From positions 6,388,001 through 6,452,000 of the forward strand of contig NC_079876.1 of assembly GCF_029227915.1 (NCBI RefSeq): a stretch of 64,000 nt of DNA, in the 5' to 3' direction. This document shows positions 1 to 64,000 of the stretch, in pieces. Numbering within the stretch: position 1 is the first letter of the stretch; each line of letters starts with the position of its first letter. The position numbers and the translations under genes were made by a program. This DNA comes from Hydractinia symbiolongicarpus (taxonomy: Eukaryota > Cnidaria > Hydrozoa > Anthoathecata > Hydractiniidae). The notes under the pieces are model-generated. The model had not been told where the DNA came from. It was given only the letters and a program-made list of their open reading frames with translations, and did not search any database.

Positions 1-235
1 GAAAATTAAACCAAAAATATAACACCAAGCATTATTATGTGAATAATTACAAAAATTTCTGGAAATATTATTAATGACCATGATCAGATTTGAATAATAG
101 GAAAATTTTTGAATATATGACATTTTCCTTTTTATTGTAAGCATTGGCCCTATTGTGCTTGCAGGCTAACACTCCCCCAAACTCCTTTAAGTTAGGTTAA
201 TTAGACAGAGAATGGTATACAACCAGAGGAAAACA

Positions 236-1065
236 TAATAGATGAATTATCATAATACCCAGCCTTTGTTTTGTCCAAAGCCGCACTAAATGATAAAAAC
301 ACAATGCAACAATTCACCAATGGTTGTAATTACGTCCATTCAAAAAAGTAAAATAACATTAAGTTGGTTTAAAAATACAGAAACTTACATCGAAATTAAA
401 TTTCCACAATGGAAAACAACATTTGGTTGGGAAACTATATGGATATGCATTTTTATTTCATTTTTTACTTAAATCTTTTATCATATCTTTTATAAGAAGT
501 CTAGAAGTCAGTTGAGCAATTCAGATATTTAAGTGACAGGAAAAACAACTACAACAAAATTTAAATACCTTGAACGAGATGGACTGCGACTTCGTCTACT
601 ACTGCGTCTTGGTGATCTGTGAAATAATAAACAATATCCAAAATTAGATGCTTACACAACAAATGTAAAATTACATTTACCGATGTGTTGATTTTTAACA
701 TTTTAGACATAAAATAAAAGTCCTTGTTCAATCAATCTGGCTTTTGGTACCTTCAATCATAAATAACAGCTAATATAAGCTGGTTTGTTGCACATGATAC
801 AACAATAAATAAGTTCTTAACAGTTACTGTCGCAGTTTCTATTAAGAGAACTATTTGGTCCAATGATTCTAATTACCACCCAAGTTTTTTATCCACAAAG
901 GTAAATAAAAACTCATTTTCTATTAAGATTTTCACAAAAAACAATAGATTTAAAAGGTACTCGTACAACACAGGGACACGTAATAGAGGAATTATTATAA
1001 TACCCTGTTTTTGTTTTGTCCAAAGCTGAACTAAATGATAAAAAGAACAAGATACAAAAACTCAC
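236..1065. repeat. Direct repeat of about 75 bp in successive RS-exon introns (236-310 and about 970-1065)
   Basis: Both copies share the block TAATACCC..., then TTTGTTTTGTCCAAAGC and ACTAAATGATAAAAA, at roughly 85-90% identity by eye. One lies downstream of RS exon 4 and the other between RS exons 3 and 4. This suggests the exon-intron unit was once tandemly duplicated. Confidence 0.6.
569..616 (-). CDS. SREK1: SREK1-like RS exon 4 (48 nt)
   Basis: Encodes RSPRRSSRRSRSPSRS in phase 2-2, between TTCACAG and a GTATTT donor. The gene must continue to the left. I found no further RS exon in bases 1-568. Confidence 0.72.
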
Positions 1066-4000
1066 CTAATAAAATGTGGTTGTGTGAAGTGTTTTAAAAA
1101 AATATAATTATTAAGTATTATTAAATTTTGTTCATTGACAACACAGAAAGTTGCATTATCTTGGCAAAAAGTTAGGGTTAAAAAAAATCTCCCTCTCTTT
1201 AGATTTAAGTTTGTTAATATATAAACAATAGTATATACTACCTTGAATAGCTTCTTCTTCGCCGCACTGGAGATCTAAAAATTAATAAAAAACAAATTTT
1301 GAATTGTTCAAACAACAGCAGGAGCACAAAAACCGAATAACAACTTGAAAACTGCATTAATAGGGATTTAGAACTTTTACACTGTATAACGTGCTTTTCT
1401 ATTCAAAGTCATGTATTATATTATTTTTCATTCAGGTGATCATGTCTAGAAACATGAAAATGGTCACGTTTGCTTTAATTAAAGATCAAAAATAAAATAT
1501 TAGCTTGGAGTATGTAAGTAAAGGTAAGTAAAAAATAATTTAAAGGCACAACAGATCGGGACTAATTGAAAACATATATTTAAATATATATATAAACAAA
1601 TAAAAAACATAGTGCCCTAGCTTCGTTAATACACAGGGACTTAGGGCAACTTATTTTTAGCCAATTACATTCTACATTTCTGCAATCATACCATTTTATA
1701 GCTTCAAAAATTATTCGTGCCACAGGTAAAGATCTGTCACAAGAGGCAGAACATACTGCAATAAGACTGCATGGTCATATAGTCCATTTAATAAAGATCA
1801 TAAAATTGTTGAAGTGGGGACTAATTTATGCAGAAATGAATCATGGCCTAAGAATGTATCTCAATTTACTAAACTAATATACATCAATAGAAAAATGATA
1901 GACTTAATACCTAGTACGGGACCTTCTACGCTTTGGAGATCTAGACCTAAAAAATATCAAAACATTGGACACCATAAATTCTTAACAACTACAAGCGCTT
2001 AAAATAACGGACTGTCAACGGTCAATGACTGCCGAAATTTAGCATTTGACTATCAAGATACAAAAAAGGAACGGTAAAATTCACTGGCAGCTTATTGTGC
2101 CTTCCACGAGGAAAAATAAAGACGCTCCTAAAATTCACGCAACAAAAATAACACATAGTTCAACAAGAGTGTAGCTATATGGCAAAGCGTAAAGTGTATA
2201 ACCGCTAAAACTCAAAGCGAATAAACAATTAACATTTACAACAAGCTTCAAAAAAAAGTTTCATATATCACTTGTGGGCAAATTAAATTGTGAAAAACAC
2301 GTCAATTTTTACTTAATTATTATGCTGTTTTCCTCGCCAATGGTTAAATTTCATATGTTTAAGTAGTTTCAAAATTTAATTAAAGATTTCCACATTGCTT
2401 CTCAGACTTTTTTTTGATTCCCCCAAAATTGACTTGACCTGTCATTTTAAATTCTCAGCAGTCACGGTATTTTAAGCAATGAACTTCATACAGTTAATTC
2501 AAAAAGTAGAGTGGAAAATAAAAAAAACTGTCATTACATTTATCCTAAAGCAATGGTATAAGAAAGAAAAGAAATTTACACAATTCCTGTTTTCACGGGG
2601 ATATTTATTCACATTTTGCAAATCTATTAAAAATTGTAGTTAAAACTGCTTGTTGATCTAATTTGTTCTATATATCTTCAAAATAAATAAATATAATCAA
2701 ACAATATGAATAATGCAATGTGTAGAAACATTTTGAAACTGATCCTAAATACATCTGATCCAGACAGGTCAAGTACCTTGACTTGCGACGTCTAGAACGG
2801 GACCGAGATCTGGATCGTCGGGTTCGGGATCGACTGCGTCTTCTTGTAGGCGATCTATAATTACCAGTGGAGTCGTTTGGAATCGACTTAACATCAAATA
2901 AACTAAAATTATGAAAAAACTGTCCCCAAAAATCTTATTAAAAAAGAAAGAAAAAGTTGAGGAAGTGAGGTTGAGATGACAAAGTTTTTGTATCTTAAAC
3001 AATATGGCAAAAACAATGAACTACAGAATCACATTTATAGGCAAAAATGTTTTTACTTATCTTATTTTACAACAAGATTCATATACAATCAATTCTATTT
3101 TTACAGTCTCTTTTAGAATGATAGTAATAGCAATCGATTATAAATTAATATAACACATTACAACTTGTCTTATTCCAAGTACTCATGTCAAATCTTTAGG
3201 ATCGAATCTTCGTCCTCAGTTCCCCAATTTAAATTAACACAAATAAGAAAAAATGCATTTGGGAAAAAGTGATAGGAAAAGATTGAAAAATAACTTTAAA
3301 ATATCATACCTTGATCTTGTTTCACCTAAAAAAAGTAGTAAATATTTCTCAGTGAAAACTTTCATTTCATCATTTATTTCGGTTTTGTAAATAATAGTAC
3401 GCACAATTGTTTGGGATTATAGCTGGCTAATTTTCATCATACCTAATTGGTACTGCAACAAAATGTAAACATGAAAATTCCTGTTTTAGTATTTCTGTGA
3501 TATGTTAGAAATAAAATAAAATATGTATGTTATATATTTCCAACAAAATTACATCATCGATGGAGTGCTGTACGATTCAATGCCTGAGATATCTTAACCT
3601 ACATCTCAGTAATGGTCGATCTAACAGCAAATAATACATATTGTTGTACTCGAGTTGAGTAATTCAAAAAAATGTTTTTACGGTACATATAATTAGAAAA
3701 TACAAGGATTACAGATTATTTATAGCACAACTTGAGCCTTACATTCCTCATTAGGAACTAAAGTTCTTCTAAAGAAAACAAATTATTGTTAATAAGAAAG
3801 AAACTACAAAAAACAACTTACGGTCGAAAGTGGGGCGTTTTACAACATCACGCATAGTTCTTATTGTAGATCTACCTGTTGCAATCCGTTCACTCTCGGG
3901 CTTCACAACTGGGCTCTTCGCATGAGTTACTCTAAAAATAAACCATTGCATGAATTTTATTGCAAGAGGTTAAATTTTAGACTAGATAGATAAAGGTATA

Positions 4001-6372
4001 AAAACAATAATAATTATTATACTTAAGAGAACGATTTCCAAATAAAACTCCATTATACTGCAGAGCAGTAGGTACAGATTCAACCATGGAAAATTCAATG
4101 AAGGCATATCTAAAAAGAATTAATAACAATTTTTTACACAACTGTTACAGACTTCAATCAATACTTAAAAGCAGTTTTCTTTTCAGTCAGCCACTCAGTA
4201 TAAAAGATGGTTTTTGTACCTTGAATTTTGCATAAGTTGAAGAAAAACTGGTACACAATTGGACTTAACAGAGTTCAGAATCCATATGAAATTAAAGTAG
4301 ATGGCCCCAAAATAGGGCCATAAAATCTTAAACACTAATCAAAATCGAACAAAATTTTCTGAAAATTCTTAAAACCATAATGTCTTTAACATAAGTAAAA
4401 TTTTGGGAAAACTTGTTTATCTCACTTATTTCAGTATTCCTGATTTCTACAGAAAATGACTTCCTAAACAATTTGTTTGTCAGAAAATTAATATGCATTA
4501 AACAAATTTTTGGTTGACAGAAAGGCAAAAACAACATACAGTACTGTCATAAGGTTTGTTAACATTGTGTTCGTGTAACGATTGTGGTGCATGCGAACCA
4601 CAATGCCATTGTGGTCTCCACGATTACCAAAAATTCCAACATTGCATCGTGGCTCCCATGCTAATATCATTATCTTCACAAAGGATCGTGTGTCCCATGA
4701 TCATTTTCGAGAGATCCATGATTTTTTGTTATTGTATAGCAATTATAATTTAATTGTTTCTTTCAAAAAAATATGTTATGACAGTTAATTTGTTTATTTC
4801 AGCTTTTATCCCGTTCAACGAAGCATGTTTTTTGCTCTTGCTTGATATATTTCTACTATCCCGTTTTTATGATTGTTACACAATCTATGGCGATCTTTTC
4901 TCTTTCTGCGATCCCGTTTTTACTGTTTCTAAACGATGTGCAACGATCTTTTCGCTTTCTACAATGCTGTTTCCATGATATTTAAACGTTCTACAGTGAC
5001 CTTTTTGTTTGTGCTTTTTCATGAATTTTAAACAATCTACAGCAATATTTTTGCTTTCTACAATGCCGTTTTCCTATAAATCTATATCCTATAGATCTAT
5101 AGCGATCTTTTAGCGTCTTATCATCCCGTTTTCACGATTTTTAAATGACCTGAGGCAATAGTCTGGCTTTCTACGATCTAAACGATCTACAACGATCTTT
5201 TCGCTTTCTACAATCCTGTTTTCATAATTTTAAAACAACTTTTTGTCGTCGCTCAATTGACGAAGGATCAAAATCTAATATAACTACATCTACCAACAAA
5301 TAAAAAAAATGTTAAACATTTTTATCGCTGCTGGTTTTAAATTTATTTAATTGTTAAGTAATTTATTCTTTGTTGTTGTAACAATACAACAAATCTATTG
5401 TGGACGCCACAATGTAAAGTTTAATCTTTAATCGTGTAAGCCACGATGTAACGTTCGTGGAGTCCATGATTAGTAAAAAAATATGCACTGTGGACTTTCG
5501 TGGTTCGTGTGCAGCGCGGTAAAAATACGAACCATGATGTTAACAAACTTTTTTACAGTACTGTAAGTTTTATGAAAAATTTAACTTCGAATCAACTTAC
5601 TTTTGTTCTTCAGATTTACAAAGTCGCATATATTTAACTTCACCAACTCCAGAAAAGAATGCCATTAACTGTTCAGAGGTAATCTAGAAAAAGAGATCAA
5701 CAAGTGAACAAAAATAACATTCGCTTTATACCACAAATAAGGAATTTCCAGCAAAAACCAAATAGTTGATAATGAATCAAAGTTAGGAAAAGCGCTAAAA
5801 ATCTTTCTTTAAAAAGCCAATCAAAAGTGCTGCATGTATCAGCAAACATATATGAAATTAAAGCAACATTGCAGACATACCGAGTCGTGAATGTTTTCTA
5901 CAAATATTGTCCTTTTAATTTCTTCCAACTCCATTGGATCTGTGGTGCATGTTATCACCGGTGGTGGAGGCAAACCTGGTATATTTGTGGGTACCTAAAT
6001 TATCCCAAAAAAAACATTTGGGTTAACAAAACTGCAATATTAAGAATCAATACAAAATTTGTAAAAATCGAAGCATCTACACACCTACCCACAGACATAT
6101 AAGTCAAGTAAGATGTGCTATCAATACCACATGTGCCAATTTAGTACCTAACCTATTTGATGCACATATGCCAAAATCTTCAAGAAGTCTGCCATTGTCT
6201 GTTTTGTTAAAGTTGTAAATAAATACCCTGTTTTTATCATAAAAAAAACATAAAAATGGTATTACATCTTCAACAGGGAAGGCTTGTGATAAGTACCCAT
6301 TTGCTGTCATTTGGGCATATGCGTTTGTTGTGTTGAGTAAATGCTGACATTCAACCTCCTCTGGAATTTCCT
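569..6372 (-). CDS. SREK1: SREK1-like splicing regulator (RRM plus RS domain), partial gene, ten exons visible
   Basis: SR-related RNA-binding protein expected to act in the nucleus on splice-site choice. Ten minus-strand exons join in one frame: 6266-6372, 5881-5994, 5601-5683, 4023-4109, 3822-3931, 3310-3325, 2777-2854, 1911-1946, 1242-1274 and 569-616. The order of landmarks matches the SREK1/SFRS12 family: an EIPEE segment, a proline-rich linker, an RRM opening with RTIFVENI, containing FFSGVGEVKYMRL and closing with YAFIEF and NGVLFGNRSLK, then a linker and an RS domain. Every junction has AG acceptors, GT donors and matching phase. The vertebrate long form has another RRM upstream; I did not find one above 6.4 kb, so this gene may use a start such as the Met in AQMTANG, or the exon lies elsewhere. 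The gene runs off the left edge, because exon 569-616 ends in a donor. Confidence 0.85.
1242..1274 (-). CDS. SREK1: SREK1-like RS exon 3 (33 nt)
   Basis: Encodes RSPVRRRRSYS in phase 2-2, between TTTTAG and a GTAGTA donor. Confidence 0.7.
1911..1946 (-). CDS. SREK1: SREK1-like RS exon 2 (36 nt)
   Basis: Encodes RSRSPKRRRSRT in phase 2-2, between TTTTAG and a GTATTA donor. Its length is a multiple of three. Confidence 0.72.
2777..2854 (-). CDS. SREK1: SREK1-like RS exon 1 (78 nt)
   Basis: Encodes about 26 residues dominated by Arg/Ser dipeptides (RSPTRRRSRSRTRRSRSRS...). Flanked by TATAG and a GTACTT donor, phase 2 on both sides, so it can be skipped without changing frame. Confidence 0.8.
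3310..3325 (-). CDS. SREK1: SREK1-like 16-nt microexon
   Basis: A 16-nt exon between TTTAG and GTATGA. It completes an Arg codon from the previous exon and encodes ETRS plus the start of another Arg codon, shifting phase from 1 to 2. It is the only way I see to join the linker exon in frame to the RS exons. Confidence 0.65.
3822..3931 (-). CDS. SREK1: SREK1-like exon: basic linker after the RRM
   Basis: This 36-codon exon reads VTHAKSPVVKPESERI... and ends VVKRPTFD. It matches the family segment that follows the RRM (NHS..IVKP...VMKR). It has a consensus GTAAGT donor, unlike the RS exons downstream. Confidence 0.8.
4023..5994 (-). CDS. SREK1: SREK1-like RRM, three exons (5881-5994, 5601-5683, 4023-4109)
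   Basis: The first exon ends with the RNP2-type strand TIFVENI. The second gives the first helix and second strand (EQLMAFFSGVGEVKYMRL). The third gives an RNP1-like strand (YAFIEF) and the last strand (VLFGNRSLK). As in SREK1 relatives, the RNP aromatic positions are partly non-canonical. The introns are phase 0 and phase 2. The 1.5-kb intron between the second and third exons holds a MITE. Confidence 0.88.
4539..5563. mobile_element. MITE with TA target duplication in the SREK1-like intron
   Basis: Terminal inverted repeats start CAGTACTGT and share AAGTTTGTTAACAT or a close variant. The element is flanked by TA on both sides (4537-4538, 5564-5565), as for Tc1/mariner-type insertions. The inner arms are related inverted sequences rich in GTGG and CCACGAT motifs. 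The core, about 4800-5240, is a decayed tandem repeat of CGATCTTTTCGCTTTCTAC-like units. No coding capacity. Confidence 0.75.
6266..6372 (-). CDS. SREK1: SREK1-like exon: linker before the RRM
   Basis: The exon reads EIPEEVECQHLL... and ends VED at a GTAATA donor in phase 0. In the family this segment follows the first RRM of the long isoform. A Met within AQMTANG could be a start codon if the gene corresponds to the short isoform. Confidence 0.7.
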
Positions 6373-6399
6373 CTAAAAAAACAAAGATTATTCATAAAA

Positions 6400-6945
6400 C
6401 AAGCAGTGGTTAAATATAAGGCAGGGGGGGGTTATGATGGGGAAGGTGGGATATCAATAAATTTAAATATTTTTTCAATACAACGTTTGATTTTAAACAA
6501 GTTAGACGTATTGATAGTTTTGAAACCAATTGTTTGTTTGACTTAGACTTTGTATGATTCCCTCTGTTTTTGCTTTGTACAATTATATTTTGATGGTGTT
6601 AAAATGAGCTACGTTGATGATTTAACTTCCCAGGATCCTGTTTTGATATTTTTTTTAAACAAAGTTACTGTGATGTTTTTGCTTCCTATATGATGTGGTT
6701 TTGTTAGCTTTGTGATAAAGAATAAAGATATTGAATATATCAATTATCAAATAATAATTAACTTCTTCAAGAATTGTGTAATATACATGTGTTGCACTAA
6801 AAGCGATTACGAAATGATTTTTAATTTAACGAAGCGATTTAAAACTTTTTGAAACGAATTGGAACAAAATTGAAACATTTTTTTTTTGTAAAAATTATTT
6901 TCAAATTTAATTTTAAAATCGTGTAGAGATCATTTCAAATAAAAT
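6400..6945. other. AT-rich stretch, nothing recognised
   Basis: Contains a short G run near 6424 and low-complexity AT sequence. No coding, RNA or repeat signal that I can support. Confidence 0.4.
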
Positions 6946-6949
6946 ATTT

Positions 6950-8370
6950 TCGTTTTTATTTCATTCAGGAAGCGACACATGTCAAAGGTCACGTGTTTTT
7001 TAAACTGTCTCAAACATGCACATGGTGCAATGTAGAGTGAATCTTATTACAAACATCAACTGATATACTTTCTCAACCTCGTCCCCAAGTCTTGTTAGGC
7101 CTTTTATATTTTGAAGGCCCTGGCTGTTCACGTGACGACAGAATACCCACGTATAGTGGGTATTTTGAAAATAATTATTTGTCTCGCTCTTCCATAATAT
7201 ACACAAGCAGTCGAGAAAAAAATGAAAGAATTGACACAATTATTTAGAATGGTTAAAATAATATTAATAAGAAATAAATTATATATATTTTTATATAAAT
7301 ATTTTTATATAAATATTTTTATATTGTAAAAATTATTTTTATTTTTTTTTAATAATATTATTTAATGTATAAAAGAACTGTTAATAAATATTGTATAATA
7401 TATTAAACATTCACACTTGCGTACCTGTTCTTAATTTCCAGTACTTCTCCCCTTTTTTTAAAACTTCTTCCCATTTTAAAACGTTCATCTTATCCTGATT
7501 ATACTGAAGAATAGCAATTTAACATTTATTAAGTAAAATTCGAAATAATAAAGCAAATATAAAGACATATTTTTTTGTGTTTACATGATACTCGTCAAAA
7601 GCCGCCATTATGTGGTAATTTTCTTTGTGGCATTAAATCCAGTTTGACGACATCTCCTAGATGGTAAAAGAAACCCCATGAACATGTTGCAGCAAAACTC
7701 ATAAAACATTTTGGTAAATAATTATAAAATTAATGTCTAAGACAAATAGAAGTTGTGCCAGAAAGCAATCTTTCTTTTCAGTCTCCCAACAGGTAAGAAT
7801 CAACGAGCTGCGTGAACCATCCCCGTCTCCAGAATTTGTTACCTGATAAGTCAAAGCCGCTAGCGCTTGGGCTACATCTCAAAAAGTCAAGAACCCCTGA
7901 AGACGAGGTTGTTGACAGAGTAGATACTTTTTCAAGAGGAGTATAATAAAAGATGAACACTTTTCATCGGATCGGATTTTGATCAAAGATGTCAAAAAGT
8001 AAATGGAGTCCTGCGCAAATTTCAGCACAGATTCTGCGCAAATTTCAATACGCACTCGTCTTTTACGTTGCACCTAAGGCTTCCCTTATTATAAACGGGA
8101 ATTTACGGACTTCTATTATGATCTGCGCATTAATTTTGCTTGCCGGAACCTTAGCCTGTTTGCGTAAATTCCATCCTCGACCACAGGACATGTCGTGATG
8201 ATCAACGCTTTCTGAATCAAAAACGCTTCCTGAGTTAAACTGTGTAAACAACAAAAACTCTGTCCGTGTGGGCATTGCTATACATTTTCTACTCTTTGGA
8301 GGACTTTTCCGTGAGGGAAGTAGCAAAATAAATTATTGCACATCTCCAGTACCTGTTACAATCTCATCTT
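6950..8370. repeat. Dispersed repeat, copy 1 (also at about 32.3-32.9 and 62.6-64.0 kb)
   Basis: From the block TTCATTCAGGAAGCGACACA onward this segment matches 62640-64000 almost continuously. The main difference is a stretch of about 100 bp (about 7528-7636) absent from the 63-kb copy. Part of it (about 7490-7960) matches 32380-32900 with more divergence. The window ends inside the 63-kb copy, so the true right end is unknown. No terminal repeats were found. Confidence 0.8.
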
Positions 8371-8539
8371 CAAACAAAACAAAACAACCGCATGATATAT
8401 AGAAAACGGCTAATCCATGTGGGTATGGCAACATGTTCCATCGATTTGGGAGATCCGTTTTAGAACTAAGTATGATTCCTTCCTTCGTGTTAATTTGATT
8501 TATCAGCATTTTAAGTACAAATTGCACGATCTCAGTCAA
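8063..8539 (-). pseudogene. Unrecognised coding-like relic inside the dispersed repeat
   Basis: Two adjacent open stretches read MTEIVQFVLKMLINQ... to DEIVTGTGDVQ, then after a stop LLPSRKSPPKSRKCIAMPT... and ESVDHHDMSC. The second half is also present, slightly changed, at 63652-63957 in the other copy, still open over about 100 codons. I do not recognise the family. It may be a broken gene carried by the repeat or chance conservation of a repeat. Confidence 0.3.
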
Positions 8540-8559
8540 ACTTAGTTAGCTCTAATAAA

Positions 8560-8920
8560 GTTAGGAGAGTATCCTGATGCTGTTCAGGAGTAACATTCTG
8601 CTGGGAATTATTTGTTGACGGAACTATCCGTCCAATATGTCGACCCAAATGACGTCAACAAGCTATATACAATGGCAATAAACAGGTTTATTCTTTTAAA
8701 TTTTAAAGCGTTGTTGCACCAAACGGTTAAATTGCGAGTTTGTATGGACCTAAGAAGGGTAGGAGACGCGATTGTGCTCTTTTGAATACTTCCGGATTAC
8801 TTCAAAGTTTACAACATTCACATTCTCCTAATGAACAGTTATTGTGCATTTATGGTTAGTTATTTGGAGTTTATGAGTTTATGTTAACAAAATTTGGTAC
8901 CATATTCGTTTTAAATCTTT
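8560..8920. other. Intergenic, nothing recognised
   Basis: Mixed-composition sequence without a supportable feature. Confidence 0.35.
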
Positions 8921-8929
8921 GCAACGTCA

Positions 8930-9395
8930 GTGCAAAAATAACTTTTATATTCCATGCAAAGAACACGATTTCATGTGAAGTATTCACAAACTTTCTTTTG
9001 TGTAAATTATTTGAAATATCACGATACAATGTAAGAACTACGTTGATATTTCACACACAGAACACGAGTTCGTGTAAAGTAGACACGAACTTTCTTTTCT
9101 GTAAATTCTTTGAAATATCCAGATACAATGTAAGAACTACGTTGATATTTCACACACAGAACACGAGTTCGTGTAAAGTATTCACGAATTTTCTTTTGTG
9201 TAAATTATTTGAAATATCACGATAAAATACAAGAACTACGTTTATATTTCACACACAGAACACGAGTTCGTGTAAAGTATTCACGAACTTTCTTTTATGT
9301 AAATTATTTTAAATATCGCGATACAATGAAAGAACTACGTTTATATTCCACACACAGAAGACGAGTTCGTGTAAAGTATTCATGAATTTTTTTTT
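8930..9395 (+). repeat. 99-bp tandem repeat, about 4.6 copies
   Basis: The marker CACACACAG recurs at 9052, 9151, 9250 and 9349, a constant 99-bp step. Each unit contains AACACGAGTTCGTGTAAAG, itself a short inverted repeat (ACGAGTTCGT), and GAACTACGTT. As 99 is divisible by three, the frame 8881-9225 stays open and encodes a Cys/Phe-rich 33-residue repeat. Expression is unsupported and this is more likely a minisatellite. Confidence 0.85.
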
Positions 9396-9720
9396 CTTTA
9401 ACTTTTGTCATGATTCGTCACTTGATTCTTTGTCGACTTTTTCGCTTCTATCTTTTTCTCTACAAAAAATAAGTATAATACATTACAAATTCAATCTTTA
9501 ACAGAGACAGTCTGTGTAGAATCTTGAGGTCGACAGAACAGGCCCTGTTTAAAATATCTCCGTCCTAGAACTGTCATTTCTAGAAGACAAGGAAGTAGCA
9601 AAAACATATCATAACTTATGTTTATTAACATCAAAAATAAATATGTATTTCTAAATAACTATTTAGTGACAGTATACAAATGTCGTCCACAGAACATTGT
9701 TTTTTTGTTTCAGGAGCATA
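9396..9720. other. Intergenic, nothing recognised
   Basis: No supportable coding or repeat signal. Confidence 0.35.
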
Positions 9721-9723
9721 GAT

Positions 9724-10363
9724 TTATAGCATGTGTAACAATATTTGTATAGTATGAAGAATAGAATTTTTATGATGATTTGTTATGGCCACTTTTATGT
9801 TGGAGAAGTTGATGTACTGTTTTTTGTGAGATAGCTCTGTCAAAACTATACTCTTCATATGCTTGAAATTCTTTTGAAATAATTTCTGAGAAATCATTGT
9901 ACTAGTTACTACATTTTCCAATGCCTTTCTTAAAAGTTTAGGTATAAATTCTTCGTCAACTAGTTCGTCCTTTTGTTCATCTTCCTTTTTAGCCTCAAAC
10001 TCATTATTATTGTGCTTCTTAAGGAAGTTTTAATCCACCTTTACTTTTGCACACTTTGTCACATACATACAGGAAAAGTTGCCAAGTTCGATCCTAAATG
10101 ATAATAATGTGGTCATATCTGTGACATACAAAAGGCTTTCCCTCCCTCCCCCCAGCAGCCTAGCTTGTTAGTCTTACTTTTTCTATCAAAACAGCACAAA
10201 AAAAACAAAAAATTACTTACGTCTTCACATAGATCGTTTGAGAATTCATTTAAATGTTCATCTTCGTTTAAAACTTCAATAATATATTCAAAGTGTCATC
10301 CTCAAAAATATCTAAGGATACCAAAACACTATCATTTCCACCTGCATTAGACGTTAGGGACAA
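9724..10363 (-). pseudogene. Decayed gene with acidic segment and a C2H2 zinc-finger-like remnant
   Basis: A minus-strand exon at 10221-10363 lies between TTTGCAG and a GTAAGT donor. It reads LSLTSNAGGNDSVLVSLDIFEDD and then, after a one-base shift, FEYIIEVLNEDEHLNEFSN. Downstream, 9724-10075 reads YVCDKVCKSKGGLKL in one frame and LKKHNNNEFEAKKEDEQ... RKALENVVTSTMIS in another. This resembles one C2H2 finger (C..C, K..GGL, H) split by a frameshift. Two independent frameshifts argue against a working gene. The family is unknown to me. Confidence 0.45.
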
Positions 10364-10369
10364 CTGCAA

Positions 10370-11340
10370 ATTAGATTATTTCTCATAAATAAGGTAGTAG
10401 ATAAATTAGGAGATTTTTAATAGCTTAACTTGGAGAGAATAGTCTAAGGAGATGGAAAATTTAATCGACTATATCTTCGCAATCTTTGTCAATCGCGCCA
10501 TCATTTTCCTGTACTACTTGCTGGCTTAGTCATCTTGCTTAGCTCAAATTTCATAGAATTTGCATGGCGGATATAAAAGTTACATGTAAACGTGCCCACC
10601 AACCAAAATCGTTTTTAATCGACTAGAACAAGGTCCTGGGCGAGATTGTCCAAATAGCTTATTTCGTCTATGATAGCGTAATTAGGACATCATAGCCTAA
10701 CCATCCGCCATCTTTTTTTAAATCAAAATAGTGTATTTAGGCTGTTTTTTACTAGAAATTAAAAAAAGGTTGCGAAGCATTACGCAATATGTTTTAGATA
10801 TATACTGCTTAATTTTTGTCCTTTTGCAACATTTCAACGCCGTTTTGCTTGTAAATTCTGTTTAATTAAGGTTGCTACTGTGAAGGTTTGACCGTGAAAT
10901 GTCTAACTTGTACCCCATCGGAGACCAACGGCTTCCTACCCCAAGAATATACACATTGTTCCAATGATCTCATTTTATACAACTGTGTTCTTGTGAGATG
11001 CAGCCTTACCATGTTTGTATATATACGTCAATATTGGAAGGATTGGAAATACAGAAATTTCGAATAGCTGCAACCTGGGGGAAATAAGATCGAAGTTTTA
11101 CCATTATATAAATGCGATTTGTATATACCTTTTTTGTATGATGTACCAAATTCATTATTTACAGTCTAAGTTTTGTCGAGCATGTGTCCAATGTAACAGG
11201 TGTGTCCATGTAAAATATGTTATCTATCTAAGTGCTATTAACGATTTCTGTAGCTACCATTCTCCGGGGAGAACACGCGGATGAGCTGCAATTCTCTACG
11301 AAGTTTCATAGCGTATCACCTCTGTTTTCAACTTAACGTT
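10370..11340. other. Intergenic, nothing recognised
   Basis: AT-rich with short GC-richer patches near 11260-11300. No open frame or repeat that I can assign. Confidence 0.35.
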
Positions 11341-11344
11341 AACG

Positions 11345-11515
11345 GAGTTAACTGGGATAGGTAAAGAGGACTCTGGATGGTCAAATAAAATCTTAATATT
11401 TCCGTTTGAGTTCCTTCCACTGCATCACCACTTCCAAGCAAGCTCTCATCTGCTTCAAACTTCCCATGTTCCAAGTTTAATAGAGCAGCAGAAAAAACAA
11501 TTCCATTAATTATAT
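11345..11515 (-). pseudogene. Possible coding relic, family unknown
   Basis: The minus strand reads without a stop GIVFSAALLNLEHGKFEADE... to TEILRFYLTIQSPLYL, with protein-like composition unlike its surroundings. No clear acceptor or donor bounds it. It could be an upstream piece of the decayed gene at 9.7-10.4 kb, being on the same strand and in the right order. Confidence 0.3.
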
Positions 11516-11519
11516 TACC

Positions 11520-13060
11520 CGATCATTTACAAAGGAAGCTTAGAGGTGATGGCCAAGACAATATTCTTTTTATTTTTAACTGGAAAGAGATCAGCAATTA
11601 AATGAAAAATAATTAATTTTCCAAATACATAGGCAAAACTACCTTTAACAAAGCGATAAAATATATGATTTGTGTTGTTGTCAGGCAATATTCAAAAACA
11701 TATACTTGCTTTAAACCAACAATATGTACTTTAGAGCCACCTCGACAACTACTTAGTCTTCACAGTGCAGTCCTCACTAAAAATTTCCATTTTTAACGAT
11801 CACGATAAGAAGTAAAAAATGCTGGATAAACGAGACACGAGTGCATTAATTAAAAATCTGCAAAAATCAAAGATTTTTGACCAGCATCCACCAGGGCCAT
11901 GTTCGTTTCGCCGTCCGATATGCAAAAAGAGACAACATGTCCTGGGGTTGAGGTTGGTCCCTAGTGCTTTTTGTTTCTCTTTGATATAATACGGCAACGT
12001 GCTAACACCTTACTGCAGCTGACATCTGAGAATACACCAACACTGAATGTCATAGACGTAAAAAACCCTGGGTACGAGGTTGTAAAATAAACTCAACGCG
12101 GAACAACAACAACTCGTAGCGCAAAAGTAGTGATTTTCTGGCAAAAATACAATATAAATATATATATGCGGAATATTACTTTTCAGAAAGTACGAGAAGT
12201 TTAGAACGGGCGAAACTAAAGAAAATCGATTACGGAGAAATTTCGTAAAACCTCTTTCCACACAATTATATAATTAAATATTGATAATAATCAAAACATT
12301 GTCAGTGTTGGCCGACGTAGATCCAACATTGATGAAGCTTTTAGCGCCAAAAATCCATGCAAAGTTATACTTTTATAAAGTTAAAACCCTTATTTCGAAA
12401 GAAATGCAATATATCGAGTTGTGCAATTCGTAATGTGCGAAAATGTCACGAATTAAGGGGATGCTCGTCGTAAGGTACACTCCTTCAACTGGAAAATAAT
12501 ACTCGGAACGCTAATAATAGTAGAGACTTTGGCGTTAACGATAGCAGCTTGTGGGTTCTTTTTCACGCAAAAATAACGGCATTAGTTATGAAAACCGCTT
12601 TCTTGAAGCCACAGAATCTGCTGCAATGAATTTCGAAAACTCACGGGAAACAATAAACAAAAACAAACAATCTACAGGAACGAAAACAATTTATTAACTT
12701 TATGAAGATTTATAAGACAGCTTCAAATTTTTGACGGAAAAACTATAACAACGCGGAGTGAGATTTCACTTTCTTCTTTTTATCTCACGTATCGAAAGAT
12801 AACATCTCTGGCTTTCATTGTACGCAATCTAAAAATAAACAGAAAACATTTTTATATAGTATATTATATTATATATATAGCAAAGTCTTTAAATACATTA
12901 AAATCCAGTGCCTTTGAGAACGATATTTAGAGTTACATTTTTAAACTACAAATATATATATCATTTTCTGGGACAGAGTGCTCAAAAAGTATGTTTACTA
13001 GATACAATATGCTTGATATAATTAATAAAGTCACACAACTCTGTTTACTTTGAGGGTTCT
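11520..13060. other. Intergenic with a scattered repeat fragment
   Basis: Around 11930-12085 two blocks (CCTGGGGTTGAGGTTGG and CCCTGGGTACGAGGTTG) belong to a short motif family that recurs across the window. Otherwise AT-rich, with TATA-type simple repeats at about 12850-12960. No gene seen. Confidence 0.4.
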
Positions 13061-13067
13061 CCTCTTT

Positions 13068-13260
13068 TGGGGATTGGTAGCTCAGTCGGTAGGGCATTCA
13101 CTTCATATTCATGTGGGCTCAATCCCACGTAACGGTTGTTGCTTATTGAACAGAAATTTAAAAGGTTTCTGTAGCTCAAATGGAAGCTTTTTAACAGTCT
13201 ATAACCGTCTATGTTGTCCCTCCTGGAAAAAATTGACAGGGTAAATTTATTGCAATTAAT
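13068..13260 (+). repeat. tRNA-derived SINE (probable)
   Basis: The head has an A-box-like TGGTAGCTCAGTCGG at 13075-13089 and a B-box-like GGGCTCAATCC at 13115-13125, at a spacing typical of a tRNA. The acceptor-stem ends do not pair, so this is not a functional tRNA gene. The 3' limit is uncertain. Confidence 0.5.
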
Positions 13261-13487
13261 GAATAACCACATAAAATATAGATCACTACTTTTTGTGGCC
13301 AAGACAACAGAATTGAAAGCACTGTTTTTCATTTGGAAAGTACAAATTGTATTTAAAAAGTTGCCCAAGCTTGCCCTCATACTTATGGCTTTTTTGGCCA
13401 ATTGACACGCATACTAATCTACCATACTGAACACAAACGTTACGAAAAACAAGAACTTTGATTAAGGTCTATTATGTGGTTTCTTAA

Positions 13488-14231
13488 CCCTATTCGGTCC
13501 GGGGGGGGGGGGGGGGGGCGGATTCCGCCCCCCTGACGGTTTTCTTTTAATAACTCCTGATTGCTTTGTTATATGGCTATGATACTTACTGAGTTTCAAC
13601 ATTTATCTATTAGACACCTGCATGCTAATTTTTTAGGTCCCATACTTTTCAGAGGCTTTGATATTGGCCATTACTCGAAACTACCCCTAAAAATCTCTAT
13701 GAAATCCTTATAATGGGGAAAATATAATAACTCCTGTTAGAATTATTCTTAGAACTTGAAACTTGCAACACAACTTTGTTTCATCAAGAAAAATCATTTT
13801 AAAGAATTTGAACACGTGACTAATCCGATTTCCCGATTTTGTCAGATTTTACCCGAAAATCGGAAAAAACGGATTTTCGGGCAATTTTTGGCAATTTTTC
13901 ATCCGATCCATGTAAAAACCGGAAGATATGTTAAATAACTTTTATTTAGCTTTCAGAAACTTCAAACAGAATGTAAAAATTCGCACTAGAACAAAAGTAA
14001 TTATATTTTAAGCAGATAGTGACATTTTAACAATTTTCAAGCTTTTGATGACGTCACAGAAAATGTGCTGACGCAAGCAAATTTTTCTTGGCGCCATTTT
14101 GTTCCTTTTATGACGTACTATAAGTGTACCAAGTTTGATTCAATTTGAACAACCCTATGGAGACTTATTAAGGGGGCGGAATCCGCCCCCTCCGGTCATA
14201 GTATGTTCGAAAAACCCCGGACCGAATAGGG
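13488..14231. mobile_element. TTAA-flanked MITE, copy 1 (744 bp)
   Basis: Flanked by TTAA at 13484-13487 and 14232-14235. The inverted repeats read CCCTATTCGGTCCGGGG inward from both ends. The TTAA target and CCCT start are those of piggyBac-type elements. Just inside the left end is a run of 18 or so G followed by a near-palindrome (GGGGCGGATTCCGCCCC), and a similar GGCGGAATCCGCCCCC block sits near the right end. No transposase frame, so it depends on a source elsewhere. Confidence 0.88.
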
Positions 14232-14239
14232 TTAAAGGG

Positions 14240-16000
14240 TCATTCAAGAGTAGTTTTTACGTATCATAACTTAACTATACCACATTATTGTAAGCTCATG
14301 AAACACAATGCAAAAACATAGGGTTGTAAAGAAAATGATGAAGCCCTAAATGTTTTTTTTTTTTTTAAATATTTTTATATGTCTAAACTTAATCTCCCAA
14401 AAACAATAATTACATTAACGGTCACCACCATTATCGAACAAAAGTTCACTTGGTCATTCGTGACTTCACACGTCGTACATAGCTTTCTTCTTGAAAAAAT
14501 TATTGCAAGGTTCGAGTGTTGAAGAATTTAACAACATGCGAGAGTAGGTAAACAAAGTAGAACGTCCAGGTAAAGGCACCGTTTGATAAAATATTTCAGA
14601 TTTAGAACATATATCAGTAAAAAGATGCTAGTAGCAACAACAGTACAAAGTTTTTAACCACAAATGACCAAATACCTTAAAGAATAAAGAGGTATATTTA
14701 AGAGGGTGCTGATAAGCCGCAAACGCACGCATATACAAGGGCGAGTTCGGGCGACTTTGCAAATACAAGTGGCGGTTGCCCTCCAAAGTCGCCCGGAGCA
14801 TTCCCGAAATGCAATGTCTTGTAATATACCATCATGCGGACGACAGTTGCAAGAAGGCGCTTGAAGAGAAAGGAGTTAATAAAGTTTATATATAATTTAT
14901 AAATTAAATCTTATCTAATCATCAAAAACAGTTCTTTTAAGAACTTCGCTACCACATAGTAAGTTTATTTTAATTTTTATAGTTTTTTGAACCATTGGTG
15001 GCTTATCGTGTATACTTTCCCCTGTTAGTTTTGGATTGGTGACCTAAAGTTATTTCCACGATACAAGAAAAGAAAGAAGCAACTTGAGCTTTAGGAAATA
15101 TTTAAAAATTGTATCATAAAATTTAAAAAGAAAGAGTTTTGTTAATACTTTATGGATTGAAATTTCTTCTTCTCACTGCAGCTAGAGGTAGCTAGCTAAG
15201 TAATGATTCCATTGAAGGATGACAGCATTTTCCAAGGTGGTCACAGGCACCACAAAGTAATTCAGTTAGCTAGCTACATCAAAACAAGAAAAAAACGTAA
15301 AAGTAACTTTCAAATCATCCATACCTTCGCAGCTCACTTTTCTTCTGCTGCATGAAAAGGATACCACAAACATGCCAATTCAAGCTGATAATTTGGTACT
15401 TTGAAGTCTTCTTTTTAATGAACCCATAAATAAAACACGTTTTTGCGCATTATAAACGTTCAAATTAATATAGTGTGCCTTCAAAGAAAAGGTACAAGCT
15501 TTCCAACTCGAAGTAATAAGAGAAATAGCATGCCAGATAAGCCAATTTTTATCAGGACTTAGTATAAACTATGTATTTGTTTTAGGTCTGTAAAATACAC
15601 GATAAGTCAAATTAGCCGATAGCCGTTTTCTGATTGCTTGAGTGTACTTCCCGTTCTTTCGCTCCCGGCAAACGGAAAACCGGGAAATCACGGGGGGTGG
15701 TGTACGAAAGACGGGGGCAGGGGGGTACAAAGCCTATTTATTGTCATTTTTAGCTAACTTTTAATAGAGCTGTTCGGTCCAAACTGATTTGTTCTAGTAG
15801 ACAAAAAAATAACCTACTTTTTCGTGAAAAATATCATTCTTATTTCTTTACCCTGATTTTATATGATTTTTGTTCTATCGAAATTTTGAGAATCTCGATA
15901 ATTCTCTTGGTATAGCTCGCGTGTAGCAAAAGTACTTCACAATTTTGCTTCGCTCGCGAAGCTCAATTGTTTCGCAAAAATCGTGAATTAAACTTCGCTA
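14240..16000. other. Intergenic with one GC-rich hairpin
   Basis: Holds the hairpin at 14748-14795 and a block GGGTGCTGATAAGCCGC (14704) that recurs in related form at about 39.89 and 41.88 kb. TAGCTAGCTA simple sequence occurs near 15190 and 15270. A GC-rich patch at 15650-15735 has no feature I recognise. Confidence 0.4.
14748..14795. repeat. Perfect 12-bp stem hairpin, GC-rich
   Basis: The arms are CGGGCGACTTTG (14748-14759) and its exact complement (14784-14795), with a 24-base loop. It stands out in AT-rich surroundings. Confidence 0.7.
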
Positions 16001-16009
16001 GATTGGCTA

Positions 16010-16310
16010 AAAAAGCTGAATAACAAGATCGACCGAAAAATGAAGCATGGGACGTTATTGCAGCGACCAAAGAACCAATACAATGCCAACTTAATTGATA
16101 TAGTAGACTTCAAGAAAAAAGAACACATTTTAGAATGATTGCAACACATAAGAAGGGAATGGCTAACAAATTTGGTCTAAAACGGCAAAGAGAAAAATTA
16201 GATAAAAAGGACTATTAAGTCACAAAGCACTTAGCAGGAACAAATTGGAAAAGAGTATGCCAAATATTCCAGTCCAAAGAAATTGTTTACGCTTCCGTTA
16301 CTTGACATTT
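16010..16310 (+). pseudogene. Possible coding relic, unknown
   Basis: One plus-strand frame, with stops, reads protein-like stretches such as FRMIATHKKGMANKFGLKR and LAGTNWKRVCQIFQSKE. Basic, helical composition would fit a transposon-derived protein. I cannot name the family. Confidence 0.25.
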
Positions 16311-16570
16311 TTAAAGTAGAAACTTACCAAACTTCTGTAAAAACGATAGAAATGGAATTGTTGTAAAGATACGATTGGATGAAATAGCACAAATGCACGT
16401 CAAGTGTTTTGGTGATGAATGTTAAAATGTTGAAATTCATGTCTATTTCGCAAAATATTTTAGGCTAAAAAATCCCCAAAAAACGCTTTTTAAAAATACA
16501 ACAATGAAATACGGATATGCTATGATAAATATTCACCTATGTATACACACCATCCGGATAAACTATCTGA

Positions 16571-16683
16571 GTTCATCACTAACATATTGCCGCATGTAGT
16601 GTAGTTGGCTCGCCTGCGGCTCCCGGTTATGGCGACCGCGGATCGAATCCCGCTCACGGCCAGGCAGTATGTTAGTGATGAAC
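16571..16683 (+). repeat. tRNA-like SINE head inside a 21-bp inverted repeat
   Basis: Arms 16571-16591 and 16663-16683 are complementary over 20 of 21 bases (GTTCATCACTAACAT...). Between them is a tRNA-like unit with TAGTGTAGTTGGC (A-box-like) and GGATCGAATCC (B box), and a plausible T-arm GCGGATCGAATCCCGC. Outer GCCG and CGGC could pair as an acceptor stem. A pseudo-tRNA or SINE is more likely than a working tRNA. Confidence 0.5.
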
Positions 16684-16699
16684 AAAGTAGTTCTCTTTC

Positions 16700-17740
16700 A
16701 GTACAACATTTTTTGTTTCTAATATGAAAAACTACGAAGCGGTTTTCTACTACTATCCGCATTTAAAACCCACTCCCCATGGTGTGCAAACATCAGTTTA
16801 AAAAAAGGCACGAATTACTGTTGTTTCCGTAGGTTGAAACAAACATTATGGATGCTACCAAACACTTCCGAGAATAATTTTGTGATGGACGCCTTATGGT
16901 ATTCAAAACTTCTTAACAGTGTCTTTCTAACAAGCGCACTATAATAACTGTAGTATCGCGGTACAGCTACAGCTCGCCTACCATTTATATTACTATATTG
17001 GCTATACCTGCGAACCACAAGGCACAGGTTCGTTCAAATTAGCATTAAAGATGGCTGTTATGTGATGCCTAGTGCGCCTGAGTTATGTCACTTATATAAG
17101 ATCCTATCTTTATATGAAATACATAATATAACACATATTCCAATGACTGTTTTGATCCTGACAATAGGCATTGCAATTCGTCCCATTATGTTTATTGTTT
17201 TCCGGTCACGTAGCTCACGCATTGTCCAGTTCACAGCAAAGTCGACATTGAACAAGATCATTGTAACTTTAGGCTCGTTTCCATTTCACTGGGTTTTCGC
17301 TATTGCGCATTGTTAATGACTGCGCATTTGGTAAAAATCTCTAATTTGTTTAAGTGCGCACGCACTAACAAAAACTTACAAGAGTTTTGCGCCATGGCGG
17401 AAAATGCAACAAGGCTTTGGGTTAACTCAAAAATATATTCTATCCACTCAGATTTTGTGTTTTTAGAGATTAAAATCATACCACTAAAGCCATCTTTTCG
17501 ACCAAAACTGTAGAATAGAATTATTAAATAACTCCAGATTAACTTAACTAGGCGGTGGTATTCATCAAGTTTTTTTTTTAAATTTTTTCTTCGGAGATGT
17601 GTCTTTCCCAGATGAATTGCACTGTTAGTTTCTTGTTCACCTTCTTACTGAAAATTCCATCCATCTTAAGATCTGAGATAAGGCTATTTAAGTTTTCATC
17701 CTCCTATTTAGTAAGTAAGTATCTGTAAGTTTTATTGTGC
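16700..17740. other. Intergenic, nothing recognised
   Basis: Open frames of 60-84 codons occur (for example 17062-17316) but show no recognisable domain or splice context. Confidence 0.35.
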
Positions 17741-17749
17741 TTGGGGATT

Positions 17750-17985
17750 CTATTCTAGCGGTTAGCTCTTCCTCCCCTCCGACTGTTACTATGTTACATT
17801 ACCGCCAGAGATAGGTATAGCATTGCTCTAACTTGCATGCCTGACACACAAACTGGTTAGCGGTCAGTAGATGGCACCAAATGGCCTGACAACACCGCAT
17901 TCAAAGAGCACCGCAGTGGGGACTCGAACCTAAATGAAACTTTATGATTACAACTCGAATGCGCTACCACTACACCATCTCAAAT
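17750..17985 (-). repeat. tRNA-derived SINE
   Basis: Read on the minus strand, GATGGTGTAGTGGTAGCGC (17961-17979) is a good A-box region and GGTTCGAGTCC (17920-17930) a good B box. The rest of the body follows to lower coordinates. Anticodon-stem pairing is poor, so it is a SINE head rather than a tRNA gene. The tail limit is approximate. Confidence 0.6.
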
Positions 17986-18029
17986 AGTAGTTATAGTCTT
18001 TCTGTCCTTATCCTTATGACCTACCTCCT

Positions 18030-19230
18030 CTACTCCTCCCTCCCTCCCTCCAGATCAGGATTTCTGATTGGTCAGCACCAGGCGACCTCTGTAGCATTTG
18101 TTTTCATCCAATGTGAAGCAAGAAAAGAATCTCCGTTAGATGCAGTCGCACAATTAAAGAAATGCGCTTGATAAACGCTTTAGATGTAAACCACAAGTAA
18201 AAGTTTTGTATAAAACTGCGACTTAAGTGAAAACAAGCATAAAAAAGGAGTGGACATCACACCACATGGAACTGTATTAGCTTCCAAATGCTTTTATGAG
18301 AAAAACACGATTAAAGAAAATTAAATAAATTTTCAGTTTTCAATTAAGGGAACCCTTAACCCTGGTGTTGTTGAGAAGCCTGTGGAAAGCCTGTGGTAAA
18401 AACTTCTTAAAGAATTATAGTCTAACTAGCTAGCTAGCATCGAGCTATTCTGTATTTGTGAAGATAAAGCGAATAATTAAGGCAGATAAATGTGGAAAAT
18501 AAAACTGAACACGCTCGTTGGGAATGGGTTGGCTGTCGTCTTTTTTTACTTTACTTTTCCTGGATGTATAGTTTCCGGAATGAAGCTTCTTCGGTAAACT
18601 TGGTTCAACTCTAAAGCGATGGGAATCGGTATCAGTTGTATCCAGAGATACAGACATGCCGCTGTAAGCGAAAGCCATCGTATCACAGTACGCAACTGTT
18701 ACCGATGTCTATAAATCACAGTCAACAGAAACGGGTGCTTAAAAATGAGATGCGATAATGCAAATAATCGATTAAATCATTAGAACGCTCTAATAAAAGT
18801 AAATAAAATTTTCTAAATCTAAATGTAGTCCAATTTGGGTGCAAAGATGTTGAAAATAAGCTAACTCTTTTAAAATAACACTAGTAAAAGTTAATTATTT
18901 TACCTTTACTGAAGTAAATTCTTTTCAATTTTTAACAGCTATCAGATGGCAGTGAACATTTGTTTAAGGAATTTTCAATTCTAACACACAGCTTAAACAA
19001 AGGAAAACAATAATATTCTGTTTCGTATGAAAAAATGCATACCGTATTTCCGTCATATGAACCTCATTTCATATAAGCCGCGACTGCAGTTAATTAAGAT
19101 AGCAGAAACTCCAACAACATTAGATAACCCACCCCTTTGTGTAAGCCATTTCTTGTTATAAGAAAAAACAACCAGTGTGTTTTTCTTTGTTATACAAGAA
19201 TATGTAACAACAACATATTATTTACTGACC
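18030..19230. other. Intergenic, one weak open frame
   Basis: A CT-rich run (CTCCCTCCCTCC) lies near 18030-18052. A 77-codon minus-strand frame (18445-18678) starts MAFAYSGMSVSLDTTDTDSH and could be a first exon, but nothing downstream supports it. An ATACCGTATTTCCGTCATATG block near 19040 may be a MITE end. Confidence 0.3.
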
Positions 19231-19239
19231 CACATAATA

Positions 19240-20030
19240 AATCTAACGCATTTTCATAAAATCGTCAAACCAACTTTGCCTGTTACACACACTGTCAAGA
19301 AAAGTGATACGAAACCTCTCACTTGTTATTAATAATGTATATTTCCCATATTGACCCATACTTTTCATTATTTGTCGATAGAAGAAATTTTGTTCAAATA
19401 TTGCCATTAATTTTTTTACTATCTCGTGGTTGCTCGATTTATTCGAATCATATTTTTAGCACAAATTATTAATAATTTAAAAGTAAGTTCTGGTGTAGTT
19501 TAGACTAGTTAACTAAGCTTTTTTCGCAGATACCAAATTCATGTTCTCTCAAACGAAAGCTTAGAGGCAGATAAATGTGAGAGCAGACACCTAAAATTCA
19601 AATCTACCTCACAGCAAACCATGGATTACAATGAAGCAATGAGCACAATGTGGGCGTTGTTAAGGTGTATATAAAGGGACAACATCCTTTTGAGCCATAT
19701 CTTGACCGAGAAACCCAATTTGGTAGGAAATTAGCAGCGAAATATCTTTTTGATTGTTACGAGAAACAAAAAACGTTTGGCGAATTTAAGTTACTGTATT
19801 TCAGCGCTCTCATGGGTATTAAAAACAAGACAATTATTTTCAATTCCTAAAAGTAGTGAATTGATTTTTAAGAATAAACACTAAACATTGCATTCTAATT
19901 AGTTTAAAGTTTACAGCACAACATTTTGTGGCTGGGAAGTAGGAAATGTTACGGTGAAGCGAATTTTTCCAAGCAAAGGCAAAACAAACAAGAAACCGCG
20001 GTCTGGTTAACATCATACTTATCAAAGAAA
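19240..20030. repeat. Dispersed repeat related to 57.2-57.96 kb
   Basis: Long shared blocks such as TTTTGTTCAAATATTGCC and CTCGTGGTTGCTCGATTTAT, then GGTGTAGTTTAG and TCTCAAACGAAAG, occur in the same order at 57235-57960, inside an intron of the main gene. Identity is roughly 75-85% by eye. The open frame 19650-19850 inside it is probably not a gene. Confidence 0.65.
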
Positions 20031-21990
20031 CATTTCAGTGTACGCATTCCGGTCAAGAACAGAATAATGTGTCGCTAGGATACCGATCTGGATATTATTG
20101 GAGAAATTAATTAGCTGTATCCAGTTTCCTCGATTGTATGTCCATATAAATTCTGTATTAGGGGGATGGCAAGTGGGGTAGTAAATATTCATAGAAATAA
20201 CTAGAACATTGTGTGTCAAAGGAGAAAGAAAAATTAGTGAAGAATAAAGCCAAACTCTGATATTCTGAATAAGATATTTAATAAAGCCCCGTTTGTTTGT
20301 TTGTTTGTTTGCTTGTTCGTTTCTTTCGCTGCAATGAAAAACTTCTCTGCATAAACTTTCTGAATTCTAACTAACTATAAGGAACTCTACAACGTTTTTT
20401 TAAAGATAGCCTCCTTTTAAGTCATGTATAGATGGCACGGCAGCAACAACTTATTTCTTCATCTTAATTAACGGCCATACTTCAATAAAAACAGGTAAAA
20501 ATGAAGTCCTTAACTTTATATCAGGAAAGCACAACAGCATTAGCTTTCTCTTTACGCGAGAAAATTGTAGAGAATTTTTGCTCCAGTGAAATGATCAATA
20601 ACAATAACTATAATCTTTTGTTTCGTGGACGAGTTCGTCGTCCAATTAGCTTCGTGAAATCCCTCGTAATGCCCGCCACGTGACTCTAGCATGGCGAATA
20701 AGGAGGCTGTGGAAAAAATAAATCAATAGGTCTTATCGCCTAAAGGTTAGCGCCCAATGAAAAATAGATAATCTTTAAGGTATTTTACAATATGATATGG
20801 TAAGAGGAATTACGCACAAATTGCAAAATTTACTCTGAAATGCAAACCGACGCTTTTAGATCTGCCCGCCCTAAACATGTTTTTTTTATAATAAATATAT
20901 GTTAGCTAAAAACGTTGTTTTTAGTTAAAACACATTCATCATAATCATATATTTATATATTCATTGCCTGTGTAAAGGACTTTGTAGATTTTTGTACAAA
21001 TCTTATAAGAAAATCACGGTAAAATATATATTGTCCCTTTCTCGGAATTTATTTCTAAGCTGTATGAAGTTTTGTTAGTATATTCGGCATATTTCCTAAA
21101 AAAAATGATTCAAATTAGCCTACTCATTTCAACGCGTTCACTTTCAAGCATAATATTTGTTGGAAGTTCATCCATATCAAGGAAATTGGACTCGTGATGG
21201 AGATTTACATACAGGTGGCTTCCATATGTTATAATATAATCAAGATCGCGATTTCAAACTTTTATGTGATTGCATTAACTACAGCCATAAGCTAAAACGT
21301 TGATTTGCTTCTTCAGTAAAACCGTACTGTCTACTCCCATATACAGCTACACCTTCTTACAGTACGTGTTGCCATAATCTTTTTTGCCAACATTTAGTTT
21401 TAACCTTTGGGTTAGAGCTGGTGTTAGCTCTTATGCTAGCTAGCTAGCTAGCTATTATTTTGATCAGACAGTCAGGGAAAACGTTAAATACGACTATTTT
21501 GTTTGAGTACGCTAGCTAGTGGCTTAATTAGAACAGTTTTCATAGTTAAAGAGAAGGATCAAATATCGTTATTTCGACGTGGCGTGGGGACGGGCTTCGA
21601 TCGTGACGTTTATCTAAATATCGATTTGGTTTAACATCACTGTGATTAACTCAGCTTATTTGAAAACGGAATAGCTTAATTTTTAATTTTTCCTGACTGT
21701 CAGTATCCATATACATGCATAGAAACCCTGTTCTGTTTTGCTTTTTTTTTCGAAATCTTTTGGACATATTCTGTTCAATTTTTTTGAGATTTTTGGGGAA
21801 AAAAACTTCGTGAAATCAGTTACTGGTTTCAAGATTTCTTTATGATTTTTTTTAAAGATGAAAGTCAGATTTATTAACATAAACCAACCTAGAATTTACA
21901 ATATAAAACACAAATGACTAAAGACATTATACGTGGAAAGATAACACTTTGAACATTGAAAGGGTGACATTACAATACGAAACGACATAT
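20030..21990. other. Mostly unannotated, one exon-like frame
   Basis: A (GTTT)n run is at about 20288-20312 and a TAGC repeat at 21436-21452. The plus frame 20501-20683 follows an AG acceptor-like site and reads MKSLTLYQESTTALAFSLREKIVENF... NLLFRGRVRRPISFVKS. Its composition is protein-like, and a GTGACT follows near its end. I do not recognise it and give it about 0.3 as a real exon. Confidence 0.3.
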
Positions 21991-21997
21991 AACTGAT

Positions 21998-24480
21998 TTA
22001 ATAGTACATTTGGATGCAATTGTAAATGGACGCTCTATTCCCCAACGCAAAGTCATTGAGATTAATATCCCTATCTAGCGTCGATCTAGAACCCCGAGCA
22101 CATCGAATTGTCGACCGTACCAACGAGAAGCATATCTTGGTTCTTATAACATTCGTTGCTAAAGATATTTGAATGGACCTTTTTTCAGCAATTATATCGA
22201 CTAAACGTTTAAAGAAGGCTTTGCACTCATCACCCATCGCACCATTTGTCGCGAATACTTCTTATTTACCGTTTCGTTTTTCTGGAATGTTCTGCTTATT
22301 TCCATATCCCTGTAGCTCTGAGCGTAGGCATTGAATACCCTTCTGCCTAAATATACTCTTTGGTCAGGAATCCAGAAACTGCGTGCACTCACATCCACTC
22401 TTGATTCATTTCCGTCGTTTGCCATGCGTTGTTGGAACCTTTCGCCATTGATTTCAAGAAGACTCAGCTCTACTCATACATCTTTACATACTTCCTTGAG
22501 AAGGTCTGCAGTTATGTTGAAAATCTTGTTGTGGAAGCGTTGTCAACCAATTTGAGACTCCCGTTCGCATATTAGATTCATTGATTTGTTTCTCCTCGTC
22601 TGTCATCTCAGCTCGCAATGTTTCAAGATCTTCTTGAAAGCGTCTGCGTTGTTCTGATTGAATTTGTTGCTTGGATTTGTCACCTTCTTCATTGTTCACC
22701 AGGAGAATTTGATTTCTCAGCGAGGCTGTCATTTTCTCGAGTTCTAATACTCGATCGTTGCATTTTTACAAAACACATCAATTCCCAATCCACCAAGCCT
22801 CGTGGGGAGTGCTAAAAGTTTCCTTTCATTATTGTTAACGATGTGACCACCAGTTACCGCAAGGATAAACTTGTGTGCGAATAACTTCATCGACAGGTGT
22901 CAGGAACTCTTCTATTCCAAAGATCGTTCTTAGAAAGTATGTAAATTTGTTCTTGTAGCCATCTGCGTGGTATGCAGCTTGCGGTTGCGTTACTGCTATG
23001 TCTGACAGTAGATTGATCTCCCTGACCCATTTGGTCACCATAGCTTTTACATACGTCTCTTTGTATTCAACGCTTCCTATTACAGCACCCATGTGTCTTT
23101 CACCCTCAACTGTATTTTAAATGCATGTACCTTCGAACTGCTTTCTGGCTTGTTCAAGTTTGCTTGATTTCACGATCAGCCAAGATTTTAATGGTTGTAG
23201 GAAGTATCCGAAACTGGGACCGATTCGCGTCAGATTGTGCCACCATTTTCATATTGACTCAAGATTGCCGGATGGGGTGAGGTCATCAGCAAAAGCCATT
23301 GTTTTGTTATGATCTGTACCAATGAGATACATCGGAGAATAGAGAATGGGGTGTAATTCCTATTGCATATATCGCCATACCAACAGGGTCGCCTTGTTTT
23401 TTACCTTCTTTAGATATGCAATTCAGCACCTCCAATGACGAAGAGTCGTGGTGGTCGCGTGTAGCAATATTTTACAAAAGTCGATATCTCAGGACAGATA
23501 ATTCCAATGTTGTGTAGTAATACCGATCTATTCAAGCTGTTAAAAGTATTCGCTGCATCTACAAGTAAAACTGCATCTGAGTTATCATCTTCAAACATCA
23601 CTTTCATTGCGTGGATTGCTGCTTCGCTACCTGCTTTTTGTCCACGCATTTGAGATTTAGATGATGCAGCAACAACATCTTGTTTAACAACACTCATAAC
23701 AATTTCCCCTGCAACTCGCCTCAAAACTTCTCCAACTCCAAATGGCCTTAGACTTGACAAGACAAGTCTTGAAGCTAGCAAAGCTTCCAATGTACCATCA
23801 TCAATTTCTTCAATGCGCATCTTCTTGACTACATTTGCAAATGCAGTTCGAAGATCTTTTCCAACTTTACCATATATTTTGGATGTGAGGATCTTTCTCC
23901 AGCAATCGGCGTCCATACCAGAAGGTTCTGCACCACCTTTCGTCAATAGTGCAGCTTTTAAAACCATGGCTTCATCTATCACGCCATAGATAACCGGCTC
24001 GACCGTTTTCGTTGTCCTTGCATTATCGCGTCTTCGCCAGCCTCTTTTGCTATGGGTTGCTTCATCCGTAGCAGATCGATAGTCTGATTATTTAGTGGCA
24101 TGTTGTTCGTTGTCAGTTTAATCGCTCCATTCACGTTACCTTTCTGCATTAAATCTTCAAACCTCCGAGATATAGTGTTGATGTCGCTTTTTGTATTTTT
24201 GCTAGACATTCTTGACTCTATAGCCGCTGCCTCAGCAAGTAGCTTTAGAAAGTCTCCATTTCGCCAACGAGTTGCTTGGAGCTTGTGGTGGAAGTTGACT
24301 AACTTCGTATTCATGCACCTCGCTTGATTTACGGAAACGTAGATGCTGCAGGACCCCGCGGGCAGACTTGCATCTTTTTCCACACATTTCGCAGTATGAT
24401 AGCGCCTAATCTTCGTTTTCATGACTTTCGTTTTCATCCACATCATTAATATTCCGATTTTCGTTACGTTCATTCTCACA
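21998..24480 (-). pseudogene. Reverse-transcriptase retroelement relic, multiply frameshifted
   Basis: Minus-strand pieces keep the order of one retroelement polyprotein. 23979-24479 is the N-terminal region. 23410-23982 has GGAEPSGMDADCWR and the motif A region LLVDAANTFNSLNR. After a one-base shift near 23412 comes KKQGDPVGMAIYAIG (motif B). The catalytic FADD box is at 23282-23293, then WWHNLTRIGPSFGYF and WLIVKSSKLEQ, with a TGA in place of an expected Trp codon just before. 22835-23092, 22484-22732 (SNWLTTLP) and 22201-22425 (VDVSARSFWI) follow. From memory, relatives common in cnidarians have an acidic residue where this copy reads RVYLGRRVFN, so a possible nuclease site looks mutated. 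Not functional. Confidence 0.75.
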
Positions 24481-24696
24481 AATTCTTGTTTCCCCCATGA
24501 TTGTTTGCTGAAAACTGATTAAATCCAATTACTTCTATCGTCACATTTCTTTATGATTGCGCTTAACTTAGGATAATTTGAGAGAATTAATCCCCACAAA
24601 AAGTCGAAAATAGGCTGATCCACAGAAAAATTTTATATCCCAGTAAGAAAGATTCAACAATTATAATTTGCTATCGTGGAATCCGCCTTGTGTATT

Positions 24697-25119
24697 CCGT
24701 AATGATTTAAATAAGCGCTCAACGTTTTTTAAGCACTTCCTTGAATAAGCGTCCAGTTAATTTCCTTACTGTTCAATAAGCGCCCTGCAATTAAGCACCT
24801 TCTTTAATTAAGTCCATATAAAGGGGGCACTTAATCAAAGACTGCCTTGAGGAACTAGGTGCTTATTAGAAAACATTTCTCTATTTTATTGGGAATAAAA
24901 AAAACATGCATCTTATGTCGTGAACATTTCTATAGAGCATAAATCGCAAATTTTCTTTACATCTTTTGTACATATTTTTCAAAGAACAGTAGAAATCAAA
25001 ACTATTATGTCGTTCTTAATTTATACAATGCTTAGAATAGTTCTTAAGCACACCCCTTGGTTCAGCGCCCCTGTCAAAACTTAAATAAGTGCTCAAGCCG
25101 CTTATTTGGATCATTACGG
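24697..25119. mobile_element. MITE of about 420 bp
   Basis: Ends read CCGTAATGATTTAAATAAGCG and, inverted, CCGTAATGATCCAAATAAGCG. AATAAGCGC-like words recur inside. A TA follows the right end; the left flank is changed. No coding capacity. Confidence 0.65.
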
Positions 25120-25129
25120 TATTGCGGTA

Positions 25130-27340
25130 TTTAAATATCACAACTGATAATGCTAAATTGAACATAGAATTTGTACAACAATGCTACCAAGTCAATTATT
25201 AAGAGCGATGCGCGATTCTTCTATACTACTTGCATGCAGTGCGTGTGCAATGCATTATTGTGTATATGCTATTCTACATTTAAAAAATGCACAATACTGG
25301 GCTCGGCTTTCTAGCTAGCTATTTACATGTAAGCTTGCGTGAAGCGAATAGTAGACACGCGTGGCCTGGATGACAAAATAGACCTTTCCTTTGCAAAATA
25401 CCGTCGGAGGCCTAAGTGCCGACCGAGCTTGCGACTTCGATGCAATGACTGAGGGCGATATTTTCGGTACAGCACGAGGTAATAGGTTATTATTGTATTA
25501 GTTAACCGTTTTAGTTAGATAAATAAAAAATAAGAATTTTGGTTTAATGTTCTTAGAATAATATAATCCACTAGTACTACTTTCGTTAATACTCGAGGTC
25601 GAAATTCGAAACAATCCTGTCTAAAAACAAATATTTTATTTAGAATTCAAAATTTCCTATGAAGTAAATCTTTGTAAACAAAACAATAAGATGTTCGACA
25701 CTCACAGAAGAATATAAAAAGTTAAATGTTCAACTAAAATTTAATTACAGCGAATATTGAAGCAAACTTTCAACTAGCTAGCTAGCTAGCCAAAAATAAC
25801 ATGGGCTTCAACGACTTTTATATTGGCTGAGTAACCAAGAAACCGAATGAACGGCAGGGGCGGACCTAGCCAATTTTCTTATTATGTCAGAGCGTTAAAT
25901 ATAGAGAAACAAGGCTGGCGTGTTCAACGCGATAGCTTCAGAATCTTTTGTTACTGGAACGAGTTTTACGTACTATAATCCGCCAAGCTAACAAAACAAA
26001 TAATGTGCTTAACACTGTATAGAAGATTTAAAAAAACTCAACGAATTTTTTTAGCTTGATGCCTAATTAGAATGTCAACATTTTACAACTTGTTGGTAAC
26101 AAAATGTGCTAAATTTGTGGACAGTAGTTATAAGTACAAAGGATACCTATCTCTCTTCTAATCAAAAACATCTAAAAAAAAAATGATGAATTTAGTTTAC
26201 CAAAATAAACGCCAGAAATAAACTAGCCAAAAAAGTAGAGACCTGAAGACACATATAGCTAAATCTGCCACAAAATTGACTAAAAAGTGCTCTTCTCAGT
26301 CCAATGTTTTACACGTTTTGATTAGCTAAGATTATAAACAAAACGTTCTAGCCATATAAATATGGAGAAAAACATACCTTAGCTATTATAGGAACAAAAA
26401 AGAATAACAAAAAAAAACTCATATTAAAGATATTGTGCAGCGATGCTTGGCAGGAATATAAACTCTGTAGGTTAATTTCTTCGGATTAAATAAAAATATC
26501 CTTGTCTGTGTAGCACTTCAGGAAAAGGTAACATCTCTCAGGTTGTTGAAAGTCATGTTGGTAACGAAAAGATCCTTCTGAACATGTGCGACAGATATTT
26601 ATACCAAACGCCTATAATCTTTATCAATACCTAGAATTAACCTTGACAGGGTTTGTGTTCTATAAAGTCTAGTTCTAACGTCAAAGCTTTACGAGAAAAC
26701 ATACTGCAGTGATAAAAAACCTTGACAGGGTTTATGCGCTATAAGGTCTAGCGCATAAACCCTGACACCCTGTCTTACGGAAGGACATATCATAGTAATA
26801 ACTAGAAACAACCTTGTCAGGGTTTGTTTGCTATGAAATATATGCTAACAGTCTGACATAAAATAGATTTAGGCTAACATCAGTTCATTTAATTCGCGTT
26901 GTGATATAGTAGATAGCGCAAAGCAAACTATGAAGTAGAAGTACTTGAGATTCCAGGTATAATTTGAAAACCCTGGGATTTATTTCGGAAAATATTTCTC
27001 GTACACTGCAGCGTAACATTGGGTTCATTTTTTTACTACGTCGCGTTACAGGGTGAGGAGACTGTATTTGTTACAATTTCGTCTTCCTGTATTTAGTAGT
27101 TTTGATAAAACTGAGTATGAGATCATCCTTTTCTATGGGCAATGTAGCTAGTTAACTAGCTATGTTGAAGAACAGCGAGAAGAAATGCTGCTGAAACTGG
27201 TTAATTTAACTGCTAAACTTACCATTGTTGTTGTTTCTATCCAATGAAAATGTTTTTATTGACAAATGTATTGTAGGAGTTAATATATAATCATTTCCAA
27301 TGCTTCTTAAAACATTTTTTTCGAGATTGTTTACATTATA
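25130..27340. other. Intergenic with a GC-richer patch and a hairpin cluster
   Basis: 25350-25480 is GC-richer than its surroundings and short frames there are stop-limited. TAGC repeats are at about 25770-25790. 26620-26840 holds the CTTGACAGGGTTT repeats described separately. No gene seen. Confidence 0.4.
26620..26840. repeat. Threefold CTTGACAGGGTTT repeat with a perfect hairpin
   Basis: ACCTTGACAGGGTTT-like blocks occur near 26641, 26720 and 26811 (the last as CTTGTCAGGGTTT). The middle copy forms a perfect 16-bp stem, 26726-26741 with 26749-26764 (CAGGGTTTATGCGCTA), around a 7-base loop. Confidence 0.75.
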
Positions 27341-27345
27341 AGGTA

Positions 27346-27830
27346 TCATTTTTGGATGACGGGCAATACGAATCCATACCGGCCCGTCGTCAAGAGCGCT
27401 AAGCCAATCAGAATGCCTAAAAGTCCGTATTGGCCGCTTGCAAAATCCAGATGGTTAACAATATTCAATAACGCGTTATATGTGATCACATCTTGGTTTT
27501 TTGTTGCTAGTTCTAAAATCATTAAAACTATTTTATTTGGAAGCTGATCAAAATGTTTCTTCGATGCCTTTTGTTGTTGTTTGAAATCCGACGATTCCGA
27601 CTGCTTCAACGATTTTGGTTGGTTGAGAGACGGGGTCTTCAATGGTTCTGGCTGGTTGAGACACTGGATATTCAACGATTCTGGTTGGTTGAGACACAAG
27701 ATTTTTAAAGATTCTGGTTAGTTGAGACACGGTATTTTTAACATCTTGTTGGTGGAGACACGGAATCTCAAACCATTCTGGTTGATTTAGACACAGATCT
27801 TCAACGATTCTGGTTAATTTAGACACTGGA
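27346..27830 (-). pseudogene. F-box-like remnant with N-terminal 36-bp tandem repeats
   Basis: The minus strand carries about seven copies of a 36-bp unit (27606-27830) encoding 12-residue repeats around CLNQPESL. The frame then reads FDQLPNKIVLMILELATKNQDV, resembling the LPxEIxxxIL core of an F-box, and ends after a hydrophobic stretch. A stop between repeats (near 27700) and drift between units suggest decay. F-box is a motif-level guess. Confidence 0.4.
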
Positions 27831-28079
27831 CCTTTACATATTTATATTTCGTCACTTTGATTTTTGATTACTAACAACGCGCATAAAGGAGAGTTTACCA
27901 TAAAAAAATATTCAAATTGCTTGAAAATTCGATGGAATGAAATAGCTATGAAGAGTCATCACAGCAGGAGTCCTTTTTTCCAAGGAAATAAGGACTCTCC
28001 AAGTCGAAAAACAGAAAAGTCCTTATTGCCTAGAGGGAGTACTTTTTTCATAGGATATAAGTAATGGGGGAGTATTTAT

Positions 28080-28570
28080 TTCCTGAAATTATTCCAGGGA
28101 AGTAATTATTGACAGTTACACCGTGTTTCTTTTTCTTAATTTGCATGGGTATGATATTTACTGACTTTTTATGCTGATCTCTTTGACACATATATCCAAT
28201 TTTTAGGTTCTATACCTCTTTAATCTTTGACATTGGCTATTCCTTCAAAATGCCTCTTAAATTTCAGTAAAATAATTTTAATCAGGATAATATAATGAAT
28301 TTCCTCAATATTAACTTTAGAAATTAACCTCGCGACAGAACTTTATTTCACCAAGAAAAATTCTGCCGTTAATGTAGGAAATTTTATCACCTCTCTATTC
28401 TGATTTTTCCGACTTTAATTACAATTCAAAATTCGTGGAAGAACTTTTTGGCATCTTTATATTCCAGTTATTTAAGAGGGAAAAAAGCATACCTGTTATC
28501 AGAACCTTTAAACAGAATTTAAGATTTGTTTTAAAAGAAAAGTAATTTAATTCCAGACTTTGTTAATGTA
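28080..28570. other. AT-rich intergenic, nothing recognised
   Basis: No feature I can support. Confidence 0.35.
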
Positions 28571-28577
28571 AATAAAA

Positions 28578-28830
28578 AAATTGATGGCGCGTGAGCTTGT
28601 GGTTATGGAGTTTGATTCGTAATTGCAAGGTCCGTTGTTCGGTCCACAGGGCAGGAATGTTTAGCAAGTGTGTTTACTACAGCTACGGTTCAACCCATGC
28701 CATGTGAGAGAAATTGGGTTGGTAATTCCGGTGTATACTTATTATATACATTCCGAACACAGGACCCACACTGAAGTGGCTATATCCTGTATAAATATTC
28801 GGAATAATATTAATATTAATAATAAATGAC
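28578..28830 (+). repeat. Possible SINE with AAT-rich tail
   Basis: GTGAGCTTGTGGTTATGGAG could be an A-box region and TTGTTCGGTCC a weak B box. The body ends with CCTGTATAAATATTCGG and a tail of AATATT/AAT units. Promoter matches are poor. Confidence 0.35.
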
Positions 28831-28927
28831 TTTTTTCATAAATGACGTAATAAGACTGAAAAAGCCTATCAAAAGTTATGAAGAAGAGACGGTATCAGTC
28901 CTCAACTGGTCATAATATCTTCAAAAT

Positions 28928-29460
28928 ATATAGGAGGAAAATTCAAAGATAATAGGGCTAATGAAGTTAAGTTGTGTTTTTATATCAAGAACAAAGTACG
29001 AACAAATCACGTTGAAAAGTAGCCTCACTTAATACAATATATTAAGTGAGGCTATTTTTACTATAATAATATACGGAAATGATTGTTTTTTAAAAGAAAA
29101 AGACGTTCTTTTGTTGTTGTTTTTTTCGGTGTCGGGGGACACCATTTTTGTAAAGAAAGCCGTTAAATTTATTTCAGCAAATCAAGTTGTTCCATTTTGA
29201 TCACGTGATGTAGACAAAGCAAACCAGCTAGCAAAATGGACATATTTCTTTCGGCGACTTCAAAAAGAATTTCGGCAACATCAAAAGAAAATGACGATAT
29301 CAACTTTGCCTGTTACAGACACACAGACACACTCTCCGTATTATTATAACAGATATATAGAAGGAAAATTCAAAAATAATAGGGCTAATAATGTTAAGTT
29401 GTGTTTTTATATCAAGAGCAAAGTACGAGCAAATCACGTTGAAAAGTAGTTCAACTTAAT
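28928..29460. repeat. Pair of direct repeats (28928-29040, 29351-29460) with a palindrome
   Basis: Both copies share AATAGGGCTAAT, TTAAGTTGTGTTTTTATATC and AAATCACGTTGAAAAGTAG at over 90% identity by eye. At the end of the first copy, AGCCTCACTTAATA (29021-29034) and its exact complement (29040-29053) make a 14-bp stem with a 5-base loop. The second copy has lost the stem. Confidence 0.75.
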
Positions 29461-31186
29461 GATATACGGAAATTATTTTTTAAAAAAAACTGAGACTTAC
29501 TGCGAAATTGGAGTAGTTAATTTGGGAAAACTTTTGCTGGGTTTCAAGCGATTTTTTTGCGGCCAGAAACTGGCCGAGCTTTTTGATTGGCTAATTCTAT
29601 TGTTCTTTGCCCACGTGGTCCATATCAGGGATAGCCCATTTCATCCGAATATTGGGGAAGTGGTTTCTTTCACCCTAACAAACATTACTAAACTATGAAG
29701 ATTTTACCATAGTAAGATGCGACCAAACTTGGTAAACAACTTTCAAATAAATTAAAATGGCCACTGAAGCGGACATTGTTTAATATAAACTTGGTGTTTC
29801 CGCTGAGTCATTCGTTTGTCTCTAAGCTTTTGTTTGAGAGAAACTCATTTTATTAACCTGGAAGAAGAATGCTTAGTTAACTAGGTCAGATTTTTATTTC
29901 TTTGTTCTGAGTAGAACCAACAAACCTCCAAGATTTAGGAGTTAATTGAAAATATAGTGTAGCGTCTGAGTCTGAGTTAATAGTTAGGCAGTTGATTTCG
30001 AATTTCGCACCAAATTTAAAAACACTATTTGACTCTACTTTTCGTTTTCCAACACGCACCTCTTGACCATACTTAAATTTTCCATAATACTTTGCAAGAA
30101 AGATGCTTTGTACTGGTTCACTGCTCCTTACAAAACTGAGCGGCTTTGCAGGTTGTATGATGCCATTCTTTACTGTAAGTCACGTGGCGTAATAATTACA
30201 GAGAAACTCTTATAACGACTATAGCCTCGTTTCTACGATATTTAATTATTGTGAAAATAATTTTATAAAGAAGAAATATTACATCAGAACTTCGCAAAGA
30301 TAAAGCCTCCTTTTTAAGTTCGTTACAATATAGTAATGAATAAACTCTTTTTTAAGTTGCTCTTTCTTAAAAAAGCAAATCAACAATTCATTTTATGGTA
30401 AAATTTAAACTCCGTTGGTTCTTTGTTTTTCCTGTTCACCTTTTTTTGCGGTCTTGCAGCATGCCATATAGATAAAAAAAAAAAACCTAGGGACGAGAGT
30501 GCTAGATAAGGCAATATTGATATTTGGAAATTTTTTTCTTCCTTCTAAGAAAAACTAAATAAAGCCAAGATATAAACAGCTGGTCATGCTATTCTCCAGA
30601 AAAACAGATATATATAAAAATCACTGGGGTCGAAAGTGCTAGACTAGGCAGTATTAATATTTGGTAAATTTGTTCCCCTTGTTTTATAAAAGGCTAAATA
30701 AGTCATGGAATAAACAGCTAACCATCCTATTCTCCAGGGATCATTACCTGTTCGTTCTTTTCCCGCATAAGAAGTAGATAAAAAATCCCTGGGGACGAAA
30801 GTGCTAGACTAGGTTGGTTTATAAAAACGCATTATGTTATCGTAGTAATTGTAGGAATAGCTATATTTACTTCAGAGATTTTTATTAAAAATGTCATGTG
30901 AAATTATTTTAACAGGCGAAAAATTTTTGAGTTTCGAATTTAACTGAAACATTTCCGTGGTTCATACAAGTATAATATTTTCTCCTGAATTTATGCTATA
31001 CATGATGACGTCAACATATTAATATTAACTTGAATAGAAATAAATTTTGCAATTAATTATTTGATGTTTAATACATTAACTTTGTTTATAAAATGTTTTA
31101 TAATTAAAATGTATTTAATCATGTCATATTTCACGAATTTATAAATTCATTTTTTTCATTCATTCATTTAGTATTTTTATTTTTAG

Positions 31187-31497
31187 ATATCCAGAGACTA
31201 ACGATATCAAAATTCAACAGTTATCATTTGGCTGCATCATATGATCGTCACTCAATATTAGATATGTTATGTCGACATGATGTAACAAACATCAACCCTG
31301 TAAATGTTAACAACCGCACACCATTACATTATGCTGAATTGTATGGTCACATCTCATGTGTGGACGTTTTGTTGCGTCATAAAAATATTGATGTGATGAT
31401 CAAAGATAATCATGGAGGAACAGCTTATGATTGTGCTGGAGGGAGGTTGAAAAAACAAAACTGGGAAATAATAAGACGAAAATTAAAAGAATACGAA
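31187..31497 (+). CDS. Truncated copy of the ankyrin exon, still open
   Basis: Copy of exon 60819-61300. The TTTTTAG acceptor and GTAAGTTATT donor are kept, as are the phases (1 in, 0 out). An internal deletion of about 170 bp removes the first ankyrin segment but leaves the frame open for 103 codons: DIQRLTISKFNSYHLAAS..., NNRTPLHYAELYGHISCVDVLL, NHGGTAYDCAGG. Two ankyrin repeats remain. No upstream HEPN or helicase exons were found near it, so it is either an exon of a lost or rearranged paralogue or an exon pseudogene. In-frame survival is notable. Confidence 0.55.
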
Positions 31498-32339
31498 GTA
31501 AGTTATTTAAATAAATTGGAAAAGAATAAATTTGTATTTTATTTTAATTTGAAAATAATAAGGATTAAATAAATTTTTAAATAAATATTTAGGTATGGAA
31601 TGTTTTTATTTTTTTAAATTTTTGTGCGTGGTATAAGAAATTAAAAGATAAATTAAGAGTAAAGTTTTATTTTTTAAAATTTCATAACAATAAGGAGAAA
31701 TAATAGTGAAAAAACGGATGTAATGATTCGCGATGAGAAAAAGATGATATTTTTAAACGGAGTAAACTAATTAACAAATTGAATGTAGTGAATAAAACTT
31801 GAGAATAAAGTGTGGAGGTTAAAAATAGTGAATACTTATAGTTTTAATAATTCTGACAGCTTTGATTTTTTATGTATGTAGAAATAATGAACAGAGACAG
31901 CGGAATAAAAAAGAGATAAAGTGTGATGTGTGTGAACATGCCAACCTGGGCGTTGGCGAAAGCTTGCTGAAAGATATATTTGGATATGTCGTAGATTTTG
32001 TCGTTCTTATTATTTTTTAAAATAAAAAATTATAATGAAATTAAAAAAAATAAATCTAAAAGAACAGAGAAGAAGTCAAAATACAATTTCGTACCCAGAC
32101 TGATTTATATTTTACATCTTCTGAAATTGATTGTTATCATTGAAAGCATGAATTGATTATTATAGATCTAAAAATAATTAAATAAAAAGTTATTTAAAAA
32201 ATTTAAATACAGAATGTCACGATGTTTCGTAATCCGAAATTATTTTGCATTTTTGCATAGAGATTGCACAAATTTCGCGTTATAATGTGAGTTATGTACA
32301 AATTGACGCATTGTCTCTCATTTAGAACGCATGGTCACA

Positions 32340-32900
32340 TGATGGCTGTTTTAATGTTGAAGTAGCTATACTTTCCAGTCTTATCCTGATTATACTGAAG
32401 AATAGTAACATAACAGTTATAAAGTAAAACTCGAAACAATAAAACAAATATAAAGACACATTTTTTTGTGTTTACACATCACAAAAGCCGCCATTTTGTG
32501 ATCATTGATTTTTCGTATTATTCGCAGTTTGACTTCATCTCCCGTTTTCCAAAAAGTAGCACCATAAACATACTGCCCTAAAACTCCTGAAACAATTCTT
32601 GGCGAAAAAAATGAAGATGAAATTATTGAAACTAAATTTATTTTTGTGAGTAATTATAACACACTTGTCTAAGAAAAAGGGAAGTAGTGCCAGAAAGCAT
32701 TCTTGCTTCAAAGGCCTTCCAACAGGTAAGAAACAGCCAGCTGCTTGGACCATTTTCGTCCCCTGGATATGTTGCCTGATATGTCAAAGCAGCTAGCGCC
32801 CGGTCTCCAAGTCAAGACGAAAGAACCTCTGGGGACAAAGTTGTGCGTAGACTTATTAACAAAGTTGATACTGTTCAAAAAGGAATATAAAATAAGATGA
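32340..32900. repeat. Dispersed repeat, copy 2 (diverged)
   Basis: Matches 7490-7960 (CTTATCCTGATTATACTGAA, AAAGCCGCCATTTTGTG, CCAACAGGTAAGAA) with several changes. Confidence 0.65.
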
Positions 32901-33600
32901 GCACATTTCGTGATAAAGATAAAAATCTCAAATTTCTAATTAACAATTACAGACAATAGAATTCCAACACCAACGATTTTGATTGATCTATTTTAAAAAA
33001 ACATACTGCGTCTAATTCTAGTTGTTGTGTTTGGGTTAGCAGTCAAAAAATTCATTATTGAAGTGAAACTGCGTCTAAATTAGCTGTCAGCAAGTTTATT
33101 AAAAAAAGAAGTATATTGTAGACTGTATTCTAAAAACAGCAGCTTGTTTTGTAGCCCATAGAACCTTATGAGCACTTCAGAATAACAGATTATCTTTATA
33201 CCAAATTTAAATTAGGGTATTAAATACTTTACGACGTCAGACAAAAGCATTCAAACGCAAACGTATTTGACTGATTTAATTTAAATAATATACTGCATGT
33301 TTGCGTAAATGATTGGGATTTTTATATACAATGTTAAATAGATGTCTGAAAATTTCATAAACAATATATAGCTAGCTGTTAGAAAATGTATTTACTGGAT
33401 CACATTTAAAGAAAATGAAAAACGTTTTCTTAATTATTTACAATTACTTTAAGGCTAGGAGATTCAAAAAGTTAAAGTAACAATTAAAGTAAGAGCCCTT
33501 CACGAATTTCCATAACTTAATTGATAAAAGGATTTATTCTTCTTTTAAGTATAACTATTAAGTTAAACTATTTTTTCTGTCATTACAACTTTTCCTATTC
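32900..33600. other. AT-rich intergenic, nothing recognised
   Basis: No feature I can support. Confidence 0.35.
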
Positions 33601-33907
33601 TTATTAAAGGGAAACTAAGGTCAAAATTTTTTTTTTCATAAAAACGTTTATTATACTATTTAAAAAAGATACCTTAAATTTTTTTTCAAAAAAAATGTAT
33701 TTTTATGAGGATTTTAGAGTAAAAAGGTTATTATTTACATCTCCGTTAGAGTACATAAAAAACTCTACGATGGAGAGCAATGACGTATGATCCGCGAGTG
33801 AGTAAGTGAAACCATACTATAAGGTTCGCCTGATTTGATGTATGAAGACATAAAAGATGAATTTTACTTCTTAACTATAATTGTACATTTTGTCTTTACT
33901 ACTCAAA

Positions 33908-34937
33908 ATGCCAAGTTGCCTGGCATATGGATGTTCGCAAACCACTGGGAGAGTAACTGCTAAAAAAGGTTTTTTTCATGATCCCAAAGCCAGTGAATAC
34001 AACTGAGAAACTTCGCGCAGCACAATGGTTGCATAATATTGGTACTGGATTGAATGTAGAAACATTTCCATTTGGGAAAAATAAAGTTGTATGTGAAGAC
34101 CACTTCCATCCTGACTGCATAAAAGATGATTTAAAAGGACGTCTATCGGGGATAACGTCGAAACGGAAAGAACTACTTTGTGGAGCAGTTCCAACTATTT
34201 TTAAACACAAAACTTACGAATTTATTAACATGGATGGCACTACCGTATTAAAACGTGATTCATCTTTAAAAAGAAAAATGCAGGAAGAATGCCTACATGT
34301 GAGTTACAAAAATCATGTTTTTTAATTTCAACCTTTTCTGGTACAACTCTTTTAGCGAACATATTTAATTAGATAGCCTGGTTTCTATATTGTAATTAAA
34401 ATATAAATGTGTTTCGTAATTTTTTTTAAGTAGTGAAAATAAGTGGAAATTTTATAAAAATTTCCATGAAAAATTCTTAATAAAATTTGGAAAAACGCAC
34501 GAATATTATTACTAGTATTACTTTTTATTATCATATGTTATTTTTGTTATCAATGTTAATGAAAACCAGGTTAAGTTTTCATGCGCACCTGGCTGGACTT
34601 CGAAGAAAAATATAAGGGTTGATCTACACTTCATTTTTTTATTCTAGACCGTAAAGAAGTTACTTAGTGAAAACAAAGAAACCACACTTTCACAGACATT
34701 ACATTTCATAGTAATGCACCCAAGCCGTATATTGTCTGTATGCTGAAAAGCGTAGTTGTCTAAAAAGAATATAATATGTTTTGTTGTTGTGGAACCTAGG
34801 CCTTACAAAATGTTGTATACATATTTTTAAATATTCTTTGACTCACATTCAGTAAACGAACTTTTATGTAGATAAAGAACGCACTTTTTTTTCGCATATG
34901 AAGTAATATTTTATATTTGTTTTGACAGGTAGAATAA
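33908..34937 (+). pseudogene. THAP-domain gene in the transposon, frameshifted
   Basis: The start reads MPSCLAYGCSQTTGRVTAKKGFF, the opening of a THAP zinc finger (C..GC). A T7 run at 33970-33976 then shifts frame; the rest of the domain is in the +1 frame: LRAAQWLHNIG, VVCEDHFHPDCI (the C..H pair) and the typical end GAVPTIF. The first exon ends at 34298 before GTGAGT; an acceptor GACAG at 34928 gives a second exon that reads VE and stops at 34937. The product would be a THAP-only protein of about 135 residues. The single shift in a homopolymer could be real decay or a sequence error. Confidence 0.75.
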
Positions 34938-34946
34938 TAAGCTTAC

Positions 34947-35419
34947 TTGTTTTGAAAAGATTTTATATCCTTGAAATTATTTTGATATCTGCGATGTCTA
35001 ATGCTTGCTGTCTCTAATACGGTGCGATTTAAACAAAGAATATTAAAATCTTTATGCAAGGTAATACATGTATTCTCTTCCAGCTTTTCTCCCAGTAAAG
35101 TTGTAAACTCGAAACAACACTTGCATTCTTCAACAGTCATTAACTCGTGTATATCACATTTTTTACACTTACACCAATGTAAGTTTTCTAACCTGCTTGA
35201 GTCTAAATCCTCATCTTCGTCGTCGTCTGAAATATCATTCGCAGTTTTTGATGAACAAATGTTTTTCAACTGACTTTCAGTATATTCAGGTTCGTTATCA
35301 TAACACCCTTTGCAAATACTTTCATCTGTTTCAGAACTATATACTTCGCTATGTTCACTAGCACAACTACTTTTTTCGCTACTATCCATGACTAAGTGAT
35401 TTTGAGTCTCGCGGCTCAT
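34947..35419 (-). CDS. First half of a P2X7-type cytosolic (ballast) domain, transposon-borne
   Basis: The reading frame begins MSRETQNHLVMDSSEKSS, followed by an acidic stretch (DDDEDEDLD). It then has WCKCKKCDIHELMTVEECKCC, the WCxCxxC...ECxCC Zn-coordinating start of the P2X7 intracellular domain, and later CITLHKDFNILCLNRTVLETA. The exon ends at a GTAAGC donor (34946 down). The expected next exon (YRYAAYRQF...) was not found on this strand in the element. The domain is known from vertebrate P2X7 tails and as stand-alone proteins in many invertebrates. The start is taken at the first Met and no transmembrane segment is present. Confidence 0.7.
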
Positions 35420-35629
35420 ACGTCATAATTCTGTATGGTTCACGAGGAACCGTGAATGGAGTACACGGTTAATTTCAGAAAACCTTAGAACTTTAATGGG
35501 CTAAAACAGCCTAAATAATGAAAATTAAGAGTTAATTTTTTTTTCAATAGTTTATTTAGATGTTATACAACGTTCTTAATTTTTTTTTAATAACATTTTT
35601 TTTTGACCTTAGTTTCCCTTTAATATTCC

Positions 35630-36070
35630 GAATATCCACTTCATGTTTTAGGAGAATTCGTATTCGCCTAAAATTGTGTTTCCTGGAAGAGAAAAGCAAA
35701 ATACTTATGTCATTGTACGGATGAACTTTGTTTTTAGTGCGGGCGTTGCAATGTTTCAAGGAAACGCAGAAAAATCAGTCTTAATAATATTTTGTCCGGA
35801 ATTGTTGAACTAAAACTTTTTTAAAAAAAATAATTATTTGCCCTTAATTCCATCCGTACCTTACATATAACATAGGAACAAAAGTGCATTTTAATTGGTT
35901 TGAGTGCACTGAATTTTAAGTTTTTATATGTTGACGGAACAGTAAAGTCGAGATTAAGTCATGCGATTCATTTTTCTTGTTAAAAAAATTAAAATAATTT
36001 GAAGATATGAACCTTCATTTCCTGAAGCTTCCAGAGAGCAAATTTATTATTTTATGTTTTATACCGATGT
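35630..36070. other. Intergenic, nothing recognised
   Basis: No supportable feature. Confidence 0.35.
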
Positions 36071-36071
36071 A

Positions 36072-36604
36072 CAGTATACTCTCCAATTAGCGGACACCAT
36101 CGGTAAATCATTAAAATGTCTAACGTTTGGAAAGTTTTACATTTTAAGCCGCAAATTAGAAAATAAGGCCGATTTTTCTATCACAAAGGAAAAATAACAA
36201 ATTATAATATAATATTAACATAATTATAACGAAACAAACTTTCAATCTTTACAGATCTTTAAAGTCTTTCAAACAAATTTTAACAAATGACGGAGGATTA
36301 CAGATTTTATTTCGAAATGTTTTTAATTATTTTTTGTTTTCTGCTATTTATCTTGACGATCTTTAGCCTCTATTGAGATCGTTTATTTTTTTTGAACTGT
36401 CCGCTAATTGGAGAGAAAAAAAACCATATTTGCTCTTTGGTGCAAAAAATATTGTCTGCTAATTAGAGTGTCCCCTAATTAAGTGTCCGCTTTTTGGAAA
36501 GTTTTTATGAGTCTTTGACTATAAAACGGTCAGTGTATGAGCAAAATGTCCGCTAATAAGATGTCTTTGCCTTTTAGAGTGTCCCCTAATTGGACAGAAT
36601 ACTG
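36072..36604. mobile_element. MITE with TA target duplication (533 bp)
   Basis: Left end CAGTATACTCTCCAATTAGC and right end, inverted, CAGTATTCTGTCCAATTAGG, with TA on both sides (36070-36071, 36605-36606). Phrases such as GTCCGCTAATTGGAGAG recur inside. This fits a Tc1/mariner- or pogo-type non-autonomous element. Confidence 0.78.
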
Positions 36605-36609
36605 TATAA

Positions 36610-38580
36610 GAAAATGCTTTCAGGTTTTATTAAAAATTCAGCTTTTTGGAAACACAATATTCCTTTTTGAGAAACATTATATGCTAACAAATACACTTGC
36701 CTGGTGGATAATTAATATGACATTTGAAATATCATAGAATGGAGCTGCTATATTAGAAACAGTTTTATGCAAAATTGAGTGCATTAAAAGCTTTAGTCAT
36801 AAACGATATTCAAACGCTTTCTTTGATTAATAAACAATTCTTTACAACTTTTTCTTGAACTAGTTATTATTATATAACATAAATGTAAATATGTAATAAC
36901 TATTTTAAGAGCAGAGAAAGAGAAAACACGATCCAACGCGATGTGAAAATTAATGAATTATACTCTTATTTTTTCGTTTTATGTTATAAATTCAGCTTTA
37001 CTTGCAGAAAACTGTTGAGTACATTATTCTCAAATATCAAAAATCATAATAATTATGACGTTTCCGAAATTTTATAATGGTTCAACGAACTGAAGTTTTT
37101 AGATCAATATAATATTCCTGTTAAATTATATTTAGATTTGAAGAACATAACTATTTTGGAAACAAGGCTACTTTCAGAAGGCTCCTCTATATGAAGAGTG
37201 TGACCGTAACATCGCGCTCACAATTGGCAATGGCAAACCAACTTTAAAGATTAATTCAGTATTCTCACCACAAGAGCATCTAATCACAAAAATAAATCAG
37301 CAAAAATTTGTTTTAAATTTTTCTTTCAATGGCATAATTGACTGGCATAACTGTAAGGTTTGCCTTTAATATTTTCTGAGCCTGAGCTTATGGGCGTTTC
37401 TGAAAATGGGTAAATTCTGGAATATAAGAAAGTATGATGATAACAAAACATTTATTTGGTTAAATTTCATCGAACCAGCCCAAAACCATATCAGACCAAA
37501 TGTCAAGTCAATAGGTTAATATTGGAGTATGGAACTTTTAAGTAAAAGGACACTATAATACCCGGTTTAGCCTTATTTTGTGGATTTCTTATGTTCACTG
37601 CTTTGTAATTAGTATTAAAAGTCATGAGATAATATATGTTTGATATCTACTACTATTGTTAGTGGATCCTGGGTTTGAATCACATGTCAGGTTGAGCGCT
37701 CAATCTAGGTGTGCCTTAAAAAATGATTGTGTTCGATTTACGTGAAATTTCTTCATAGCGTCTTCTTAGGTCAAGCAAGAATCGTTTTACAAAAAATCTT
37801 TTTACTTTTTTCAGTATTAACATAAAATTTATAGGTATATAATCTTTAACAAAATAACTATGTAATTTTGTTATGCCTCATGCAAAAGTAAATTCTATCA
37901 GAAAGGTTTGAAATTACTCCTTTTAGATAAATATCAATTTATTTAGAATATTAAAGAAAGCATGTCAATCTTTTTTGTTACTACATTCGATCAAATTTAG
38001 AACGGAAATGATTTTCTTCCATTTTTCGGGCTTTTCCACAAAATAACTTAAACTATACCATTATCTTTTTTAGTAGGCTAATATTAAACACGTTTAATAA
38101 CCATTAATTGACGTCTAAAACGTGCCATAGCAAAGTGTCTTCCAATTCAAAGTTCCCAAGCAACTTTTTCTTTTCATTTACAAGCATTATTTTGCATGTA
38201 TCACTCATGAAACTTTAAATATGACAACAGGTATACATCAACAATCCTATTAGTTGTGCAATTTTGTATTATAATACCCTTGTGTGTACAACAATACTTT
38301 AATTGATTAGTTAATTTTAAGCCAATTCTCGCAGCTGACAGGAAAACAACATCAGCATATTTTTACACTAAGAATTGTAAAGAACTCAGATTATAATAAA
38401 ATGCAAAACTTTAATCAACTCAAATTCAGTGCAAATAAAATGTCTCAAAAAGGACCGTTTCTACCGCGACAAAATTGTTAAATCAACACGGGACATACCA
38501 CCCAATGCCCGCATGTGTAATTTAAAAATAGGATTGATCAATATGTGAAAATTCATCTAGGAAAATTGGGTTTAAACAAC
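36610..38580. other. AT-rich intergenic
   Basis: At 37655-37710 a GGGTTTGAATCAC block resembles a B box but no matching A box was found. Nothing else. Confidence 0.35.
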
Positions 38581-38584
38581 AATT

Positions 38585-41500
38585 CGTGTTGTCATAGTAA
38601 TTAATAAAAAACAAGTATTTCAAATATTTCTTTACTTTGAACTTTCACCACAGTGAATTAGTTATCACAACATGTGATTTTGATAAAGCCATAAAGGCCT
38701 TTTGTTCCATTCCACATTTTTCATGCACGCCATATAATTTTATAAAGTTTACCATTTCCACTGCAAAATGTTAAAACATCAAAAAGAACTTTAAAAATGT
38801 AAACTCCTTCATTCAATTTGACTTTTACTGCTCTTTGTTTACACCATACGCAGGAATGTGTGTTTCGTTTAGCCTTTCTTCGTCTCGGAATAAAAAATGA
38901 ACACATTGGTGAATATTTTACACGGAGCCAATTTATGTGCGAGATTACATGAGACACTAGCTGAGGCGGTAAAAGTTTTATTTATAAAGTGGGTTGACAT
39001 TGATTTTCAAAAGAATGTCTTAAGATCTAGTGCTCATAATGTTGTATTTATTATAGTGTAGTTAAGTCTAGCTTAAGATAAACGTATTTCATATTCCGAG
39101 ACAAGTTACCGAGTCACACCTTAGGTGGCTAGTGTTTGGAAACGAAACTTCAGGAACGAAAAGTTGTTTAATGACGCGCCGTTTATTCATTTTTGTGAAA
39201 AAGCGCATATTTCCCTTTGATTTTTTCAATCATTATGAGTCTTATATCATATGTATTGGATGTTGGATGGTTGGTTGTTACTTGTCGTGGATTTTAATGT
39301 ATGTATTTAGTTCTTATCTTAAAACATATTGATTGCATCAATTATAAGGAACTTATAGCTAGCTATAACTAAATTACGTGCATTTTGGAAATTCATTCTG
39401 CAGACATTGATTCTATTTTTTATTCCATTTTATTTTATTTCTAAAGTTTTTACCAGTGTTGCTAATGATTTTGTATCTTTATTATGATGATACGATCATC
39501 TTGAAAATTTTCATTTCAGATGATTCTTCAGCCCAAAAGTCTTGACATCAATCAAATATAATTGTAAACACAAGGTTTCACTTATTTATAGACAACAACA
39601 TCATTGGTTACATCACAAATTTATCCCCAATGAAGTCCAGGATTTTGCATTTGTTAGGTTGTTGAGATTTTTCAAATCGAAGAGAAATAGGCTGCGTAGG
39701 AGCTTTTATATTATTTAGTATGTATATGTAGAGCCTAGCATATTTGACATTGGAAAAAAAGTACATCACAGAATTAAGACGTAAATCACGAAATTAGGAC
39801 GTTTTAGCTAATTCAACCGGGAAAAATTTCCACTTTGTTTACTTGCATTTTTGCAAAGTTATTTTATGGAATAGAAACCACGAGGGTGCCGATAAGCCGC
39901 ATACACCGTTAAAAGTGCGGGTGTTTTCTGGCGAGTTATGCGTTTTGAAAAAAAATAGGTATTTGCCTGAAAAAACCCACAAAGAACCGAACAATGCTTG
40001 AACAAACAAAAAATATTCACCAAAAAAACACTCAATAATTCACCACAAATTATTTAAAAAAGTATAAAAAATAAAATGAACTAACTATATATGTGGTACC
40101 GAAGTGCTTAAAAAAACTGTTTTTGATGGTTTTTAATAAGATTTACTTCATAAATAACTTATACATAAGAGAACTAATCAATTTACTCAGAATTGTTTAT
40201 GTCAATAATGCGTGTCCTATTCTATTTTAAAAGACGTATTGTTAAAAATCATGTCCGTATTAAAGGTGTTTAATATCTAGTAGTAAGGTTTAGGCGACCA
40301 TTAAGGAAAAGGTTTTGGTTGAGATAGGAAGCAGAAAAAGAAGGCAAAGTAAGTATTATAAGTTGTTATTCATTTTACTGTTTTTTGTTTTGTATTTTTC
40401 CCCATTATGCAGCGAAATTTGAAAGTACGTCAAAATGCGTCCAGATATAATTAGAGGTTTACACTACTATTCCCACCGTGAATTATGTAATTGAATGAAT
40501 CAATAATTAAATTTTGTGCGTTCTAATGAAACAACATATAAAGTAACTCGCCCGGTAATCACGCAGTCTCTTACGTATGACGCCATAATATTTATGAATA
40601 TGTGTTCTCGACTATATAGTATATCCAAATGTGTATTATGTGTGAATTGTTTTGTTTAAGCGAAACATTTCTTTTGAATTAAAAAAAAAAAAATTTAACG
40701 AAAAATTAGTACGTCTACCCGATTACCTTCACATACTGTAAAACCCGCATTGGCATTATGAAAATGACTTTTAATCTGCAGTAAAATATTTTTTTACAAG
40801 AGGGCGGTTTAATCTTCCCCTATATGCATTACACACCTTGGTTGTTATAATATCAACCAATAAAAGTATCATTAATTAATAAAATACCACTAAGTATTCT
40901 AAATATTTGTTTACTTTGAACTTTCAATACATTGGATTAGTTATTGCAAATTGCGGCCGTAACAATAAACAACAGATTCTATGGTTCCCTCAAACAAGTT
41001 CTAGAAACAGGAAATATAATATAATTACGCTCGTCAAAACAAACATTTTTATCCAGCAATGTTTCTCAACAAATTGTTGTTACAATCTTGGAGGAAGAAA
41101 GGCAGAAGGAGAAATAACTATTTTATGTATGCTTCAAATGTATTGAATTTTCTGTTGCTTTTAATTTCAAAAGAATCAGTGCGCGAAGTGCTCGACCAAT
41201 TGTTTTCAGCGAAAAATTAATCAAGTTCTAAAATCTCCTTTAATTGGAATTTCTTTATTCTGTGAAAGTCTGGCTCTGAAACATCGCTGTGTAGTAAAAT
41301 TTGGACGGACAAAATACTGAATATATGTTGGTAAGCATTGCATGCAAAAGGTTTAACAAAGAGTTTCAAAATATTTATAAAGTTGGAATAATAAGCTTTT
41401 TAGAAAAGCTAGAGTATAGTTAACTGATCATATAAAAAAGTACCGATAAAAATGAGCCGGACAAAAGTTGACAAAACATGTGGAATATTAATCCTTATTT

Positions 41501-41935
41501 TTACTGATAAAATAAGATCCGATTCTAGAAATTATTTAGTTTGTTAACAACGGTATATAGCACATGATGTCGTTGCTAATTATGTATTTGTTATAATATA
41601 ATTACATCACTATGAAGTTGCAAATTCGGTATGTACTTCAGAAATTAATCAGATCAAAAATACTGTAATCGGTGCACAAAGCCAATCATATCCGGTTATT
41701 TCAATTTACGAATAATTTATTCACAAAACTGCAAAAGTTTAAGTTTAAGCGCAGTATTTTAATAAAATCAAAAAGTTGTTTACTGCCTAAATCATTTATT
41801 AAATGTCTACTATATAATGAGAACGTATACTACAATCAATTACTTGCAAAGTTATTTTATGGAATAAAAACCACGAGGGTGCCGATAAGCCGTGTTTTCA
41901 CTCGTTCACATTGCATCAGTATTGTCCCGTGACAT
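38585..41935. repeat. Diverged repeat blocks (38.6/40.9 kb and 39.8/41.8 kb)
   Basis: Two block pairs recur in the same orientation. One is TTTACTTTGAACTTTCA plus a GAATTAGTTAT/GGATTAGTTAT tail (38630 and 40908). The other is TTGCAAAGTTATTTTATGGA then CCACGAGGGTGCCGATAAGC (39853-39900 and 41847-41890). The second block also resembles 14704-14720. This suggests a repeat family of unclear type. No gene found in this region. Confidence 0.5.
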
Positions 41936-41939
41936 TCAT

Positions 41940-44900
41940 CGAACAAAGTGTGTGCGTAACGTTACATCGCGACAGAAAGATCCGCTTTGCTCTACTACTT
42001 GAAAAACACCTACAAGATCGTTCTCTACCGATATTAGTTTTTACACAAACAAAGAGAGAATATTTCTGATTCTACCGTTAACGCAACGATCAAAACATCT
42101 TGTAACACACAGTCAAAGTGTGTTATGACCTAATTAAAGAACACAATAAGAAAGAGTTTCTTGTGAAAGCTCTAAGCAACTAAGTAGTCATGTGATTACA
42201 TTTGCGTCGTTTAGAGAGAGAAAAAACACTTACGTAAACACGAAAAGAAATATGATTGGTTAATATAATTACAATACTCTTTGTATTACACCATGACTAT
42301 ATAAATAATTTGTTTTATTTTGAACAAAAGAATAAGTATATATGTAATCAATGTTGCATGACGATTACCAATATGACAACATAATATATTTTAGGGTTGG
42401 TTTGTCATAAACTTTTAGATTTCAGCGAAGAAAGTTCAACAGCTTTTAACGTCAGCACAATTTTTAAAAAAAGATAAATATATATTTAGATACAAATATT
42501 TATATATGAAATCTGTTTCACGGGTGAGTTTAGTCAGTTCTCCATCTTTTTTGATAATTATGTTTATAATATCATTGACTGATATTATCGATATTTAGTC
42601 TCCTTGGTTCTTCAAAGATGATTTTTGGTTTTTTTAGTTGAACAACATTAAACGTTGAAAGAATCTCAGAACGGAAAATATAATTACATATATATTTACA
42701 AAAAATCACGTTACACGGGTAAGTTTAGTCACTTCTTCATCTTTTTTAAATATTATTGTGGTGATACTTTCAATTTTATAATGCTGTTTGTTTTCATCTT
42801 TCCTTATCTTCCTGTCTTTTTATTTTTTCCCATGTTGCATTATGTTTGTTTACTTGCATTTTTGTAATCTATATAACAGATAGAATGTTGATGTAAGAAT
42901 TTCCAGTCTGACTCAGGTTGTTTTTAACCTTTAGTTTCATTTAGCAATCTAGTAGCAAATGTTTCTTAATTTTTTAATACGAAGACTCACATATGACTTT
43001 CTTATAAACATGTTTCTTATCAAACAAACCCTTTTCAGTAAAACCAACCTCATCCGACAATTTACTTCTTCCCAAAGTCTGGGACAGCAATTAGAGGCCT
43101 TGGAGCGAGGTTAACAGCAATACCTAGTAAATATATATTGCCAGATAAAATTTGGAAAATGTTAATGATGTAACCTTAAATGTTCAAGAAAAATTGAGTT
43201 GATGACAAAAACTTTGGTGAAGTATAGAACTTGGCAAGACTGTTAACAAGTAAAAAATGATGAGCCATGTTCTTCTCATGACAAGATGCGTGCAACTAAA
43301 TAAATAAATACTTGAAAATATTTGCATTCCTTTGTAATAATATCTCTCCTTCGACGACGTATTAAGTAGTAATATTTAGTACTAATACTTTTAGTACTAA
43401 TATAAAGGAATTCAATACATATACTACAATGCTTTAAAAACGCCCGGGTGTGTATCTTTAGGGGCGTCCAATTTAGAACTGGAGATGAAGGTTTAAGAAA
43501 GAAACTTTTGATAAAATTTTACAATTTTAATTTATCTCTATCATTATATTAAAAGCTAGTGCAGCATTTATCATATCTTATTCCTTCCTTCATTCCTATG
43601 TTTAAAGTGGGCTTCATGAATATCATTATTAAACAGCCCCAAACTCGTCCCCAGCGCCTTTTGTGTCTTTTTTTTAATGAACAGACAAAAGGCGCTGGGA
43701 CGAGTTTGAAACAGCTCTTTAAAGAAAAAGGCGGTGGTCTTATTAGATGAGCGTTTATTAAAAGAAAATACTGAAAGGACAAAACAATAAATTGAGAAAG
43801 AATTTAAGTAAACGTAGCGAGCGTTTATCCAGAGCATTACAGTAAAGAAGATAATTATAACCATGGATTTAATTAAAACCATGGATTTTGTTGTTTACAA
43901 AAGTAGAGCGATATGAACTTTGGACATATCATGTGAGGTAGACGAAAGTGATAGCGATAGGAGAATGAGAGTAATTAAATAAAAATGGACGTGTATTGAT
44001 TTATTGACGTCAAATGTTAATATGGAAATAAATAAAAGATATTAAAATACAATCGTGCATTTCAGCCTTTATGTAAGTTAAGCCAGTTCGACTTCCTAAC
44101 CTCCTGACTAGGAGCAACCTCGTCCCCAGGGCATCTTGTATCTTTCTGACATCACTTTTTATTGTTTACTGAAACCTTTTTCGGTGAAGAGACTATTTAA
44201 AGCTAGTCCACGGATTTGTTTGCCCTTTTTACACCGCATTGCGTGTGTCTTGCTACTTGCGCAACAGACAGACGTAGACGGGTATTAATAATATAAATTA
44301 GTCGTGGATAAAGCTATATATTCCATAGATTTAAGTTTGTAATTATGTCTATGCAGAACGACCTTATTTGTAATTAGATATAATCATTAATAATATATAA
44401 TTGCATGTTATTTTTGTATGTAAGAATATTTCTTCTACAAAAGCGACTATAAAAAACATCCCCCCAAAAACTTCCATTTACATTCTTGATTGGTTAGAAC
44501 AAATCACGTTACAAAATTAAAGTCATTTCACTTGCTAGGAATTTCATTGTCTGCCAATTTAATCTTACTGGCGGGTTGTGTAACTACAATGAATGTAAAT
44601 ACTTTGTCACAAATTTATGTTGGGACATATTCACGTTGCCTATTTTGTTTAAATCTTTTTCATTGAATTAACAAACGTTTTATGATAAGAAACAACAAAT
44701 TAAAAAAAATTTCTGCACGTGGTTTCTTCCACGGGTTTAAAAATTAGTACATTACTACGCTAGTTCTAGTCTGTCTGTAACAAGCAAAGTAGATGTGTAG
44801 TTTTTGATTAAAAAAATAGCCGTAGCAACATTTCACATTTGCCAATTTATATTGTTTAAATAACACTTGGGGCATGAAGAAAAAAATCCGGTAAATTCGG

Positions 44901-45480
44901 ACTTGCTATGGATTCCAATTGTTTTGTCAAATGAAGAAATTATCTACAATTAAATCCATGATAAAATGTCTGTTCCGCCTGTAAGTGCAGTTTTGCAGAC
45001 TTGATTCATCCGTGCTTCGTCGGCGTTCACCTCCGCATTAGTTAAGAACCGCATGGCTGGATTTCTTGTGTAAGACCTGGTTACCAACGACGAAGGGGTC
45101 AGGCAAAAGAGATTCATGTCTACGTAGTTCTTTTAACTAAGTCAGGAGTCGGTGAATTAGCTAGGATGGTCAGGTTGGCTATGAATAGGCTTGCTAATGG
45201 ATAAAAAGTGTTTGACCAAGACGGAAATCTATCGACGTTTTGTCCGATGAACGTTCTAAACGAGCTAAGGACATCTCCGAACAAACTGGAAATGTGGCAA
45301 GCATTTTGTCTGACGAGTCTCCAAAAATTATTTCGAAGGTTGCCATCGCACGTGTTTTATGCGTGTGCCAAGGCATGCGCGTACGATCGCACGCCTCTTC
45401 TGAAAAAGCCTGTTATTTTTAATTTACAATCAAATATTCTCGTCGTCAACTTAATTTGTGTGAGAAAAATCAATTTCAGG
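41940..45480. other. Intergenic with small repeats and a hairpin
   Basis: A short direct repeat (CACGGGTGAGTTTAGTCA at about 42520, CACGGGTAAGTTTAGTCA at about 42714) and the hairpin at 43641-43707. Protein-like frames at 45208-45549 overlap in different phases and are not convincing. Confidence 0.4.
43641..43707. repeat. Long hairpin, 23-bp stem
   Basis: AAACTCGTCCCCAGCGCC... (43641-43664) pairs with 43685-43707 with a single bulged C; the loop is 20 bases. The CGTCCCCAG core belongs to the CCTGGGGACGAGG motif family seen throughout the window. Confidence 0.8.
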
Positions 45481-45487
45481 TATTTAT

Positions 45488-45644
45488 TCACTTTCTTTGA
45501 AGCCAGTATACATCCCCATTCGGACCTGGATATTCTCTACGTATCCTAGACACGACACAAGATTGTATCACCCGACGAACACCTTTTCCCAAGTGGTTAT
45601 GAACAAACCAATAAAATTGGCGGTATGCCGCATATCGATAAGAT
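45488..45644 (-). CDS. Terminal exon with second half of a P2X7-type cytosolic domain
   Basis: After a TTTTTAG acceptor the minus strand reads SYRYAAYRQFYWFVHNHLG, VRRVIQSCVVSRIRREYPG, and stops. YRxAAYRQF and the IxSCxxxRIRxEFP-like end are hallmarks of the C-terminal half of the P2X7 cytosolic domain. Its phase (2) matches the donor of the half-domain exon at 34.95 kb, but it lies upstream of that exon in transcription order, so the two cannot be one gene as arranged. It is probably a separate fragment. The first-half exon was not found between 45.65 and 48 kb. Confidence 0.65.
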
Positions 45645-46345
45645 CTAAAAATATCATCTTCAAAAAAGATTGGAAGCAAGAGTGCTAGCGACCTATTTGT
45701 TAGAAACTTCGTCCTTTTTTTAAGTCTACGGCTTTCCTGATTGTGAATAGCGACTATCGCTGTCCACAAAGTTTTGTTTAAAATCACAACAGCGTTGAAA
45801 TCTTCGTGCTCTGTTATACATTTCTTATCAAAAACACAACAGAAACCTTATACCCAGGCGCTCATTTATAATACAACCAAAAGAAAAATGTGAGGTCAAA
45901 TTTTACAGGTAGCGTAGCTGGAAGTAATTTATAGTGTCCACCTCGTTACAGCATAAACAGTCAACAGCTATAGGCATCCTTTCGCACTTTTGCACATAGG
46001 CACCACTCACTGATCTGGTGTGTCTGCTTCATTGTCATTATAAGAGGGAATTTTTTGTTTGTTATTGAGTCGTTCTGGCTCAAACTGAAATTCAATTATG
46101 TTTACATTTCTGTTTGTGAACATGATTGATAATTGTAAAAAAATTCTATTGGAAATATCATTAACATTTTTTCGTTATTTCTCTAACTGCATGCGCCAAT
46201 CTCTACACGGGGTAAATCAATGAATACGTCATTGCATAAATTGCGCATATTAATGTTTTTACCCAGTCCTTTTCCGCTTTCGAAGTTCAGTAAAGATGAG
46301 AATTGAGAATGGCATGGTCAAGTAAACAAATTCAGTTTAAACTTA

Positions 46346-47587
46346 AGCTGGATTTCCATCAGTGCGAGTTCTCTTATCGCTCTGGCTTTTTTGACCCATT
46401 GATTTTTTTTCGCACTGGTGGAAATTCCAGAGCGACAATTTTTTTGCTCTTATCGCCCAATTTCAGTGCGATAGTTAGAGCGACAATTATCACAAAGTTT
46501 TAATATTTATCGCTCTGAGTTTTCGCCCGAAAGTGCAACTTCAACGAAATATCGAATGTCCTTTTAAAGAAATTAAATAGATTCTATTGAAGTGTAACTT
46601 CAGCACATGCTTACACGTGTTGAGCACAAGAAATAGTTTGTGTTATGAAGCGAGCAGTGTTGTAAAACAAGTTTTTATTAAATGGGAAAAACAAATAGGT
46701 GCAACTTAAAGGGAAGATGAGTACTTAGCAGAGGCTGTTTGAAATTTTATTATGTCTATACGACAAAAGTTGCAAAAGAGTATCGAGAAAAAAGATCGAG
46801 TGGCAAATGCTTGGAGGAAAGTTGAGGATGAATTAGGATGCGAAGAGGGTAAAGTTTATCCTTTTTCGTCAGTTCAATGCGCTATATTTTTGCGCTGTTA
46901 AACCTTGAGCGTATTCAGCTTCTTCTATTACTTAATTAGAAAAAATGTTTTTTAAATTCAACTGTTTTAAGGTTAAGCTTTTCAAAGATGGGACAACTTA
47001 AAAAAGATACAGCAAGGAAAGGAATAACCTAAGAAGGAAATTTGCATTGGGATCAGGTTTGGCTGACGTTGAATCGTGTGTCAAATTTTAAAGGAATACT
47101 CTTTTTTGTCTTGGCTTGATAAGTATTCAAATTAGAGACACAAAATCAAATATAACGGCTCCGGAGGATGAGGAGGATATTGATTCTTATTCGGAGGCGG
47201 CGGTTGAAATTATTTAAATAACAAGAATGACCCTACAACAAAATCACCAAGTTTGGCCAAGATGACAACTATTGCCCTCATTGCGCAATTTCACTTCTTA
47301 AAGCAGTTGATTATGCACTCCTTTCAATTCTCTTTCTCTATAAATTTGACGAACATGAGAAAATGGCGATTTTCTTCGTCTCTTTTTTTTACTATTAAGG
47401 CCACAGCTTCTTCTTTTTTCTGAACTGTCTGCCATCTTGAAATGCGTGTGTTCACATAAGAAAATTTCGCACAAATAATAATATGAATAATAATTTGAAA
47501 CTCATTTAGAGCGTAGAACTCCTGTCGCACTAAAATTTTGTGTAATTTTAGAGCTATAGGAAGATTCGCTCTAATGGAAACCCACCT
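46346..47587. mobile_element. PIF/Harbinger-like non-autonomous element (1,242 bp)
   Basis: Ends AGCTGGATTTCCATCAGTGC and, inverted, AGGTGGGTTTCCATTAGAGC match at 18 of 22 positions. Both flanks carry TTA (46343-46345, 47588-47590), the 3-bp target of PIF/Harbinger. Subterminal TCGCTCTGG and AGAGCGAC words repeat. Inside is a MADF domain remnant, as in the accessory protein of this superfamily. Confidence 0.75.
46718..47090 (+). pseudogene. MADF (Myb/SANT-like) domain remnant
   Basis: The plus strand reads LAEAV, then in a shifted frame YDKSCK, then EKKDRVANAWRKVEDELGCEE before a GTAAAG donor. After a short intron come RWDNLKK and NNLRRKFALGSGLADVES. These are the helix signatures of MADF. 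An in-frame stop and frameshifts break it. Confidence 0.6.
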
Positions 47588-47731
47588 TTATGAAAGACAA
47601 TTTTGGTTGTATTTAAATACTTTTTTCTTTACTTTTCCATGTAACTAATATCAAGTTTTGATTTTTTAGCGGGCAGCACCTTTATAACGCGTAAAAACCT
47701 TTTTGAAAAATTTTGCGCAACTTCGGTTTAA

Positions 47732-48442
47732 CCCTATTCGGTCCGGTGGGGGGGGCGGATTCCGCCCCCCCTGACGGTTTTTTTAATAACTCCTGATTGC
47801 TTTCTTATATGGCTATGATACTTACTGAGTTTCACCATTTATCTATTAGACACCTGCATGCTAAATTGTTAGGTCCCATACCTTTCAGAGGCTTTGATAT
47901 TGGCCATTACTCGAAACTACCCCTAAAATCTCTATGAAATCCTTATAATGGGGAAAATATAATAACTCCTGTTAGGATAATCCTTAGAACTTGAAACTTG
48001 CAAGCTTTGTTTCATCAAGAAGAATCATTTTGAATAATTTTAACACGTGACTATTCCGATTTCCCGATTTTGTCGGATTTTACCCGAAAATCCGGAAAAA
48101 ACGGATTGTCGGGCAATTTTTGGCAATTTTTTATTAGATCCATGTAAAAACCGGAAGATATGTTAAAAGAATTTTATTTAGCTTTCAGAAACTTCAAACA
48201 GAATGTAAAAATTCGCTCTAGAACGAAAGTAATTATTTTTTAAGCAGATAGTGGCATTTTTAACAATTTTCAAGCCTCTGATGACGTCACAGAAAATGTG
48301 CTGACGCAAGCAAACATTTTTTGCCACCATTTTGTTCCTTTTATGACGTACTATAAGTGTGCCAAGTTTGATTCAATTTGAACAATCTTATGAAAAGTTA
48401 TTGAGGTCATAGTATGTTCGAAAAACCCCGGACCGAATAGGG
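47732..48442. mobile_element. TTAA-flanked MITE, copy 2 (711 bp)
   Basis: Same element as 13488-14231, with TTAA on both sides (47728-47731, 48443-48446). The G run is much shorter here, and the right-hand GGCGGAATCCGCCCCC block present in copy 1 is missing, apparently a small deletion near 48400. The bodies are over 90% identical by eye. Confidence 0.9.
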
Positions 48443-48449
48443 TTAAATA

Positions 48450-49530
48450 AGTCTAGTTTTGAATTTATTTTGCTTTATGATCATTTTTATCATTTACCAG
48501 TCAGCTATTTCAGGTTAACTGTCTATAAGTTTTTTTTATCACAAATATTTATGTGGTTTACTTGCGAAGGTTTATTTTAATCACATGCGTCATCTGTAAA
48601 GAGTACTCACCAGACCACAGACATTTATGTCAACATTCTTTGATCTCTTTAATAAAAGCCGTATTCTATTTGTCTGCTTGCACGCGAGAAAAAAAGTCGT
48701 GTTGCGGAAACACGAAATGCAAACAGTATAATAACTATTAAATAGTATTATTGTAGTTTTATTTATTTTTCGAATTTTTATTAGACACCTTTTGAATTTT
48801 CATCAAATTTTGTGTTGGACGTGATAAAAAAGGGAAAGTGAACAGAGATGTCTGCTTTTTGTCGATAACAGCGCTGGTTAATTAATCAAGTTTTAAATGT
48901 AGGTAATCCCCAGTTACCTAGGGTGGAGCAGCTGATGCCAGTTGCGTCTAAAAGATTTCCCTTTTTTAGCCTCACACTCAAAAGTGCAATGCAATGGCTT
49001 CGCTAATTTTATACAGATTGACGGCAGTCTAAAAGGCTTTAACGTCTTGACGTAACGTCGATAAAGTTAACAAATTAGACATAACGGTTTTAGCGGCTTC
49101 AAAAGAAAATGAAAACAACCCATTCTTCTTATACACTGTCACCATATTATGATAAAGGATTAAATAAGTAAATTAGTTCTCTCGAAGTGTGCTTATTACT
49201 ACAACCTAGTCGTTATCCCGTGAAAAAATTCACAAGAATTCATCTGCCAGGAATATCCACGAAAATATTCCCGTCACCATTTGCAGCTACCATTTGACAC
49301 AGTGAGTATCCTAATATAGACTAGTCGTTAACCCATAAAAAACACACGAGGTGTCCCGTCTTTAAGTTACACGTTACTTTGTGTGCCCGTAACACGATAT
49401 GTTTTTTGCGACATGCACGCAGAATATGGCTGTTGTTAATTACACTTGTTGGCATTCCGTGGAAAAATCCAAGAACCACCGGCGATTCAATATAACACCA
49501 AATATATTAACCATGTATTTAAAGATGTTA
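48450..49530. other. Intergenic, nothing recognised
   Basis: No supportable feature. Confidence 0.35.
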
Positions 49531-49534
49531 TCTA

Positions 49535-49820
49535 GATAAGAAGATTAAATTGGCTGGGGCACTTGGAAAGAATGGAGGAGGATAATTGGGTAAGAAAGTG
49601 TAGAGACTTGATAGTTCCTGGGGCAAAGCCCAGAGGCAGACCGAGAAAGACTTGGCAGGAGGTTATAAGGACAGACTTGATAGAGAGGAAGTTGAGTTTA
49701 GATCTAACACAGTCTAGATCAGATTGGAAGAGGGTCATTAATATACCCCGTCCAACCCATGCTAGCATGGAAAACAGACGTTAAGCCGAGAATGATGATG
49801 ATAATGATTATGATGCCATA
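49535..49820 (+). pseudogene. LINE 3' fragment: C-terminus of a reverse transcriptase protein
   Basis: Reads RRLNWLGHLERMEEDNW, CRDLIVPGAKPRGRPRKTW and VIRTDLIERKL. This WxGHxxRM...RGRPxKTW signature is typical of the extreme C-terminus of many LINE polyproteins. It ends with a stop and a (TGATGA)n-type tail, as expected of a 5'-truncated insertion. Confidence 0.75.
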
Positions 49821-49955
49821 ATAATAGAATTTTATGACAAACTGTATCGAATGCTGTGCTGAGATCAATAAGGTTTGAAATATTTCTTGACTTAACTGAA
49901 TGATTGCATGATCAGTTGACTGGCCTGCTTGATAGCCAAATGTCTTATTATACTC
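49814..49955 (-). pseudogene. LINE reverse-transcriptase fragment (motif A region)
   Basis: The minus strand reads FGYQAGQSTDHAIIQLSQEI, then after a frameshift NLIDLSTAFDTVCHKILL. This is the FGFxxxxSTxxAI...IDLSKAFDTVDHxILL region of jockey/CR1-like reverse transcriptases. It is on the opposite strand to the neighbouring LINE tail, so two insertions abut here. Confidence 0.7.
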
Positions 49956-49989
49956 GCACTATGTCGAAATTTAAGTTTATGTATATTTT

Positions 49990-50748
49990 TAAAAGCCTTG
50001 GGCTGTTTTCCTTACTGATAGCGTTGCGTAAATAGACTGTGGTAACACATGGGTGTTAAAGCACAAGCTGGAGTGTTTCCATTCAGACTGAAGAAGTAAA
50101 GAGGGGTAGAGTGGAGCAAAATTCGAAAACGTACTTCAAATTCCAATCTTATCTTTTGTTTTTTCAAACCAATCAAAAATCAGTTATACAAAACTTTAAC
50201 CCGCAAAATTATATCTTAAAAACAAATTAGGACCTGTGAAGTCTTAAATTGTAAAGAATTCGTTAAATAGTCTCCCTTTCTCTAATATTATTGTAAGAGA
50301 AAGTAAAAAAATGTGATCTCACATTTCAGATCTCACAAACAAATAAAGCAATACGGTAAAATTAAAAATAGCCATTTTGCAAATTGTTTATCGGTGTATT
50401 ACAACCTATATACTGAATAACTAAGTGAGTAGTATTAAAACTATGATTTTTTTCGTAGAAACAACGAACAAACGCACTAATAAACATTATATGTAGAAAC
50501 AGAAGAAACGTTCTGTTAAGAGCATTTTTGAAGAAAGAACGTCAACGCGGGTGTGTTGTTGTTCTTTTAATTAATTGATCTAATGTTGCTACAGGACACA
50601 AAATAACAAATGCAATGTATCTCTATCGACTTTGTTGCGATAGGCGAATTTCCATGAACTTCTAGTAATTTTGTTGATAAACAGTATGAAAAACTTTTAT
50701 TGATATTTCTTGAATTGAAATTGAAATTATCTTATAGATATTATAGTC
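49990..50748. other. 5' flank of the main gene
   Basis: AT-rich. A CTTATAG acceptor-like site at about 50728-50737 and a second TTATAG next to the ATG suggest a non-coding first exon upstream, not located. No promoter motif I can support. Confidence 0.35.
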
Positions 50749-51998
50749 ATGGCAACGGCAGTACCTCCAACAGGATCTTCTCACCATGCATTGATTGCAA
50801 ACAATGAATATCAAATTAAATTGGTCACGCTTCTCAATGAATGTTGTGACCACTTACGTGAAATTTTACATGATCCTGCCCGTGGCAACATGCCAAGGGA
50901 TAAGAAACAATTATATCTGTCATTAAAACAATATAAGAAACATTTAAACCATTTGAAAAGAGATCAGCTGGAAATCGTTTTTCCACAAGATAAGGAAACA
51001 GATTCGGGATTGTTTGACATCACTATTTTATGTGACGTTCTAATTAATTGTTGTCACGGTATACAAGCACCAATTGGTGGATGGAGGACCAGAACACCGC
51101 AACCAAATGATTTCAGTGTCGGTGCTGACATCATTCGAATCAGAAATGAGCGAAATATTGTTATGCATGGAAGAGCAATGACTTCAGCACAATATAATCG
51201 GTTGTGGAACGCCATAGAAGGTATATTAAGAAGACTCGGATATGACATAACGAAAATTAGAGATTTGAAGTCTGGTTGTTTAAAAGACTTGGACTTATTT
51301 AAGATTGAAATTATGAAAGCAGTTACTGAAATTTTAAATTTCAATGTTAACAAAAACCAAGACAATATAAAACAAAATCAAGATGACATCAAAGCAAATA
51401 AAGACAGTATTCATCAAAACGAAGATGGTATTAAACAAAATCAAGATGACATCGAAGCAAATAAAGACAGTATTCAGCGAAACGAAGATGGTATTAAACA
51501 AAATCAAGATGACATCAAAGCAAATAAAGACAATATTCAGCAAAACGAAGATGGTATTAAACAAAATCAAGATGACATCAAAGCAAATAAAGACAGTATT
51601 CATCAAAACGAAGATGGTATTAAACAAAATCAAGATGACATCAAAGCAAATAAAGACAGTATTCAGCAAAACGAAGATGGTATTACACAAAATCAAGATG
51701 ACATCAAAGCAAATAAAGACAATATTCATCAAAACGAAGATGGTATTAAACAAAATCAAGATGACATCAAAGCAAATAAAGACAATATTCATCAAAACGA
51801 AGATGGTATTAAACAAAATCAAGATGACATCAAAGCAAATAAAGACAATATTCAGCAAAACAAAGATGGTATTAAAGAGAATAAAGAGAATTATAAGCGA
51901 TTAGCAGCCGAAGTGGAAATAGTAAAGCAAACTAATTCTTCATCATCATGTGATCAGAAGAGTTCTCAGTTGGAAGAAACTATAAAAGAACAACCCAG
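50749..51998 (+). CDS. Exon 1 of main gene: HEPN_DZIP3 domain and heptad stalk
   Basis: Starts at the first ATG after an acceptor-like TATAG. LFDITILCDVLINCC, GGWRTRTPQPNDFSVGADI and RIRNERNIVMHGRA match the HEPN_DZIP3 family pattern (FDxTLL...P..GW...P...D.S..A.I.RIR..RN....H). R135 and H140 form the R-X4-H signature of catalytic HEPN RNases. The repeat stalk follows. Donor GTGTGT at 51999; reading through it would give a premature end after a hydrophobic tail. Confidence 0.88.
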
Positions 51999-54900
51999 GT
52001 GTGTAATTCTTTTTCTATATTGTTCTATTATTAAATTGATTCTGTCAACTTAACATAAAAGACAAATATGGTAAAGTAAAATTTTCATTCAATTAAATTC
52101 CACTTTATCTTGGTGTAACTAAATCACTTTTCTGTAATGATTTCAATGCATAGGAGAGTCATCAGCAATAAGAGTACATCAGATTGAAATTATGACAGCA
52201 CTGATTGAAATACAAAAATGTAAAGTAAATAAAAACAAAGACAACATTAAGTAAAATCTAAATAACTTAAAGAATGAACTATTTATATTCAAGTTGATGT
52301 AAAAAAAAACCAAAACGGAGTTAGGAACATTCAAAACGATTATGATTGAAAGACGGAATGGGAACAGTAAAGTCCTTTGTTGTCATCGTGTCGTTCAAAA
52401 ACTTGTCACTTAAAACGGCCTAGAAAGAAGATACCTTTCTTTCAAAAAATAAGATTTTATCGTTTTTTAGGACAATATTTCATACAGTTACTTATTATTC
52501 TGATTTATATTTAAATGTTTATTTTAGTTATATACTATTAAAAAATTTCCGAGGAGATTTTCTAATACAATTTGAGGATGGCTGCTCCCACTGGTCTATG
52601 AAAAGTGTACAAGTCATCATTACTGAAAATTTTGCGATACAATCAAAAGAACTTCATGTCGACAACGATTACATTGTGGAAGAAGAAGAAGGGAAACTAA
52701 TCCTGATTATTTACAATCACATTGCCGAATCTATTAATGGGTTATCAGTTACGTTAGTTGACAGTGAAAGTAAAACTCATTTGATTCCAATTAAAAGTGA
52801 GTAAATTTAGATAATGTATTCTATCTAGTACGGAAAAAATGAATAAGGAGTTGGAACAATAAAAACAAAACAGAACAAAAAAATACATTACTTACTAATG
52901 TAGCTGTGCATGGGGGCAGAGCACAATTAAACAAGTTGGGAAAGCTATATTTACAAGTAGAACAAATTTAATCTTAAGGGTTTATTTAAAATATTATTCG
53001 AACCATAAAAAAAACATTGTCAAGATTTTGTTAGAATAGCAATCATTTCAACGATGCAAGCCATTTACCTCGACAAAAGTTTTACTTTGGCTATGAGAAC
53101 GCAAAAATATATAAAAATTATTGCAAAGATTCTTGAATAATAACGTTTAGTATTCTACACAAAAAATTTAACGTCTCTAGCGCGTTGTTTTGTACAGCAC
53201 TTTAGATTAAAATTGGTTGAGTAGAAATGTTGCAAAGTAAAATAATTTTTTTAATTAGATATTGCACTGGTCCGAGCACATATGTGTACAACCAGCTATT
53301 TTGATGTTAGAACCCACAACAGTGGAAGAATATCTGAACATATAAAATGCATTGTAAAAGCAGAAATAGAAGAAGAAGATATTGAATTTATATGTGGAGG
53401 TAGTCTACAAACAATGGAGCCTAAGGAGTACGAAGCACTTGGAAAGGAATACATCCAACGTTATTTCACCGTGAATGAAGAATGCATGGAAGAACCACTC
53501 CAAATTCCACCCCCAATGCCAAAAGTCACACATTCCTTATTTGCACAAAAGATAAAGTATGTTATAATCGAATTACAACCTCGTTTGTTTACAATATTTA
53601 CTCATTATAACACAAAGGAACATATTCGATTTCTAAAACTGGATAAAGAATTTTCTTTGAGTTTGGAAAGCACAATTACTGATAACAAAAGAATTCTACT
53701 TGTGTTGCCAAATTATATCGTCAACATTAGATACACAGAAACAACCGACGCAGTAAGAATACAAGATGAAGTCAAAGCGGGCGAAGAAGACTTGAAGGAG
53801 CTATCTATCATCACTAAAAAATATCTTAAAAATGGTCACCTGACAATGGTTAATGTTGTAGCTGCACCACATTTCAAAGATATCGAAAATATCCACCTTT
53901 GTGTAGACTGCAACTTACTCTCCAAAAAAACTTTGGCTGAGGATAGAAGTATGACGAAGTTCTTTTCAAATATTTTGCAAAGCTCACAAGTACAAAATAA
54001 TGTTCAGGACAACAAGGAACGGTATATCAACATGGTTGGTAAAGTCATGTGTTTCATGGCTACAAGAAAAGCACTCTATTCTGTTCCTTCACTCAGTAAA
54101 AACGTCCACGAACAAATAAGCTCGTTAATACTTTCTCCACAGCAACTCCGTCATTTATACAACAACTCTTTAAAAAAAATTATAATCGGTCCTCTAGGCA
54201 GTGGAAAGACAGTGCTAGCTTTAGCACATTTGGAAATAGCTTACGAGCGCTCTGAGAATAGATCAGTCATATACTACGTTATTTGGGACGGCAACACATT
54301 GCTTAAACGGGATATTGTCAATCATACTAAAAGATTTAATTTCAAAGCCGCTGTCGAAGTTGTTGTAAAGGATAATGTCGAGTTAGCTAAGGATTTGAAA
54401 ATGAATGAAGTGCCAACACCATACCAGTTATTAGAGTCATTGGTTAAGAAACATGTTGACCAAAACCTGCATCTAATAATTGATGAATTAAATGGAGAGT
54501 TATTTAACAAGGAAGAATCATCTTTGCTTAAACACTATCTGGAAACTGAAGACAAATTAAATAACTCTTTCATCATCTTTTTCCCACAATCCATTGAGAA
54601 ACATAGAACATTAATTTCACACCAAAGAGTCACAATACATGACAAGTACAAGTATGAAGAAACAGGAATGAAAGTTTTAAAACTGAACAGAGCAATGAGA
54701 ACAACACGGATAATCTTTCAGTTTTTAAAGGCTTTTGAAAATGAAGTAGAACAAAACAAGGTAACAATGAAGCTTCCCGATCAGCAATCAAAAGAAGGAT
54801 TGTCCACCAAACAACCACAACAGCAGCAAGAGCCACAACGGCGACAACAACAACAACAGCAGCAGCGACAGCAGCAACCACCACCACCACCACCACCACC

Positions 54901-57900
54901 ACAACAACAACAAGGACAAACTACCAGTAGCAATGTCACGCCGATAATAAAAGGAGAAGAAGAAAGTTTTGAAACACCGGTTGATATTGATGTCGTTGCA
55001 GCTTCAATACAAGATGGGGATCTTTCGGGTAATGTTAGAATTGACACTTCATTAAAATTTAATACAGCGTATTCAATCGGTCATAATATCGAAGGAACAA
55101 AACCGTTATTGATACATCCGGCAAATACTCCAACAACAGACAAAGAGTTTATACCGATGTTAGCGCTTGTTTTACAAGATGTATGTTTACATCATGCCAC
55201 TAAACGTTTGTTCATATATAACACATTCCCTCAAAAGGATATTTTTTACAGATTACTAAAACTGTTAAAAATTGATTTTCTTCACTATGACAAGTACACT
55301 GACTGGAAAGTTTTAAATGGTGATGATATCATAGTTAAAAATCCCTTGCAGAGCCAAAATTATAACCTGCTCACTACTATTGAGGGAAGTCGTGGAGTTG
55401 AAGCAGCCGAATGCATCTGTATAATTGAAAGCAATGATTGCAAGTTAAAACATTTGACATTAGAAGCAATGTCCAGAGCGACACAAAATCTAGTCCTTGT
55501 TTCAACGTCCAACGTTTACCAATCAGGTACAGTAAAATCATCAACTGGTCATATCATCAGTAAACTGTTAACTGAACATCTGGTTGAATACAATCTAGAA
55601 GTCTCAAACGATGAAGATACGGAAATACCGTTCAAAAAGTCTATGAAAAGTAACAATAAAATAGTTTTTAACATTAAACCACAATATTGGAAATTCAAAG
55701 AAATGATAAAAGATTTGGAACATGTTGGTTTTCAGGCAACGGATGAACTCCTAAATGCGCATGAGTTCGTTATGAAAAAGTAAGTAAAATTTTTAAACAA
55801 TAGAGAACAAATTCTCTTTTGAATAGTTCTTTAAAAAATTTAAATTCAGTGATTCATATTAAAGAATTGGATGGTAAGGGTTGTGTTATATTAAAATAAA
55901 AAACCCCCACGAGATGACCAAAGTGTGATCATTCGCAATCCTCTCTCCTTTCTTTTGTGAAATTTGTTCTAGAGAGGCAAAAAAATCACGACATATGTAT
56001 CAGGACCTATTCTGTACTTAATAAAAACATTGTAAGAGTTTTCTGATGTTAAAAATGTTAACCTGCTGCTAAGCATGAAAAAAAAAAATATTATTAGACA
56101 AAATTTTGATCATCTTTTAATTTATTTTATTAAGTAAAAGTCATTAGTTTTGTTAAAAAATATGATATAAATGCAATATTAATAATTTTAGCCTTTATCC
56201 TCCTGGAAAAGTGAGCAATATAATTTGCTCATATTTGTCAAGTACATCATGTATATTGAGATGGCAACAGCACGCTAATAAATACACCGTTAGTAGACAA
56301 GAAAGTAAAAGTTTAACCTGGAATAACTTAGCAACTAACATTTCTTGCAATCAATACATCGTTGATGACATGGAAATTGGTGAATCGTGCAAGTTTTGTG
56401 TTGTTGCTAAAAATCATCTTGGTGTATCTGATGACAGCACTGTGTCTTATCGTCACGAGTAAGATTTTATTCAACTTCTATTAAAAACATTTTATAGCCA
56501 TGTGTTAAAAAGTATGTCAGGCTTCAGGAATATTAACATGTGCTCAATTTTTTTAGACTTCCAAACGTCATGGGTGTCCAATTTAAAGGTAAGAGAAATA
56601 GTTATCGTTTTATCAGCATAATTTTAAGCTAGAAAATCACCACAACACTCTTTGTCACAAAATAGGCATAAAAAAATTAGCTTGACAAAATAGACAGAAA
56701 TAAGTGTTGACTAATTGTGTGATTTAAAAAAATTAACATTTATTAAAAAATTTTCTTGTTCATGTTGTTATTTACCTGTTACAAAAAGAATGCGGAATAG
56801 TTAAATATTTGCTTTCTTCGTTACCCATATTACAACAAACAAATTATTCTAATTATTTGTTAAACATTTAATTTATTACTGTACTTATACCATGGGACAC
56901 GCAAAGTCAATTTAATGACACTATTGTCTGAAACAAATTTAGTCCTAGAACCTTTTAAGAATTTTTTTTCCATCTGGTGTTGCTTTTAAAACAGATCTTT
57001 ACTAAAAACGTAAGAGGTTATTAGACGTTTTTGTTTTCCTTTTGTAAAATTTCGACAATGTTTTCTTTCTCGGTCATATGACATTAATTAAGAGAAACTA
57101 AGTGTTATCAAGTAAAAATAAATCTACTCTGCACATTGGTAATATATATCCTAAAAGGAGGCTTTGGAGTGACAAAACATCAAAGGCAAAAGTACTTCCG
57201 CTAAAATGTAGTGTGCTGATGTTGCTGTTGTGTCAATAAAAGTGATACAAAACTTCTCACTTGGTATTAATAAAGTTTTCAAACTTTGTCAATAGAAAAA
57301 ATTTTGTTCAAATATTGCCATTAATTTTATTACTATCTCGTGGTTGCTCGATTTATTCAAATCATTTGTTTAGTATAGATTATTAATAATTTAAAAGTAA
57401 TACATATTTTTTGCATAATTTCTGGTGTAGTTTAGCCTAGTTAGCTAAGTTTTTTCTCGGATATCTAATTCAGTTTTTCTCAAACGAAAGTTTAGACGCA
57501 AACAAATGTAGAGCAATTCCCTTAAATTTAAATTCAAACCACGCATTATTTATGGCTATATCGTACTTTGCTGGGCATAGTTAAAGAAGCAAAGATAAAC
57601 TGCTCAACAAGTGTATGCAAAGTGAGAACGTCCTTTTGAGACCTACATTTACCTGCAAAAGGGATATTTTTACGAAGCGAATTGGGAATAGCGAATTCGG
57701 CGGCTAATTACCAGCGAAATATCTATTTGATTTTCACGGGAAACAAAAAAAACATGTGACCAATTTAACATTCTGAGTGTAAGCACTTTTTCTGGTATTA
57801 AAAACCGGATAGTTATTTTGAATTCTAAATAAACAGTTTTCTTATTGGTTAAAAGATATTTTATAAAATATTTCTACTTTTCGGGGAAGAGAATTTTTCA

Positions 57901-60900
57901 AAGCAAAATCAAAACAAACAAAACTTTGCATGCTCAGATATATTTAGTTGGCGAACTCGTTTAGCAATACAAACAATGAGGCTGAGGAAAAGAAAACAAA
58001 ATAAGAACATCGGCAAGACTAAAACACCAATTTTCTCTCTACTCCCGAGAGAAATACATTTGGCAAAAAGAAATTTTAGCAGAATCAATCGCAAATGTTT
58101 TTATGAATCTTTGAAATGAATAACAAAATAAAAACTACTTTTACCGGTACATGTTATAATAAGGAACATTTCAGGCTGTAACGAATATAAGCGTATATAT
58201 TGTAAATGTACCTTCAAGCTTCAAGTTTACTCCAATGCAACACTAAAGCTTGCTGACTTACCAAATTTCACACCAAGTTTAAAAAAACTATTCCCTTTTG
58301 CCTTTTCTTTTTGAACCCGTAGCTAGCTCTCGGTCATACTTAAATTTCGCATAATAATTTGAAAGTTGATCACTTTGTGCAAAGTTGGACAATGTTGTAT
58401 GATGCGAATCCTCCCTGTAAGTCGCTTGGCGCACTATTTACAGTAAAACTCTTATAACGACTACAGCCTCGTCTCTATGTTATATGGACTTTGCAGAGGG
58501 AAAAGCCTGTTATTCAAGTTAGTAATGAAAAGCCTTGTTTTCAAGTTACCCACATTTGAAAAATATTGCTAATAGTAACCACCCGGTGAGAAAAAACAAA
58601 CAATCATAAGCAAATCAAATCATTTCGTCGTAAAATTTAGACTGATTTTTTCTTTCCTTGTTCTGACTAGAACGAACAAACTCCCCAAATTTATAGTGTA
58701 GCGTGTGAGTCTGAGTTAGTGTTAGGCAGTTGATTTTGATATTTAAAGCGCATATTTTGTAAATATACATCATAGATTCAATTTTACTCCAACACATACT
58801 CTAAAGCTGGCTTAATATACCGAATTTTGCACCAAGTTCGGAAACACTATTTACATTTACCTTTCGTTTTTGAACACATGGCTCTCGGCCATACTTAAAT
58901 TTTGCTGAATACTTTTCAAGCAAGATGCCTCGTACCACTTTACTGTTCCATACAAAGTGGCTTTCCTGAAGTTGATCACTTTGTACAAAGTTGGTCAATG
59001 TTATATGATGCGATTTCTCACTGTAACTCGCATGGCGTACTATTAACAGCAAAACTCTTATAACGACTACAGCCTCGTTTCTATGTGATTTGATTTTGTA
59101 AAAATTACATTAGAAATTTGCAGAGGGAAAGCCTGTTTTTCAATTTAGTTACAATATAGTAATGAATAACCTCGTTTTCAAGTTTTCCACATTTTTTAAA
59201 AATTATTGCTAATACTAACCATCCGGCGGGAAAAAAACAATCATAAGCAAATCAAAAGTCATTTCATCGTAAAATTTAGACTCGGTTGGTTTTTTGTTTT
59301 AACAATATCTTTTTCCTAAAGCTGTTGAGTTTGAATTTTTGCAATATCTAAGGCTCGTGCTCTTTTTTGTTCTTATAAAGAAACCCGCACAGTTTTTAAT
59401 CGATCGCGTGTCAGAGAAACATCTTTGCAATATTCGTACAGACGAAATCGAATATATTGAGTACAGTCGTTCTATTTTTATCACTATATCATACTCAACC
59501 AAAACGAATATGTTTCATTCAGCAAATAATGTTGATAAAATGTGTGAGGTGAGAGAAAATTTAATTTTGATAAAAGAAGTAGCTAGTTTTTATTATACAT
59601 TATTTTTATTCATGAGAAACCCGTTTACAATTAATGGAGTATTTACTAAGAGCTGTGTACCTAAGTCTCGTGTTCTTTAGAACTTGTTCTTATAAAGAAC
59701 CGATCGCGTGTCAGAGAAACAATCTTTAAAATATTCGTGCAGACGAAATCGAATATATTGAGTACAGTAGTTCTATTTTTATCACTATATCATACTCAAC
59801 CAAAACGAATATGTTTCATTCAAGAAATAATGTTGATAGGTCGTGTGAGGTGAGAGAAAATTTAATTTTGATAAAAGCAGTAGCTAGTTTTTATTATACA
59901 TTATTTTTATTCATGAGAAGTCTGTTCACAATTAACGGAGTATTTACTAAGAGCTGTGTAATTTTAATTTTTTTTTAGAATTTAAACTGAAAAAACTAAC
60001 AAACTCTTTTTGCGTGCTTGAGATTATGCTCTGTCTTGCAATTTTCTCCATACAATCTGAAAAAGCGTTATTTGTTCAATATTAATATTTAGTGAAGTTT
60101 TTTCTTTGTTCGTAAGAAACTAAATAAAGTCATGGAATAAGCATACTAGCCAGCCTCGGTTTTAGGGATTCATCGCCGTCTTCCCACATGCCATATAGAT
60201 AAAAAAATCCCTAGGGACAAGAGTGCTAGATTAGACAATACTAATATTTGGTAAAATTTTTCCTTTGTTTTAAAAAGCTAATTGAAGATTCATGAAATAA
60301 GCAGACTATCCAGCCTCGTTTCCAGATCTAGCCCAGATTTATCTTTTTGTTATTTTCCGGCATAAGAAATAGATAAAAAATCCCAGGGAAAGAAAGTGCT
60401 AGACTAGGTTGGTTTATAAAAACGCATTATGTTATCGTAATAATTGTAGGAATAGCTATATTTACTTCCGAGATTTTTATTAAAAATGTCATGTGAAATT
60501 ATTTTAACAAGCGAAAAATTTTAGGGTCTCGACATTAACTGAAACACTTCCGTGGTTCATACAAGTAGAATAATTTTCTCCTGATGCAAATTATCCTATA
60601 CATGATGACGTCAACATATTAATATTAACTTAAATAAAAATAAATTATTACTATATTTTTTGTTTCTGTGTTTTCACAATTACTTTTTTTATGTTTAATA
60701 CATTATAAAATGTTTTACAATAAAAAAAAAGTATTTAGTGATGTCATAAGTTTTTCGTTATCATGTTTCATTAATTTATAAATTTATAATTTTTATTCAT
60801 TTATTATTTTATTTTTAGATATCGTGGAAATTATTAAATCTAACGATATCGAGAAACTGAAAAAATTACTATCCATTCATCCAAACATCGTTCACATGAG

Positions 60901-62399
60901 AGGTGAAGATGATTACACACCATTGATGTGGACAGTATGGATCACCGACAATACATCAATGGTGGAAATACTCATCTCATATGGGAGTGATGTTTGGGCG
61001 GAAGATAGTGTGAAACAAAACAGTTATCATTACGCTGCAATGCATGATCGTCACACAATATTAGATATGTTATGTCGACATGATGTAACAAACATCAACC
61101 GTGGAAATGTTAACAACCGCACACCATTACATTTTGCTGCAGTGTTTGGTCACATCTCATGTGTTGATGTTTTGTTGCGTCATGAAAATATTGATGTGAC
61201 GATCGAAGATGAAGATGGATATACAGCTTATGATTATGCTGGAGGATGGATGAATGAACAAAACCGGGAAATAATAAGACGAAAAATAAAAGAATACGAA
61301 GTAAGTTATTAAGTTGATTTAATAAATTAGAAAGAAGAATAAATTTGTATTTTATTTTAATTTGAAAATAATAAGGATTAAATAAATTTTTAAATAAATA
61401 TTTAGGTATGGAATGTTTTTATTTTTTTAAATTTTGGTGCGAAGAAATTAAAAGTTAATAAATTAGAAAGAAGAATAAATTTGTATTTTATTTTAATTTG
61501 AAAATAATAAGGATTAAATAAATTTTTAAATAAATATTTAGGTGTGGAATGTTTTTATTTTTTTAAATTTTAGTGCGTGGTATAAGAAATTAAAAGTTAA
61601 AAAATTAGAAAGAAGAATGATTTTTTTATTTCTTTTAATTTGATAATAATGATGATAAATGAAAGTTAAAAAACGAATGAAATGATTCGCAATAATAAAA
61701 GGATGGATGATTTTTATTTGAGTGAAATAAACTAATTAACAAATTGAAGGATATAATGAATCTAAATTTAAGAAACTTAAGAATAAAATGTTGAATGTCA
61801 AAAATATTTTTTTATAACAAATTGGATAAAATGAATAAAATACTTAAGAATAAAATGTTAAGGTTGTCAAGTAGATTATTGTGACAGTCCAAAGTAGAAA
61901 GTATTTTTAATAAAAAATAGTGAATTATTATAGCTGTTAACAATTCTGACAGCATTAATTTTTATGTATGTAAAAATAATGATAAGAGATGTATATATTA
62001 TAACGAAATTAAAAATAATAAATTTTATAAGAGAAAAAGAAGAAGTAAAAATACAATTTCGTACCCAGACTGTTTTTTATTTTACATCTTCTGAAATTGA
62101 TTGTTATTATTGTTAGCATGAATTGAATATTATAGATCTGAAAATATTTAAAATAAAAGATATTTAAAACATTCAAAAATAAGAATGCCACGATGTTAAA
62201 CTTTTTTTTCGTAATCCGAAATTATTTTATTTTTTGCATAGCGATTGTACAAATTTCGCGTTATAACAGGATTTTATGAACAAATTGACAGATTGTCTCT
62301 CATTTAGAAGACATGGCCATGACGATGGCTGTTCTAATACTTAAGTAGCTATACTTTAAAATAACAAATCTTTTTATCTTTCAGGACAGGACGAAGTAA
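50749..62399 (+). CDS. HEPN_DZIP3 / coiled-coil / SF1 helicase-like / FN3 / ankyrin protein, seven exons
   Basis: Exons 50749-51998, 52528-52796, 53259-55779, 56192-56458, 56557-56588, 60819-61300 and 62385-62399 join with phases 2, 1, 2, 2, 1, 0; the sum is 4,836 nt, exactly 1,612 codons. Domains by residue: HEPN_DZIP3 about 20-180 with R135-X4-H140; heptad stalk about 200-381; beta-rich exon 417-506; unknown region about 507-800; SF1 helicase-like NTPase with Walker A 817-824, Walker B D915-E916 and C-terminal helicase motifs about 1212-1250, interrupted by a Gln/Pro-rich insert about 1022-1057; FN3 about 1347-1436; ankyrin repeats 1447-1607. No signal peptide or membrane segment, so probably cytosolic. 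By analogy with Schlafen and other HEPN or helicase effectors it may act on RNA in innate defence; that is inference. The first three exons form a strong core. The link to the ankyrin exon crosses a 4.2-kb intron and is less certain. Confidence 0.75.
51367..51870 (+). repeat. 63-bp tandem repeat, eight copies, coding
   Basis: Eight near-identical 63-bp units each encode three heptads of the form I-x-x-N-x-x-x (IKQNQDD, IKANKDS, IHQNEDG and small variants). One related heptad precedes and one follows. Differences between units are few, mainly Ser/Asn and His/Gln swaps, pointing to recent expansion or conversion. All frames on both strands are nearly stop-free as a side effect. Confidence 0.95.
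52150..52290 (+). pseudogene. Decayed duplicate of the exon 1 stalk start
   Basis: AGATTGAAATTATGACAGCA, CTGATTGAAATAC and AAACAAAGACAACATTAAG mirror exon 1 around residues 184-208 (KIEIMKAVTEI..., NKNQDNIKQN). A TAA interrupts it. It lies in intron 1, where an AG precedes it, so it looks like a dead tandem copy of part of exon 1. Confidence 0.6.
52528..52796 (+). CDS. Exon 2 of main gene: beta-rich domain
   Basis: Between TTTTAG and GTGAGT, phase 2 in and 1 out. Reads YILLKNFRGDFLIQFEDGCS... VQVIITENF... KLILIIYNHIAESINGLSVT and ends LIPIK. Alternating hydrophobic strands suggest an Ig- or FN3-like sandwich, but I cannot name it. Confidence 0.8.
53259..55779 (+). CDS. Exon 3 of main gene: SF1 helicase-like NTPase
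   Basis: One 2.5-kb exon after an AATTAG acceptor, ending at GTAAGT. The N-terminal 290 or so residues are unassigned; a VVAAPHF...LCVDCNL stretch sits before the motor. SPQQLRHLYN (Q-motif-like), IIIGPLGSGKT (Walker A), LHLIIDELN (Walker B) and LNRAMRTT are the first RecA half. TTIEGSRGVEAAE and LEAMSRATQNLVLV fit SF1 motifs V and VI in the second half. Between them is a Gln/Pro tract (54804-54912). The nearest kin I can suggest are DUF2075/Schlafen-type and UvrD-like helicases. All key NTPase residues visible are intact. Confidence 0.85.
54804..54912 (+). repeat. CAA/CAG and CCA trinucleotide tract (Gln/Pro-rich)
   Basis: Interrupted CAA/CAG codons followed by eight CCA codons and more CAA, in frame inside exon 3, between the two helicase halves. 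Likely length-variable and a flexible linker. Confidence 0.9.
56192..56458 (+). CDS. Exon 4 of main gene: fibronectin type III domain
   Basis: Reads LYPPGKVSNIICSYLSSTSC, LRWQQ, YTVSRQES, and C-terminal SCKFCVVAKNHLGVSDDSTV. The PP..V, a strand C Trp and the Y/F.V.A.N..G.S..S signature are those of FN3. One domain per exon with phase 2-2 boundaries. Confidence 0.82.
56557..56588 (+). CDS. Exon 5 of main gene: 32-nt microexon
   Basis: Between TTTTTTTAG and GTAAGA; encodes LPNVMGVQFK and moves phase from 2 to 1, which is what the ankyrin exon needs. Confidence 0.6.
57235..57960. repeat. Dispersed repeat related to 19.24-20.03 kb, in intron 5
   Basis: Same ordered blocks as the 19-kb copy (see there). 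Confidence 0.65.
58190..59300. repeat. Two diverged tandem copies of a roughly 500-bp unit, in intron 5
   Basis: 58190-58600 and 58720-59260 share TTTACTCCAA, CTCGGTCATACTTAAAT or CTCGGCCATACTTAAAT, AGTTGATCACTTTGT and CTCTTATAACGACTAC in order. A third copy is at 29990-30250. Confidence 0.75.
59345..59965. repeat. Tandem duplication of about 310 bp in intron 5
   Basis: 59345-59660 and 59671-59960 match at over 90% by eye. The first copy holds an open frame of 113 codons (59339-59680) with EKHLCNIRTDEIEYIEYSR; a one-base insertion breaks it in the second. A GTGTGAG/GTGAGAG donor-like site is present in both, but the phase does not fit the main gene. Confidence 0.8.
60819..61300 (+). CDS. Exon 6 of main gene: ankyrin repeats
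   Basis: After TTTTTAG, reads DIVEIIKSNDIEKLKKLLSI, DDYTPLMWTVWI, MVEILISYGSDV, NNRTPLHFAAVFGHISCVDV and GYTAYDYAGG. The TPLHxAAxxGH pattern gives about four ankyrin repeats. Ends KEYE before GTAAGT. A truncated copy lies at 31187-31497. Confidence 0.85.
61338..61630. repeat. 133-bp tandem duplication in intron 6
   Basis: AGAAAGAAGAATAAATTTG and the following hundred bases repeat from 61329 and 61466, with a third partial start near 61600. A single copy follows the ankyrin exon copy at 31.5 kb. Confidence 0.75.
62385..62399 (+). CDS. Possible last coding exon of main gene
   Basis: After TATCTTTCAG the phase-0 continuation reads DRTK and a TAA. The exon would run on as UTR to a GTGAGA donor near 62448. 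Supported only by one good acceptor and phase. Confidence 0.35.
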   Translation, partial: DRTK

Positions 62400-62639
62400 A
62401 TATTTCAAATGATTTTGTTTTGAAAAACAACAATCAGTTTGTGAGGTGAGACGGTACTTTATACAATTGGATATATTTATCTTTTGTTATTTCTATTTTT
62501 AACTTTCTTTCATGAAATTTATTTATTTTTTAGATGAGGAACGAGTCCATTTTTTAGTTTTATTTTATATTGTAATGAATTTATTTGTAGTAAAACGTAC
62601 TGAAACATTTTTCTGTTCGATTTTTATCAAGCCTTGTTT

Positions 62640-64000
62640 CGTTTATATTTCATTCAGGAAGCGACACATGTCAAAGGTCACGTGTTTTTTTAAACTGTCT
62701 CAAACTTGCCGCATGGTGCAATGTAGAGTGAATCTTTTTTATTACAAACGTCAACTGATATACTTTCTCAACCTCGTCCCCAAGTCTTGTTAGGCCTTTA
62801 TATTTTGAAGGCCCTGGTTGGTCACGTGACGACAGAATACCCACGTATAGTGGGTATTTTGAAAATAATTATTTGTCTCGCTCTTCCAAAATATACACAA
62901 GCAGTCGAGAAAAAAATAAAAGAACTGACACAATTATTTAGAATGGTTAAAATAATATTAATAAGAAAAAAATTATATATATTTTTATATAAATATTTTT
63001 ATATTGTAAAAATTATTTTTATTTATTTATAATAACATTGTTTAATGTATAAAAGAACTGTTAATAAATATTGTATAATATATTAAACATTCACACTTGC
63101 TTACCTGTTTTTAATTTCCAGTACTTCTCCCCTTTTCTTAAACTTCTTCCCATTTTAAAAAAGTTCATCTTATCCTGATTGTACTGAAGAATAGCAATTT
63201 AACATTTATTAAAATTAAATTTTTGTAGGATGAAATCTAGTTTGACGTCATCTCCTAGATGGTAAAAGAAAGCCCATGAATATGTTGCCGCAAAACTCAT
63301 AAAACATTTTTGTGAATAATTATAAAATTAATGTCTAAGACAAATAGAAGTAGTGCCAAAAAGCATTCTTTCTTTTCAGCCTCCCAACAGGTAAGAATCA
63401 ACGAGTTGCGTGAACTATCCTCGTCCCCAGGATTTGTTGCCTGGTAAGTCAAATCCGCTAGCGCTCAGGCTACATCTCAATAAGGCAAGAACCCCTGGGA
63501 ACGTGGTTGTGCGTGGACCCATGAACAGAGTAGATACTTTTTCAAAACGAGTATAATATAAGATGAACACTTTTCACCGGATGTTTTGATCAAGGCTGTC
63601 AAAAAGCCTTTGGTAAATTTTAATCATAGTAAATGGAGTCCTGCGCAAATTTCAGCATAGATCCTGCGCAAATTTCAATACGCACTCGTCTTTTACGTTG
63701 CACCTAGGGCTTCCCTTATTATAATACAGGAATTTACGGACTTCTATTTTGTTCTGCGCGTTATTTTTGCTTGCCAGAACCTTTGATCGTTTGCGTGAAT
63801 TCCATCCTCGATCACAGGACATGTCGTGATGATCAACGCTTTCTGAATCAAAAACGCTTGCTGAGTTAAACTGTGTAATCAACAAAAACTCTGTCCATGT
63901 GGGCATTGCTATACATTTTCTACTCTTTTGCGGACTTTTTCGTGAGGGAAGTAGCAAAATAAGTTATTGCTCATCTCCAGTACCTGTTACAATCTCATCT
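62640..64000. repeat. Dispersed repeat, copy 3, runs off the right edge
   Basis: Matches 6950-8370 (see there). Contains the open minus-strand relic 63652-63957. Confidence 0.8.

Follow-up and report, generated by a model that had tools for sequence, protein, structure and literature searches.

What does an animal cell do with a protein that joins an RNase-type domain, a helicase-like motor and a set of ankyrin repeats in a single chain? The question is raised by a seven-exon gene in a window of 64,000 nt of Hydractinia symbiolongicarpus contig NC_079876.1 (the window is the whole stretch of DNA analysed; all coordinates are window positions, and every feature lies on the + strand). The first-pass annotation had read the gene as one frame of 1,612 codons with the order HEPN, stalk, helicase-like motor, FN3 and ankyrin, and had named no described protein with such an order. 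Both the frame and the order hold, and literature listings and abstract openings yielded no paper describing the family to which it belongs. Its architecture is that of an NLR receptor, with a Schlafen-like motor as the base. Beyond the bare sequence, our analysis adds a probable nuclease-like domain, places the gene in a large family and shows that its ankyrin exon is hypervariable.

Gene structure and the N-terminal region

Exon 1 (50749–51998) carries the start codon, the HEPN_DZIP3 domain and a coiled stalk, and exon 2 (52528–52796) a domain of ~90 residues, of which 17 among the first 19 relatives have a recognizable copy. Exon 3 (53259–55779) encodes a Schlafen-like block, consisting of a probable nuclease-like domain and an SF1 motor, and exons 4 and 5 (56192–56458 and 56557–56588) together encode the FN3 domain. 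Exon 6 (60819–61300) is the ankyrin cassette, made of four repeats whose surface positions are hypervariable, and exon 7 (62385–62399) supplies the final four residues, DRTK, and the stop. All six introns are bounded by GT...AG, the phases are compatible and the translated exon chain has no internal stops; the joined exons total 4,836 bases (1,612 codons including the stop) and encode a protein of 1,611 residues. An independent gene model from the same species, RefSeq LOC130629385 (P0002, 1,607 aa), agrees at every junction: it has the same six residues spanning each of the six junctions and an identical C-terminus, and it is 99% identical to the window protein over residues 640–1440. A further relative, P0009, is an unbroken 1,475-residue protein running from HEPN to ankyrin and encoded on a 4,575-base contig, which is most simply a spliced transcript.

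The HEPN_DZIP3 domain (PF18738; about 50926–51282) was recognized by Pfam with an E-value of 5.3e-19 and 68.9 bits against a cut-off of 27, in agreement with the original assignment. It contains the catalytic-type motif RNIVMH (51151–51168; pattern R-N-x3-H); the motif is intact, the Rx4-6H pattern is present in 16 of 16 HEPN-bearing family members, and RNA cleavage by the domain is predicted. Pfam match and conserved motif are both shared with the HEPN DZIP3/hRUL138 family, for which passages of PMC3710099 give animal fusions to TPR, RING, Ankyrin, CARD, NACHT, DEATH and LRR, a helicase not being among those given there. The long repetitive stalk proposed between nuclease and motor proved to be a 63-base tandem repeat of 8.3 copies (51366–51887), whose 21-residue unit comprises three I-x-x-N-x-x-x heptads, with 25 such heptads across the stalk.

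The Schlafen-like block of exon 3

Pfam, NCBIfam and PADLOC assigned no confident family to exons 2 and 3, and the SF1 helicase fold was called from the structure model and conserved motifs, not from Pfam. In a structure comparison of exon 3 with PDB chains, Schlafens were the top matches and UvrD came next; the closest structures were SLFN11 and SLFN14, and the SLFN14 matches include structures with bound RNA or nucleic acid. The model places two RecA domains with an SF1 fold at 54140–55666, with a Gln/Pro-rich insert at about 54812–54917. The SF1-type motor and the Schlafen comparison of the first-pass annotation are both supported by this result. No helicase Pfam profile exceeded its cut-off (the best in the window was ResIII, 17.1 vs 22.5 bits; SLFN-g3_helicase reached 13.4 vs 24 bits in P0014), and the modelled SF1 fold match outweighs these scores. 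The ATPase motifs are intact: Walker A (GPLGSGKT, 54188–54211) and Walker B/motif II (HLIIDELNG, 54470–54496) are matched by every family member (30 of 30); in P0019, Walker A ends in Ala. The sites that we take to be motif V (LTTIEGSRGVE, 55370–55402) and motif VI (LEAMSRATQNL, 55460–55492) occur in 29/30 and 30/30, respectively, P0036 reading VTNLEGSRGTE at the former and P0018 having Cys for Arg at the latter; the patterns behind all four counts were composed after the sequences had been inspected.

Between stalk and motor lies a probable nuclease-like domain of PD-(D/E)XK type (53513–53995). The catalytic (D/E)xK is absent, with N-x-R at the corresponding strand, and N and R stand there in 27 of 27 alignment rows (strand assigned by eye); the reading of this domain as an active nuclease was dropped for this reason. 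A PDB sequence search with exon 3 gave weak scores that matched the Gln-rich region only, and the best 60 of 492 matches to the profile of A1 were ankyrin or titin-type chains. No NACHT-type fold was among the matches listed for exon 3. Pattern searches for motor relatives returned 23 matches in bacterial and archaeal genomes and 13 in viral contigs, none of them confirmed.

The linker and the helicase fold are common to this gene and the group III Schlafens (SLFN11, SLFN14, SLFN5). In contrast to them, the window gene is without a Schlafen core by Pfam, at whose place HEPN or TIR is found, and the Hydractinia family adds FN3 and a hypervariable ankyrin module. In the Pfam scan of the window pieces the core was not matched at E values up to 1, most matches >0.1 being filtered out, and the SWADL motif (S-W-[AS]-[VGL]-D-[LIV], as defined for Schlafens in passages of PMC8875196) was found in 0 of 37 proteins scanned.

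Effectors and ankyrin cassettes across the family

Of the 29 relatives collected, 23 are H. symbiolongicarpus RefSeq loci and six come from elsewhere; the family has at least 23 RefSeq loci. P0022–P0028 were left out of family counts, their listed domains and small coverage indicating ankyrin or HEPN matches only. HEPN is present in 16 of 30 members, the window counted: 13 by Pfam (window included), P0005 through 96% identity, P0018 under the Pfam cut-off and P0035 by resemblance only. TIR_2 is present in P0029, P0030 and P0033 (Pfam, E 9e-17 to 4e-15), and P0013 and P0014 have another N-terminal region, neither HEPN nor TIR, for which a Death-domain reading by eye was abandoned when neither a Pfam scan of the full-length proteins nor searching the PDB with P0013 1–200 proved helpful. 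On the motor tree, the HEPN-bearing P0010 is sister to the non-HEPN P0013 (100/98), and four effector labels, one of which is ‘none or incomplete’, need nine changes by parsimony. One motor family bears different N-terminal effectors: HEPN, TIR and another region.

A variable N-terminal effector and a C-terminal repeat module, as in NLR (STAND) proteins, are present here as a domain arrangement; Pfam gave no NACHT or NB-ARC match in the window up to E 1, and NPHP3_N matched weakly in P0014, P0016, P0029 and P0030. Fungal STAND/NLR proteins (ANK, WD or TPR repeats; hnwd) likewise combine a swappable effector, an NTPase and a repeat sensor, but their motor is NACHT/NB-ARC rather than of SF1 helicase type, whereas the Hydractinia cassette consists of four non-identical repeats in one exon and its host is an animal. 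Cnidarian HEPN_DZIP3–NACHT NLRs share the N-terminal HEPN family and differ in motor and sensor; according to passages of PMC8260672, HEPN_DZIP3 is the commonest NACHT partner, LRRs aside, in 9 of 15 cnidarian species.

The two C-terminal modules behave differently across the family. The FN3 domain is marginal in the window (22.3 bits vs a Pfam cut-off of 25) and above cut-off in the sisters P0016, P0018 and P0031 (30.4, 25.6 and 25.2 bits). The ankyrin module is secure (Ank_2, Pfam E 3.2e-18). With the repeat register set by eye from DARPin alignments, 17 cassettes show a mean identity of 89% at framework residues and 26% at 24 surface positions. At least four residue kinds occur at 18/20 sites at repeat positions 2, 3, 5, 13 and 14, which we take to be the DARPin positions, and at 8/141 elsewhere (p 9e-16); with position 10 included post hoc, the counts are 21/24 vs 5/137. 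Invariant positions number 75 of 161, Tyr makes up 15.9% of residues at the 21 most variable positions vs 3.4% elsewhere, and the predicted binding surfaces are distinct in 17 of 17 cassettes. DARPins are randomised at surface positions of their repeats. For fungal STAND/NLR repeats, passages of PMC4986451 and PMC2873952 report a concerted framework with selected surface positions, the former placing the positively selected sites of ankyrin repeats on the concave surface.

The ankyrin exon retains its framework and alters its surface independently of the remaining gene. Identity in the cassette is unrelated to that in the motor (rho 0.004; 136 pairs, 17 cassettes), whereas FN3, which adjoins it, follows the motor (rho 0.826); in the 70 pairs with motors <50% identical, mean identity is 29% in FN3 and 89% in the ankyrin framework. 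Between the sisters P0001 and P0004, 32 of 164 residues differ in the cassette vs 15 of 1,135 outside, and between the window protein and P0002, 18 of 165 vs 5 of 1,136 (stalk and Gln-rich tract omitted from both comparisons). Shuffling of single repeats between cassettes was unsupported, with one pair observed and 1.3 expected. Within the window, a diverged duplicate of the region from intron 5 to the 3' flank (29891–32909) contains a truncated ankyrin exon (31210–31497). Compared with this relic, exon 6 has a dN of 0.71 at 16 surface codons and 0.066 at 79 others, with an overall dS of 0.09 (surface nonsynonymous vs all synonymous, p 5e-5). The whole-pair dN/dS of 1.6 was excluded as evidence because the relic is decaying.

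Proposed function and alternatives

The effector/motor/ankyrin layout and a predicted binding surface unique to each of the 17 copies make an undescribed family of intracellular immune sensors likely. We infer an immune function, as the first-pass annotation did, and the varying effectors and hypervariable ankyrin exon now back it better. On balance, we favor a family of NLR-like intracellular sensors that use a Schlafen-like SF1 motor. In this reading, a nonself or pathogen protein would dock on the hypervariable ankyrin face; its binding would throw the ATP-driven motor, acting as a switch; and the predicted coiled stalk would pair HEPN domains, which could then cut RNA and shut down the cell. 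A second input may come from RNA or DNA bound to the motor. Variation of the ankyrin face would be driven by selection and by exon exchange between genes.

The Schlafen likeness also suggests a nucleic-acid sensor, one triggered when its motor and nuclease-like domain bind viral or damaged RNA or DNA, and acting through HEPN. Its ankyrin surface would vary to escape pathogen antagonists or to bind changing viral proteins. The SLFN11 and SLFN14 matches and the intact ATPase motifs fit such a sensor, but the diversity lies in the ankyrin surface rather than the motor, and N-x-R replaces the catalytic residues of the nuclease-like domain; we consider it unlikely. Hydractinia colonies fuse and reject, and the proteins could instead serve intracellular allorecognition after fusion, as fungal het genes do, with ankyrin variants reading partner alleles and HEPN or TIR killing fused tissue. 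The known Hydractinia allorecognition genes, however, are cell-surface Alr proteins. According to passages of PMC2873952, fungal hnwd genes rely on highly variable repeats for incompatibility of this kind, and the window copy and P0002 differ chiefly in ankyrin, yet no such family is tied to fusion in the literature listings and passages, and this reading appears improbable.

Less probable again is that the ankyrin diversity reflects neutral drift at exposed sites, or neighboring ankyrin exons mis-joined in gene prediction, in proteins of ordinary RNA metabolism. Paralogue sequences are mostly RefSeq models and a stray ankyrin exon does exist upstream; against this, the window's ankyrin exon is in phase within the gene itself, changes cluster at predicted binding positions while nearly half of the cassette is invariant, and drift alongside motors of 43–100% identity would not yield a framework steady at 80–96%. 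We give least credence to a selfish or genome-defence element, that is, an anti-transposon or toxin-type family. In its favor, both HEPN and TIR recur as toxin-type domains, and the surroundings hold repeats and a THAP piece, but none of nine window ORFs scanned gives the gene itself a mobile look, and no linked antidote is known.

If the favored sensor reading is true, a helicase has served as the chassis for an NLR-like receptor system in a cnidarian, and Schlafens, cell-suicide enzymes of HEPN/TIR type and hypervariable repeat sensors are brought into one picture. Recognition diversity in an antibody-less animal, itself a laboratory model for self/nonself recognition, would then have a source open to testing, and the cassettes would be a set of natural ankyrin binders with which to fish for targets. 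More tentatively, and with somewhat less confidence than in the sensor itself, the family may represent a new class of intracellular animal receptor, in which a Schlafen-type motor bears killer domains that can be exchanged (HEPN RNase, TIR) and ankyrin cassettes that are diversified in the germline and amount to natural DARPins, the ankyrin exon being exchanged among genes largely on one chromosome with selection on the binding face.

Elsewhere in the window, outside the gene and the duplicate, tblastn searches using the 29 relatives as queries turned up no further family exon. The ankyrin exon relic sits 29 kb upstream of the gene, and the window is rich in repeats and includes a THAP piece.

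Gene model and domains

The seven-exon model of the first-pass annotation (50749..62399, +) was borne out, with six GT/AG introns in fitting phases yielding 1,611 residues plus a stop, and at all six junctions the flanking residues are also present in P0002, the family protein of RefSeq locus LOC130629385. HEPN, exon 2 and FN3 are identical between the window protein and P0002, while the Gln/Pro-rich low-complexity insert within the motor (54812-54917) is shorter by four residues in P0002. The simplest reading of P0009, an unbroken family member of 1,475 residues whose contig measures 4,575 bases, is a spliced transcript.

The N-terminal assignment to HEPN_DZIP3 also held, at 68.9 bits in Pfam; the R-N-x3-H motif is present in 16 of 16 members counted with a HEPN region, the window protein among them. 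The stalk (51366-51887, a 63-base repeat) is built of tandem I-x-x-N-x-x-x heptads, a pattern known from trimeric coiled coils. Among stalk-bearing members this pattern is counted from 5 times in P0007 to 111 times in P0005, and stalk length therefore evolves fast. The FN3 domain proposed at first pass scores under the Pfam cut-off in the window copy and over it in relatives P0016, P0018 and P0031. In P0001, another member, the FN3 unit is duplicated in tandem (protein residues 1385-1484).

A hypervariable ankyrin exon decoupled from the rest of the gene

The main new result is an ankyrin exon that is hypervariable and decoupled from the remainder of the gene. The window protein and P0002 differ at 18 of 165 ankyrin residues versus 5 of 1,136 scored residues elsewhere (p = 6e-13), the latter count omitting the stalk (one further difference) and the Gln-rich tract. 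Members P0001 and P0004 differ at 32/164 ankyrin residues versus 15/1,135 over HEPN, exon 2, exon 3 and FN3, with stalk and Gln-rich tract omitted (p = 1.5e-19). Seventeen of the 22 members with an ankyrin region, defined by at least 70% identity to the window ankyrin, have one ankyrin framework in common. Across their 136 pairs, ankyrin identity (73-89%) is uncorrelated with motor identity (43-100%; rho 0.004), whereas the nuclease-like domain (rho 0.885), RecA2 (0.903) and FN3 (0.826) follow the motor in the same pairs. Where motor identity falls below 50% (70 pairs), the ankyrin framework averages 89% identity and FN3 29%. In the other five members (P0008, P0009, P0012, P0016 and P0018), ankyrin tracks the motor (rho 0.855, 10 pairs). 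Taking equal size to mean the same contig, 14 of 16 RefSeq cassette genes lie on one contig of 39,956,072 bases versus none of the four RefSeq genes of the other five (p = 0.003), as expected if ankyrin exchange needs linkage.

The variation is concentrated at repeat positions 2, 3, 5, 13 and 14, the positions randomised in designed ankyrins: at least four residue kinds occur at 18 of 20 such sites versus 8 of 141 elsewhere (p = 9e-16), or at 21/24 versus 5/137 with position 10 included post hoc. Mean identity among the 17 cassettes is 89% in the framework and 26% at the surface, and no two of them share the same surface. The 21 positions that vary most are richer than elsewhere in Tyr (15.9% vs 3.4%), Phe (6.0% vs 0.2%) and Trp (4.5% vs 2.1%), a make-up associated with binding sites. 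In fungal NLRs, ankyrin sites under positive selection are on the concave face, with a single exception (PMC4986451).

A truncated ankyrin exon (31210-31497, +), perhaps what remains of a sister gene since lost, or perhaps a donor cassette, lies within a 3 kb diverged copy of the region from intron 5 to the 3' flank (29891-32909, +). In a codon comparison of exon 6 with this decaying relic, a single DNA pair, 12 of 16 surface codons (position 10 included) are changed (dN 0.71), as are 12 of the 79 other codons (dN 0.066), with an overall dS of 0.09. Surface nonsynonymous change exceeds all synonymous change (p = 5e-5), the corresponding value for the remaining codons being p = 0.55. The surface codons' own synonymous estimate (2.8 of 8.5 sites) is high and unreliable because several of them differ at two or three bases. 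The excess of nonsynonymous change at the ankyrin surface codons is supportive evidence rather than proof.

A second, smaller discordant patch is the exon 2 domain (52528-52796, ~90 residues), to which Pfam, NCBIfam and PADLOC assigned no family with confidence. Here the window protein differs from P0005 or P0006 at 27 of 90 residues; in HEPN, by contrast, the count is just 7 and 9 out of 190.

Effectors, proposed mechanism and classification

Three protein searches yielded 29 relatives (23 H. symbiolongicarpus RefSeq loci and 6 others). Scoring was confined to word-sharing candidates, and in two of the searches to roughly the 8,000 top-ranked ones, so the result does not imply absence elsewhere. 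Window included, 16 of 30 members carry HEPN at the N-terminus; P0029, P0030 and P0033 carry TIR (TIR_2, E 9e-17 to 4e-15), and nine have no N-terminal effector region or an incomplete one. P0013 (residues 1-200) and P0014 (1-110) have a distinct region in place of HEPN that drew no family from Pfam or PDB searches and, by eye, looks like a death-fold domain. Effector labels on the 30-row motor tree require 9 parsimony changes versus a mean of 12.4 for shuffled labels (as few as 9 in 2 of 200 shuffles); effectors therefore mostly track the motor and are occasionally swapped. P0010 (HEPN) and P0013 (non-HEPN) are sisters on this tree, with support of 100/98.

Varied effectors sit on one motor, with conserved motifs and a hypervariable ankyrin, an architecture in which the ankyrin surface would bind nonself proteins and the Schlafen-like motor would act as an ATP switch, possibly also sensing nucleic acid. 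The stalk would bring HEPN domains together, and these would cut RNA, stopping the cell and thereby the invader. NLRs share this layout, and the family would operate in the same way, but the motor here is not a STAND NTPase. Schlafens have a motor similar in fold, a link suggested by predicted models at about 10-14% sequence identity, but the family lacks a Schlafen-defining feature. Lacking a defining feature of each, it is placed as a separate family, filed by kind as a variant of effector-motor-repeat receptors.

Other features in the window

A THAP domain ORF (33957-34325, +; Pfam E 9e-10) is probably a transposase-derived gene piece. Two P2RX7_C-like pieces lie on the minus strand, one at 34946-35422 scoring 21.9 bits, below the cut-off of 23.5, and one at 45491-45847 scoring 25.9 bits, above it. 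Repeat copies 87-93% identical lie close to both window ends (62637-64000 and 6948-8369), and a 99-base tandem repeat of 4.5 copies occupies 8960-9401.
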